In this document: positions 1 through 64,000 of the stretch, in pieces
How positions within the stretch are numbered: position 1 is the first letter of the stretch
Layout: each line of letters opens with the position of its first letter
Program-made: the position numbers and the translations under genes
The notes under the pieces: model-generated
The model's input: the letters and a program-made list of their open reading frames with translations, nothing else
Told to the model about the DNA's origin: nothing
The model's database searches: none
NCBI RefSeq assembly: GCF_964019385.1
Contig: NC_088654.1
Location: 13,404,200 to 13,468,199, forward strand
DNA: 64,000 nucleotides
Source: Sycon ciliatum
Lineage: Eukaryota; Porifera; Calcarea; Leucosolenida; Sycettidae
Direction of reading: 5' to 3'

Positions 1-813
1 GACGTTAAGAACGTCGTCCAGACTTGCAGATCCTGCATCACGCTGCTCCCCTCCCAACCTTCTGAGCCGCTCCTCTCTGACAGTCGTCCGTCCAGACCGT
101 TCGAAGATGCAGCGGTGGACCTCTTCTCCCTAGGCGGCTTTGAGTACCTGGTTCTCACCGACAAGTTTTCCGGCTGGCCATTTGTTGGGCGTTGTGGGAG
201 GTCGGCTACCACGTCTGACGTCACCAAACATCTCGTTCAGTGGATGTCGGACGTTGGCGTTCCTACGCGCCTCACGACGGATGGTGGGCCGCAATTCAGA
301 TCTTCAGCGTTCGCTTCGTTCTGCTCAGAGTGGAACATTTGCCACGACCCCAGCAGCCCGTACAATCCTCAGTCAAATGGCGCGGCTGAGGCGGCGGTCA
401 AGGCCATGAAGCACTTATTAATGAAAATTGGCAAAGGTGACGCCTATAACAGCAGTGCCTTCAGAGAAGGGTTGCTGGAGTGGCGTAACACGCCTGGTGC
501 AGGAGGAGCAAGCCCGGCCCAGCTGCTGTTTGGAAGGCCAACGAGGACCAAGGTTCCCACACTTCCTGCAAATCTGCAGCAGTACGCTGCCCACAGCCGC
601 AGTGCTCCCCAGCAGGTCTCATCCCAGCTTGGCAAACCTCTGCCCCCTCTGCACGTAGGCGATAAGGTATGGATCCAGAACCAGTCTTCAAAACGCTGGG
701 ATATGGAAGGAACGGTCACAAAATGCACGAGAAGAGGACGGAGCTACACAGTGCAGACAGTGACGGGGTCCAGCTTCTGGCGGAACAGACGGTTCCTCCG
801 GCCACGTGCATAG
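1..813 (+). CDS. Ty3/gypsy integrase, C-terminal part of pol (open at window edge)
   Basis: The frame is open from base 1 to the TAG at 811-813. Read from the edge it begins with a CRSC pair, the second half of the HHCC zinc-binding domain. The DDE core follows: a first acidic residue in VDLFSLGGFEYLV, a second in TDGGPQF and the glutamate in NPQSNGAAEAAVKAMK. After the core come GRPTRT and a small basic C-terminal domain with HVGDKVWIQ. These features match K02A2.6-type Ty3/gypsy integrases, which insert retroelement cDNA into chromosomes in the nucleus. No stop or frameshift is visible in this part, so the element may be fairly young. Protease, RT and RNase H would lie left of the window. 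The match to the family is by motif only. Confidence 0.93.
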   Translation, partial: DVKNVVQTCRSCITLLPSQPSEPLLSDSRPSRPFEDAAVDLFSLGGFEYLVLTDKFSGWPFVGRCGRSATTSDVTKHLVQWMSDVGVPTRLTTDGGPQFRSSAFASFCSEWNICHDPSSPYNPQSNGAAEAAVKAMKHLLMKIGKGDAYNSSAFREGLLEWRNTPGAGGASPAQLLFGRPTRTKVPTLPANLQQYAAHSRSAPQQVSSQLGKPLPPLHVGDKVWIQNQSSKRWDMEGTVTKCTRRGRSYTVQTVTGSSFWRNRRFLRPRA

Positions 814-938
814 ATTGACTGGGCATGCTTCTCTTGCTTTTTCCTTGTTGCTTGTGCGCTACGCTGTGATTTTCGAATTTCAGTTTCAGGATTTTCTTTG
901 TGTTAGTGCTCCCAAGTCGCACTTAAGCCGAGGGGGCA

Positions 939-1170
939 TGTGGTGATATTGTAGCACCTTTCGCTGCATGGGTCTTGGCACTCAGGCTGCTAGTGCTACT
1001 GTTCGCACCCTAGGCCCTGCACTGCTGTACCTCTGGCGCCTTGCACATAACACATTCACATGTCACCTTTCAAGCCGCCTTTGCAGCCAGCTTCCCTTTA
1101 AAAGCCATTGCGTTTTACTGATGATTCATTCTCATCTTTCGAAGAGTTGGTCTGCCTTGAGCAGGACACA
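939..1170 (+). repeat. 3' LTR of the Ty3/gypsy element
   Basis: A polypurine tract (CCGAGGGGGCA, ending at 938) is followed by TGTGGTGATATTG, a typical gypsy-type LTR start. A TTTAAAAG box lies near 1100. The LTR is inferred to end at ACACAACA (1170), because copy-A duplicated sequence begins at 1171 and copy B reads straight through this point. Length is about 232 bp. The matching 5' LTR and the target duplication lie outside the window, so the exact right edge rests on the comparison with copy B at 19144. Confidence 0.75.
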
Positions 1171-1283
1171 ACACCAAAGCTACAATGGTATAAGCAAATC
1201 TGCTATTCATATATCCACGAAGGCATGGGGCAAAGACGCATCTCTTCCAGCATCGTTTGCGATAAATATTCAGATTAACGTTA

Positions 1284-1337
1284 GCAGGCCAAATTTAGCA
1301 AGTTAGCAATTTAGCAATTTAGCAAGTTAGCAGGCCA
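1284..1337. repeat. Short minisatellite of TTAGCAA units
   Basis: Seven- to eight-base units reading TTAGCAA or GTTAGCAA repeat about six times. The same array is present at 19257-19310 in copy B. The flanks, to about 1747, are non-coding sequence shared with copies B and C; I see no other feature there. Confidence 0.7.
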
Positions 1338-1747
1338 AGCGATTGCTGTTAACTTTTGCATGTGATGCTTCAACTAAAGTCTTGAAGGGGCCTGTTGCGT
1401 TAGAGTACGACTTGGACTTGGTTTTCTCGCGAATCATCTATTTTCAATAGCTATGCATTTTCCGCGAGTACTAGATGACAGAAGGTGATCTCCACGCCAT
1501 TTTCAGTGCACTCAATGGAGACTCTTCGCACGAGAGAAAAGGTTTTTAAGATAGAGCATGAAGTTGCGGCAATTCTCCTACAAAATGACGGTCAAAAAGG
1601 TAACTGCAATATATTTGTTTTCTTGTGATGAAAGAGATTTCCGACGGTTTGCAGATTTTGTTGAATGATTGATTCTGGATACCGACTCTGCTTCTGGATA
1701 CCACCTGTGAATCTGGAATTGGCTGCCGTTCAAATCGCCTAAGGAAA

Positions 1748-2317
1748 ATGGAGTATCCCGATCCTGACCTTGTAGGTATTACGATACTTGGCTTCATTAA
1801 CCATCATGATGCCTACGTCAATGATCCCAATTTAGGCTTAAATGACCCAAATTTATTCGTAATGGGAGATAGGGAACCAGCCATTCCTTACAATTGGGGT
1901 CCGCCGCTGTTTATGGCAAATAAATCATTTGTTATCCAGATTCACTCTCCTAACCAATTCTACTTCCATCGTACATCTACTATGGAAGATCTCCTCAAGT
2001 TCATCCGCGACGATGTGATGCGTCAATTTGTCTTGGAATGTGATGTCTTCACGTTTGCGTCGGAAGAAAACCATCAAGAGACGGATCACACGGTTCTTCG
2101 GCTCAACTTCAAGGCATTCTTTTCTGACCATCGACGTGAACTCGCGTTCAACTGGTTCTCCAATTTTTCATTAGTGTGGAACCAAAATGAGGACGGTACG
2201 CTGATATTCTCTGTGGAGTCGGTGCATATAGTTATTATTGCTACCTTGCTCTGTTCAGCAACGACCAAGATCTGTTACTTATCGTGTGACTCAGCACCCA
2301 ACTGTCAGAATACCTGA
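1748..2317 (+). CDS. Unrecognised MEYP ORF family, copy A1 (frameshifted 3' end)
   Basis: First of five paralogous intronless ORFs in the window. It starts at ATGGAGTATCC, the start kept in every copy. I do not recognise the family. Conserved blocks are PYNWGPPLFMAN, QIHSPNQFYFHRTST, ETDHTVLRLNFKAF, ELAFNWFSNFSLVWN and DGTLIFSVESVHIVI. The protein is acidic and rich in aromatics, with no obvious signal peptide or membrane segment. Alternating hydrophobic stretches suggest a beta-rich fold (inference). A one-base insertion near 2234 relative to the other copies shifts the frame after VHIVI, so the last ~25 residues are unrelated. The upstream extension present in copy B1 is closed here by an in-frame TGA. 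The copy may be non-functional. Confidence 0.6.
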   Translation: MEYPDPDLVGITILGFINHHDAYVNDPNLGLNDPNLFVMGDREPAIPYNWGPPLFMANKSFVIQIHSPNQFYFHRTSTMEDLLKFIRDDVMRQFVLECDVFTFASEENHQETDHTVLRLNFKAFFSDHRRELAFNWFSNFSLVWNQNEDGTLIFSVESVHIVIIATLLCSATTKICYLSCDSAPNCQNT

Positions 2318-2709
2318 TGAGAACTGAACGAGTTTCAATTGGTTGACCAGACGCCATTTGCTTTCTGCGATAACCACCTTTGGAACGGAGTACAAGACGG
2401 AATAAGGAGCAAGCGAGAAGCAATCAGGCACGCAGAGAGATTCCAGTATCAAGTGCTGTAACCTGAATATTGACAGAAACAAGAAAACAAGAAGGCATTG
2501 TTCAAATTATGACAAATTGCAACCAGAACAGTATCCTCATCCACCACTATAGCTGAAATCAGCAAAAAGACTTGTACCAGATATGGTCACGACAAGGAGA
2601 GTAATAGCCGATAGGTATTAAAAAACAATGTTTTGAACAAACGGCGAGGAGACAATTTGAGTACCGCAATCGATAAGAACAAGAGTCCATTACCCCAAGG
2701 CCCAAGAGG

Positions 2710-2925
2710 GTGCAACTGGGTACATGGGGGTCGCGCGGCGGAATTCCACCATTACGTCAAAAGTGATGTACACGTTCGCTGCGCTTGTATTGTTCCTTGG
2801 TTCCAAGCACCACGTATTGCCGAGTTGTGTACAGATGCGCCTCAGCCACATGACGTAGTGTTGGAATTCCGCCGCGCAGTGCGCCTACAGCAGCCAGACC
2901 CCATTTTGCCCAGTCTTGCACTAGC
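2710..2925. mobile_element. Small palindromic MITE
   Basis: GCGCGGCGGAATTCCA at 2733-2748 is exactly complementary to 2862-2877, and weaker complementarity extends outward about 25 bp and inward through TTACGTCA/TGACGTAG. Arms are about 55 bp around an ~75-bp centre. No coding capacity is seen. The same element lies at 20679-20894 in copy B. Confidence 0.6.
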
Positions 2926-2941
2926 TGAATCCACATTTGCG

Positions 2942-3022
2942 TACACTTTATTCCGACACTTAAAACGTGATTTCTTACCCTGAAAGTACGTTTTCATTAC
3001 CGTAGTGTCGGAATAAAGTGTA
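2942..3022. repeat. Conserved 3' hairpin downstream of the MEYP ORF
   Basis: TACACTTTATTCCGACAC is answered by GTGTCGGAATAAAGTGTA at 3005-3022, with a short second stem (ACGT pairs) inside, giving an ~80-bp hairpin. It recurs at 20910-20990 (copy B) and, diverged, at about 43030-43125 (copy C), always 3' of an ORF family member. It could be a tiny MITE that was part of the ancestral unit or an RNA 3' structure; the sequence does not decide. Confidence 0.65.
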
Positions 3023-3349
3023 ACCAAATGTCTATTCAGCTTGTCTTATTGATTTCGGCTATCAACTAGGTTGGGGTTTGGATTTGAAAATCTTTATTTT
3101 ATATATGCTTTTTGTATTTATGATTTTTTCTCCATTTGTGTTTTTAAAGCATTTTAATCCATTGTGTTAAAAAAGGAGTAGCAGCCATTTAAATGCGCAA
3201 TACTAGAAGTGAGGCATTGTACTCACATGACAGTTGCAAAGTACCACTTCACGACTGCCGGCATATCTAAAAGAAGTCCTTTGAATCTAAGCCTGTTGTG
3301 AATTTTTCTTCCTCACCAAACAATCAGAAAATTAAACATACCTAAGTTT

Positions 3350-3720
3350 AGAAGAGAAAAGGACATATGGATACGAGTTAAGAGTAACTCTCCATCACTG
3401 TAACATGATACTTTATATAGTCAGAAAGTGCAATAACTAGGCACAAAACTAACAGAGTACTGAAACATTCGACGTCCTGACACCTAGCTTCAACACATCT
3501 CCGTAGCGCTAACCGACAGCCTTCCAACTTGGAAGGTTCAAGGTTATGTAAAGACCAAAGAGGGGAAGGCCATGTGTTGAAGCTAGGTGTCAGGACGTCG
3601 AATGTTTCAGTACTCTGTCAGTTTTGTGCCTAGTTATTGCACTTTCTGACTGTATAAAGTATCATGTTACAGTGATGGAGAGTGACTCTAAACTCGTATC
3701 CATATGTCCTTTTCTCTTCT
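3350..3720. mobile_element. Foldback element with 149-bp arms
   Basis: Left arm 3350-3498 and right arm 3572-3720 are near-perfect inverted repeats separated by a 73-bp loop. The insertion, with a 33-bp right tail to 3753, is bracketed by a 12-bp direct repeat ATACCTAAGTTT (3338-3349 and 3754-3765). Copy C lacks the hairpin. No open frame is seen. The 12-bp flanking duplication is long for a classical cut-and-paste MITE. The same insertion is at 21318-21688 in copy B, so it predates the A/B duplication. Confidence 0.8.
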
Positions 3721-4156
3721 ACATTTATTTATGGCTCAACATCCTAGTTTCATATACCTAAGTTTCATTTATTTTTTTGACTTTCCCGTACACGAATACG
3801 CTAGTCGATGTTGTATTCTCCCCCTTCTCCCCCCCCCCCCTACATGCAGTCAATGCCACCAAAGCATCTACATTTCTAAATGGTGAAACATATAAAAATA
3901 TAAGCAGAAGGAAGATCTCGTCACTGTAAAAGTGTGTGAAATTTGCTTTTCTTCAGGTGGTTTCTCCGATAACGATGGCTGCATTCAAACATGGCTGGTG
4001 GCCAATGGAAGACAGTGTCCCATAGATTAACATTGAGCAGACGATTTGCTGCATGCGTGTACACTGTTAAACCGGAAAGTCTGACGACCAAAAAGTTTCA
4101 CGTATTTTTATTATAATTGGTTTAACGATGGCTAGCATATTCCGCCGAGACTAGTC

Positions 4157-4660
4157 ATGGCCGCGACACCAGGTGTTGACTACATCAAACCCAGGATAGG
4201 AAGACCGCCCAAATAGAAGGCTCTGGCAACAGCCCGGACAAAGCCAACTATCGCCGCTTCAACCATCATACAGCATATCGGCTCCAAGAAGTTGCACACA
4301 ACAACCAGGGCTCGCCGCAGTACTGGGCTACCACAACAGCGCCAAGTTGCACGGACACCGACCACGAGCCCATCGGATCATGTAGCGCAGACTAACCCTA
4401 TGCCGAGCTAGCGTGAACCCAACCAGCGTGATTCACACAACCCGTCAGCTGTGAAAAATGATTCTGCTGTAAATACAGATCTTATCATGTCCTCTTTTTG
4501 CCTGAAGGCAATATGTAAGAATGTTCCAGAGCACTTCAAGATTCACGCGCCGGCACGCAGCAAATGTCACCTAGATGTGCTAGAGGCTGTTCACATTGCC
4601 AAGCTACAGCCTGAGCTGTGTAGACAGAAGAACTTTGTTAGGAAGCTAGTGCTATTTTGA
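4157..4660 (+). pseudogene. AT-hook / GIY-YIG-tail ORF, copy A (broken)
   Basis: Collinear with the intact ORF at 22131-22634 but carrying at least two in-frame stops: one after an AT-hook-like RIGRPPK and one before REPNQRD. The C-terminal block, ending PELCRQKNFVRKLVLF, matches a pattern seen in two other families in this window (HL..LEA..I....P.LC.QK..V..L.LF). By recall it resembles the C-terminal end of GIY-YIG nuclease domains of retroelement proteins. No GIY or YIG motif and no RT are present, so this is a non-autonomous fragment. Copy A keeps the AT-hook better than copy B, whereas B keeps the frame. Confidence 0.6.
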
Positions 4661-5129
4661 CTTCCCACCTCCCTGTTATAGTGCGCTAACTCTTTGGCGC
4701 AACTCACACTATCATTCAACCTGTATTTTTTCTTCACAATTTTTCCGCCAATATGCTGTATAAATTGACATCGTTGTGCTTTTTTTAATTTTTTAACTAT
4801 TTAACTCAACTCGTGGTCCATTACCAATTGGCACGCAAAGTACGAGACAGGGGTAATAGCCAAACACGGCCAGAAAAGAAAAAAAGGAAGGAATGAAGAA
4901 AAAGAGAAGAAAGAAGGATAGTCAAGAATCCAGCAAGAAGATCCTATCGTACTATCGAACTACCGAACTACATTATGCGATTAGAGTAGGGTCCTGCGAA
5001 TTCTGCCGGCAGAAAAATTGGCAGAATTTGGTACCTTTTCTGGTAAGTTTCATGCATGTTTGGTATGTGGATAACGAAATAGAGCAGAATTCGAGGAATT
5101 GCCCGCCAAAAGGTTTGTATGGTTCTTCC

Positions 5130-7725
5130 AAATTTCACTGCTTTTCGAGCAGAATCTGCCATCTTTTCGAGCAGAATACGCGGTCCCTAAATTGGAGTGC
5201 ATTTTTAAAGTTGGAAAGACATTTTGATATGCTGAAGAAGTTGCAGCCAAAAGCTGTAGTAGTATTAATATAGTTGGTAAATGCGGCTGAATTAGCACGA
5301 GGAAGTGAGAAACTATTACGAGTGGACCGGGACAGAGAAAAACAATTATTGAATACGGAGATATGAATGGGAATTTTACCTAGGCAAATTCTGTGGATCA
5401 AAATGAAAAGCTGCTGTTCGCGGTTATTTTGCAGTGGCTGAGTATTGCTGATAAAATAGAGATCAAGACTAGGAAATAAAGGCTTCTTGTTAAACAATAT
5501 GTTAAGAAGAGATTTATGTTGCATTTCAATATTGTTCACAAGATGCTCATTAAGACTACACCAAGACTGACATGCATGCTGGAAAATAGCTAATAGATAC
5601 GAGCGATAAAACATAGAACGGCATATATTCGGCAGATCAGAACGATGAGGATATAGTATGCCGAGACCACCGGTAGTATTCTTGCAAATATAGTCTACAT
5701 ATGGAGCCCATCATATAATTATACCAAGGTACTTATGCTCCTGGACAATTTCTATGGTCGCTGAGCTGCCAGGACATGGTAAAGGACATGGTAAAGACAC
5801 ATTACAGAACTGATCACTAGCACCGCTACAGAACAACATCACTTTAGTCATACTAGTGTTCGGTCTCAGCTTCCAAGTCGACATCTAATAAATGGTTGAG
5901 TTGATCTCTTTCTGGAGATCATCAACTAGCAATTGCCTGCAACTTCTTGAGGTGGAAACTGTGGTGTCATCGGCGAACAGTGAACCATTAGGGACAAACA
6001 TCGGTAGATCGTTGACGTACACTAAAAAGAATACTGGCCCCAGGATTGACCTCTGTGGCACACCAGAATTAATTGGCTGGGGAGAGGGTGTTGCCGACGC
6101 GTACAGCCTGTAACCTGCCAGTTAAGTACCTTTCAAAGACACAACACAATTTGCAACCAATGCCATAGGCATCCGACTTGGCAATCAGGCATATATGCCA
6201 AAAGGTGTCAAAGGCTTTCGCCAGGTCAAAGACGCACATGCCAGTAAGTTCTTTCAAATGGAGTGACTGCATGATGTTTCGGATTAAGTGGACTAGGTGC
6301 AGAGCTGTGGATTCTCTTCGCTGGAAACCAGACTGCATAGTATGGAAGTACGGGGACAAGTGTCGATATAGCTGATCGTACACAATGCGCTCAAACAGCT
6401 TTGAAATAAAGGACATTAGGGTGATGGGTATGTAATTCGTTGCACCCAACCGGCAGCCTTCGCGCTTATAAATTGGGACTAATGCGTATTTCCAAGAGGA
6501 AGGAAAGATTCCAGACGACAAAGAGATGTTAAAGAGCAGCGATAACGGATATGCTAGGCTGTCTTGGAGGTGTTACAGAGTTTCGTTTGGTATACCATCG
6601 TAACCAGGAGACTTCTTATTTGGGAGACTGCGTATGTATCTGGTTGCAGTACGGGATTAAATCGTCAGCGATATAAACGTTGACTCTACAGTTATTTGGT
6701 GAATAGCAGGAACTAACCATTCAGGTTTATCCTCGACGCAGAAGCTGGTAAACTGCTCATTCAGAGCCTCCGCAATATCAAGAGGCCGAGTGGCGGGACT
6801 TTCGTCAGACCGTGTGATTGCTGTTGGACTAGAGCCCAATGACGATGCTGATCTACGAAGAGTTATCATAAATGAGTGAATTGATGGACGCTGGCTGTCG
6901 GTGAGAGAAGTAGTAATGGACTGGACGTATTCTTTATGGGCTATACGTGATAAAGCTTTTGCTATAATCCGCTGACGTCTGTACTGCGTTGCATTTTTTG
7001 GGGGTAGGGTGTTTTTGTAGATGCTGTAGAGGTCATGCTTTCTCTTAATGCCTGCCCTGAGCACTGGTGTCATCCACGGTGGATCCTGGCGTGAAGAGCG
7101 GCTTCGGTTTCTGGTGGATGACTGGTGATCGCGGTGAGAAGAGCAGACTGAGAGGGACGATTCGAGGACAGACGAGAAGTTGGACACGGCTGTATCAATA
7201 TCAAGGCCGCATAAGAGGTCACACCAGTGAGTTGCGACAATTTCAGCGTTGACACTTTCTCATTGCGATTGAGTGAGCAAGTGATGGCTGGAGCGAGGCT
7301 TTGCAGTGTCATATGTGGACTCTCGAAACTTTGCTACATGTCTTTAGTAACGGAGAGCCTGCCGAGGACGATTAAATGATCAGAGGCACAAAGGGGGCTC
7401 AGGGATTCAATGGATGTGAACTTTTTTTTGAATGTTTGTGGCGACCAGTTCCAGGCAGCCACGGGGCCCATTGGTTGTAAGATGGGTGGGGAACGCAACA
7501 AGTTGAGACAGAGCTATGTAGCGAAAAGGGCTGCACAACGTCAAGGCAGAGCCTGCAGCAGATGTTGAGTCGGAGGCACACCAGATTTTGCAATGGGAAT
7601 TAAAATCACCAGTTGCAATGGTAGATGATGGAGCAGGCAGCTTAATGACAGCAGTCCGCGAAGTGTCTACAAAATATTGTAGGTCAGCAGAGTGCTGGTT
7701 AGGGGGTCTATACAAACAGGCAAAC
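5130..7725 (-). pseudogene. Degenerate 5'-truncated CR1/jockey-like LINE, copy A
   Basis: Pieces of one non-LTR retrotransposon run on the minus strand. The endonuclease C-terminal part (7407-7715) has YRPPNQ and TGDFNSHCKIW, and an SDH motif follows in another frame. The RT N-terminal region (6657-7187) has DPPWMTPVL. RT palm (6069-6521) has GFQRRES and the FDLAKAFDT catalytic block. The second catalytic block FADDTT is at 5960-5977. A C-terminal tail runs to 5135. Frames change several times and stops are frequent, so it is dead. The first half of the endonuclease is missing, which indicates 5' truncation. Copy B retains the same breaks, so decay predates the duplication. Confidence 0.88.
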
Positions 7726-8490
7726 GACAGTGGTTGGTGTGATGTTCTGGGACATTATTATTTTTACAGTACTGGTCAAACCAAAGCACTAACAAAGACA
7801 AAACTAAAGACCAGGCGAAGCGCCAGCACCGAAAAAGAGCCCTAAAAGTTGCACTTTTATTTTCCAAATCCGACACCAGCCCCGGAAAATTTGAAACTCG
7901 GCTCAATATCGCCAAAAAGAGACTATTTTATTCCTGGCTCACAAGAGCTTCCCTGGTGGTATCGTCTTGTTCCGAGGCAATGTTTGGGAAGGTGCGGGCA
8001 TAAGCTGCCCTAAGTTTCGCGGAAAGATCCAAGCGACATCATTTCCCTCGCTTTCTCGCCAGAAATTTCAAGACCGACGCAACTCGTCGTCAAAAAGTAC
8101 TCAGCGTTGATTTCGTGCCGAATTCCGCCCCAAACAATTTAGGCTGACCTCTCGCCACCAATCGCACCCAGTGATATGTATCTACCTATACACAAGCAAT
8201 GGTTTGAGCTCAAAGAAGGACAACTTCACAACGAGCACACTTTCTGAGGGTAACATTTTCTATGTGTATCAGCATTAGAACACCATCAAGACGACAAATT
8301 GACGAGCAAAAAGACTAAATTTGCACTACAAATACAGCAGCTATATTAGCATAAATAATTGAACAGAAAACTATGTAACTGGATCCCACCAAAAACAGTA
8401 AAGCATCCCAATAGTATGCGCATACACTTATACATGAAGGAATGCTATGTTGCCACCATACACTGGCTACACACACGGACCTAATTCTGG
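7726..8490. other. Non-coding stretch, nothing recognised
   Basis: No supported gene. The phrase TTTCGTGCC(G/A)AATTCCGCCCC at 8113-8135 recurs at about 9810, suggesting an unclassified dispersed repeat. The block is shared with copy B (26706-27478). Confidence 0.5.
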
Positions 8491-8493
8491 AGA

Positions 8494-8650
8494 GCTGAGC
8501 ATCAGCGCGCGCACATCCACACATCTGCATGCACGCGTGAACACCCAGAAATGCGCATGCACACGCGCGCGCGCACACACGCACACACACACATACACAC
8601 CTAAACACATGCGCATGCACGTGCGCACGCGCATACACACCTGGACTGTC
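8494..8650. repeat. Alternating CA/CG purine-pyrimidine repeat
   Basis: Long runs of alternating CA, CG and TG steps (CACACG, GCGCGC, ATGCGCATGC). Such tracts are prone to left-handed DNA. In copy B the corresponding block (27480-27640) is followed by a second, partial tandem copy (27700-27890). Confidence 0.8.
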
Positions 8651-8726
8651 ATTTCGCCAGGAACTTAACAATTTCATTCATCTTAGGCACCCTGTATGAA
8701 GACTTTAGGGTCTGTTGGGAATGCCC

Positions 8727-9850
8727 AAGTAAAATAATAAAATAAAATACAAAAAAAATACTGTCGAGCCACTCCCACAAGGGTTAGGTTGGCCTCGGAG
8801 GGGGCAAAGGAGAGAGAATAGGAGACCGCAGTCCAAGGGATACACACACACGCGTACACAAACACACACACACACACATGTACACAACACGTGCAAGTAC
8901 ACAAGTGGCAGCTTACTACAAGAGAATAACACAAGTTCACATGTGGGCATGAACTGTGCTCACAGTTGGTCATACTGTCATGGGCATTTGAGGGAGGAGG
9001 AGGAGAGTGCGCGACTCAAACACATTGCGCTTCGACACGCTAGCACATGCACCGGTTTCGGACAGTGGCAGAACGTAACGGAGAGAGAGAGAGAGAGAGA
9101 GAGAGATAGAAAAAGAGAGAGACACAGAGAGAGAGAGAGCACCAGCTCAATCTCCACATTTCTAGTTGCTTCTCCTGGTCACAGGAAACACAGAACAGGG
9201 CTCAGGCAGTGCCGAGGAAGTGCTTGCACTTGGTGCGGTGTCGTGAGCAGGATAAACTTCCAAATTCTCTACACAGTGTCGCTCTTCAGGCTAACACGAA
9301 GACTCAGAAACCGGAATATACCTTACATGATGATTGAAAGTCCAGCAGCACAACAAAACTTCAAAGGACTGGTTTGGCACTAGCTTCCGTCTCATTGGCG
9401 TGTGTTCAGCCAGTTTTGGAAAGAAAAAGCAGACGCTTATTCCTTGCTCAGCCTGAAATGAAATGGAGACAACACAAACCAACAAAACGACGATGGTTGT
9501 CATCAGCTCATGTGTTCACCACCTCAGTGCTACTATTCTCTTTCCTACTCCAAATGCACTACCAGGCTGCATAGTACTACGATGTGACGGTAATAGACCG
9601 TGATTTTAATTTTCCAAAGAATAGGACTGGTACCATTTCTATTTTTTACACTTACAAAAGAAAATAAGGGGCAATATTTGATATGGATTATGTGGTTGTT
9701 GACTACAAGTATGTCACCATTTGAAAGATGGCTGCAACCGTGATAGCGCTGTAACATGAGTTTAAACCTACGTTTTGCATGGTATACTCAACAGTTGGTG
9801 AGCAGAGAATTTCGTGCCAAATTCCGCCCCAAGGTTGTGCATAGCAAACA
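8727..9850. other. Copy-A-specific sequence with simple repeats
   Basis: Absent from copy B. It contains a CA tract at about 8842-8882 and a GA tract at about 9078-9142. No coding region could be supported. Together with 9857-11973 it forms the ~3.2-kb block present only in A. Confidence 0.6.
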
Positions 9851-9856
9851 ACTTGA

Positions 9857-10739
9857 TATGGGCCACGATCAGCTAAAACATGTCTTTGGGGTTTCGTAAA
9901 AAAGTTGGGTAATGACGAAAAGAAAAAAAGTTTTTTGGAGCGCGTTCACTCTGCACTTCATTCATGATGTGGCGATCATCTTCTCGAATTTTGTTCAAAC
10001 ACTTGTTTGGCGGTCTAGTTCAAGTAGCTGGCGAGAAAAGACTGCCAATGTCCGCATCTAGTGATACTAGAGCAGCTCACAGGGCCAGACGATCGCTGTG
10101 CATGGCCCAGGTTTGGTCACAAGTCCGTGGCGGCGGGTCTGCAGAGCGACGCTGACACTTTGTTGGGATCTCAGTGATGTTGATGTCGACAGCGAAGCTG
10201 AATCGTCCCCGTCGTCTCCAGTAGCGAAGAGGCACAAGTTGTGGGCTAGTACATAATCATCAGGCGGCGAACCGGCTGCCTTATGACGTTACTTGCGTTC
10301 TGCTCTCATGAGGCGTCTGACGCAGTCTAGGAAGCGCAGGCGACGATCGAAAGTGTCACTGCCAGAATCGAAAGAGTATGCAAGTGCAACGCCGCCCAGA
10401 GCATCCGGTGTTGCTTTCCAGGAAGAACTTGGGGCATGGCTTTGAACTGATGTCGTTGACATGTTCAAGTCTGTGTCAACATCTTTAGTTCTCTTGTAAT
10501 GTGGTCCGCCACAAAAGCCACTAAGTTTGTCTCTTTGTGTCAGACTGTGCGAAAACTGTCATTTTCTATTTCAAAGCACATATTTTGAAAGCGTTGTTCG
10601 GGGCACTTGTAGACTACTTGTTTGCCCTGTATCACCTTCAAGAGGTCAAGTAAGGTCCCAAGAACTGTTTTCTGGAGGAAAACAAAATTTGAAAAATTTC
10701 ACTCTAAGACATGTTTTAGCTGGTTGTGGCCCATATATC
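9857..10739. mobile_element. TIR DNA element with acidic leader relic, member 1
   Basis: The left end (ATATGGGCCACGATCAGC) and right end (10690-10737) are inverted copies of about 50 bp sharing ATGGGCCAC, CAGCTAAAACATGTCTT and a T-rich run. Near 10150-10230 the plus strand reads SDVDVDSEAESSPSSP, matching the acidic ORF of the related element at 46794 (SDIDVDREAESQPSSP). I read it as a degraded non-autonomous DNA transposon carrying a first-exon-like fragment. The superfamily is undetermined. No clear target duplication is visible. Confidence 0.62.
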
Positions 10740-11460
10740 ATTAGCCCTACCCTTGTTCTGTACGTCCCCGTTAGGCCGATCGAGCCTGAGCCCTCTACTC
10801 GACTCCACGGTCCAATGACATTCGGTCATCAGGGCCAATTTTAAAGTCACTCGAGTGTTGAGAAGTGTCTACGTCGTCGCACGCGGCATGTGTCGACATA
10901 CAAAAATATGTATACGATAGAGAAAGAACTACTGAAGAGCAACCAACTGGTTTCAGGATTCTCCTTCAAAGGATAGGTCGGTGGCAGAAGACCAAAGGAA
11001 ATTCTCAGCGTTGAAATTCTAGAGCCTGTTAGTACCTGGAAAAGCTCAATTTCCCACCACGGAAAATGAAAAAAGTCTTGATTTGCGGTGCTCGCGCTTC
11101 GCCTGAGACCAAGAACTAGGAACATAAAGCACTGAGAAAGGAAACAAAACCGATACACATATAAATGTCGTACAAGATACTATACTAGTATTAACCAGGA
11201 GGCCTGCAACATCACATTCCTCCGTTTCTCGAAAGTCTACAACTACAGTCCATAGAAATACTGACCATAGCAAACTTCAACATAGCATTTCAACAAACTA
11301 AATAAACCAAAATAGGCTTTCCAAAACGCGACGAATAACCAAAACCGTTCCATCATTCCATGTCATAAAATATTTAAATAAACAGTATAATGCATCCCAT
11401 TGCTCCTGTGGCCACGAAGTCGATGTGACGGTCTTTTTTTCGTGTCCTCATTGAGGTTTC
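10740..11460. other. Copy-A-specific stretch, nothing recognised
   Basis: No gene or repeat could be supported. Short open frames on both strands lack recognisable motifs. Confidence 0.4.
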
Positions 11461-11463
11461 CCG

Positions 11464-11985
11464 TTGATACGATATAACGCTATCTGGGACACAGCTGACC
11501 AGTTTTTGGATCAGGGGTGCTCCAATATCTCCAAGGAGCCTGTGCTGCAGCCGCTGACTGGCGTGCAGTTGAGGTATCGTACTGCGAGTGTAGAAAACTA
11601 TGCACGACTGGATGTGGCTGCCAGTGGTTTGTACGGCAGTCGAATTGAGCAAAACCGTCTTCATGTTCGGGTGTTCAACCCATATGCTCGCTCAAACCGA
11701 TCTGCACAACGTACCACTATGTACCAACGTCACAAAAAAGAGAAAAGACGACATTATGAGGAACGTGTCAGGAACGTGGAGCAGCCATCATTCGGTCCAG
11801 TAGTGACGTCGGCGAGTGGAGGGATGGAGAAGGCGGCATCGGCATTTTACGCAAGGGTGGCCGCTCTTCTGGCAGCAAAGGAGTCCGAGCAGTATTGTCA
11901 CATCATGGCCTATGTGCGATCGAAGTTGTCTTTCTCGCTACGTAGGTCTTGTATTATGTGTCTCCGAAGTTGCAGGAAGCTGTTC
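11464..11985 (+). pseudogene. C-terminal retroelement domain (restriction-endonuclease-like) fragment
   Basis: An open frame contains EPVLQPLTG, ARLDVAASG, HVRVFNPYARSN, YEERVRNVEQPSF, ASGGMEKAASAFYARVA and KLSFSLRRSCIMCLR in that order. By recall this order is characteristic of a C-terminal domain common in retroelement-like proteins of aquatic invertebrates. The LDVA...VRV spacing is reminiscent of PD-(D/E)XK nucleases (inference). Only this terminal domain is present. The frame runs into the downstream (GTT)n array after KLFGHPVILEAG, so there is no natural stop. Absent from copy B. Confidence 0.6.
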
Positions 11986-12012
11986 GGACATCCCGTGATT
12001 CTGGAAGCTGGA

Positions 12013-12256
<244 letters not shown>

Positions 12257-12800
12257 CGTTTCACTTCGCAGATTCTAACGGGCAAACTGCCCAATAACAA
12301 GAAAAAGAAGGCCAAGAAAGTAATAATAATAGAAAAAATAACCGGGGCAACAGAAAATGAATAATAGCTCTAGGAAGTTAGATGGTGAGGCAAGGAACTA
12401 AATAATTCCATTTTACAAATAATCGATTTAAAAGAAACAAAGAAAAGAGCGGTTGGTACAGTAGTCTTCCTATTCAGAATTCCCTGAACTAAACAGAGAC
12501 ATTAGCTGAGTACATGCACCTATTACACAGCTGCACAGTAGCAAGACAGCTACCTCCGTAGACATCAGTGGACGTGGACTAAGAATGGTTGCGACATACG
12601 AGTGGATGCGACAGCAACAGTGACTGGAATAATGGCTGAAACGTTTCAAGGAACAAGTGTTTGGGGTGATGATTGACGTCTTGAACACACTGCGTTGGGG
12701 GATGGTGCGGATGTCGCTGATCAGTGCGTTCCACAGCTTGGGAGCGGCAACAGAGAACCTAGCCAATTTTATAGTTTTCATCGATATGTTTTTTGTGGAA
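12257..12800 (-). pseudogene. LINE 3' end fragment, copy A
   Basis: The minus strand encodes FSVAAPKLWNALISDIRTIP, the hallmark of the far C-terminus of CR1/jockey-type reverse-transcriptase ORFs, then a short 3' UTR that runs into (AAC)n. Everything 5' of this is missing. The same fragment is in copy B (28306-28850) with slightly different frames. Confidence 0.8.
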
Positions 12801-12857
12801 GTTTACTTATTTATGCTGTTGCCCCTAGTGTTCTCCGTCCGCGGCTGGTTGGGTTAT

Positions 12858-12966
12858 TTTCTTTAACTTTGGGTTCTTTTCATTTGCTTTGGGTTCTTTT
12901 CATATGCTTTAAGTTATTTTCACTTGCTTTGAGTTGTTGTCATTTCCTTTGAGTTGTTTACATTTT
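12858..12966. repeat. ~21-bp minisatellite
   Basis: About five degenerate units of CTTTGGGTTCTTTTCATTTG, drifting to CTTTGAGTTGTTGTCATTTC at the right. Also present at about 28907-29012 in copy B. Confidence 0.75.
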
Positions 12967-13501
12967 AATTTGTTTTGGAATTTAGTTGCTTCTCTATTAT
13001 TGAGAAAGATGTTTTTGCCCGTAAAAAATCCGACCTATCAGACCAGCTTGAAAGCTCATAGCGTGACCTGAAAATGTTTCGCTCCAGCGCAAGTTCTACG
13101 TGGTGTGGAATTCAATTTTCACTATTCGGGTACACTCTTCTCAAGCAGGCTGGTTGATCAGGTTGAGCACGTGGATCGTGCAAATTCACGTTTGAGTCAA
13201 GGTTGGGACCTGACCTTGTTGCACTTTGTACGTTCTCAGCGCCATTTTCAGTGCAACCCTTGGAGACGCTTTGCAAGAGTGAAAACAGTTGACTCAACGA
13301 TTCTGCAAGATATAGCGTGAAGTCTCGGCTATTAACTTACAAAACGCGAGCAAAAAGGATACTGCAACATATTTGTTGTCTTGTGATAGAAGAGATTTCG
13401 TGTGCAGATTTTGTGGAATGATCGATTCTGGATACCGACTCTGCAATAGGATACCACCTGTGATTCTCGAATTGGCTGCCGTTCAAATCGCCTAGAGACA
13501 A

Positions 13502-14062
13502 ATGGAGTATCCAGGTCCTGAATTTGTACGTGTTACGATGCTTGACTTCATTAGTGAATATGTTGCCTTCCCCTACAATGATCCCGATTTCAGCTACATT
13601 GGATATTGGGAATCAGACATTCCTTACAATTGGGGTCCGCCGCTGTTTATGGCAAATACATCCATTGTTATCCAGATACACACTCCTAACCAATTCTACT
13701 TCCATCGCACATCTACTGTGGAAGTTCTCCTAAAGTTCATACGTGACTATGTGGTGCGTGAATTTATCGTTGAATTAGAAAAAAACGCGTTTTTCTGGGG
13801 AGAAAACCATGAAGAGACGGATCACACAGTTCTTCGGGTCAACTTCAAAGCATTCTTTGATGAGGATCAACGTGAACTCGCGTTTGACTGGTTCTCCAAT
13901 TTTTCACTAGTGTGGAACCGAAATGAGGATGGTACGATGATATTCTCTGTGGAGTCAGTGCATATTGTTATATTGCTACCTTGCACTGTTCAGCAACGAC
14001 CAAGATCTGTCATGTATCGTGTGACTCGGCACCCGACAATCGGAATACCTGAGGAGAACTGA
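13502..14062 (+). CDS. Unrecognised MEYP ORF family, copy A2
   Basis: An intact 186-aa single-exon ORF with the conserved MEYPGP start and the family blocks PYNWGPPLFMANTS, QIHTPNQFYFHRTST, ETDHTVLRVNFKAF, ELAFDWFSNFSLVWN, SVESVHIVILLPCTVQQRP and YRVTRHPT, ending IPEEN. It differs from A1/B1 by a shorter N-terminal loop. Upstream sequence (GTGAAAACAGTTGACTCAA near 13278) is shared with copies B2 and C but not A1/B1, so A2, B2 and C form one upstream type. The reading that would extend the frame 5' is closed by stops, supporting ATG 13502 as the start. Function unknown; no signal peptide or membrane helix is evident. Confidence 0.68.
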   Translation: MEYPGPEFVRVTMLDFISEYVAFPYNDPDFSYIGYWESDIPYNWGPPLFMANTSIVIQIHTPNQFYFHRTSTVEVLLKFIRDYVVREFIVELEKNAFFWGENHEETDHTVLRVNFKAFFDEDQRELAFDWFSNFSLVWNRNEDGTMIFSVESVHIVILLPCTVQQRPRSVMYRVTRHPTIGIPEEN

Positions 14063-14129
14063 TAGAGTTTCCGTTGGTTGACCAGAGGCTATTTGCTTTC
14101 TGCGATAGCCATCTTTGTCCGTATTGCCC

Positions 14130-14280
14130 CCTCCCCCCCCCCCGCTTAAAGCAACGCAGCTGTCGGTCCATTGCCATAGTTTCCAGAACCAATCTGGCAC
14201 TCACTCACTCACCCTCACTCACCCTTCCCCCCTCTCTTCCTATCTCTCTATCTCTCTCTCTCTCTCCATCATTGTCTGGC
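14130..14280. repeat. Pyrimidine-rich simple repeats
   Basis: A C-run (14129-14142) is followed by TCACTCACTCACCC and CTCTCTCTATC tracts. Both vary in length between copy A and copy B (30170-30325). Confidence 0.85.
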
Positions 14281-14857
14281 TATTAGGTTCTCACTCTTCA
14301 CACAGAGTCTTTCCTCTTTCCCTTTCCCTCATGGTGCGTGATGTGCGCCTTGATACTGAGACCATTGGTCGGGGAAGCGCACTTTACCTCACCGGCACAG
14401 CTCAAAAGCACCTACACGTCCTTTGTAGTCCCCTATGTTCTCTCGATGTTGTTTTTGTTTTTCTGTTCCATTTTATGTAGGCAAGTGCACTTTCATAAAA
14501 AAAATAAAAAACTATTTAAAGAGTCGGCGTGGAGAAAGCAAATTTATTAATGCAATAAAGTGTATACTAGATGCAGACCTGGGAAGACAACAATTTAATG
14601 GAATTTTAAAGGATTTTTTTCTTATTCAAAATCGAGTTTCGTGTTCCGCTCATCAGTGAATAGTATCGGAACTGAGGGTACTGTCTACAACAAAGAACAT
14701 TTGATAACAGCATAATGAAAAGTGTGAACAAGAAAGGAAGTGCTACAGCATTACATTATAGGTGTCAAACATAGTGCTAACATATATAACTGAGTGCAGG
14801 CACAAAACGTGAGGCGATACAGTGCGCCATGACACGACATTTACATCTGATAACCAG

Positions 14858-15235
14858 CTACGAGAACAACTTTAACGCGACTACATGCTTCTTTTGTTTA
14901 CAAAGAACAGGATTATGCACACGAATACATACAGCTTCCAGAGCCCTCAACTGCTTAACATAATTTGCACGGCACAAAACAGCAAAGAGAGAATCATCGT
15001 ACACACTAAGACAATCTGGACGTGATAACAAGTGACAAAATACAGCTGACGTTTCGCTCACGTCGCTCTCTTCCGTCTCATCCCGGTCCTTTCCTTCAAC
15101 CCCCTCCGCCTCATCCTCGTCCTCTGTCTCATCTTCATCATCATCGTCCTCATCGCCACCATCATCATCATCAGTCACTTCCTCATCATCCGTTTGATGC
15201 TCAGTCTGACTGCACTCCTTATCAGCCTCCCACAT
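14858..15235 (-). CDS. Acidic / GIY-YIG-tail ORF, left arm of foldback A
   Basis: A 125-aa frame starting MWEADKECSQ, with a run of about 45 Asp/Glu-rich residues, then a tail with conserved Cys and His: AVFCHLLSRPDC, YDDSLFAVLCR, LEAVCIRVHNPVLCKQ, VVALKLFS. The tail has the same pattern as the ORFs at 4157, 22131 and 56.7 kb. Upstream sequence (KMDSGNGCVV...) continues the protein in another frame, so the arm has a frameshift just before MWEAD relative to the right arm. Probable remnant of a larger protein; the acidic segment could interact with chromatin or basic proteins (inference). Confidence 0.55.
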   Translation of the reverse strand: MWEADKECSQTEHQTDDEEVTDDDDGGDEDDDDEDETEDEDEAEGVEGKDRDETEESDVSETSAVFCHLLSRPDCLSVYDDSLFAVLCRANYVKQLRALEAVCIRVHNPVLCKQKKHVVALKLFS

Positions 15236-15618
15236 GTCTCAATCATCTCCACCAGCATCACAAGTCGTTTGACCACTGCTCGGCGTCACCGTTGCTGTGT
15301 TCTCTACTACTACACACCCATTTCCACTGTCCATTTTGCGTGGGCCAAGTTCATTCCGTGCGAAAATTTCAAGTGAATAGTTAGCTGTGCTTCTTCTGGG
15401 TCTATGGGTAAGGATATTGGTTTCATTTTGGTTTGTCGATGATCTCCCTCTCTGTCCAGACACAGTCGGCACCGTGGATCCCAGCACCGGGGGAGACCGC
15501 CGTCTCGGTAGTCACCAAAGGTAAAGGGGGTGGCTCAGGCGGAGGCAAGGGCAACTGCCGAGGTGAGGGTTCAGTGTCTCTCGGTGGCCCTCCTCCATTC
15601 CAGGACGATGATGTTGTG

Positions 15619-15890
15619 CTAGAGTAGGCTCCGCTGCTGTTCGCCGTGGGTAAAGAAGTGGTGGCCAGGTGTCACTGATGGCAAAGCCACCGCAGCTCCA
15701 GCCACCCACATTCCCCCAGGTGGTGGGGCCGGTGGTGGCACGGGAACAGGCGGCGCTGTCGGCACAGCGTGTTTGTCTACTGAGCTAACTGGGTTCTTAC
15801 ACGGCCTACCACGCTTTGGCCGCTTTGCTCTGGCTGCTGGTGGTAATGAGTGCAACGGCACATGTTGGCTGATACGTTCGTTCAGGTGTT
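15619..15890 (-). pseudogene. AT-hook / proline-rich segment in foldback centre
   Basis: The minus strand reads RAKRPKRGRPCKNP, a good AT-hook core, followed by a proline/alanine-rich run (VPVPPPAPPPGG). AT-hooks bind AT-rich minor grooves. Copy A has two extra bases near 15670 relative to copy B, which shifts the frame and ends it early. It is the likely 5' part of the gene whose 3' part is in the left arm. Confidence 0.55.
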
Positions 15891-16362
15891 TAAAATGTAT
15901 GCACGGAACGGACTTGGCCCACGCAAAATGGACAGTGGTAATGGGTGTGTTGTAGCAGAGAACCCAGCAACGGTGACGCCCAGCAGCGGTCAAACGACTT
16001 GTGAGGCTGGTGGAGATGATGGAGCCATGTTGGAGGCTGATAAGGAGTGCAATGAGACTGAGCATCAAACGGATGATGAGGAAGTGACTGATCATGATGA
16101 TGGTGGTGATGAGGACGATAATGATAAAGATGAAACGGAGGATGAGGATGAGGCGGAGGAGGTTGAAGGAAAGGAGCGGGATGAGACGGGAGAGAGCGAC
16201 GTGAGCAAAAAGTCAGCTGTATTTTGTCACTTGTTATCACGTCCAGATTGTCTTAGTGTAAACGATGATTCTCACTTTTCTGTTTTGTGCCGTGAAAATT
16301 ATGTTAAGCAGTTGAAGGTTCTGGAAGCTGTATGTATTCGTGTGCATAATCCTGTTCTTTGA
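15850..16362 (+). CDS. Acidic / GIY-YIG-tail ORF, right arm of foldback A
   Basis: A 170-aa frame that reads without a shift through GLGPRKMDSGNGCVVAENP, an acidic run rich in DDE, and the tail SAVFCHLLSRPDC, DDSHFSVLCR, LEAVCIRVHNPVL. It stops at TGA just before the CKQKKH block that the left arm still encodes, so the right arm is truncated at the C-terminus while the left arm is frameshifted at the N-side. Each arm preserves what the other has lost. Confidence 0.55.
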   Translation: MQRHMLADTFVQVFKMYARNGLGPRKMDSGNGCVVAENPATVTPSSGQTTCEAGGDDGAMLEADKECNETEHQTDDEEVTDHDDGGDEDDNDKDETEDEDEAEEVEGKERDETGESDVSKKSAVFCHLLSRPDCLSVNDDSHFSVLCRENYVKQLKVLEAVCIRVHNPVL

Positions 16363-16716
16363 AAACAAAAGAAGCATTTAGTCGCGCTAAAGTTATTCTC
16401 GTAGCTGGTTATCAGATGTAAATGTCGTGTCATGTTGCACCGTATCACCTCATGCTTTGTGCCTGCACTCGGTTATATTATGTTAGCACTCTGTTTGACA
16501 CCTATTATATAATGCTGTAGCACTTCCTTTTTTGTTCACACTTTTAATTATGCTGCTATAAAATGTTCTTTTTTGTACACAGTACCCTCAGTTCCGATGC
16601 TATTCACTGATGAGCGGAACACGAAAATCGATTTTGAATAACAAAAAAATCCTTAAAAATTCCATGAACTTGTTGTCTGGCCATGTCTGCATCTATTATA
16701 CTCTTTATTGCATTAA

Positions 16717-16936
16717 AGGGGAAGTATACCCTAAAATCAAATTTTCACCAGTTGTAGTCTTCTGGGTGCGGAGTCGAATGGTCTTGGTCCGAGGAAGCTG
16801 AGACGCTCCCTTCCTGCTTGAACCCCAATCGATCTCGCGCACTTCCACCGAAACTGGGTAACTGCGCCCTACTAGATGGGGATTTGTATGCAAAATGTCA
16901 CGAAAAGCGCCATTTCGTTCTTATAAAAGCACGGAT
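16717..16936. mobile_element. Truncated TTAA foldback MITE at duplication edge
   Basis: After TTAA (16713-16716) the sequence AGGGGAAGTATACCC and the next ~215 bp match the left arm of the complete MITE at 32774-33634. Homology stops at ACGGAT (16936), which is also the end of copy A. Confidence 0.88.
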
Positions 16937-19143
16937 CGAGAAAGTCGATTTTGGCTCACCTGGAAGGTGAGCCAGAACCCCCTCCTCCTATACTACTGAC
17001 ATGTATCGTTATGTATGTCTGACGGATATGTTCTTGAACTGGCATATCAGTATCACCAAGATTACGGTTCTTCCGTCTACGCATCCCTTCTTGGCTTATG
17101 CATTGGTTGAAAAGAAATAAAAAATAATGATACAGAATTACTTGTGTCCAAGTGTCGTCATGAAAACAAGTTCTACCTCCGTTACTTTGTCCGCAAGGTC
17201 ACGTGAATCTAGCTGGTATTCCCGCTGCCAATTTGTGTGTGTGTTTGTGTGAGTGCGTGTGTGCGTGTGTGCGTGTGTGTGCGTGTGTGTGTGAGTAAGT
17301 GTGCGCGTGCATGTGTGAGTGTGTGTGTGTTTGTGTGCATGCGTGAGAAAGAGAGTGCGTGTGTGTGTGAGAGAGAGAATGAGTGTGTGTATGTGTGTGT
17401 GTGTGTGCGCGCGTGTGCGCGTGTGTGGATGTGTGTGTGTGTGTGTGTGTGTGTTTGTGTGCGTGTATGTGAGAAAAGGGACGGAGTGTGGGTGTGTAAT
17501 GGTGTGAGCATGTGTGGATTTGGCATTTAAGTCCCCATCTTTATTCTATATCATTCACGCTGAAACTGCTGCTGCATAGCCCCAAGTCTGAAGACTTGGC
17601 AACTTCACGCCTGCACCCTACTCTTGCGCTATGATACACGTCGCCTATGATACCCCTCAGAATTCCCCATCTTACTCCCCCTTATGTTCAGGCTGCCTGT
17701 TTTGGAGCCATCAGTTGCCTGACGATCGTAGTAATACGTGAAACTCAGAGTTGTGACAAAGCTTCCAATCTCTCTTGTAATACAGAAATACCTATATTCT
17801 GCCTGTGACTACTCACAGAGAAAGAATGGTCGCAACTGTACATTCCGCATATAACTGTTCGCTTTGAATTATAGTGGTCACAACTGTATTCTGTGACCGC
17901 TCAAAGGGAATTATAGTTTCCAAAAAAATCCTGCAGTACGAAGCACTTCGCGAGCAGTCACGAACTGTGTGCTTTACACATGTACATGTATGGTGATTTG
18001 TGAGTGGTCATGGGGCATTGTGACTGGTAAACTAATTTGTGACTGGTCATGGGGAGTTTGTAACTGTTTGACTGGTCACGGGGACCGTGATTGGTCATGG
18101 GGCCTTGACTGGTCACTGAGTCCTACATATACCCACAAGCAGTCGTACCACAGGTAAGGAATCGAACATAGACGATAGTCATCAGTAAAGGGTGACGGGA
18201 AAATTCTATTTTCTGTTGTGGGAATCTGAACATTTTGAACTAGAGGCTGGTGTCACTGCGATGGTACTTTCGATTCGCTGAGATCAGTGAGGCGTTGCAG
18301 CCTGAACATTTCTCGCGCTTATAGCCAATAACTCACCATTGTTTTACCTGAGATGGGGTGAGAATGACTTTGTTGAACAAGCTGCAGCGCTTGGAGAAAC
18401 ATCGAGGGGTCACCAAACTAATCCAAGCAAGAGCGATACAATTTATCGCTCTTACATCCATGCAAGGAATGCTGAGTAACTCAGTACCTGCAGTGTAGAC
18501 TCTGCGTGTGCACTATTCTGTACAGTGTAGTGCTAGTGATGCACGTGCAGGTACTGTACCAGTGATGCTGAAAACCAGTGCGAGCTCGACGTGATAGCAC
18601 ACTTACCTGAGCGAGCAGTGACCACACAGCTGCAATAAATGGGCATCGCACAGCTTAAAAATAGTTCATTTCAAGATCGAGGTGATTCCCCCGACGGTAA
18701 TCAACCGACCTCGCAACGATCGTGTATTCTTACTGCGTTGTTGGTGAAGTAGAAATCATTCAGAGCTAGCAGACCACAAGCATAATGGCTCTTGTCGAGT
18801 GGAGAAAATCAATGCGTTTGAGATGAGGCGCGACCAACTTACGACCTTCCTGGAAAATAAGCCGGACGATATTTTTCCGTCCATTGACATCAACGACGGC
18901 GATGCCTTCATCTCCGTGTGAAACTCTCAGACCAACTGTCCTGGAACGTTAGCCTAGACTTCAGACTATCATCCTGTGTGATAAGTGTTGTATGATTTAG
19001 CTTACGGAGTTGTCAGTAACAAGTGACAAGTCACTAGTCAAACTGCGACAATTTCTATGACGCTAGAGAAGTAGTTTGAACGGTACTCACATTGATGCGG
19101 CTTTTTCGTGTACTTGCAAGTAGTAGAAGATACCTGGTAGCTA
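16937..19143. other. Unique spacer between copies A and B
   Basis: No gene could be supported. It contains a 21-bp near-palindrome (GGCTCACCT..AGGTGAGCC, about 16955), a 280-bp GT/GC-rich simple repeat (17235-17515) and degenerate units of TGACTGGTCATGGGG (about 17995-18120). From about 19070 it is homologous to the left part of copy C (41460 onward), so the ancestral unit began left of the gypsy insertion site. Confidence 0.65.
17235..17515. repeat. GT-rich alternating purine-pyrimidine repeat
   Basis: TGTGTG, TGCGTG and GAGAGAG tracts over about 280 bp, potentially Z-DNA forming. No gene overlaps it. Confidence 0.9.
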
Positions 19144-19717
19144 CCAAAGCTACAATGGTATAAGCAAATCTGCTATTTATATATCCACGAAGGCATGGGG
19201 CAAAGACGCATCTCTTCCAGCATCGTTTGCGATAAATATTCAGATTAACGTTAGCAGGCCAAATTTAGCAAGTTAGCAATTTAGCAATTTAGCAAGTTAG
19301 CAGGCCAAGCGATTGCTGTTAACTTTTGCATGTGATGCTTCAACTAAAGTCTTGAAGGGGCCTGTTGCGTTAGAGTACGACTTGGACTTGGTTTTCTCGC
19401 GAATCATCTATTTTCAATAGCTATGCATTTTCCACGAGTACTAGATGACAGAAGGTGATCTCCACGCCATTTTCAGTGCACTCAATGGAGACTCTTCGCA
19501 TGAGAGAAAAAGTTTTTAAAATAGAGCATGAAGTTGCGGCAATTCTCCTACAAAATGACGGTCAAAGAGGTAACTGCAATATATTTGTTTTCTTGTGATG
19601 AACGAGATTTCCGACGGTTTGCAGATTTTGTTGAATGATCGATTCTGGATACCGACTCTGCTTCTGGATACCACCTGTGAATCTGGAATTGGCTGCCGTT
19701 CAAATCGCCTAAGGAAA

Positions 19718-20296
19718 ATGGAGTATCCCGATCCTGACCTTGTAGGTATTACGATACTTGGCTTCATTAACCATCATGATGCCTACGTCAATGATCCCAA
19801 TTTAGGCTTAAATGACCCAAATTTATTCGTAATGGGAGATAGGGAACCAGCCATTCCTTACAATTGGGGTCCGCCGCTGTTTATGGCAAATAAATCATTT
19901 GTTATCCAAATTCACTCTCCTAACCAATTCTACTTCCATCGTACATCTACTATGGAAGATCTCCTCAAGTTCATCCGCGACGATGTGATGCGTCAATTTG
20001 TCTTGGAATGTGATGTCTTCACGTTTGCGTCGGAAGAAAACCATCAAGAGACGGATCACACGGTTCTTCGGCTCAACTTCAAGGCATTCCTTTCTGACCA
20101 TCGACGTGAACTCGCGTTCAACTGGTTCTCCAATTTTTCATTAGTGTGGAACCGAAATGAGGACGGTACGCTGATATTCTCTGTGGAGTCGGTGCATATA
20201 GTTATATTGCTACCTTGCTCTGTTCAGCAACGACCAAGATCTGTTACTTATCGTGTGACTCAGCACCCAACTGTCAGAATACCTGATGAGAACTGA
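19718..20296 (+). CDS. Unrecognised MEYP ORF family, copy B1
   Basis: The best-preserved long-type member: 192 aa from ATG 19718, ending VRIPDEN. It lacks the frameshift that breaks A1 and continues SVESVHIVILLPCSVQQRPRS and YRVTQHPTV. The frame stays open upstream to an ATG at 19595, adding about 41 residues (LNDRFWIPTLLLDTTCESG and so on). The same upstream peptide is readable in copy C but closed in A1, A2 and B2, so either the start moved or the upstream part is ancestral coding. I prefer ATG 19718 because it is the only start kept in all five copies. Confidence 0.68.
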   Translation: MEYPDPDLVGITILGFINHHDAYVNDPNLGLNDPNLFVMGDREPAIPYNWGPPLFMANKSFVIQIHSPNQFYFHRTSTMEDLLKFIRDDVMRQFVLECDVFTFASEENHQETDHTVLRLNFKAFLSDHRRELAFNWFSNFSLVWNRNEDGTLIFSVESVHIVILLPCSVQQRPRSVTYRVTQHPTVRIPDEN

Positions 20297-20678
20297 ACGA
20301 GTTTCAATTGGTTGACCAGACGCCATTTGCTTTCTACGATAACCACCTTTGGAACGGAGTACAAGACGGAATAAGGAGCAAGCGAGAAGCAATCAGGCAC
20401 GCAGAGAGATTCAAGTATCAAGTGCTGTAACCTGAATATTGACAGAAACAAGAAAACAAGAAGGCATTGTTCAAATTATGACAAATGGCAACCAGAACAG
20501 TATCCTCATCCACCACTATAGCTGAAATCAGCCAAAAGACTTGTACCAGATATGGTCACGACAAGGAGAGTAATAGCCGATAGGTATTAAAAAACAATGT
20601 TTTGAACAAACGGCGAGGAGACAATTTGAGTACAGCAATCGATAAGAACAAGAGACCATTACCCCAAGGCCCAAGAGG

Positions 20679-20894
20679 GTGCAACTGGGTACATGGGGGT
20701 CGCGCGGCGAAATTCCACCATTACGTCAAAAATGATGTACACGTTCGCTGCGCTTGTATTGTTCCTTGGTTCCAAGCACCACGTGTTGCCGAGTTGTGTA
20801 CAGATGCGCCTCAGCCACATGACGTAGTGTTGGAATTCTGCCGCGCAGTGCGCCTACAGCAGCCAGACCCCATTTTGCCCACTCTTGCACTAGC
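20679..20894. mobile_element. Small palindromic MITE, copy B
   Basis: Counterpart of 2710-2925, with one substitution in the GCGCGGCG arm (GAAATTCCA). Confidence 0.55.
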
Positions 20895-20909
20895 TGAATC
20901 CACATTTGC

Positions 20910-20990
20910 TACACTTTATTCCGACACTTAAAACGTGATTTCTTACCCTGAAAGTACGTTTTCATTACCGTAGTGTCGGAATAAAGTGTA
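20910..20990. repeat. 3' hairpin downstream of MEYP ORF, copy B
   Basis: TACACTTTATTCCGACAC pairs with the complement ending at 20990. Two bases just outside the left stem differ from copy A; the stem itself is unchanged. Confidence 0.65.
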
Positions 20991-21317
20991 ACCAAATGTC
21001 TATTCAGCTTGTCTTATTGATTTCGGCTATCAACTAGGTTGGGGTTTGGATTTGAAAATCTTTATTTTACATATGCTTTTTGTATTTATGAATTTTTCTC
21101 CATTTGTGTTTTTAAAGCATTTTAATCCATTGTGTTAAAAAAGGAGTAGCAGCCATTTAAATGCGCAATACTAGAAGTGAGGCATTGTACTCACATGACA
21201 GTTGCAAAGTACCACTTCACGACTGCCGGCATATCTAAAAGAAGTCCTTTGAATCTAAGCCTGTTGTGAATTTTTCTTCCTCACCAAACAATCAGAAAAT
21301 TAAACATACCTAAGTTT

Positions 21318-21688
21318 AGAAGAGAAAAGGACATATGGATACGAGTTAAGAGTAACTCTCCATCACTGTAACATGATACTTTATATAGTCAGAAAGTGCA
21401 ATAACTAGGCACAAAACTAACAGAGTACTGAAACATTCGACGTCCTGACACCTAGCTTCAACACATCTCCGTAGCGCTAACCGACAGCCTTCCAACTTGG
21501 AAGGTTCAAGGTTATGTAAAGACCAAAGAGGGGAAGGCCATGTGTTGAAGCTAGGTGTCAGGACGTCGAATGTTTCAGTACTCTGTCAGTTTTGTGCCTA
21601 GTTATTGCACTTTCTGACTGTATAAAGTATAATGTTACAGTGATGGAGAGTTACTCTAAACTCGTATCCATATGTCCTTTTCTCTTCT
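21318..21688. mobile_element. Foldback element with 149-bp arms, copy B
   Basis: Arms 21318-21466 and 21540-21688; same flanking 12-bp direct repeat as in copy A. Confidence 0.8.
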
Positions 21689-22130
21689 ACATTTATTTAT
21701 GGCTCAACATCCTAGTTTCATATACCTAAGTTTCATTTATTTTTTTCACTTTCCCGTACACGAATACGCTAGTCTATGTTGTATTCTCCCCCTTCTCCCC
21801 CCCCCCCCCCTACATGCAGTCAATGCCACCAAAGCATCTACATTTCTAAATGGTGAAACATATAAAAATACTAGCAGAAGGAAGATCTCGTCACTGTAAA
21901 AGTGTGTGAAATGTGCTTTTCTTCAGGTGGTTTCTCCGATAACGTTGGCTGCATTCAAACATGGCTGGTGGCCAATGGAAGACAGTGTCCCATAGATTAA
22001 TTAACATTGAGCAGACGATTTGCTGCATGCGTATACACTGTAAAACCGGAAAGTCTGACGACCAAAAAGTTTCACGTATTTTTATTATAATTGGTTTAAC
22101 GATGGCTAGCATATTCCGCCGAGACTAGTC

Positions 22131-22634
22131 ATGGCCGCGACACCAGATGTCGACTACATCAAACCCAGGAGAGGAACACAGCCCAAACAGAAGGCTCTGG
22201 CAACAGCCCGGACAAAGCCAACTATCGCCGCTTCAACCATCATACAGCATGTCGGCTCCAAGAAGTTGCACACAACAACCAGGGCTCGCAGCAGTACTGG
22301 CCTACCACAACAGCGCCAAGTTGCACGGACACCGACCGCGAGCCCATCGGATCAGGTAGCGCAGACTAACCCTATGCCGAGCAAGCGTGAACCCAACCAG
22401 CGTGATTCACACAACCCGTCAGCTGTGAAAAATGATTCTGCTATAAATACAGATCTTATCATGTCCTCTTTTTGCCTGAAGGCAGTATGTAAGAAGGTTC
22501 CAGAGCACTTCAAGATTCACGCGCCAGCGCGCAGCAAATGTCACCTAGATGTGCTAGAGGCTGTTCACATTGCCAAGCTTCTGCCTGAGCTGTGTAGACA
22601 GAAGAACCTTGTTAGGAAGCTAGTGCTATTTTGA
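22131..22634 (+). CDS. AT-hook-like / GIY-YIG-tail ORF, copy B (intact frame)
   Basis: A 167-aa uninterrupted frame from ATG to TGA. The N-terminal half is basic, Ala/Thr/Pro-rich and low complexity, with a decayed AT-hook (KPRRGTQPKQK; copy A reads RIGRPPK there). The C-terminal half has ARSKCHLDVLEAVHIAKLLP, ELCRQKN and VRKLVLF, the tail pattern shared with the foldback ORFs. No nuclease catalytic motif is visible. Copy A has two stops in the same frame, so the pair allows a test of constraint. Possibly a nuclear DNA-binding fragment (inference). Confidence 0.55.
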   Translation: MAATPDVDYIKPRRGTQPKQKALATARTKPTIAASTIIQHVGSKKLHTTTRARSSTGLPQQRQVARTPTASPSDQVAQTNPMPSKREPNQRDSHNPSAVKNDSAINTDLIMSSFCLKAVCKKVPEHFKIHAPARSKCHLDVLEAVHIAKLLPELCRQKNLVRKLVLF

Positions 22635-23104
22635 CTTCCCACCTCCCTGTTATAGTGCGCTAACTCTTTGGCGCAACTCACACTATCATTCAACCTGTGT
22701 TTTTTTCATCACAATTTTTCCGCCAATATGCTGTATAAATTGACATCATTGTGCTTTTTTTAATATTTAATTATTTAACTCAACTCGTGGTCCATTACCA
22801 ATTGGCACGCAAAGTACGAGACAGGGGTAATAGCCAAACACGGCCAGGAAAGAAAAAAAGAAAGGGATGAAGAAAAAGAGAAGAAAGAAGGATAGTCAAG
22901 AATCCAGCAAGGAGATCCTATCGTACTATCGTACTATCTTAATACATTATGCGATTAGAGTAGGGTCCTGCGAATTCTGCCGGCAGAAAAATTGCCAGAA
23001 TTTGGTACCTTTTCTGGTAAGTTTCATGCATGTTTGGCATGTGGATGAAGAAATCGAGCAGAATTCGAGAAATTGCCCGCCATAAGGTTTGTATGGGTCT
23101 TCCA

Positions 23105-26100
23105 AATTTCACTGATTGTCGAGCAGAATCTGCCATCTTTTCGAGCAGAATCCGCGGTCCCTAAATTGGAGTGCATTTTTAAAGCTGGAAAGACATTTTG
23201 ATATGCTGAAGAAGTTGCACCCAAAAACTGTAGTACAAAAACAGAGGATAGTTGGTAAATGCGGCTGAATTAGCACGAGGAAGTGAGAAACTATTACGAG
23301 TGGACCGGGACAGAGAAAAACAATTATTGAATACGGAGATATGAATGGGAATTTTACCTAGGCAAATTCTGTGGATCAGAATGAAAAGCTGCTGTTCGCG
23401 ATTATTTTGCAGTGGCTGAGTATTGCTGATACAATAGAGCTCAAGACTAGGAAATAAAGGCTTCTTTGTGTACCAGCCCCATCTCGAACCGTTACGTACG
23501 TTACGGTTCGACGCACCGCACTGCGCCGCGCCGTTCGGCGGCTTTCTTGCTCCGATCGACTCACTTTTTTGCGCTGGGCAGCTGAGATCCCACTGCAAAT
23601 TTTGATGTATGATGTGGGTAGGTTGCCATTTGAAATTATGGAGAACGATCGCGGCGAAAAGTGCGCTTTGCAATTTCAGCGCTCTGCGATATATTTTAGC
23701 AATTTCGATCGTGTTTTCGTTCGGTTACGCTGCTTGTATCTGGAATATAGCTTGCTCTAGCTGTTGTCGATGTCTACTAGTGATAGTGAACGCCAGGAGA
23801 GAGTTGTAGTAGCGATATAATCTCAGGATCTGAATCGAAAATGAGAATTTCCACCGCTGAAGCCATTGCCGTATTCGCTCTCCAAGCAGCAGCGAGAGGG
23901 AGCGCAGCGATGGCCGGAAATAATCAAGGCAGGTGAATTTCCCCACCCATCGACTATTCCTGGTCTTCTCAATCGCCAATACCCTCGCTGGACGCAAGTA
24001 GATAAGTGAAAAGTACATATTCAAATCTGACACAATTTCAATAATTTAAAATTTTGATGCAATTGTTTGGCATCTGGTATTCACGCAATATTCACGCAAT
24101 ATGGCTCTTTTCCGTCCTTTCGCTATTGTTGAAGCATGCAACTGGCGGCTATACACTAGTGCAGTGGTCTCCTGTTGCTCTGTGTGAAGAGGGGCAATGT
24201 CAGCAAGTATATTCACGATTCCGAGTACACGAATCTAAATTGTCAGAAATATGGACAATTGACTCAGAAATAGGTATTCCAGGTATGGCCTGTATCTGTA
24301 GTTGTGTGCTCGGTCAAAATATGTTCTGACTTGGACACATTGATACCAACAGATTCAGAAAAACATAACTTGCGCCTACAAAATGTGTCTTAGTTTTATG
24401 CTAAAGGTCCATCATTACCGATGAGTACCCCGCGCATACATTAGATGCCTGGTACACAAAGGACACAGCAATATGTTAAGAAGAGATTTATGTTGCATTT
24501 CAATATTGTTCACAAGATGCTCATTTAGACTACACCAAGACTGACAAGACTGACATGCATGCTGGAAAATAGCTAATAGATACGAGCGATAAAACATAGA
24601 ACGGCATATATTCGGCAGATCAGAACGATGAGGATATAGTATGCCGAACCACTGGTAGTTTTCTTGCAAATATAGTCTACATGTGGAGCCCATCATATAA
24701 TTATACCAAGGTACTTATGTTCCTGGACAATTTCTATGGTCGCTGAGCTGCCAGGACATGGTAAAGGACATGGTAAAGACACATTACAGAACTGATCACT
24801 AGCACCGCTACAGAACAACATAACTTTAGTCATACCAGTGTTCGGTCTCAGCTTCCAAGTCTACATCTAGTAAATGGTGGAGTTGATCTCTTTCTGGAGG
24901 TCATCAACTAGCAATTGCCTGCAACTACTTGAAGTGGAAACTGTGGTGTCATCGGCGAACAGTGAAACGTTAGGGACAAACATCGGTAGATCGTTGACGT
25001 ACACTAAAAAGAATACTGGCCCCAGGATTGACCTCTGTGGCACACCAGAATTAATTGGCTGGGGAGAGGGTGTTGCCGACGCGTACAGCCTGTAACCTGC
25101 CAGTTAAGTAGCTTTCAAAGACACAACACAATTTGCAACCAATGCCATAGGCACCCGACTTGGCAATCAGGCATATATGCCAAAAGGTGTCAAAGGCTTT
25201 CGCCAGGTCAAAGACGCACATGCCAGTATGTTCTTTCAAATGGAGGGACTGCATGATGTTTCGGATTAAGTGGACTAGGTGCAGAGCTGTGGATTCTCCT
25301 CGCTGGAAACCAGACTGCATAGTATGGAAGTACGGGGACAAGTGTCGATATAGCTGATCGTACACAATGCGCTCAAACAGCTTTGAAATAAAAGACATTA
25401 GGGTGATGGGTATGCAGTTCGTTGCACCCAACCGGCAGCCTTTGCGCTTATAAATTGGGACTAATGCATATTTCCAAGAGGAAGGAAAGATTCCAGACGA
25501 CAAAGAGATGTTAAAGAGCAGCGATAACGGATATGCTAGGCTGTCTTGGAGGTGTTTCAGAATTTCGTTTGGTATACCATCGTAACCAGGATACTTCTTA
25601 TCGGGGAGACTGCGTATGTATCTGGTTACAGTACGGGATTAAATCGTCAGCGATGTAAACGTTGACTCTACAGGTATTTGGTGGATAGCAGGAACTAACC
25701 ATTCAGGTTTATCCTCGACGCAGAAGCTGGTAAACTGCTCATTCAGAGCCTCCGCAATATCAAGAGGCCGAGTGGCGGGACTTTCGTCAGACCGTGTGAT
25801 TGCTGTTGGACTAGAGCCCAATGACGATGCTGATTTACGAAGAGTTATCATAAATGAGTGAATTGATGGACGCTGGCTGTCGGTGAGAGAAGTAGTAATG
25901 GACTGGACGTATTCTTTATGGGCTATACGTGATAAAGCTTTTGCTATAATCCGCTGGCGTCTGTACTGCGTTGCATTTTTTGGGGGTAGGGTGTTTTTGT
26001 AGATGCTGTAGAGGTCATGCTTTCTCTTAATGCCTGCCCTGAGCACTGGTGTCATCCACGGTGGATCCTGGCGTGAAGAGCGGCTTCGGTTTCTGGTGGA

Positions 26101-26705
26101 TGACTGGTGATCGCGGTGAGAAGAGCAGACTGAGAGGGACGATTCGAGGACAGACGAGAAGTTTGACACGGCTGTATCAATATCAAGGCCGCATAAGAGG
26201 TCACACCAGTGAGTTGCGACAATTTCAGCGTTGACGCTTTCTCATTGCGATTGAGTGAGCAAGTGATGGCTGGAGCGAAGCTTTGCAGTGTCATATGTGG
26301 ACTCTCGAAACTTGTCATGTCTTTAGTAACGGAGAGCCTGCCGAGGACGATTACATGATCAGAGGCACAAAGGGGGCTCAGGGATTCAATGGATGTGAAC
26401 TTTTTTTTGAATGTTTGTGGCGACCAGTTCCAGGCAGCCACGGGGCCCATTGGTTGTAAGATGGGTGGGGAACGCAACAAGTTGAGACAGAGCTATGTAG
26501 CGAAAAGGGTTGCACAACGTCAAGGCAGAGCCTGCAGCAGATGTTGAGTTGGAGGCACACCAGATTTTGCAATGGGAATTAAAATCACCAGTTGCAATGG
26601 TAGATGATGGAGCAGGCAGCTTAATGACAGCAGTCCGCGAAGTGTCTACAAAATATTGTAGGTCAGCAGAGTGCTGGTTAGGGGGTCTATACAAACAGGC
26701 AAACG
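23105..26705 (-). pseudogene. Degenerate CR1/jockey-like LINE, copy B, split by an insertion
   Basis: Same element as at 5130-7725: endonuclease (26386-26694, TGDFNSHCKIW), an SDHVIVLG motif readable at 26052-26480, RT N-terminal region (25639-26169), RT palm (25051-25503, FDLAKAFDT), FADDTT block near 24950. The C-terminal part is interrupted at 23465-24460 by a TIR insertion absent from copy A. Confidence 0.88.
23465..24460. mobile_element. 1-kb TIR insertion private to copy B
   Basis: Bounded by perfect 12-bp inverted ends TTTGTGTACCAG / CTGGTACACAAA. Copy A shows the nearly empty site (GGCTTCTTGTTAAACAATATG), although about 8 bp at the junction differ, so the target duplication is not clean. 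No transposase motif was found inside; short open frames have no recognisable domains. Likely a non-autonomous DNA transposon inserted after the duplication. Confidence 0.65.
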
Positions 26706-27479
26706 ACAGTGGTTGGTGTGATGTTCTGGGACATTATTATTTTTACAGTACTGGTCAAACCAAAGCACTAACAAAGACAAAACTAAAGACCAGGCGAAGC
26801 GCCAGCACCGAAAAAGAGCCCTAAAAGTTGCACTTTTATTTTCCAAATCCGACACCAGCCCCGGAAAATTTGAAACTCGGCTCAATATCGCCAAAAAGAG
26901 ACTATTTTATTCCTGGCTCACAAGAGCTTCCCTGGTGGTATCGTCTTGTTCCGAGGCAATGTTTGGGAAGGTGCGGACATAAGCTGCCTTAAGTTCCGCG
27001 GAAAGATCCAAGCGACATCATTTCCCTCGCTTTCTCGCCAGAAATTTCAAGACCGACGCAACTCGTCGTCAAAAAGTACTCAGCGTTGATTTCGTGCCGA
27101 ATTCCGCCCCAAACAATTTAGGCTGACCTCTCGCCACCAATCGCACCCAGTGATATGTATCTACCTATACACGAGCAATGGTTTGAGCTCAAAGAAGGAC
27201 AACTTCACAACGAGCACACTTTCTGAGGGTAATATTTTCTGTGTGTATCAGCATTAGAACACCATCAAGACGACAAATTGACCAGCAGAAAGACATAAAA
27301 TTGCACTATAAATACAGCAGCCATATTAGCATAAATAATTGAACAGAATACTATGTAACTGGATCCCACCAAAAACAGTAAAGCATCCCAAATAGTATGC
27401 GCATACACTTACAAGCATACATGAAGGAATGCTATGTTGCCACCATACACTGGCTACACACACGGACCTAATTCTGGAG

Positions 27480-27546
27480 AGCTGAGCATCAGCGCGCGCA
27501 CATCCACACATCTGCATGCACGCGTGCACACCCAGAAATGCGCATG

Positions 27547-27580
<34 letters not shown>

Positions 27581-27890
27581 TACTCACCTAAACACATGCG
27601 CATGCATGTGCGCACGCGCATACACACCTGGACTGTCATTTCGCCAGGAACTTAACAATTTTATTCATCTTAGGCACCCTAAGAAGACCTTAGGGTCTGT
27701 TCGGAATGCCCCAGTACACAAGCACACCCACTCACCCACACATCTGCATGCACGCGTGCACACCCAGAAATGCGCATGCACACACACACACACACACACC
27801 AACACACACACATACCTACACACCTACATTCATGCGTATGCACGTGCGCATGCATGTGCGCACGCGCATACACACCTGGACTGTCATTTC
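27480..27890. repeat. Duplicated CA/CG tract, copy B
   Basis: The block ACATCTGCATGCACGCGTG to TTTCGCCAGGAAC occurs twice in tandem (27500-27655 and 27735-27900). Copy A has it once. The second copy is joined directly to GTTGCAGGAAGC, sequence that in copy A lies 3.2 kb further right, which marks the indel junction. Confidence 0.75.
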
Positions 27891-27960
27891 GCCAGGAACG
27901 TAACAATTTCATTCAGTTGCAGGAAGCTGTTCGGACATCCAGTGCTTCTGGAGGCTGGAT

Positions 27961-28304
<344 letters not shown>

Positions 28305-28305
28305 C

Positions 28306-28850
28306 GTTTAACTTCGCAGATTCTGACGGACAAACTGCCCAATAACAAGAAAGCGAAGGCCAAGAAAGTAATAATAATAAAAGACATCACGGGGCAACAG
28401 AAAATGAATAATAGCTCTAGGAAGTCAGATGGTGAGGCAAGGAAAATATTTCCATTTTACAAATAATCGATTTAAAAGAAACAAAGAAAAGAGCGGGTCG
28501 TACAGTAGTCTTCCTATTCAGAATTCCCTGAACGAAACAGAGACTTAGCTGAGTACATGCAGCTATTACACAGCTGCACTGTAGCAAGACAGCTACCTCC
28601 GTCGACATCAGTGGACGTGGACTACGAATGAATGAGACATACGAGCGGATGCGACAGCAACAGTGACTGGAATAATGGCTGAAACGTTTCAAGGAACGAG
28701 CGTTTGGGGTGATGATTGACGTCTTGAACACACTGCGTTGGGGGATGGTGCGGATGTCGCTGATCAGTGCGTTCCACAGCTTGGGAGCGGCAACAGAGAA
28801 CCTAGCCAATTTTATAGTTTTCATTGATATGTTTTTTGTGGAAGTTTACT
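28306..28850 (-). pseudogene. LINE 3' end fragment, copy B
   Basis: Minus-strand FSVAAPKLWNALISDIRTIP as in copy A, followed by the same 3' UTR and the (GAC)n tail. Confidence 0.78.
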
Positions 28851-28906
28851 TATTTATGCTGTTGCCCCTAGTGTTCTCCGTCCGCGGCTGGTAGGGTTAT
28901 TTTCTT

Positions 28907-29012
28907 TAACTTTGGGTTCTTTTCATTTGCTTTGGGTTCTTTTCATATGCTTTAAGTTATTTTCACTTGCTTTGAGTTGTTGTCATTTCCTTTGAGTTGT
29001 TTACATTTTAAT
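28907..29012. repeat. ~21-bp minisatellite, copy B
   Basis: Same five degenerate CTTTGGGTTCTTTTCATTTG units as at 12858. Confidence 0.72.
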
Positions 29013-29544
29013 TTTTTTTTGGAATTTAGTTGCTTTTCTATTATTGATAAAGATGTTTTTGCCCGTAAAAAATCCGACCTATCAGACCAGCTTGAAAGCT
29101 CATAGCGTGAACTGAAAATGTTTCGCTCCAGCGCAAGTTCTACGTGGTGTGGAATTCAATTTTCACTATTCGGGTACACTCTTCTCAAGCAGGCTGGTTG
29201 ATCAGGTTGAGCACGTTGATCGTGCAAATCCACGTTTGAGTCAAGGTTGGGACCTGACCTTGTTGCACTTGTACGTTCTCAGCGCCATTTTCAGTGCAAC
29301 CCTTGGAGACGCTTTGCAAGAGTGAAAACAGTTGACTCAACGATTCTGCAAGACATAGCGTGAAGTCTCGGCTATTAACTTACAAAACGCGAGCAAAAAG
29401 GATACTGCAACATATTTGTTGTCATGTGATAGAAGAGATTTCGTGTGCAGATTTTGTGGAATGATCGATTCTGGATACCGACTCTGCAATAGGATACCAC
29501 CTGTGATTCTCGAATTGGCTGCCGTTCAAATCGCCTAGAGACAA

Positions 29545-30105
29545 ATGGAGTATCCAGGTCCTGGCTTTGTACGTGTTACGATACTTGACTTCATTAGTGA
29601 ATATGTTGCCTTCCCCTACAATGATCCCGATTTCAGCTACATTGGATATTGGGAATCAGACATTCCTTACAATTGGGGTCCGCCGCTGTTTATGGCAAAT
29701 ACATCCATTGTTATCCAGATACACACTCCTAACCAATTCTACTTCCATAGCACATCTACTGTGGAAGTTCTCCTAAAGTTCATACGTGACTATGTGGTGC
29801 GTGAATTTATCGTTGGATTAGAAAAAAACGCGTTTTTCTGGGGAGAAAACCATGAAGAGACGGATCACACAGTTCTTCGGGTCAACTTCAAAGCATTCTT
29901 TGATGAGGATGAACGTGAACTCGCGTTTGACTGGTTCTCCAATTTTTCACTAGTGTGGAACCGAAATGAGGATGGTACGATGATATTCTCTGTGGAGTCA
30001 GTGCATATTGTTATATTGCTACCTTGCACTGTTCAGCAACGACCAAGATCTGTCATGTATCGAGTGACTCTGCACCCGACAATCGGAATACCTGAGGAGA
30101 ACTGA
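29545..30105 (+). CDS. Unrecognised MEYP ORF family, copy B2
   Basis: 186 aa, intact, differing from A2 at only a few residues (MEYPGPGFVRVTIL, FYFHSTST, VGLEKN, EDERELAF, VTLHPT). Several of these changes fall in positions conserved in the other four copies (for example R to S in FHRTST), which hints at relaxed constraint in this copy. Same upstream type as A2. Confidence 0.67.
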   Translation: MEYPGPGFVRVTILDFISEYVAFPYNDPDFSYIGYWESDIPYNWGPPLFMANTSIVIQIHTPNQFYFHSTSTVEVLLKFIRDYVVREFIVGLEKNAFFWGENHEETDHTVLRVNFKAFFDEDERELAFDWFSNFSLVWNRNEDGTMIFSVESVHIVILLPCTVQQRPRSVMYRVTLHPTIGIPEEN

Positions 30106-30916
30106 TAGAGTTTCCGTTGGTTGACCAGAGGCTATTTGCTTTCTGCGATAGCCATCTTTGTCCGTATTGCCCCCTCCCCCCACCCCCCCCCCCCCCCGCT
30201 GAAAGCAACGCAGCTGTCGGTCCATTGCCATAGTTTCCAGAACCAATCTGGCACTCACTCACTCACCCTCACTCACCCTTCCCCCCTCTCTTCCTATCTC
30301 TCTATCTCTCTCTCTCTCTCTCTCCATCATTCTCTGGCTATTAGGTTCTCACTCTTCACACAGAGTCTTTCCTCTTTCCCTTTCCCTCATGGTGCGTGAT
30401 GTGCGCCTTGATACTGAGACCATTGGTCGGGGAAGCGCACTTTACCTCACCGGCACAGCTCAATAGCACCTACACGTCCTTTGTAGTCCCCTATGTTCTC
30501 TCGATGTTGTTTTTTGTTTTTCTGTTCCATTTTATGTAGGCAAGTGCACTTTCATAAAAAAAATAAAAAACTATTTAAAGAGTCGGCGTGGAGAAAGCAA
30601 ATTTATTAATGCAATAAAGTGTATACTAGATGCAGACATGGGAAGACAACAATTTCATGGAATTTTTAAGGATTTTTTTCTTATTCAAAATCGAGTTTCG
30701 TGTTCCGCTCATCAGTGAATAGTATCGGAACTGAGGGTACTGTCTACAACAAAGAACATTTGATAACAGCATAATGAAAAATGTGAACAAGAAAGGAAGT
30801 GCTACAGCATTACATTATAGGTGTCAAACATAGTGCTAACATATATAACTGAGTGCAGGCACAAAACGTGAGGCGATACAATGCGCCATGACACGACATT
30901 TACATCTGATAACCAG

Positions 30917-31294
30917 CTACGAGAACAACTTTAACGCGACTACATGCTTCTTTTGTTTACAAAGAACAGGATTATGCACACGAATACATACAGCTTCCAG
31001 AGCCCTCAACTGCTTAACATAATTTGCACGGCACAAAACAGCAAAGAGAGAATCATCGTACACACTAAGACAATCTGGACGTGATAACAAGTGACAAAAT
31101 ACAGCTGACGTTTCGCTCACGTCGCTCTCTTCCGTCTCATCCCGGTCCTTTCCTTCAACCCCCTCCGCCTCATCCTCGTCCTCTGTCTCATCTTCATCAT
31201 CATCGTCCTCATCGCCACCATCATCATCATCAGTCACTTCCTCATCATCCGTTTGATGCTCAGTCTGACTGCACTCCTTATCAGCCTCCCACAT
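30917..31294 (-). CDS. Acidic / GIY-YIG-tail ORF, left arm of foldback B
   Basis: Identical by eye at protein level to 14858-15235 of copy A (MWEADKECSQ to VVALKLFS, 125 aa). Confidence 0.52.
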   Translation of the reverse strand: MWEADKECSQTEHQTDDEEVTDDDDGGDEDDDDEDETEDEDEAEGVEGKDRDETEESDVSETSAVFCHLLSRPDCLSVYDDSLFAVLCRANYVKQLRALEAVCIRVHNPVLCKQKKHVVALKLFS

Positions 31295-31570
31295 GTCTCA
31301 ATCATCTCCACCAGCATCACAAGTCGTTTGACCACTGCTCGGCGTCACCGTTGCTGTGTTCTCTACTACTACACACCCATTTCCACTGTCCATTTTGCGT
31401 GGGCCAAGTTCATTCCGTGCGAAAATTTCAAGTGAATAGTTAGCTGTGCTTCTTCTGGGTCTATGGGTAAGGATATTGGTTTCATTTTGGTTTGTCGATG
31501 ATCTCCCTCTCTGTCCAGACACAGTCGGCACCGTGGATCCCAGCACCGGGGGAGACCGCCGTCTCGGTAG

Positions 31571-31947
31571 TCACCAAAGGTAAAGGGGGTGGCTCAGGCG
31601 GAGGCAAGGGCAACTGCCGAGGTGAGGGTTCAGTGTCTCTCGGTGGCCCTCCTCCATTCCAGGACGATGATGTTGTGCTAGAGTAGGCTCCCCTGCTGTT
31701 CGCCGTGGGTAAAGAAGTGGTGGCCAGGTCACTGATGGCAAAGCCACCGCAGCTCCAGCCACCCACATTCCCCCAGGTGGTGGGGCCGGTGGTGGCACGG
31801 GAACAGGCGGCGCTGTCGGCACAGCGTGTTTGTCTACTGAGCTAACTGGGTTCTTACACGGCCTACCACGCTTTGGCCGCTTTGCTCTGGCTGCTGGTGG
31901 TAATGAGTGCAACGGCACATGTTGGCTGATACGTTCGTTCAGGTGTT
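31571..31947 (-). CDS. AT-hook / Pro-rich ORF in foldback centre, copy B
   Basis: Minus-strand frame with RAKRPKRGRPCKNP (AT-hook) then VPVPPPAPPPGG, remaining open through about 55 further residues (PSVTWPPLLYPRR to LYLW) that copy A loses. The start is uncertain; the longer open frame upstream is antisense to the right arm and is not likely coding. Confidence 0.45.
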
Positions 31948-32419
31948 TAAAATGTATGCACGGAACGGACTTGGCCCACGCAAAATGGACAGTGGTAATG
32001 GGTGTGTTGTAGCAGAGAACCCAGCAACGGTGACGCCCAGCAGCGGTCAAACGACTTGTGAGGCTGGTGGAGATGATGGAGCCATGTTGGAGGCTGATAA
32101 GGAGTGCAATGAGACTGAGCATCAAACGGATGATGAGGAAGTGACTGATCATGATGATGGTGGTGATGAGGACGATAATGATAAAGATGAAACGGAGGAT
32201 GAGGATGAGGCGGAGGAGGTTGAAGGAAAGGAGCGGGATGAGACGGGAGAGAGCGACGTGAGCAAAAAGTCAGCTGTATTTTGTCACTTGTTATCACGTC
32301 CAGATTGTCTTAGTGTAAACGATGATTCTCACTTTTCTGTTTTGTGCCGTGAAAATTATGTTAAGCAGTTGAAGGTTCTGGAAGCTGTATGTATTCGTGT
32401 GCATAATCCTGTTCTTTGA
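31907..32419 (+). CDS. Acidic / GIY-YIG-tail ORF, right arm of foldback B
   Basis: Same 170-aa frame as 15850-16362, identical by eye at protein level, again stopping before CKQ. Confidence 0.52.
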   Translation: MQRHMLADTFVQVFKMYARNGLGPRKMDSGNGCVVAENPATVTPSSGQTTCEAGGDDGAMLEADKECNETEHQTDDEEVTDHDDGGDEDDNDKDETEDEDEAEEVEGKERDETGESDVSKKSAVFCHLLSRPDCLSVNDDSHFSVLCRENYVKQLKVLEAVCIRVHNPVL

Positions 32420-32773
32420 AAACAAAAGAAGCATTTAGTCGCGCTAAAGTTATTCTCGTAGCTGGTTATCAGATGTAAATGTCGTGTCATGTTGCACCGT
32501 ATCACCTCATGCTTTGTGCCTGCACTCGGTTATATTATGTTAGCACTCTGTTTGACACCTATTATATAACGCTGTAGCACTTCCTTTTTTGTTCACACTT
32601 TTAATTATGCTGTTATAAAATGTTCTTTTTTGTACACAGTACCCTCAGTTCCGATGCTATTCACTGATGAGCGGAACACGAAAATCGATTTTGAATAACA
32701 AAAAAATCCTTAAAAATTCCATGAACTTGTTGTCTGGCCATGTCTGCATCTATTATACTCTTTATTGCATTAA

Positions 32774-33634
32774 AGGGGAAGTATACCCTAAAATCAAATT
32801 TTCACCAGTTGTAGTCTTCTGGGTGCTGAGTCGAATGGTCTTGGTCCGAGGAAGCTGAGACGCTCCCTTCCTGCTTGAACCCCAATCGATCTCGCGCACT
32901 TCCACCGAAACTGGGTGACTGCGCCCTACTAGATGGGGATTTGTATGCAAAATGTCACTAAAAGCGCCATTTCGTTCTTATAAAAGCACGGATGACCGCG
33001 ATTGGCCCATATGTTGTACTCTTTTGGACGCTGAGTCGACTGGTTTTGGTCCGAAAAGGCTGCGATGCAGCGTTCCTCCTTTATTCCCAATCGAACATGG
33101 TTGAACAAGCGGTCACGTGCTCCTGGGTGCCCAAATCACCTGGTCACCGCGCAAGCAGGCGACAACTTTCACACCAAGGTTCAACTCGAGTTCAACTCGA
33201 GTGACAGGACTGCACCCAAAAAATGTCAAACAGGCTAGTAAGTTGTACCCTGCAGGCACGGTGACCAGCTGACTGGTGTACGCAGGAGCACGTGACTGCT
33301 TGTTCAACCATGTTCGATTGGGAATAAAGGAGGAACGCTGCATCGCAGCCTTTTCGGACCAAAACCAGTCGACTCAGCGTCCAAAAGACTACAACATATG
33401 GGCCAATCGCGGTCATCCGTGGTTTTATAAGAACGAAATGGCGCTTTTAGTGACATTTTGCATACAAATCCCCATCTAGTAGGGCGCAGTCACCCAGTTT
33501 CGGTGGAAGTGCGCGAGTTCGATTGGGATTCAAGCAGGAAGGGAGCGTCGCAGCTTCCTCGGACCAAGACCATTCGACTCAGCACCCAGAAGACTACAAC
33601 TGGTGAAAATTTGATTTTAGGGTATACTTCCCCT
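32774..33634. mobile_element. TTAA-flanked foldback MITE
   Basis: 861 bp bracketed by TTAA (32770-32773 and 33635-33638). Ends are AGGGGAAGTATACCC and its complement. The arms are near-complete inverted repeats of about 390 bp meeting near 33200. Each arm itself holds two related modules (GGTGCTGAGTCGAATGG and GGACGCTGAGTCGACTGG, each followed by TTGGTCCGA). TTAA duplication is typical of piggyBac- and Kolobok-type transposition. No coding potential; open frames here are mirror images of each other. Confidence 0.88.
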
Positions 33635-33724
33635 TTAATGAAAAATTATAGTATACTATTATGTGTAGGTAACATTGCGTGTTCCGGACCTAAGACCCAT
33701 CTTTCAACCAACATCTGCATCAAA

Positions 33725-33960
33725 ACCCTGGGGGCTGGGTGGTCAAGGTGGGTGCTTGGGAATCTTAAAGGTGCAGGTTCAATTCCTGCTGAAACTTCTT
33801 TCTTCTCTTCAATTTTTTTCTTTTTCAATTGGAGAGAAAATTTCTAAGTCCCTTGAAAGTTGTAAAATTACAACCTCAAAGTGGGTAATATAGCAAAGTG
33901 TATACCCAAAGTTAAAGTGGTGAATATGGAGATGTATCGCCTTCTTAGTATTTGACCCCA
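33725..33960 (+). mobile_element. tRNA-derived SINE
   Basis: Pol III A box TGGTCAAGGTGG (33740-33751) and B box GGTTCAATTCC (33776-33786) with tRNA-like spacing. A perfect T-arm is visible (GCAGG, seven-base loop, CCTGC, 33773-33789). There is no matching acceptor stem. Downstream, TTGGAGAGAAAATTTC at 33829 begins a ~23-bp core shared with the SINE at 35264-35490. The right end is uncertain. Confidence 0.75.
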
Positions 33961-35050
33961 CTAATTTCCCTGATACCAAAGCGGTCAAATATATCGCGTA
34001 TTTGACTGCTTCATGATGGTGGTAGGGAGAGTAGCCGCGGGACGGCCCCTTCCTTCCACGTGACCCCGCTTGAATATAGCAGGACATCGAAAGGCAAGGA
34101 TGTGACTGCTCACTCATCCTCAGCACATGGCCAGTGAGGCTATGGCGTCGCTTGGCAACAAGCTCCGACAGTGGCTGCGAGCCACACCTGGAATACAGAT
34201 CATCATTCGTTATTCTGTCTGGATATCGCACTTCCACCAGGTTTTTGAGCTGTCGGCGGTGAAAACAGTCCAGTCGCTGAAAGACTGCCTGGGTTACTCC
34301 CCAAGTCTCACAATTTTAAAAGAGGACAGGCAGCACAAGCGAGATGTACAGCTTGAGCCTTGACCTTTCTGACACATGCTTGCGCCGCAGCCAGAGGCTG
34401 AACATACTACCGTATGCCTGGGATGCCAGCGAAATCCGTCTGTCGATATCCTCAGCGCCCCCCATAAGAGAGCCAAGCTGCCTCATGCTCCGCCAGGATG
34501 AATCGTCTGACGTAAAGTGCACCCATTCCGTTTTTTGCTCATTTACTTTTAGGTTCCAAGACCGCAGTGTCGAGGATATGATGGGTAGTGATTCCTCGAG
34601 CCAAGGTTTACTGGTAGAGTAGAACGTTATGTCATCAGCGTACCCGGTTTCTGGAGGGATGCCTCCATCAGTTATAGGTCGCTGTGGGAGTCTTGGGCGA
34701 CATTCTTGCAGGGCGGCTTCAAGGTAACAGACGAACAGCACGGGACTTAGACTGTCCCCCTGGGGCGTGCCGATGGTGGTATGGCATGCCTTGGAAGGGG
34801 AGCTGCACATACGACCAGATATGGTGGTGCCATACAGAAGATGCTGTATCATGTGAGTAGTATGTCCGGCTTTGTACATGCTACTCATGTGGACTTCATC
34901 TCGGCCAAGGAAAGAGCTCATAACATCCATGGAGCTTGGCTCTGTTGATGGTTTCAAATGCCTTTGACATGTCTACCCCCAAGGCATGACACTCCCACAC
35001 GTACCTCTGTGACTTGGCCAATAACCAACGGTGGGTGAACACAACATCAC
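33955..35050 (-). pseudogene. 5'-truncated RTE-like LINE, reverse transcriptase part
   Basis: Minus strand, 35050 downward: VDMSKAFETINRAKL (RT catalytic block A), GTPQGDSLSPVLF (block B), GYADDITFYST (catalytic YADD), a connection region, then in another frame RITNDDLYSRCGSQPLSELV and GHVLRMSEQ, the signature end of RTE/BovB-like and related LINE proteins. At least one stop or frameshift lies between 34957 and 34970 and another near 34240-34316. The endonuclease is missing entirely, so it is 5' truncated. Confidence 0.85.
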
Positions 35051-35263
35051 TCATTCATGAAGGACCTGGCAGGGCACGACATTCCTTTGACGAATGCCAG
35101 CGACCTAGAAGGAGCACGACCATTTGCTGCAGACAAGTCGAAATGGAGATCAGACATTGTTTATGAATGAGTTTTTTGTTGACTTGAGACAGAAGCGGAC
35201 TTGGCTTAATTTCAGTGTATTCTCATGCATTGTTCTCTGGCCTTTGTACCCGTGCTGTGGTAT

Positions 35264-35490
35264 TATTATTATTATTTGACTGCTTAGTCAACTACACAAT
35301 AAAATTATTTGACTACTTACATTTGAATCCTTAGTATTTCTTGGACTTAGAAATTTTTCTCCAACTTAGAAAGAGAAAATTTTGGAAGAAAACAAAAATA
35401 CACAAGATGGAATTTGAACCCACAACCATGTAAATATCAGTCATTCTTCCTTATCACCAAGCCACTGTGCTACCGACGCTGAACCTAGTT
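35264..35490 (-). mobile_element. tRNA-derived SINE, same core as 33725
   Basis: On the minus strand, A box TAGCACAGTGGC (complement of 35461-35472) and B box GGGTTCAAATTCC (35409-35421). The core complementary to 35343-35364 is nearly identical to the first SINE. It ends near an ATT repeat (35264-35276), possibly its tail. Confidence 0.7.
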
Positions 35491-35494
35491 AAAA

Positions 35495-35644
35495 ATCATG
35501 TCCACCGGGCTGGCATATTGGCAGGAGTGTGTGGTCAATATTTCACTCAAATCCATTGAGAGACACCAAAGTTACGGTCAACTGAATATGATAGCGTCTA
35601 CCACCTTGATGACATAGGCAAAAGGCATAGGGATGTTATAAATG
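35495..35644 (-). mobile_element. SINE-like sequence, left part, split by the LTR element
   Basis: Sequence to 35644 continues at 37467 once the LTR element and one AATG are removed. The 37467 side carries a B box on the minus strand. Assignment of the left part to the same repeat is by adjacency only. Confidence 0.35.
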
Positions 35645-37466
35645 TGTAATAGGTAGCCGAGTGGTAGGCGCGGTGAAATCAACAATAATTACTTTTATTC
35701 TACTTTCAGGTACACACCTGAGATATAATCGTTCGTGAAAGAAGAAGCGGCAAAATAACTGACTTTCTCTCCGGTGCTCACCTAGAGGTTGAATCCTTCT
35801 TCTTCGAGTTACCTTTCATTGCTATCTAATCTAATCTAATATTCCTCTTCATCAAAACAGAAATGCGCAGCCGCTTTTATGCAGCAGACGCCGTACGCTT
35901 ATATGCGGAGATACAACATAAGGTCGTTCCGTATTAGTTCCGTACTGCTTCCGTATTGGTCGGGCAGGGATACTACACCCTCCCTTCCTACAGATAATCA
36001 CGCCCTCGTGATTTTCAAAAAATTAGTGAAGAGTTACGAACACAGCGTCAACCGGAAGATGGCAAATTATATCGGAAATGATAACGTTTAGAGTAGACAG
36101 AAGAAATGAACTGATAACAAATCATAAAGTAGAAGCACACCAGGTTCACACGATCTCTCGGGGTCAAAAGGGAAAGAATGGTCCTCCAAACAGGACGTGA
36201 AAGACAGCCAAATTTCTGCACATCGCGGGCTCAAACTGCCAGGAAATTCGCAATTTCAAAAAAAATGCACTGCATCGTGGGAACTAACTCCGGTACACAC
36301 CTGGAGTGTAAAAGGGGATTCTCACACACTTCTCTCACCAGGTTACTTAGGTAAACCGTGGCTCACCATGATCAGACGCCTACCAAACTAAACTGGATTC
36401 ACACACTCGCATAAAGGAAGACTGAAGAGAATAGGGAGACTGAAGGAAGACAGGAAAGAAAATGCCATACCTGGAATCAGCGTTAGTAACCACCGCGGCG
36501 GCTGGAGCTACGGCGGAGGGCAAGCCAGGTTTTATCTTCATCTTGGTTGAGCCGGTCACTCAGAGCGGCTAGCTCGGCGTCAGACAAATGACCTCCCTCC
36601 TCGTCTTGAATCATGGTCTTCACATTGTCGAGAACATCGCTTTGCGCGACGTAAAGAGTGATGGTCTAGCCAGGAATAGTGTTGACGAAAATCTGCATCC
36701 CACCACGGAGACGAAGTACCAAATGAAGAGTGGGCTCCTGCTGAACGTTGTAGTCACTCAGGGTTCAGCCGTCTGCCAACTACGCGCCGGCAAAAATCAA
36801 ACGCTGCTGGTCTTGGGGAATACCCTCCTTGTCTTGGTCAGCAGCCTGCATGTCGTCGTCCTCATCAGCTTCGCCATCACCACCGGTAGTATACATGTAG
36901 GTAGCGGGTTGCTTGGAATCGCCATCGGAGTCTCCAATGGATGCCGTGCGGAAAGAATGGTGATCCACGTTAGCACCCTGACTGTGCTGCAGGCTAATAA
37001 GCATGGCCAGGCCCAGCAAGGCAAGAAACATGATTCTCATCTTGATTCGTCGCACGGAGCTGCAGCGGGTTGAGCCATGGGGGTCTGGGGTCGAATCACG
37101 TTGTTTTATTTAAAACTACACCGCTGCCACCAATGTAATAGGTAGCCGAGTGGTAGGCGCGGTGAAATCAACAATAATTACTTTTATTCTACTTTCAGGT
37201 ACACACCTGAGATATAATCGTTCGTGAAAGAAGAAGCGGCAAAATAACTGACTTTCTCTCCGGTGCTCACCTAGAGGTTGAATCCTTCTTCTTCGAGTTA
37301 CCTTTCATTGCTATCTAATCTAATCTAATATTCCTCTTCATCAAAACAGAAATGCGCAGCCGCTTTTATGCAGCAGACGCCGTACGCTTATATGCGGAGA
37401 TACAACATAAGGTCGTTCCGTATTAGTTCCGTACTGCTTCCGTATTGGTCGGGCAGGGATACTACA
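35645..37466 (-). mobile_element. Non-autonomous LTR retrotransposon with captured ubiquitin-like ORF, copy 1
   Basis: Two 333-bp LTRs (35645-35977, 37134-37466) bound 1156 bp and are flanked by AATG on both sides. Orientation is minus: a PBS-like TTGGTGGCAGCGG (complement of 37119-37133) abuts the 5' LTR, a polypurine tract (complement of 35978-35989) abuts the 3' LTR, and AATAAA lies in the LTR (complement of 35694-35699). There is no gag, protease, RT or integrase, so it needs a helper, probably a Ty3/gypsy relative judging by the 4-bp target duplication. The only long coding region is the ubiquitin-like ORF at 36483-37040. Confidence 0.95.
36483..37040 (-). pseudogene. Secretory ubiquitin-fusion ORF in LTR element, copy 1
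   Basis: Read from ATG 37040: a signal peptide (MRIMFLALLGLAMLISLQHSQG), an acidic linker ([10 protein letters not shown]), then the second half of ubiquitin ([31 protein letters not shown]) joined to the first half of the next repeat ([25 protein letters not shown]), and a non-ubiquitin tail ([19 protein letters not shown], ending RRGGY). The order is that of a piece cut out of register from a polyubiquitin gene. Three in-frame stops (two around the LADG block, one after NTIPG) kill this copy. Residues at ubiquitin K6 and K11 are not lysine. The starting codon was chosen because the upstream ATG at 37079 stops after 13 codons. Confidence 0.85.
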
Positions 37467-37640
37467 AATGTTTCATTTCTCCTATATTTTTACCTAGACG
37501 ACCTAGGATTTGAACCCGGACTATCGCAGTGCATGCATTTCCCCAATGCACTTCGCATACGTACTAATTCTTCCAAGTTGCTTCATGTTATGATCTTGCA
37601 TTTGAAAGCCCTATTTGAACATTGTGGCTAGCTGTATTTG
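37467..37640 (-). mobile_element. tRNA-derived SINE head (target of LTR element 1)
   Basis: On the minus strand the B box GGGTTCAAATCC (complement of 37506-37517) lies in a tRNA-like context. The A box is weak. The LTR element is inserted just beside it. Confidence 0.5.
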
Positions 37641-37807
37641 ATGATAGAGTACGGTATAGGTACGGGATAGCGCCAGGCATGGAATTTAAGCTGTGTGGAC
37701 CCTGCCTAGCGCCAGACTTTACTGAAGTAACGTCTTTTGCATAGCTACGGGAATAAAAAAGTGATCAATATTATACAAGTAAACCCAATGCTGTAGACAG
37801 CAAGCTT

Positions 37808-37831
37808 TTTCGGCCATAAGGGCCTCATCAG
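37808..37831 (-). ncRNA. Hammerhead-ribozyme-like core
   Basis: The minus strand reads CTGATGA, a 4-bp stem GGCC/GGCC with a CTTAT loop, then GAAA: the invariant core and a good stem II. A GCTG(TCTA)CAGC hairpin follows. Stems I and III flanking a cleavage site could not be built convincingly by hand, so activity is unproven. Confidence 0.4.
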
Positions 37832-38012
37832 CACAGCTACGAGATAAATAGACCAAGCTACCAGCCAAGGTGCAAAGGAGGCACCACAGATAGCTGACCG
37901 GTCTAGCGCCAAAGTACACAAACTACAAAACGTAGCAGGCATTGCGCGAAGCAGCAGCACTAGAGCAGCCTACTGAGAAAGCTCAACAAGACAATACCCG
38001 ACGAGCGTAATA

Positions 38013-39016
38013 CAGTCGTCCCTCTCTAATCCGGGTTGCTACGGTGTTTTCTGCTGGATTAACGAGGGTGCTGGATTAAGAAATCCTGACCTCTGACCCG
38101 GCCCTACCCAATTGCATGCATGTGTCATACGTCAAAACGCAGGGTTTTTCCGTGTCGATCCAAGTATTTGGTGCACAACTTTATATTCTCAACTGTTCTC
38201 CAGGAATATACACAGTGATAAAGTGATAAAGTAAAACAGAGAACATGTTCACATGTACTCTTGCACACACACGCACACACACACAGACCTGAAAATTGGC
38301 AGGACACTACTCCTTGCTAAAATAAGAAAGTATGGCTGACTGCTTTCTCCTGGACAACATTTACCCTCTTGAGAAGGCCACGCAAGCAGTCGACATCATG
38401 CAGGTCGAACGACGGATGTCCTTCGAAGCAAACAATTGCATCAGCAAGTGCACGGGATGCTTGTGCCAGAGTTGGAAAGCTGTTGGAGTGCTCATCCAAG
38501 ATGTGCTAGAGCTGTTAGCCAGTTAGTTGTAGAACGTCAGTACCGTCGATCAGTGTCGTGCATCGTCGCTGATTGTTTAGTAACTGGTGGTGTTAGTGGA
38601 CAGTATAGCGTAACTTGTAGTTCCTTCGTCTTTCTCTTTGTATAAATTGAGTTCGGGGTCGGAAAAGTCCTAACAACCAACCAAACTGAGCTCTCCCGCG
38701 AGAGGTCGAGTACAGTTATCAACTGAATTCGATCGATAACTGAACTCTGAAGTGGCACCGGGCCCCGCGCGCGCGGCACTGACCATACTGGCCTGGCAAG
38801 GATTGCACCTGTACGGCACGCGATTTACGACTGCCGGATTATGAAATCAAACTACCTGCGGTTTGAGCGATTCGTTTCAAAAAGTCACTGCCGGAGGCGG
38901 AATTCAAGTGCCGGATTAAGATGTAGGAATTGAACGAAAAAATCGGTTTCATCAGAAAGTGCGCCGGTTGGCAAGGGTTCCGGATTAACAAGTGCCGGAT
39001 TAGAGAGGGACGACTG
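38013..39016 (-). mobile_element. pogo/Tigger-type non-autonomous DNA transposon
   Basis: Ends CAGTCGTCCCTCTCTAATCC and its complement (22-24 bp) inside TA/TA, the classic pogo/Tigger arrangement. Several inner copies of the motif GCCGGATTA lie near both ends. The minus strand at 38317-38499 reads FPTLAQASRALADAIV and ends KAVSHTFLF, which loosely resembles the far C-terminus of Tigger transposases; this is the only possible coding relic, and it is weak. Confidence 0.85.
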
Positions 39017-39249
39017 TACAAGTAAAATGTTATGAACATGTCCACAAACAATGGATCACTCGTGCTGTTGTTGTGTTGTGTGCAATCACTCAGGCAAACA
39101 ATATTCAATGCAGACTGGTCACAGCATATAGGGGATTTAAAGAAGATGCTGTAGGAAACAAATGTAAGGCGTAGTATGTAATATCTGGGCCAACTTGCCC
39201 GTTGAGAATGTGTGACGCCTAGCTCTACATAACTATAGCATAGTGTATC

Positions 39250-39535
39250 CAGTGTGAGCACTTGTTCAAGGCGCTAGCTGTTGGGTGCTTGTACTACTAC
39301 AGAGCCACGTGAGTCCCAGGAGGTACAGTTAGGTGGCATGGTGGCGCTAGCCTCTTTGGTGGGGCGAGAACTCAGGTGAAGGGTGCTAAAAGTATGTACT
39401 TCCACAAAGCCAATGACGCTTTAGGAGGTACAGCTGGGTGCGATGGTTGCACTAGTCATTTAGGTGTGAGATTTCAAGTGCATGCTTGATAACTACTATT
39501 ACAGCAGAGCCAGTGCCTCACCTGACTTCCTTAGT
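39250..39535. repeat. Imperfect ~120-bp tandem repeats
   Basis: Two to three degenerate copies of a unit containing AGGAGGTACAG, GGGTGCGATGGT and CTAGTC/CTAGCC. No coding frame. Confidence 0.45.
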
Positions 39536-39649
39536 GCCGGGTCACAGCTGCACTCAAAAGTAAGGGATCCGCATAAGCAACGTCGCACGAGCAAAAAAAA
39601 TACAATGGCAGCGACAAAAAGCGGAACTTTCGCTCCAGCGGAAACTCCA

Positions 39650-40183
39650 ATCAGCTTCCTCCAAAATTTTCGAAGCAAGATTGTCGTTTCTGCGGAGGGT
39701 TGCTTTGTCGGCCGCCATGATTTCTAAATTCTCTGTTAGACCAAGATTACAGCGCTTAGTTATTGGGTTGTACAACATGGCTCTGCGCTTGATGTTCTTG
39801 CAGTGCCTGGTTTTTCAGCGATCAAACATAGATTGACAGCTCGGTGGAGTTGATGTATTCATCTTGCCGCATTGAGATCTTGTGTTTTGCATGACGAAGT
39901 TTGAAGTGCATTTCAGCCGACCCAATGTAGTACATTTACTTGGGGTCGTTTGTGCCGCCGACGGCTGCTTTGTACGTGACACAATGGGATTGACATGCTC
40001 CACGCAGCAGGCAGTTAACCTTGTCACGCCAGTTGAACAGATATTCGTGAGGGGTTGTGTGTAGTTTACCTTGCTTGTATCCCTTGATGATGGCGGAGTC
40101 GTTCGGAAGGTAGCTGAAGCTAATCTTGATTTAGTTCTTGTTGCAGATTTTGCCCAGGGGGAACCTGCAGGCAAATGCCGCTT
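39650..40183 (-). pseudogene. GIY-YIG nuclease domain relic of a retroelement
   Basis: On the minus strand one frame reads ISFSYLPNDSAIIKGY, WRDKVNCLLRGACQSHCVTY, then a stop, MYYIGSAEMHFKLRHAKHK, STELSIYV, a stop, and in the next frame ITKRCNLGLTENLEIM. This order (Cys-rich lead-in, YIG, RxxH, TELS, KRCNLCL-like) is that of GIY-YIG domains at the C-terminus of retroelement RT proteins. Two stops and one shift make it dead; the RT upstream is absent. Confidence 0.8.
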
Positions 40184-40330
40184 CATGAGTTTCAGGACGA
40201 CTGCCCCTGCATTGGTCTTGTTGGTAGCGTAAGAAAAACTGTAACATTCAATTCAGACGACTCTAGAACTGTATGAGTTGAACTTGAAAAAGCGGATGCG
40301 GCTAGTTCAGCAATCATTATTAATATCACA

Positions 40331-40580
40331 GAAGTTGTACTGAATAAATGGAAATGGTTCTCTAAGGGGCCTATTATATGTGCAACTCCAGCCCGGGCCG
40401 GAGCGAGCGGCCCAGCCCGCCAAGGGTGTTTACATGTGCAAGGCCGGGCTTGTCGCCAGCCCGCAGTGAGTTTATATGCGCTGAGCACACGCCAGCCCGT
40501 TGTGAGTATGCAGCAAACACACTACGACTGTAGTGTGCTGCCCCGGGCTGAAACGCAGGGCTGCAAGCCATACTCAGGTT
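40331..40580. repeat. CCAGCCCGGG repeat family, tandem copy 1
   Basis: A 250-bp GC-rich unit starting GAAGTTGTACTGAATAAA, containing CCAGCCCGGG(C/T)CGGAG and several CAGCCCG motifs, repeated almost exactly at 40663-40912. Open frames inside are by-products of the composition. Confidence 0.85.
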
Positions 40581-40606
40581 GATGGAGTTACGAAGATATT
40601 ACTGAC

Positions 40607-40644
40607 CTGCAGACTTTCGATCATATATGATCGAAAGTCTGCAG
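40607..40644. repeat. 38-bp perfect palindrome between the tandem copies
   Basis: CTGCAGACTTTCGATCATA is followed immediately by its exact complement; imperfect symmetry extends about 10 bp further on each side. Confidence 0.9.
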
Positions 40645-40662
40645 GCCGGTAATAAAGGACCA

Positions 40663-40912
40663 GAAGTTGTACTGAATAAAAGGAAATGGTTCTCTAAGGG
40701 GCCTATTATATGTGCAACTCCAGCCCGGGCTGGAGCGAGCGGGCCAGCCCGCCAAGGGTGTTTACATGTGCAAGGAAGGGCTTGTCGCCAGCCCGCAGTG
40801 AGTTTATATGCGCTGAGCACACGCCAGCCCGTTGCGAGTATGCAGCAAACACACTACGACTGTAGTGTGCTGCCCCGGGCTGAAACGCAGGGCTGCAAGC
40901 CATACTCAGGTT
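40663..40912. repeat. CCAGCCCGGG repeat family, tandem copy 2
   Basis: Near-identical to 40331-40580, with a perfect CCAGCCCGGGCTGG palindrome where copy 1 has a substitution. Confidence 0.85.
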
Positions 40913-41239
40913 TTAAACCTAACAACTTTTTTTCTCACATAATGTATTCTTCTGCTGATTTCTTTTCGCGCTGTGGCACATGTTTGGTTTGTTGTATCAC
41001 CTCGTTTCTTTCTCCTGTTTTTCACATTTTTAGCTGTCCATATCAAAGTATTTTGCAAGTAGTTCCCCTTCCATTTTAATGTAAATCATGCATGTCGACA
41101 TAATGAACAGTGCTCACTGCACGTCCTTCTTGTTGCTGTACAAAACACTTCATAGATTTTCAAGACAATATCGGGAATCCTCTTTATAACTTCCCTCAAA
41201 AGGTAAAAGTACCTATTTTGTAGTATGAACGCAGTGTCG

Positions 41240-41455
41240 ACACCATAATAATACAACTCTGGCCCGCGCTGGTCTGTTTCTATGTGCTTTTTCTGGCCCG
41301 CCTAGCCGGGATCCCGCCTCGCCGGGCCAGCCCGCTTGCCATGTAAACGCACCACTGGTTTTTGTGTGGATTTGTGTACATCCCCGAGATCCCGTTGCAG
41401 GCGGGCTGGCCCGCCTGTCGACCAGCCCGGGCTGGAGCTGCACATATAATCACCC
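41240..41455 (-). mobile_element. MITE related to the CCAGCCCGGG repeats, inverted
   Basis: The left end reads ATAATACAACTCTGGCCCGC and the right end, inverted, TTATATGTGCAGCTCCAGCC: imperfect terminal inverted repeats. The inverted sequence matches the start of the tandem units (TTATATGTGCAACTCCAGCC). It lies directly left of copy C. Confidence 0.6.
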
Positions 41456-42086
41456 CCTAACTTAGTATGAATGGTAAACACATTGTTGCGGGTTGTTCGT
41501 GTGCTTGCAAGTAGTAGAATATACCTGGCAACTACCAAAGCTACAATGGTATAGTAATATCTGCAATTCAAACACTCAAAGAGGCATGGGGCAGCGATAT
41601 ATCTCTTCCAGCATCGTTTGCGATAAAAACTCAGATTAGTAGGCCAACTTTAGAACGCTGATGCCTAGCGATTGCTGTCACCTTTTGCATGTGATGCTTC
41701 AACTAAAGTCTTGAAGGGGCCTATTGCTTTAGAAGACGGCTTTGACTTGGTTTTCTCCCGAATCATTTATTTTCCATGGCTCTGCATTTTCCGCGAGTGC
41801 TAGGTGACAAAAGGTGATCTCAGCGCCATTTTCAGTGCAACCCATGGAGAGCCTGCGCAAGAGTGAAAACAGTTGACTCAAAACTTCTGCGAGATATACC
41901 GTGAAGTTTGCGGCAATTCTCTCACAAAACGTGAGCTAAAAAGGTAACTGCAATCTATTTGTTGCCTTGTGATGGAAGAGACTTCGTGTCCAGATTTTGT
42001 GGAATGATCGATTCTGGATACCAGCTCTGCATTTGGATACCACCTGTGAATCTCGAATCGGCTGCCGTTCAGATCGCATAAGACAA

Positions 42087-42629
42087 ATGGAGTATCCAGC
42101 GCCTGACCTTGTAGGTGAAGCGATACTTGACTTCGTTTATCAACATCAATCCTTCCTCTTCAATGATCCCAATTTCAACTTAATAGGAGCTAGGCCATCA
42201 GCCATTCCTTTCGATTGGGGTCCGCCGCTTTTTGTGGCAAATATATCCATTGTTATCCAGATTCACACTATTAACCGATTCTACTTCCTTCGTACATCTA
42301 CTGCGGAATCTCTCCTCAGGTTCATACGTTACGATGTGATGGATCACTTTAAGTTGAAATATGAAGACTTCACGTTTGCATCGGGCGAAAATCATCAAGA
42401 GACGGATCACACGGTTCTGCGGCTCAACTTCAAGGCATTCTTTCGTGACAATCGACGTGAACTCGCGTTTAACTGGTTCTCCATTTTTTCACTAGTGTGG
42501 AACCGAAATGAAGACGGTACGATGAGATTCTCTGTGGAGTCGGTGCATATAGTTATATTGCTACCTTGCACTGTTCAGCAACGACCAAGATCTGTTACTT
42601 ATCGTGTGACTCGGCACCCGACTGTCTGA
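42087..42629 (+). CDS. Unrecognised MEYP ORF family, copy C
   Basis: 180 aa from ATG 42087: MEYPAPDLVG, FDWGPPLFVANIS, INRFYFLRTST, ETDHTVLRLNFKAF, ELAFNWFSIFSLVWN, SVESVHIVILLPCTVQ. It ends HPTV; an AGA-to-TGA change removes about 7 C-terminal residues present in B1. Amino-acid divergence from the others is substantial, yet the frame is intact, which is the best hint in the window that the family was under selection. The frame is also open upstream to 41997 (NDRFWIPALHLDTTCESR), as in B1. Confidence 0.68.
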   Translation: MEYPAPDLVGEAILDFVYQHQSFLFNDPNFNLIGARPSAIPFDWGPPLFVANISIVIQIHTINRFYFLRTSTAESLLRFIRYDVMDHFKLKYEDFTFASGENHQETDHTVLRLNFKAFFRDNRRELAFNWFSIFSLVWNRNEDGTMRFSVESVHIVILLPCTVQQRPRSVTYRVTRHPTV

Positions 42630-43029
42630 ATACCTGAGGAGAACTGAACGAGTTTCCGTTGGTCGATCAGACCCCATGTGTTTTACTCGATAGCCATCTT
42701 TGGGACGAAGTACAAGATGGAATGAGTAGCAAGTGAGCAACAATCCGGCAAGAAGGAGTGGATATCGATGAGAAAGACAATTATCAAGTGTTGCAACCCA
42801 AACAGTCACAGTAAACTAGAAGGCATTGTGCAATATATTACAAAGGACAGCCAAAGCAGTATCCTCATCCACCACTTTAGCCGAAGTAACCAGATCGATT
42901 TGCAACAGATATGGAGACGACAAGGAGAGTAGTAGCGAATAATTAAAATATATATTTTTGAAGTTATTTTGAACAAAATTAATGGCAATGCTTTGAGTAC
43001 CGCAAAAAAGCAAGACAAGGTGAATCTAC

Positions 43030-43125
43030 ATTTGTGTATTCTGTATTCCGAAACTGAAAACATGCTTTCTTATGCGGAAAGCACCTTTTTATTACCGTAG
43101 TGTCGGAATAAAGTATACACAAAAT
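43030..43125. repeat. 3' hairpin downstream of MEYP ORF, copy C
   Basis: GTGTCGGAATAAAGTATACAC pairs imperfectly with sequence at 43030-43055. The right arm is better conserved with copies A/B than the left. Confidence 0.5.
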
Positions 43126-43355
43126 GTCGGTTCAGCTTGTCTTATTGATTGCGGCTATCGAACGTATTTTGGTTAGGGTTTTATTATCTTTATTTTAACA
43201 CATGAATTTACTGATTTCGGAGTTTTCTAAATTGTCTGTTTTCTTTCATTTTAATCCACTGTGTTAATTTTTGCCCGTTAAAGAGGCTTGCACAGTACTT
43301 GAAAAGATTTTTAGCCAATCAAATGCGCAGTACTACAAGTGAGGCATTGTACTCG

Positions 43356-45074
43356 TGTAATGGGTAGCCGAGTGGTAGGCGCGGTGAAATCAACAAGAAT
43401 TACTTTTATTCTACTTCTTTCAGGTACACACCTCAGATATAATTATTAGTGAAAGAAGAAACGGCAAAATAACTGACTTTCTCTCCGGTGCACACCTGGA
43501 GGTGGAATAGCTCGTTATTATCAAAATCTCATCTTCATCAAAACAGAAATGCGCAGCCGCTTTTATGCAGCAGACGCCGTACGCTTACATACGGAGATAC
43601 ACTAAATATACATCAGGCAAAGCTCCGTATTAGTTCAGTACTACTTCCGTATTGGTCGGGCAGGGATACTACACCCTCCCTTCCTACAGATAATCACGCC
43701 CTCGTGATTTTCGAAAAAAATAGTGAAGAGTTATGATGAACACAGCGTCAACCGGAAGATGGCAAATTATATCGGAAATGATAACGTTTAGAGTAGACAG
43801 AAGAAATGAACTGATAACAAATCATAAAGTAGAAGCACACCAGGTTCACACGATCTCACGGGGTCAAAAGGGGAAAGAACTGTCCTCCAAATAGGACCTG
43901 AAAAACCACAGCACTCTTGCTGCACAACGCTGGCACAACCCGCCAGGAACATCGCAGGTCAAAAACCGAACTGAATACACTATACCTATAAGGAGCGTTG
44001 TCACACACATTGTCCCACGTTAGCTGGGTAAGCCGTGGCTCACCATGATCAGACGCCTACCAAACTAAACTGGATTCACACACTCGCATAAAGGAAGACT
44101 GAAAAGAACAGGGAGACTGAAGGAAGAGAGGAAAGAAAATGCCATACCTCGAATCAGCGTTAGTAACCACGGCGACGGCTGAAGCTACGGCCGAGGCCAA
44201 GCCAGGTTTTATCTTCATCTTGGTTGAGCCGGTCACTCAGAGCGGCTAGCTCGGCGTCAGACAAATGACCTCCCTCCTCGTCTTGAATCGTGGTCTTCAC
44301 ATTGTCGATAGCATTGCTTTGCGCGACGTAAAGAGTGATGGTATAGCCAGGAAGAGTGTTGACGAAAATCTGCATCCCACCACGGAGGCGAAGTACCAAA
44401 TGAAGAGTGGGCTCCTGCTTCGGCCTGCGTGCCGGCGAAAATCAAACGCGCCTGGTCTTGGGTACCAGCCTGCCTGTTGTCGTCCTCATCAGCTTCGCCA
44501 TCACCACCGGTAGTATACATGTAGGTAGCGGGTCGCTTGGAATCCCCATCGGAGTCTCCAGTGGATGCCATGCGGAGGGAAGGTGATGCACGCTAGCACC
44601 CTGGCTGTGCTGCAAGCTAATAAGCAGGGCCAGGCCCAGGAAGGCAAGAAACATGATTCTCATATTGATTCGTCGCAGGGAGCTGCAGCGGGTTGAGCCA
44701 TGGGGGTCTGGGGTCGAATCACGTTGTTTTATTTAAAACTACACCGCTGCCACCAATGTAATGGGTAGCCGAGTGGTAGGCGCGGTGAAATCAACAAGAA
44801 TTACTTTTATTCTACTTCTTTCAGGTACACACCTCAGATATAATTATTATTGAAAGAAGAAACGGCAAAATAACTGACTTTCTCTCCGGTGCACACCTGG
44901 AGGTGGAATAGCTCGTTATTATCAAAATCTCATCTTCATCAAAACAGAAATGCGCAGCCGCTTTTATGCAGCAGACGCCGTACGCTTACATACGGAGATA
45001 CACTAAATATACATCAGGCAAAGCTCCGTATTAGTTCCGTACTACTTCCGTATTGGTCGGGCAGGGATACTACA
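43356..45074 (-). mobile_element. Non-autonomous LTR retrotransposon with ubiquitin-like ORF, copy 2
   Basis: LTRs of 318 bp (43356-43673 and 44757-45074) flanked by CTCG on both sides. PBS (complement of 44741-44756) and PPT (complement of 43674-43685) are as in copy 1. The uninterrupted target is visible in copies A (3220-3240) and B as GGCATTGTACTCACATGACA, confirming insertion and the 4-bp duplication. Confidence 0.95.
44160..44663 (-). pseudogene. Secretory ubiquitin-fusion ORF in LTR element, copy 2
   Basis: Signal peptide MRIMFLAFLGLALLISLQ intact from ATG 44663. A one-base deletion shortly after (near 44585) shifts the frame; the acidic linker and QARLIFAG follow in the second frame; a 32-bp deletion relative to copy 1 removes the DGRTLSDYN part and shifts again; then [31 protein letters not shown] and the [19 protein letters not shown] tail read in the third frame. 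Copy 1's in-frame stop after the TLPG-like block is absent here (GYT), so the two copies carry independent lesions. Confidence 0.85.
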
Positions 45075-45310
45075 CTCGTATGACAGTCGCAAGGACCGCT
45101 TCACGACTGCATCCAAATCTAAAAGGATTCCATTGAATCTAAGCGTGCAAGGAATTCTTCTTTCTCGCGGTACTATCTGAACATTAAATATGCCAAAAAG
45201 TGTTACACAACTACGAATGTCAGTGTTGTATTCTCGCCCACCACATGGATTCATTCGCACCAGAGCTTCTACCTTTCTACGCGTTGATATTATAAAAATT
45301 ATATAACATT

Positions 45311-45844
45311 ATCACGGTTCATCAAACTTCTTTTCGCTAGCAAGGAGTTTCATCTGACGTTTTCCAACACCTTGTGAACATGTAATAATGCCCCGGTAAT
45401 TTCAAAGTCTCCACATCTTTCTACATGTGTCATGTACTTTGGTGTAGTTTGTTTTGTTATAACAAACTTGTGTCTTTGTACCTTCGGTCGTATTCCATCA
45501 AAGAACTTTTTAAAGGAGGAATTCATCCAAAAATAAAATAAAATTCATTGTTTGTTATTGTCTTTTTGCCGCAGTGTGACCAGGCCCTAACAGCTATAAC
45601 GCACTCATAATATACATGTACATGTATAGGTTAAACCGAGCCCATATTAACTCTCACTAATTTCTGTCATCTGTAACTGGGGTAAGTATGTGTTATTAGC
45701 CGAGTATGTATGGATTATCCCACGAGTACGAGGGGTGTACTTCCGAATATTTTCCTGAGTACTGCAGGTACGAGGGAAAATATGAGAGATACGGTATACC
45801 CCGACTAAGAATGGGATAATGCATTTATCCCAGGTCGGATCTAC
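45311..45844. other. Unannotated AT-rich stretch
   Basis: No gene or repeat recognised. Short tandem-like phrases around CGAGTACGAGGG and GAGTACTGCAGGTACGAGGG near 45722-45775. Confidence 0.4.
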
Positions 45845-46208
45845 GACCGTTCACCGAAAACGCATTCACAGAACGACCATTCACAGAACGACGTTCCACG
45901 GAAAGACATTTCACAGAATTACAGTTCACCGCCACTGCAGATTCACCGAATTTTTATTCACAGAATTCTGTTTCGTCGAATCCCGGTTCACAGACGCATT
46001 TTTTCACAGAATGGACAGTTTACCGGAAATTACTTATATTTAACCCAAATTCATGGCCGCTTATAAAATGTGTAGTGAAAGGTACTCAAGCCTCTCTTAT
46101 CAGCTAAAACTAACACAATGAAAAAAATCCAAAACAACACTGGAGAAGAAGACTTGTGGTGCCATTTGATGGAAATAATCACATCGCGGCTCTACAAAGA
46201 AAGCCAGG

Positions 46209-46690
46209 TTATGGGCAATACAACGCAAAAAACTCCAGTGGCGGGCATTGCTCAAATGTGGTCACTGCAGTGCGCAGGCGTTGATCAATCTTCCTGTACC
46301 GCTCCTTCCTGGTTGGCCCATTTTGCCCAGCATGCATTCTTTCCAGATTTTCTTCAGTGCTTCGTTGCTCGTTCCTTATGTTCTCGATCAGCTTCCACAA
46401 TGTCGGATAAGGGCATCGCCGATGTTCAGCTGAAAATCGGCGATGCCAACCTTCCTGGATGTTGTTCATTCTGTGTTCTCCATTAGCCGTTCTTGTGCGC
46501 GCGTTCCACCACTCATGCCGGAACAAAGGCATTTTTCTGGTCCCATTAGCTCTTAGACTGCCCATGTATTATGTTTCAAAGTACGTTAATACTTCCTCCG
46601 CCTCGGGAGGAAAGTCGGCTTGCAGTGATTCAAAGTAATGCGCAACGTCTCCCAGCGGAATGAAAGCATGGGCTTGTTTCACAAGTAAAT
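46209..46690 (-). pseudogene. MULE transposase, C-terminal fragment
   Basis: Minus strand: FIPLGDVAHYFESLQADFP, YMGSLRANGTRKMPLFRHEW, NNIQEGWHRRFSAEHRRCPY, LWKLIENIRNEQRSTEENL, AGQNGPTRKERYRKI. The block GWHRRF...HP.LW..I...R.EQ is typical of the end of MULE/FLYWCH-associated transposases of invertebrates. The catalytic core is missing, and one stop or shift lies between the 46565 segment and the upstream part. It terminates at TAG after FEQCPPLEFFALYCP. Confidence 0.8.
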
Positions 46691-47074
46691 GGACTCAAAT
46701 TCGATGTATATCAGAGTCGCTGGAATTAGTGGCATGTTTTCGGTGAAACTGTTATGTGGTGAAACTGCTATTCTTTAGAGGATTCGAATGCGATATGAGC
46801 CGCAATCAGCGAAAACGACCCTTAGAGGTTTAGTAATTTTTTCAAGAAAAAGGTCCATTTGTGACGTTCAACGATTTTTTGATCGCGCTGCGAACAGCGC
46901 GACGAGTTCTTCTTGAACTCCTTCCTTGAATTTATTTGAAGTTGGTTAGTTGAAGTGGTGTCGAGTGGCGACTCGAGTGTACCTTGATCTTGTTGCGATG
47001 GCTGCGGACGCCAGAGCTGTTCGCAGAGCACACGCGGCAGTCATTGTGTACAGCTAGCTCGAGCCTGGTGGGGA

Positions 47075-47398
47075 GTGGATGCTGAAGTAGCCGCTGAAGT
47101 TCAGAGTGAGGATGAGACATTCTTTGGTTCCGACATCGATGTCGACAGGGAGGCGGAATCACAGCCGTCATCTCCAGCTGCGTTGCGGCTCAAGGTGGTC
47201 GATGACTCGTTGGAGTCGGAAGATGAGGAGTCATTACCTGAGATAAATTCTGAGTCTGGGGCTAGTGACGGCAGCGACGTCGTGTCGTCAGCTGCGGAGG
47301 AAGAAATAGAAGACATTGCGGAACGACTCCACGCAGGATGCAGCTGCAAACAAGACGATCATGTCTCCGCACTCTTCAGCTATTCTTTGTCATTCTAG
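47075..47398 (+). CDS. Acidic ORF, possible first exon of a transposon protein
   Basis: 107 aa: MDAEVAAEVQSEDETFFGSD, DIDVDREAESQPSSP, then DDSLESEDEESLP, and a Cys-containing end ERLHAGCSCKQDDH. Its position just inside the TIR and its match to the relic at 10150 suggest it is the N-terminus of this DNA element's protein, perhaps spliced to a downstream exon after the GCSC block. No catalytic domain is visible. Function unknown. Confidence 0.5.
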   Translation: MDAEVAAEVQSEDETFFGSDIDVDREAESQPSSPAALRLKVVDDSLESEDEESLPEINSESGASDGSDVVSSAAEEEIEDIAERLHAGCSCKQDDHVSALFSYSLSF

Positions 47399-47514
47399 CT
47401 GCTTACTGCACTATTTCAAAGGTATTCAAGCTGCCTACCCAACTTAGAATGCTGAATATTTATTGTAAACATACATCGTATACATACATTGCACCAATTT
47501 GGAGTACACCTGAT

Positions 47515-47720
47515 ATTATTATTATTATTATTATTATTTTTTACTATGTTCACACTCCCAGCTCGAAAATAATAAAGAAAGACAATGATACTGAGACTAG
47601 GACGAACGTGACAACTATTGAGCAGGGCTGCACCGAGACGCAGCAGTGATGGTGGGGCATTGATTGCTCTGCCGACCTGAGGTCTCGGCATCACGGCCAA
47701 AAACACGCACCAAAAACAAA
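47515..47720 (-). mobile_element. LINE 3' end with (AAT)n tail
   Basis: Minus-strand sequence ending in TTCGAGCTGGGAGTGTGAAC followed by (AAT)n (plus strand 47517-47545) looks like a CR1/I-type LINE 3' UTR and microsatellite tail. No coding is left. Confidence 0.45.
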
Positions 47721-48289
47721 AGATAGAGCTGTACGTGTCAGCAAAATGAAAAGAAAGGAAGGGTTAACATCAGCGAGTTTGCGGGAGAAACTGTGAGAAT
47801 ATTAACAAATAGATGACTTGCACAACGATCCGAGCCGCGAGTGAGACGGGGCAAGTGGCAAGTGCACCCTGTGCACCCAGGCTACACTGCGGGCACCCCA
47901 CACCGTCTGTACTGACTGTAGTGCAGTGTACTTTTTTTGTCAGCATGAATGAACATGATGAACGGTGCATGGCATGTACATGATCAGTACCGTCACTGTC
48001 TTCAGCAGCTCATGAGTCATGTGCACTTGTAGGGTTAGTGGAAGTACATGACTGTATATTATGTGAAGAGAAGCCAGGCGTCCAAACCAACCCAAAATAC
48101 TCTCGCCTTATTCTTCGGTGAAATAGTTACAAAAAATTGTCTTACCAAACAACAGTGAGCATAGAAGAAACCTCGATGCACCCAAAAATATGGCATCCCG
48201 GAACAGAAAGTGTTCCACGAGGATCCCAAGAACACGTCAAGTTCCATGCTACCCACCGCCATCAAAAGAACGAAGGATAACTGTGCTAG

Positions 48290-49020
48290 CCTAGCTCATA
48301 TTCAATGTAACGCTAACGGTACGGGAGGGGGGGAGCCTGTTGGGAAGGCGTGGGTGAGCTGTAAAATCTTGTACGGTTCGCACAGCACAACATACATGCA
48401 GCAGTTATTGCGACGGTTAATGTCGATGCAGCTAGGACGAGAGTCATAAAGCACAGTCCATTGGGGGTTGACGTTTCTGGGCTTCCTTTCCAAAAGGAAA
48501 GTTTTATCTCTTCTCAAATAAAGCAGAATCATGCTGATTATACCAGTCTGTTATGAAGACAAGAAAGCAGCCATGGACATTGTGCCATTCTAAAGGAACG
48601 ACAGGTAAAAGATATAGCACTTCATCTGAAAACTCAAGGACTATCCATAAATAAAGCAAATGATAATCCTAGCCTGGTAATGTCCAACTCCGTCATGTGA
48701 GCCATTCGGTGAGTTATCATGGGAAGCATAATGTTCGAAATGCTGAAGTTTGAACAGTTGCAGTTGTGTTCGTCGCCACACAATGCCATCGCCAGTTCAC
48801 ATTCGAAATGTAGCCATTTTTACGCTTGTGTCCCTGTACACGGCATGGAAGGTTGAACAGATACAACTCTTCCATCGCTTCCTGATCTGTACAGTAGTGC
48901 GGTTGCGTTCCCGTTCCTGACACTCACATCCGTCTCCGCTAACCAGCATCATGAGCACTCCAATGGTTTCCCGCCGCTCCTTCCGTATCGTCCCAGCGCG
49001 CCCCGTCAAGATGTGAACTA
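48290..49020. repeat. Old dispersed repeat, copy 1
   Basis: Shares ordered phrases with 61560-62060: GTAACGCTAACGG, AGCCATTCGGTGAGTTATCA, CGGTTGCGTTCCCGTTCCTG. Diverged; element class unknown. Confidence 0.6.
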
Positions 49021-49230
49021 CTGTAGGCAACGGAGCCAGTGTATGATGAAGGTGAATGCACTGTTTGATGATGCTCCAACAAATCCTTTCACCGTTGTAT
49101 GGAATTTGTAAGAATAGTGGCTCAACTGTAGGTCCAACGCAGAAGGTACCTCACAGCGCAGTTCTGTTACGTCAACAATAATGAACACACTCCGCAGACT
49201 GTGATGTGTATCAGACACACTCTGGCATTA

Positions 49231-49520
49231 CGGAGGATTAGCAAGACGAAATTCGGGTTCGCGTTCGCAAACATTTTTCAGTTCGCGAACTGGATTGCGT
49301 CACTTTCGCATTTTTCGTTCGGAAAAGTAGTCGGAACACGAATCGTGGATTCGTGGTTGGGCAGTCATAAATTTACCACGCTGTACTGCCTACGTCGTGT
49401 CAACATCATGCATGTGCGAATTCTGTTTGCTAATCCTTCTCATAACGCGAATTCCGTCACTGAGTTCGACTTTCTTTGGAGAGCGAACGCGAACGCGAAT
49501 TTCGTCTTGCTAATCCTCCG
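49231..49520. mobile_element. 290-bp MITE with TA target duplication
   Basis: Inverted ends CGGAGGATTAGCAAGACGAA and complement, about 37 bp each, flanked by TA (49229-49230 and 49521-49522). Inner sequence is rich in TTCGCGAAC-like motifs. Non-coding. Confidence 0.88.
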
Positions 49521-49522
49521 TA

Positions 49523-50630
49523 TTATTTGTTCCACCCTCTCCCAGGAGGAGATAAAATGTAGTTCAATCATGTCTTCAGTACATCTGGTACCGTTGCCTC
49601 GTTGCAACTAAACAGGTATGCAAGTTACTTTCCTATGGGACCCAGCCGGAGCCGCATCGTCGTCATTACCAGCTAATCATGGAGAGGTATAATGTGACTT
49701 TCCACCACTCCCTGATTCAATCATAGTTTGCGAGCCTGCGCCAAACTGCTTTCTCACTAGAGCCAGCCACTGGGTACACATGGCTTCAGTAAGGTTTACA
49801 ATGCTATGTCTCCGGCCTACGTCCAAGTCTACAGCTGCTCAGAGTCAGAGCTGATGAAATGTTCATATCGGAACAAGTCGGAGACTTCAACAGTAGCTAG
49901 TACACATCAGGCCTGAGGACTTCGCAGCGTTTCTCCAGCACACTTGTTCTCTCCTTCAACTCAGATACTACTTGAAATACTACTAAAGGCCATCTGGCTC
50001 TCACACTCAGTCCTTCCACCTTTCATTTTCGTGGTTTGGGCTTCCACTCGTGACTCGGCAGGTTCCTGGCCTCTCCGCAGTCTGTCCTCAGGAGAGAGTC
50101 GCTCTGGATCTAGTGCAGCCGAATCAAATGGAATCGAGTTCTTTCTCAGACGTCCACAAACTTTCGTTGTGCTTGACTTCGCTTCCACTGCGGGTAAGTA
50201 GTCACACTTCAGGACCACGACCTGCTTGTTGCAGCCTACACCAATGATACTAAAATAATATTCCGCCTCATTTTTCTGCCTCCCGGCCGGCCGGCTCGGA
50301 AAGGAACGTATGGAATGGGAGCCTCAGTTCCATCTCTCGTCTGCTAGTGCATTCAGGAGCGCAGCAGCGCTTCGGCATGACGATACAAGCCGAATCAAAA
50401 CAACTCTACTCTCTAGCCGAAAAAACTAGCCGAGCGTTCGTCAGGCAAAAAGCGAAAGTCACGAGCTCAAAAGGTGGGAAAGTCAGAGTCAGAAGATCCA
50501 CTTGCCCCGTCTCGAACCCAGACAATCTTTGTGCAAGTCATCTATTACAAGGGCTGTTACTGAGAGGAGCATCATCATGGCTGATCATGGCGAGTCGGTT
50601 GTCTGAGCCAGTTGTGGTGCATAGATAGGG
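49523..50630. other. No gene recognised
   Basis: Overlapping opposite-strand open frames at 49944-50250 and 50347-50628 show no motif. They may be shadows of composition or part of the surrounding TIR element. Confidence 0.4.
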
Positions 50631-50655
50631 ATAGAGGAGAACGACGAGAGCATCA

Positions 50656-53569
50656 TCATAGCGAGTCGACTGCCCAGAGCCAGTTTGTGCCTCGCAGATG
50701 GCGATAAACATTAGCTTTGAATGCTTGCATTCCCTTGCTGTGGGGAGGCTGGGACAGAAGAGCGGCGGGGAGGGAGTTCCAGTCACTAATACTGCAGTGT
50801 GGGAACGAGCGCTTTAGTGCCAGCGGGACAGATGCAAGCAGCTGGTGTTGGAGCTGGCGGTCATGGCCAATGACGCTACCATGCTCGCTGCGAGTTCTGG
50901 GGCTGGATGAGGGGAAATGGCGCGGTGGCAAAACAGAGAGCAGCTGCGGAGGGCCAGGCAGGTAATGCAGCTTGTCTAGGCAGGCAAGCGAGGTAACAGT
51001 ACGACGGATGGCCAGGCTAGGTAATAGTGCACCTGGACCGATGATTCGCAGAGCACAGCGTTGGATATGATCCAGGCGTTGCAGGTAGCTTGGCGGAGCG
51101 CCTATCCAGATGAGGGGGGCATACTCCATAACTGGTCGAACAAATGCCTTGTATATTGTGGTGCCGCCGGCTGGAGAGAGAATGTGCGCTGCACGGCGCA
51201 GGAAGCCCAGGCGTTGTTTGGCTCGAGTGGCAACCTTCCGGAGATGAGTGCTGAATGACAGCTTCGAGTCAAAGGTCACTCCAAGTAAAGAGAGAGCCTT
51301 CTCCTCAAGGACAGGAGTGCCGCCGAAGACAATTCGAGGCAAATTGAGGGGGGTTCTGCGGAGAGTGGCGGTCATGGCTTGGACTTCGACGGTTCGAAGG
51401 AGATGCCCCATCTGCGGCCCCACTGATGCAAGCGATCAACAGAAGTCTGGAGGCTCAGTGCTGCGTCGGCTGGGGATGTGTCGAGGGATATCAGGCTGTA
51501 CAAGGTAGTATCGTCGGCGTACGCCTCCAGGTGGGCTCCGGGTGACAGGGTCTCTGAGGCGTCGTTCACGTAAATCAGGAAGAGTGTAGGGCCGAGTATG
51601 CTCCCTTGGGGAACTCCTGCTGATATCGTATACAGCGATGAGGTTTGGCCGCCCACCAAGCATTGAATGGACCGTCCACCTAGGTAGGAAGAGAGCCAGG
51701 TATGCAGGGGCCGCCAATGCCAAGATGGCGGACTTTGTGGAGGAGGCCAGCATGGTACGCACGGTCGAATGCTCCGGCAATATCCACGGCTAGAAGACGT
51801 GCTGCACCGCCTCGGCCGACGGCTGTGATCCAGGCGTGGTGTAGAGCCTGTAGCGCATCTGAGGTCCCGAGGCGGGGACGAAACCCGAACTGGTGGGGTG
51901 TCAGGAGTTTGTAACGCTCAAGGTGATTCATGAGCTGACGATTGATAACGCTCTCCATAATCTTAGAGATTATGCTCAGCAGTGAAACTGGACGATAATT
52001 CCTTAGGGCGGATCGTGAAGATCGCTTGTGGATTGGAACCACGCTGGCAGTCTTCCACATTTGTGGCTGGACTCCGTGCTGGAAGCAAAGAGCAAAGAGC
52101 TGACACAGTGGCTTGGCAAGTTCTCTGGCGCATTCCTTCAAGACACGAGCGGAAATACCGTCGGGTCCAGTCGCCTTTGAGGCATCCAGGTGAGCTAAAA
52201 GCCGGTGGACTGCATCCTGGCGAAAGTGGACTGTCGTTAGTGCAGGTGCGTCCGCGAATGCCGTGTCCGGTAAGTCCATCGTGGTAAGGTCGCGGCCTTG
52301 CACCCTGCACTTGTGGGAAAAGAAACGTGCGAAAGCCTCCGCTTTCTCATAGCTTGTGGCCCTCTCGCAACCTTCACTATCAACGAGCAGGGGAATGTCA
52401 GTGTTCCGACCCTAGCCACAAGCACACTTCAGCTTCGTCCACCATTCCTTCTCCTTCAGGGACCCATTCGACAAGCTATGTCTGAGGCTGTTCTCTTTGG
52501 AAACTCTAGATATAGCGAGGACTGCGATAGCATTGTTTACAGAACGGGTAAACTCATGTTTCAGTGCAAAATCGTGAGGGTGCTTCCTCCAAGTGCGCCA
52601 GCGTTTGTCCTTCTCCTTCATGGGGGCTGCACACTCAGGTGTCCACCATTTCGGATCCGTTGACTTCACTGTCAGTGTCTTGGACGGAACGAACTGGGAA
52701 ACGGCTTTCATGATTGTGGCAGTAACGTGCTCACACCAAGTTTCGGGGTTGGCAGTAATGACGGTTGCCCAATCAACCTGGCGGAAAAAGGATCGGAGGC
52801 GGTTCCAGTCTGCCTTTTCATAGCGCCAGACAGTTCGTTGCACCGCCGCTTCATGGGTAGGAAGAACACCTGTGAAGTCCGAAAGAATTACAGCGTGGTC
52901 AGATCGACCAATAGGGGACATTATCTGCGTGGTCACTGGAGAGTTGAACGTGGACATCACCAGGTCGAGTGTGTTATCCCCGCGAGTAGGACTCTGAACG
53001 TGCTGCGTGAGAAAGTGGGCTGTGCATGTGTCTTCGAGGGCTTCCCCCGCAGGTGTGGTCTTCGAGCTATGGAGCCAATTGTGGTTATGCACGTTAAAAT
53101 CACCGGCGAGTATGAGGCTGGCACCAAGTTCACGAGAAGAGGGAAGGATGTCATCGAGATGGTTAATGAGCGTAAGGTCACTGGGCCCCGTCGAACCTGG
53201 CCTGTAAGCAGCGCCCAAGACTATCTTTTGTCCAGGGGACAATTGAATGGATAGCCAAATGAGTTCGTGATGTGGAGAAAATAACTCATCAATTACCATG
53301 GCTGGGAGTGTAGATCTGATCCATACCGCCACTCCGCCACCGCGTGCTGTTCGATCCAGCCGGAAGGTGGTGTAGCCAGGGAATGTGGAGTCGGATGGTG
53401 GAACGGTTTCCGAGGAAAACTTTGTTTCCGTCACTACTGCTATGTCGGGATTATGCTGGTGCAGTGTGTGCTGGAACTCAGCTAGCTTGTTTCCTAAGCT
53501 AAATGCATTGGTGCAAAGGAGTCTGAGTGAACATTTAACGGTATTGTGATGAATGACAGAACTAGGCAT
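50656..53569 (-). pseudogene. LINE ORF2: endonuclease plus reverse transcriptase
   Basis: APE-type endonuclease from 53569: TETKF, YRPGSTGPSD, LAGDFNVHNHNW, TLDLVMS and GRSDHAVIL, then WWTPECAAPMKEKD. In the same frame after one TAG (near 52413): DIPLLVDSE, ASKATGPDGI, NYRPVSLL, FGFRPRLGTS, LLAVDIAGAFDRA. A frameshift near 51700 leads to GVPQGSILGPTLFLIYVND and AYADDTTLYS (catalytic). A second frameshift near 51400 leads to LGVTFDSKLSF and the C-terminus SDWNSLPAALL. One stop and two shifts in ~2.9 kb: recently inactivated. Confidence 0.92.
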
Positions 53570-53635
53570 GGGTGTCGAAATGAAAGGTAAATGTGTATCA
53601 AAGCGGTAAGTTTCTGAAGTGATTTACTGCAGGAC

Positions 53636-54735
53636 TTATTGGCCACTCTCAGGAGATTTTCGTTTCCGTTTTTTCCGTTGCTTGGATCCAGTGGTGGTGG
53701 CACTCTGGTCCCGATCAGGTGTGACGCTATGGCGTGAACGCTTGGATCGGTTGACTTCCCACCCGCCAGAATCAGGATCATCGTCGCTATGGCCTCCCAG
53801 CTGTGGGTCTAGGTCTGTACATGCATCGCTGTCTGCCTTCTTGGCCTCTCTGTAGGAGTCGCAGGGCAAGTTAGACAGCTGCTGGTTTTCTGGCTTGGAT
53901 GAGCTTTCGTTGTCGACCAATAATTCAGTATCAGCGGAAAGAGGCAACTCTTCAGACTCAGAGGAGCTGGAGTCGCTCTTGTCAGCTGCTGGGAGATGAG
54001 CCTGCTTAGACTTGGATGTTGGGCATTGTGATTGGGCTTTACTTTGCTGCTCTGTCTGGGCTGGGTTTGCGACCATATCAGACAGGAGTCGACGTGTGCG
54101 TTCAGTGTCTGTACATGTAGGTCACGTTGAATGCCGTGACTGCTGTGTACTACCGGTTCTGGCAGTGGTACTGCGGGCCTCAGGGCAGTCCTTGGCAAGG
54201 TGCTCTGGCTTGCTGCAAATCCGACACGTGGGCTTTTGGCCACTATAATGTACGCGGAAAGTGCCTTTCCCGTCTCTGGATTTCACGTACGAAGGTACGG
54301 CTTTATTCGACCCCAGTACAAAGGTTGCAAAACGGACTCCGGTGTCAATAACAACGTTGTCCCGTACCTTAAGTTTACCGTGGCGGATGGCGCCCTGCAC
54401 GGTACCGTATGGAGCAAGTGCGGCTGTAATGGCGCCATCCGACACCCACACAGGAACATCGTGAATGTGCAACTGAACATGAGTGTTTTCTGTCAAGGAT
54501 TTTGGAAGGATATGTTGTCCATTGATATGGAAGCCATTCTTCACGACTAACTGGGCAAGCTGGATATCTGTGAACGTTAATCTGCATTGGCCTACCGAAC
54601 TGACCTGGATAGATAGGATGAGCTCAGCTCCTATTCCGTGTTGCTCGAGGCAGCTCACGTACTCGGTGGTGAATACACCCGTTTTGAATCGGAATATTGC
54701 CCTTTTTCTTGGCTGAGGTCCTTCAGTAGATGTGT
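53636..54735 (-). pseudogene. LINE ORF1: zinc-knuckle gag-like protein
   Basis: One frame from the 5' boundary (RKRAIFRFKTGVFTTEYVS) through a RNA-recognition-like segment (VPVWVSDGAITAALAPYGTV) to a CCHC knuckle (CRICSKPEHLAKDC), then a single in-frame TGA (54122-54124), continuing with a Ser/Glu-rich region and a basic end (KQRKKRKRKSPES). The layout matches ORF1 of jockey-type LINEs, which bind element RNA. It stops 67 bp before ORF2. Confidence 0.85.
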
Positions 54736-55024
54736 TTCAACAAATTTCTAAACAAAAAAGGAATTTTGAAAAATTTGACCCTAAGGGCTGTTTTCGCTGG
54801 TTGAGGCCCATATAATATCAATGTCATCAGCGACCTTTTTTCGGTGAAGCTGCTATTCGGCAGAACTGCTATTCTGTGAACCGATATTCGGTGAACATGC
54901 TCTCGATGAACCTGTTTTCTGTGAACCTGATTTTCGGCGAAATGAACAGTTGCTAAATCTTACACTCTGTGAAATGTCTTTTGGTGAAATGGTCGTTCTG
55001 TGAACGCGTTTTTGGTGAACCGTC

Positions 55025-56407
55025 GGGATACCATGAGGTCAAACTTTTCCCACAACGGAGTATGAACTGTGCTAATCGTACAGGATGGCATGGATGGTTG
55101 CACCGGTGCATGTACAGTGGACGTACTACAGTCCTTCCCCAGACGCGCAAAAAAAGAACTCTCCCACTAATCCCGATATAACAGATCCTTGACTGATTTT
55201 TGCCGCGAAAGCGAAAAAATGTTCTCGAAGTTGAGAACTGTCCTAAATTGGTTCTGAGAGATGGAAGCCGTTTTACCTGGCCTACGTCGTTTTACTTTGC
55301 ACTACCTCGTTTTATTTCACGCCATGTATTCTTTACGGGACGCTCTTTCGGCAGATCTATTTTTAGTGAAGTTTCGTAGAGGAGACGTTTATCGAAAATG
55401 TTGTGAACGAAGCTGAAATTGGCATTTTTATGCACCAAATTTCAAGCCGAATTATCGCCAGAGCACGCAGCGTTTTCGGCCAACACGAAGGCGGCAACAT
55501 ATAGACGTAAGCAATACCTATCACTTACAAGACAAATCTGATCTGTTCACGACCTCCAACTACCTCAAATTCAGAACTTGCTGTGCTTGCTTGGTCCTAT
55601 CTACATGTATGTTACATAGAGTATCACACACATTTGGCAAGTACAATACACAACATTACACCGGCTTCTAAGCTGTTGTCTTCACTGGTTTACAGTTTTG
55701 GATATGTAGCCTCATTCACACCTGGCTTTCGGTAAGGGAAACAAGTCACAACTACCGTTTGTGGCGAGCAAGTTGACTTGATCTTGAGTTGAGTTACTTC
55801 TTTGGTCCATCGCGCGACCTTCGCCTGTGCGCATTGTGTTCATGAAATGAAGTATGAATCAGTCTTCAATGTGCCAGTCCATTGCTGAGTTTCACCATGT
55901 TCTTGCCTAAGTCTGCTGTGATTTATCTTGAATCCGTAGACATTTCGCCGTAATGGTACCATCCGTTCCATACAAAGTGCTGGTCCTTGTAATGGCATGC
56001 ACCATAAAATGACATCTGTTCTATAACCGTAATCATCTGCCCACCATATCTTCTACATTCAGTGAGATGTTGCCTAGGGCTGCTGCACTGTATGCATGCA
56101 GTTGTCGTTTACACCGCCTTGATGCTGGCGGCGTATTCAACATGACATGTATGCATTGTATGCACGCCTATGAAGTCGTCCTTTTCTCGTGTAAGCATGC
56201 ACACAAGATTGTTCTGTCTAATTTAGTGATCTAGACTTGTTCTCACTTTAGACACCAATAGTCTTGTACGCAAATCGTTCATCAGAGTAAATCTTCATTT
56301 TCAGGCTCTCGGGTGTGTACATTCTCTCTTGCTTTCCAGGCTTGCTGCACTGTATATTTGTAATCATCGCTGACTGGCTATTGGCAGAGTATTTGACGCG
56401 TGCACGT

Positions 56408-56408
<1 letters not shown>
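55025..56408. other. No gene recognised
   Basis: Non-coding by inspection; a few short repeats (TACATGTATG-type motifs) but no element ends or motifs that I can support. Confidence 0.45.
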
Positions 56409-56439
<31 letters not shown>

Positions 56440-56440
56440 T
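56409..56440. repeat. (ATT)n microsatellite at left end of foldback
   Basis: About ten ATT units directly outside the left arm of the foldback at 56441. A second ATT array (58184-58210) lies 30 bp outside the right arm. Confidence 0.92.
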
Positions 56441-56705
56441 TAGTAACGAAGGTACGTGTTGGGTCGTAAGTATCCACGCAAACACACATCCAGTCAAAAT
56501 AAGGCACTTGTCAAAGTATCCGAACGTTTTCGGTCCCTTCTCATCAAGGATTATACAGGGAATGGCTCAAGTTGGAAAGACTAAAACTTATATAGCGTAA
56601 AGATATGAGATAACAACACTCGTGACAAGGTGGAAAAAGTATCAAGTTCAGCACGACACAAAACTCGAAGGAAATAATAATAGCGACAAGAACATAGTGA
56701 GCAAA

Positions 56706-57496
56706 TTAAGTTACATTGTTAACACCTCGACGAGGAGTAACACCAAACAATTGTAGCGACAACACATTTTCTTTCTGTACGCAAAGTTCAGGATCTAACT
56801 TACGGATATACAAAGCTTCTAACACAGCCAGATGCAACGCACATCTACCACGTGACAATATTGAGAACACATTATCACTGTACAACTCACGACAATTGGT
56901 ACGGGCTGACAGATGTTGCTTAATGGACGAAGTGCGATTCTTAGCTCCGTTGGGTGTAGTCTCCTCCAATGTCCCGTCATCTCGCCTCTTCGCGGCATCA
57001 CCACTATCCGCCTCTTTGCTTTTCCGCGGCCTTCCACGTTTTCTGACACCAGCCGTTGTGTGCGCGATGCCCAGTGTCCTTTCAGCTACGTCTCCTCCAT
57101 TGCGGATTTCTATTGATCTTCTTACTCCAACTTGTCCGGTGCTCGATATTGAGGTTCGTTTTCGCGGTCTACCACGTTTTCGAATATTGACTGTTGTTGT
57201 CACTTCCATTGTCGTTGTACGTGCGTCCTCACCAGTCCGTATTTTTACTTGGCTTCGCGTAACCCTTCCCGACGCAGACAGATCCTTTATCAATTTCGGT
57301 GGTTTACGTGTCGGTCTTTCACCATCTTTCACGCTGTTCTCAGCTGGACCCTGCGCTATACACGCGGAGGAGGACGGGCATGCAGTGATATCTTCACAGG
57401 AAGAGGAAGATCCACCGATGGACTGGACAGCACATTTTGGAGGACGACCACGGCGAGGACGACACTCACGCGCATCAAGCGGAACAAAACTTAACG
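56706..57496 (-). CDS. Triple AT-hook / GIY-YIG-tail ORF, left arm plus centre
   Basis: Minus strand from about 57496: RPRRGRPPKCAVQ, then a Ser/Cys-rich part, RVTRSQVKIRTGE, NIRKRGRPRKRTS, VRKRGRPRKSKEAD (three AT-hooks), a linker, and the tail SIKQHLSARTNC, SDNVFSILSRGRCALHLAVL, EALYIRKLDPELCVQK, LSLQLF, ending VTPRRGVNNVT. The start is unclear because the open frame continues into the antisense of the right arm. It is a likely chromatin-binding protein fragment with a degenerate GIY-YIG end. No intact nuclease motif. Confidence 0.6.
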
Positions 57497-57888
57497 GAGG
57501 AGACGTAGCTGAAAGGACACTGGGCATCGCGCACACAACGGCTGGTGTCAGAAAACGTGGAAGGCCGCGGAAAAGCAAAGAGGCGGATAGTGGTGATGCC
57601 GCGAAGAGGCGAGATGACGGGACATTGGAGGAGACTACACCCAACGGAGCTAAGAATCGCACTTCGTCCATTAAGCAACATCTGTCAGCCCGTACCAATT
57701 GTCGTGAGTTGTACAGTGATAATGTGTTCTCAATATTGTCACGTGGTAGATGTGCGTTGCATCTGGCTGTGTTAGAAGCTTTGTATATCCGTAAGTTAGA
57801 TCCTGAACTTTGCGTACAGAAAGAAAATGTGTTGTCGCTACAATTGTTTGGTGTTACTCCTCGTCGAGGTGTTAACAATGTAACTTAA
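57497..57888 (+). CDS. AT-hook / GIY-YIG-tail ORF, right arm
   Basis: Identical in protein to the last ~130 residues of the left-arm ORF: DVAERTLGIAHTTAG, VRKRGRPRKSK, the tail, ending VNNVT. One AT-hook only, because the right arm starts later in the gene. A longer upstream frame exists but crosses the antisense left arm and is not credible. Confidence 0.55.
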
Positions 57889-58183
57889 TTTGCTCACTAT
57901 GTTCTTGTCGCTATTATTATTTCCTTCGAGTTTTGTGTCGTGCTGACCTTGATACTTTTTCCACCTTGTCACGAGTGTTGTTATCTCATATCTTTACGCT
58001 ATATAAGTTTTAGTCTTTCCAACTTGAGCCATTCCCTGTATAATCCTTGATGAGAAGGGACCGAAAACGTTCGGATACTTTGACAAGTGCCTTATTTTGA
58101 CTGGATGTGTGTTTGCGTGGATACTTACGACCCAACACGTACCTTCGTTACTAAAGTATTATCCGCCTCCGACTTCTTGTAAA

Positions 58184-61100
58184 ATTATTATTATTATTAT
58201 TATTATTATTCTCAATTCATGGATGACATGGTGTCAACCAATATTATGAATGAGGGCTACCAGCCATGGAATAAAAGAACAAGAAGGCAAAAATGCACAC
58301 GCAAAATATGGCAAGTTAAATGAAAATAAAAATGAAATAAAAGTAAATCAATCCAAAACCCAAATGAATTGTACAGGTAGCATATGTGATTTACTTTGGA
58401 GCTTGAAGTAATACACAAAGAGAATTGAAATCAATGATTAGTAAATGAAGATCGACGCACGTGTATATTTATCAAGCTTAAAAACGCATTGAGGGTGTTG
58501 CTGGACTTTAATTGCTGAGGAAGAGAATCCCATAATTGGTATTCTAGGAATACAGGCGATTTGCTCATAGAATTGTTTCTTGCAATCGGGAAACGAAGCG
58601 AGTTCCGGCTTGTTGAGGATTCATTGAACCAGTTTAAGGAATGCTGCACATGCTGAGGGGCAGTGATAAGTTTGATTTTGTGAATGTATACGCAGGAGGA
58701 TCGGTCAATGTAATGTTTCAGAGGAAATGTACAGCAATTTTCATAGAGAATGGCTATGTTGGTCTCGGGCGGCAAACGAAGTATTGCCCGGAGAATTCGT
58801 CGATGCACAATCTCCAGCTTTGCAAAGAGGCCGTTACCAGCGCCACACCACACCACACAGCAATACAAGAAAATAGGCAAAACGTATGTATGATAAAAGG
58901 TCTTTCGGCATTCTGGTGAAATGTGGGGGAGATGGCCATAAAGAATACCGACGACTGAGCTTGCCCGCTTTTCCAGATTCCGGAAATGGTGGGACCAGTC
59001 CAATTTGCTATCAAGTGTAACGCGAAGGTGCTTGTGACGAGAGGTTATAGGTATCGGGGTAGGATCATCTGGGAAATGGAAAATAGAAGTTTGAAGATGT
59101 GCAACATCTGATGACGCGTTGGGGACGACACACATGATCTCGGTCTTGGCGGAGTTCGGCCGGAGTTTCCACCTTCGCATCCACTTGACCACACAGTCTA
59201 TTCCTACCTGCAGGTCTTGACACGCGACGGGGAGCGACCGGTGACTAGCCAGCAGAGTGGTGTCGTCTGCATATAGCGAGGTGTTGGGAATTGCACCGAT
59301 ATCATTCACATACATTAGAAAAAGCAGGGGCCCCAGAATTGATCCCTGGGGGACACCAGAACACACGCATTCAGGTTGGGACAATTGACCCGAGATACTC
59401 ACTTGCTATGAGCGACCACACAGGTAACTCTCCAGCCACCGCAGTATGCGTCCTTGAATCGAGAATGATGCTATCTTAGCCATCAGCCCACGGTGCCACA
59501 CAGTATCAAAGGCTTTAGATAAATCGAAGAAGCAGACTAGGCTGTACTCGCTGCGATGGCGATTGTCATGCAGGGATTGTACAACTCGAAGTAGCTGCCA
59601 GGCTGTTGAATCACCTCGACGGAATCCGGACTGTGATTGATGGAGATATGGATCTACATGTGCATATAACTTGTCATACATTATTCGCTCACACAGCTTT
59701 GATATCGTTGAGAAAAGGGATATGGGACGATAGTTCGTCGGATCCGTTCTTGCGCCTTTGTTTTTGTACAGCGGGATGACGGCAGCAGCTTTCCAGGCAG
59801 TTGGAAAAATACCGGTGGAGAATGACAGATTGAATAGCAGACTCAAAGGAAGCGATATCGACGGGCCAATCAATTTCAGCAGCTCGTGTGTAACTCCATC
59901 AGGTCCCGCAGCTTTCCGGAGCTTTAGACGCTTGATGCATTTATGCACGGCATGGGGCGTGGTGAAGATAGAGGTGAGCGGCGGCGCAGTCGAGGCGTCC
60001 TGCAAAGGCGGGAGCGTCCACTGAGGGTTATCCAGAGTACCAAATGCAATGAACTGCTTATTTAGGGCATTTGCAATGTCGTCAGGTGATTTGATGTCAG
60101 CTCCTCGGACGATGAGGCGTGATACAGTGGGTTTTCCGGTGGAGTCCGACCGCAAACTTCGGATAAAATTCTGTAGATTCGGTGATGTTGTTTGGGCCTT
60201 TTGGGAGAATGAATTGAGAGTGCGGAGAAATCTGCGGTGCTCCAGCCGCGAGAGGTTACGGGTCTTATTCCGTTCCGCCTTATACACAGCTTGATTTTTA
60301 GGGGTTTGATACTTCCTGTACACACTGTACGAGTCACGCTTCGGTTTGATTTGTTCTCTTTATGCTGGTGTTAGCCAAGATGTTTGGGCAGATTTCGAGG
60401 GTGTGCATCGGATTGTCGATTTGCGTCGCTCTAGATAGGACTGCAGTATCTCCTCCAAAGTGTCGTACAGCATATCTGCAGATAGGGATGGATCACCCCG
60501 ATGTATTTGTAGCACAGCCTCCCAGTCAATATGGAATAGATGCTCATTGAGCGCAACTGCCGTTTCATTCGGCACGGATAAGATGTTCAATGAAGCAAGG
60601 TTACTTCGATGTGGAAGCTGTTTCTGCTCAGAGACAGGAGACCGCGGGGACTGTGACATTTTAATTTTACCAACAACAATACAGTGGTCAGATTGGCCCA
60701 TAGGTGCTTCAGCATGGAGGTCGTCAATGGCGTGGGGAATATCCGTTATTACAAGATCCAGAGCCGCTCCAGGGCCCGAGGCAGACTCGTGAGTGGGGAA
60801 GTTTACCAATTGCTCCAAAGAAAACATCTTAAGCAAGCATCGCAATTGGTGACCTGCTGTGTCGGTAATGTCCCCCTCCCAGTCTGAACACCTAGCGTTG
60901 AAATCCCCCATCAACACTACTGCAGATGTTGTAGCTTTGACAACAGTCAGACAGCGTTGGAGAGAGTTACAAAATGTATCAATGGCGGCAGCCGTGTTCG
61001 AGGGTGGGCGGTAGAGGGATCCAATTAGCAGGGACTTCCCGGATCCAAATGTCTGTGTTCCGGTACCCTTCAGCGGAAACTCAATCTCTACAAACGTAGC

Positions 61101-61700
61101 TTCGAAATTTGGAGCGTGAAGAACCGAACGATGTACAACAGAAGGAAATACACCAGACTTCACCAGAAGAGTAACTCCACCATACGCCAAAAGTTCGGAC
61201 CTGTTTGTTTTGTTTTCGGTTGTAGGTCTGTCTCTTCGATAACAGTCGTATCCTGGGATAGAGAAAATTTGAGCTCCGTGCAGCCATGTCTCAGTAATAG
61301 AAACGAACAGCGGGTCCCACGTCGAGCAGAAGTCAGTTAATTCCGCGACCTTGTTCCGTATTGATCTAGCGTTAAACATATTGATCCGTTCCTTACTCAC
61401 GTAAGTACGCCAGCATTTGTGATATGAAGTTGAGTGATATAGAACTCGTCAAAAATATAACACCATTTGCCAATCAGCGGCCGTTCTAAGCGGGATATAA
61501 CGATATATCCCGCTCGGTTCACATGGGTCACTTCGAGAATAAGGAAACTTTGAGCTAACTTCGCATTCGACGTAACGCTGACGGTATGGGACGTAAGGGC
61601 CTGTTGGGACGGCCGGGGTGACACAACACGTAGTATGACACGACATGTAGCAGCTATTGCGATTTTCAAGAAGTGACACGAAATCTTATCGTCCCAAAAT
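58184..61700 (-). mobile_element. LINE with (AAT)n tail, nearly intact ORF2
   Basis: On the minus strand the 3' end is (AAT)n at 58184-58210, preceded by a ~220-bp 3' UTR. The coding frame is 58431-61400. No ORF1 is seen upstream, so either this is a one-ORF LINE or ORF1 is lost. The 5' boundary is uncertain (between 61400 and 61700). It is related to, but distinct from, the LINE at 5130. Confidence 0.85.
58431..61400 (-). pseudogene. LINE ORF2 (endonuclease-RT) with two stop codons
   Basis: One uninterrupted reading frame of about 990 codons broken only by TAA (60360-60362) and TAG (59406-59408). Endonuclease: NARSIRNK, SITETWLHG, SLYRPPSN, MGDFNARCSDW, ALDLVITD, GQSDHCIVV. RT: KAAGPDGVTHELLK, NYRPISLFSTISK, SGFRRGDSTA, FFDLSKAFDTVWH (catalytic), GVPQGSILGPLLFLMYVND, LYADDTTLLAS (catalytic), LGVTLDSKLDW-like HLRVTLDSKLDW, and the C-terminal LEYQLWDSLPQQLKSS. 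All catalytic residues are in place. Replication protein of a non-LTR element of CR1/jockey type. Confidence 0.93.
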
Positions 61701-62060
61701 TTGAATCAGTTGTGCTAGCTAGCCATTCGGCGAGTTATCATGGGAAGCGTAGTGTTGACCGTGATCGAAATGTTTAAACAAACTTTAGTGTGCTGTTGTG
61801 CGCATCGGGAGGGGTCAGCGCACGAAACATCCCCTGTTGACACTCGAATGCAGTTGTTTTATATGCTTGCGTCCCCCTCTACCGTCTGAAAAGTTTAACT
61901 GATCCAACTCTTCCCAATCTGTAGGGTAGAACGGTTGCGTTCCCGTTCCTGGTGTTCACATTGGACGCTTTCTGTCGGCGTCATAACCGTTCCGTCGGTT
62001 CCCGTCAATCCTTACGTTGGGTCTGGTTGCGCCCCATCGAATGTGAGCTAAGCTTTCGTG
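61560..62060. repeat. Old dispersed repeat, copy 2
   Basis: See 48290-49020; shared phrases GTAACGCTGACGGTATGGGA, GCCATTCGGCGAGTTATCAT and GGTTGCGTTCCCGTTCCTGG in the same order. Confidence 0.6.
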
Positions 62061-62120
62061 TTGGTCACGCTCTGTATTGAGGAAAGTACCATGCAAATGG
62101 ATTATACCATTCGTTTTCTG

Positions 62121-62461
62121 TGTAACAGGTAGCCGCGTGGTTGGCGCGGTGAAATCAACAAGAGTTCGTTTTATTCTACTTCTTTCAGGTACACACCTGA
62201 GATATAATTATTAGTGAAAGAAGAAGCGGCAAAATAAATAGGATTCAAGTCCTCTCCGGTGCTCACCTAGAGGTTGACTACTTCTTCTTTGAGTTAGCTT
62301 TCGTTGCTATCTAATCTAATCCTCATCTAAACAGAAATGCGCAGCAGCTTTTATGCAGCAGACGCCGTACGCTTATATACGGAGATACACTAACTATACA
62401 TCAGGCAAAGCTCCGTATTACTTCCGTACTGCTTCCGTATTGGTCGGGCAGGGATACTACA
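62121..62461 (-). repeat. Solo LTR of the ubiquitin-carrying element
   Basis: 341 bp matching the LTRs at 35645 and 43356 from TGTAACAGGTAGCCG to GGGATACTACA, flanked by TCTG on both sides (62117-62120 and 62462-62465). It formed by LTR-LTR recombination of a third insertion. More diverged than the other LTRs by eye. Confidence 0.93.
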
Positions 62462-62571
62462 TCTGTGTATACCAAATCTCCCAATTGTCCCTCGTAACGC
62501 ACTCTCGAAAATATTCGCCGTATAACCCTCATACTCATGGTATAATCCGTACCTAGTATATAATCAGTATC

Positions 62572-63845
62572 ATTTGGCCCAGAATCTGCGAAAACCAGGC
62601 TTAGGGTGAAATTTCACAAAATGACTTTTTCCCATTTTCAGCTTCTACTGGGCATGGGAGGTCAGGAGACAAAATATTACAGGTGTGGGTCGACTCATAG
62701 TGGTATTAAAAGTATCTCAAACACACCAGGGTATTGTGTTAAAAAATCAAAAAAAAACACAAAATTGTTTCCACAGGAAAGAAATGAAAAGAGATCCACC
62801 AGAGTGAAGGAAGAGACATGGATGATTTTTGTTGAGGTGACGTGACAAGGTAAGCATGTGGGGGCAGGCTTGTTGTGGCCCCTTGGTGCATGCTGCAGGC
62901 TGTAGTGGCCATGCACAGTTCTGCAGGAATTTTGTTTGCTCCTTACTCAGCACATTCTGGGGCTGCATACATGTACTGGCATGTTCTGGCGCTACACACC
63001 ACAATGAAACCCGACTCCAGTTGAGATGGCACCTTTTGAAGGGTGAATCTAGTACATACAACTATTCAAAAACAAGCAAGAACATGGCCTTTCAAACGTT
63101 CCACTGTTCCTAATATGCGCATAATGTGCTGGCATGCTGCAGTGTCTGCTTGGTAATTGGTGCTGACCAGCAAGTGAAATCTCGGCACGCCGTATACGCG
63201 TACAATCCCTTGCAGCTAGCTGTCCAGCGCGAGCGAGGAAAGTCTCGAGTGGAGGCCTCTCGATCTGCTCGCTCATTCGCTTGGCATTCAGTAGCACTTC
63301 ATCGCCAAGGACTTCAATTCAAAACAGTTTTCACACTGCGCTTCGAGCCTTTTTCCTCGTGAACTTGCTGCAAACGTACGAGCTCTGCTGCGCGTGTTCC
63401 CTTCGCGTGAAGCCCAGAAACAGCTAGTACCCCGTACTTCGGTCGGCTGGATCGATGTCGTCCAGGTTCTCCTCGCTATCGCCATCACGACTCTAACTGG
63501 AGACGATTTCTTCACCATTTTCCACAAGCAGCAGTTAGCGCAACTATTTCGCTATCCCTGAGTGAAGGAGATGGAATCCGTTCGATCAGCTCAAAAACTC
63601 TTCGTTGTGACTAGAAGAGTAGCAGGGAATATTCTACCGGAAGCCCTTTGACTTCCCTGACTGCTGCCTGAAACCCTTCCTGCCATGACTGCTACTTCTT
63701 CAAACAAGCGAGATTCTCTTTGGTTCCACTTCACTGCACTCGAGCGTCCACGCGACACAACCTTTTTTTTTTACAAAACATCATTTTTCTCCAAAAAATG
63801 ATTTTCACCCTTAGCCTGGTTTTCGCAAAGGTTGGGCCATTTGCT
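62572..63845 (-). mobile_element. TIR DNA element, member 3
   Basis: The left end TTGGCCCAGAATCTGCG and, inverted, right end ATGGCCCAACCTTTGCG share GCGAAAACCAGGCT.AGGGTGAAA (about 45 bp). Near the right end the minus strand reads an acidic segment (RDGDSEENLDDIDPADRS) interrupted by stops, comparable to the acidic leader of members 1 and 2, suggesting this member is in minus orientation. No transposase is seen. Confidence 0.6.
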
Positions 63846-64000
63846 GTTTATTTTCCATAGCAGGTTTACGTCTCAATCAAGCATAGTCATCAAAACTTTG
63901 CGCAGAAGAGTGTTTGTCAGCGGTGTCGGTCATCCTTTGCGATCCTTTTCTGTTATTACTGAAGCTCAATTCCCAATACATGAACTGCTTTCCACAATGC

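Follow-up and report, generated by a model that had tools for sequence, protein, structure and literature searches.

In maize, the LTR element Bs1 carries intron-free pieces of cellular genes that have been joined into a chimeric gene. Ubiquitin-coding host sequence has been acquired by another kind of replicating element, the cytopathogenic pestiviruses, which took up a piece of host RNA by template switching. Gene pieces are also carried by TRIM elements of soybean and Medicago, which their source compares with maize Bs1 and lists at 1,172-1,449 bp, most with two or more copies (PMC4717578). By definition TRIM elements are under 1000 bp, with repeats of 100-250 bp (PMC6934838). Among the titles and abstract beginnings listed by searches of one literature collection, none concerned a ubiquitin-carrying LTR retrotransposon.

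Here we describe an LTR element from the calcareous sponge Sycon ciliatum that carries a circularly permuted piece of ubiquitin. It lies in a stretch of 64,000 nucleotides (contig NC_088654.1, positions 13,404,200 to 13,468,199), hereafter the window, to which all coordinates refer unless a locus or contig is named. At a probability of about 80%, we conclude that a non-autonomous LTR family acquired exactly one unit of a host polyubiquitin gene, which we refer to as the C1 gene, and that this cargo is mainly a passenger.

A complete LTR element with a ubiquitin-containing coding region

The window contains a real and exactly placed complete LTR element of 1,822 bp, copy 1, whose sense is the minus strand (Table 1). 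Its two LTRs are identical at 333 of 333 nucleotides and have TG...CA termini, its 14-nt primer binding site (PBS) equals the 3' end plus CCA of tRNA-Leu(UAG), a polypurine tract (PPT) adjoins the 3' LTR, and an AATG target-site duplication is present on both flanks, so that the boundaries and structural features assigned to it by the sequence-only reading are borne out. We examined two genomic genes for the tRNA that matches the PBS, and ARAGORN identified both as tRNA-Leu with anticodon TAG. A Pfam scan of six ORFs in copy 1, including one at 36780-37055 on the minus strand, found no gag or pol and returned only a weak ubiquitin match. With two TG...CA LTRs, a PBS, a PPT, a target-site duplication and no gag or pol in the six scanned ORFs, the element is a non-autonomous LTR retrotransposon.

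The coding region of this element consists of a signal-peptide-like start, an acidic linker, two pieces of ubiquitin and a tail. The two pieces stand in the order second half then first half, as had been noticed from the letters, and we could place them as ubiquitin residues 31-76 followed by residues 1-35 of the next unit. The sequence-only reading had described a single coding ORF; its domain layout is confirmed, but the copy 1 coding region is not an open frame, because three in-frame stops (one TGA and two TAG) leave only the first 86 codons open. The last of these stops, a TAG at the position of ubiquitin residue 11, is common to 66 of 70 copies that we compared. When scored against the Pfam Ubiquitin profile (PF00240; cut-off 25.4 bits), a family member (P0001) reached 57.2 bits over profile positions 29-72 only, and the first open piece of copy 1 reached 16.8 bits, which is below the cut-off. 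The ubiquitin slice differs from a functional ubiquitin in its permuted order, in the TAG inside it and in the change of six of its eight lysine codons.

Table 1. Features of copy 1 and of related elements in the window.
Feature	Position	Strand	Remarks
Complete non-autonomous LTR element (copy 1)	35645..37466	-	1,822 bp
Target-site duplication AATG, copy 1	35641-35644 and 37467-37470		4 bp, both flanks
5' LTR	37134..37466	-	333 nt, identical to 3' LTR
Primer binding site (PBS)	37119..37132	-	14 nt; 3' end + CCA of tRNA-Leu(TAG)
Coding region	37040-36486	-	Signal-peptide-like start, acidic linker, ubiquitin 31-76, ubiquitin 1-35, tail
Signal-peptide-like start (residues 1-22)	36975..37040	-	Judged by eye
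Acidic linker (residues 23-68)	36837..36974	-	No relatives found outside the element family
Ubiquitin residues 31-76 (residues 69-114 of the reading)	36699..36836	-	
Ubiquitin residues 1-35 of next unit (residues 115-149)	36594..36698	-	
Tail (residues 150-185)	36486..36593	-	No known relatives; followed by TAA at 36485-36483
In-frame stops, copy 1	TAG 36782-36780, TGA 36767-36765, TAG 36668-36666	-	
Polypurine tract GGAAGGGAGGG	35978..35988	-	11 positions adjoining 3' LTR
3' LTR	35645..35977	-	333 nt
Second full copy, same family	43356-45074	-	Duplication CTCG; cargo frame-shifted
Solo LTR, same family	62121-62461	-	84% identical; duplication TCTG

Other repeats are present in the window. Five copies of one stretch, 65-99% alike (1760-2136, 13496-13872, 19730-20106, 29539-29915 and 42081-42457), overlap ORFs of about 190-240 aa, and the one such ORF that we scanned had no Pfam match and no database relative at E <= 0.001. 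Large direct duplications pair 1173-7636 with 19143-26615 and 12502-15970 with 28545-32027, at spacings near 16.0, 18.0 and 19.0 kb, with listed pieces that are 94-100% identical. The first 810 nucleotides (1-810) encode a retroviral-type integrase core (PF00665) and are part of another retroelement.

One cargo is found with two types of LTR

We searched the 538-Mb assembly (313 contigs) for copies of the ORF and of the LTR. The X-masked protein query gave at least 151 ORF matches (best 150 of 1,021 candidates scored), showing that the ORF is present in other members of the family, and the LTR gave at least 41 matches (best 40 of 1,421 first-look candidates scored). Seventy loci (L009-L078) were drawn from the ORF match list, which is ranked by protein score; this sample and the LTR-based sample described below are both ranked lists and therefore non-random. 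Self-comparison revealed a flanking repeat pair in 66 of the 70 loci. When 13 loci (the four without a pair and nine with odd pairs) were compared with both LTR types, all 13 contained LTR sequence, and LTR sequence of one of the two types is thus found at 70 of 70 ORF loci, although at L071 it is only a 97-nt piece at the locus edge, 1.1 kb from the internal part. Among the 57 clean LTR pairs at these loci, an exact 4-bp duplication flanks the TGTA...ACA termini in 44 and is absent in 13; two loci without it (L037 and L040) have 5-bp duplications instead.

By manual labelling, type A is the LTR type of the window element and type B is found at 12 of the 70 loci. The LTRs of the two types have only short similar stretches in common. 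Type B differs from type A in its LTR ends and polypurine tract but has the primer-site core and the cargo, roughly 1.05 kb long, in common with it; the tract GGAAGGGAGGG precedes the 3' LTR in most type A loci. The mean cargo distance was 0.0424 within type A (54 loci, L009 left out), 0.0301 within type B (12 loci) and 0.0422 between the types, and on a midpoint-rooted cargo tree of 67 of the 70 loci the type B loci fell into seven groups rather than one clade, with support of 0.77 or less. Since the distance between types equals that within type A and type B is scattered over the tree, either the cargo moved between LTR types or the LTRs did.

The divergence of LTR pairs indicates that part of the family is young, as 15 of the 57 clean pairs are identical and 33 are identical at 99% or more of positions. 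Copy 1 has identical LTRs, yet its cargo differs by a mean of 5.4% from other type A copies, and we therefore assign it to a distinct lineage. At one locus (L011, near position 1034), TTAGGG repeats adjoin a copy of the element.

The 3' ends of both LTR types resemble antisense tRNA-Leu, the element's own primer, but they resemble differing parts of the tRNA. In type A the likeness is to the antisense 5' part (about 35650-35671 and 37139-37160 in copy 1). Among 1000 simple letter shuffles none was as good for type A and 3-4 were as good for type B, in a comparison whose loci include L022 and L030. It is possible that these ends were reconstructed from the primer tRNA, or that they provide a second tRNA contact, by analogy with the bipartite primer sites of Ty1 and Ty3 (PMC5371799).

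The cargo contains one unit of the C1 polyubiquitin gene

Searching the genome for members of the ubiquitin family, we identified two polyubiquitin genes, the C1 and C4 genes. The ubiquitin slice aligns without gaps over 242 nt to the C1 gene where unit 2 meets unit 3, with an identity of 86.8% for copy 1, 88.8% for L038 and L012 and 88.4% for L022, the four copies that this comparison took in. The other junctions of the C1 gene are 83-87% identical to the slice, and the C4 gene reaches at most 77.0% over the whole slice and 79.7% over one 138-nt part. We also weighed whether the ubiquitin likeness or the LTR structure could be a product of chance or of mis-assembly, and give this virtually no credence: it is refuted by the many separate genomic places at which the element is found, by the exact duplications at 44 of 57 clean pairs and by the match of the copy 1 slice to the C1 gene (E = 4e-83).

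The slice begins in unit 2, at ubiquitin residue 31, and stops in unit 3, in residue 35. Its two ends fall on the same 14-mer (CAAGACAAGGAGGG in the host sequence), a motif of the host repeat that occurs again one unit further on. The element has gained a single 228-bp unit, in frame and circularly permuted. The element thus contains, as a Bs1-like transducing element does, an intron-free piece of an identified host gene, although the lack of introns in the captured piece says little, since the five units of the C1 gene lie in one open frame. About 9 kb from this gene, a host open frame (L099, G000:C1:3152000-3152700) encodes two ubiquitin-like domains in tandem.

These data agree with the earlier proposal that host sequence was captured by an LTR element, one in which we found no gag-pol, and was then spread; the donor of its ubiquitin part is the C1 gene, and the spread is reflected in the ORF matches described above. 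We propose that a growing strand would have joined the polyubiquitin sequence at the 14-mer in unit 2 and left it at the same motif in unit 3. With entry and exit one unit apart, 228 bp would have been inserted in frame, producing a circularly permuted ubiquitin; the recurrence of the 14-mer one unit later would explain why one unit was taken, why the frame was kept and why the order is permuted. Reverse transcriptase probably made these jumps between co-packaged RNAs, and gag-pol proteins were presumably supplied in trans by a separate element. That the 14-mer occurs at each joint points to template switching guided by homology. Primer sites repeated in the 320 nt upstream of the ORF (7 of 70 loci) and longer antisense tRNA-Leu stretches past the primer site (L012:2152-2231 and L039:1947-2026) suggest that template jumping has occurred in this family. 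The 14-mer at both joints would also fit recombination at the DNA level.

A different history would place the permutation in the host genome and not in reverse transcription: the host may already have possessed a gene for a secreted protein that included a permuted ubiquitin unit, and the transcript of this ready-made fusion would then have been captured by the element. The cargo is in frame over both joints and has a signal-peptide-like start, as in a selected host gene, and a repeated 14-bp motif can also mediate DNA recombination. However, all 70 examined ORF loci contain LTR sequence (at L071 the edge piece only), and among them we found no LTR-free locus with the same fusion. A protein database search with the signal peptide and linker (43 candidates, 36 matches at E <= 1) found no relatives outside the family; in all 36 matching proteins, as judged by eye from their letters, this part is followed by the same ubiquitin sequence, with or without a frameshift. 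The same database contained no homologue of the tail at E <= 10 (20 candidates), and a whole-genome search (best 150 of 552 candidates scored) found no donor gene for it; of two tail matches with unusually long frames, one proved to be a copy of the element and the other a fragment. The secretory donor gene that the sequence-only reading proposed to look for was not found in any of these searches. Viral contigs contained no relative and phage records no match. As only the best 150 of 1,021 and the best 150 of 552 candidates were scored, a diverged or intron-split donor could be missed. On balance we regard a ready-made host fusion as unlikely, and favor capture of a single C1 unit by the element itself.

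The protein frame has decayed in many copies

To follow the state of the frame among copies, we used two samples. Among the 70 ORF-ranked loci, TAG is present at residue 125 of the reading in 66 and a stop is present at residue 87 in seven, but this sample favors intact frames because it was ranked by protein score. The LTR-based sample consists of 16 elements with both LTRs in the LTR match list (12 new ones and L009, L017, L042 and L047) and is confined to close relatives of the window LTR. The frame is intact from the first codon to the TAG in three of these 16 elements (L017, L042 and L047); the other 13, which are the 12 new elements and the window copy, have a broken frame. Several of the LTR-sampled elements have one common frame-shifting deletion in the ubiquitin part, and the TAG is present in all 12 newly added elements.

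We compared nonsynonymous and synonymous variation among 67 copies, using shifted reading frames as controls. The pN/pS ratio was 0.61 before the TAG (shifted frames 0.69 and 0.79) and 0.85 after it (shifted frames 0.72 and 0.62). For individual parts, each with few sites, it was 0.26 for the signal peptide (shifted 0.31 and 1.95), 0.93 for the linker, 0.85 for the first ubiquitin part, 1.89 for ubiquitin after the TAG (shifted 0.25 and 0.47) and 0.60 for the tail (shifted 1.32 and 0.77). Measured against these controls, pN/pS gave no clear signal of protein-level constraint over the whole ORF. From these data we conclude that most of the LTR-sampled copies do not keep the protein frame and that substitution is near-neutral.

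In just one of the 70 ORF-ranked copies does another stop follow the TAG, and for this reason we considered programmed readthrough of the TAG. Since these copies had been ranked by their ORF scores and pN/pS downstream of the TAG is 0.85, recent common descent is enough to account for this observation.

The host gene and the family differ in the slice by 15 codons changed in meaning and 10 changed silently, and five of the 10 silent changes equal codons of other host units. Meaning was altered in six of the eight lysine codons and in nine of the 73 remaining codons (p = 3.5e-4, Fisher test), and copies differ among themselves at one of those six lysine codons. When 27 neutral changes were simulated with the mutation spectrum of the family, at least six lysine codons were lost with P = 0.004, and the 15 changed codons are below the neutral mean of 18.9 (P = 0.058). 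On the stem leading to the family there was thus an excess loss of lysine codons that a pure passenger would not need, which we grade only as a hint because the test was picked after the data had been seen.

This loss of lysines is one reason to ask if the cargo functions, or once functioned, as a protein: a secreted ubiquitin relative, poor in lysine, that aids the element or changes the host. Many ORF-ranked copies are open as far as the TAG, and many of the listed proteins keep the Leu-Arg-Leu-Arg-Gly-Gly end. We nevertheless consider a working cargo improbable, given the near-neutral substitution, the TAG in 66 of 70 copies, the recurrence of a lineage with a frame-shifting deletion, the post hoc choice of the lysine test and the fact that 10 of 25 changed codons are synonymous, five of which match other host units. 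A version set further back in time, in which a secreted, circularly permuted and lysine-stripped ubiquitin worked before amplification, had been shaped by selection against lysines and served either the element or, outside the cytosol, the host, its later copies having decayed, appears improbable as well. The functional secreted cargo raised by the sequence-only reading is thus not supported, as the frame is broken in copy 1, the TAG is widespread, substitution is near-neutral and 13 of 16 LTR-sampled elements lack an intact frame. Gene capture is clearly recorded at this locus, whereas a new protein is not proven.

Comparison with known systems

The closest precedents for the Sycon element are maize Bs1 and the gene-carrying TRIM elements of plants. 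Like Bs1, it is an LTR element that carries a piece of a cellular gene in a chimera. Unlike Bs1, it contains one polyubiquitin unit in permuted form, joined on either side at a motif that every unit repeats, and it belongs to a family of more than 100 scored copies in which two LTR types have a common cargo. The ubiquitin insertions of pestiviruses differ in that they are found in an RNA virus, whereas the Sycon case is a genomic retroelement with a decaying frame.

For this one captured piece, the sequence reveals which gene donated it, precisely which repeat unit was taken and what motif lies at each joint, and the outcome is a clean in-frame permutation of one unit. The case illustrates how a mobile element can obtain a complete, permuted domain from a host gene built of tandem repeats, and that a cargo of this kind can be passed from one LTR type to another.

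The soybean and Medicago TRIM elements (PMC4717578) are, like the Sycon element, small and flanked by an LTR at each end, show target duplications and carry fragments of host genes. The Sycon element differs from them in its larger size and its mostly 4-bp rather than 5-bp duplications, and the word "ubiquitin" is absent from the text of PMC4717578. Its length of 1,822 bp and its 333-bp LTRs exceed the size limits of a TRIM. It shares with the bivalve biv-TRIM the character of a short non-autonomous LTR element; biv-TRIM has no clear primer site, in contrast to the Sycon element, which is 1.8 kb long with a clear tRNA-Leu primer site and a host cargo (PMC6934838). According to the same source, there are few reports of TRIM elements in animals, and the Sycon element, as an animal case, adds to this short list.
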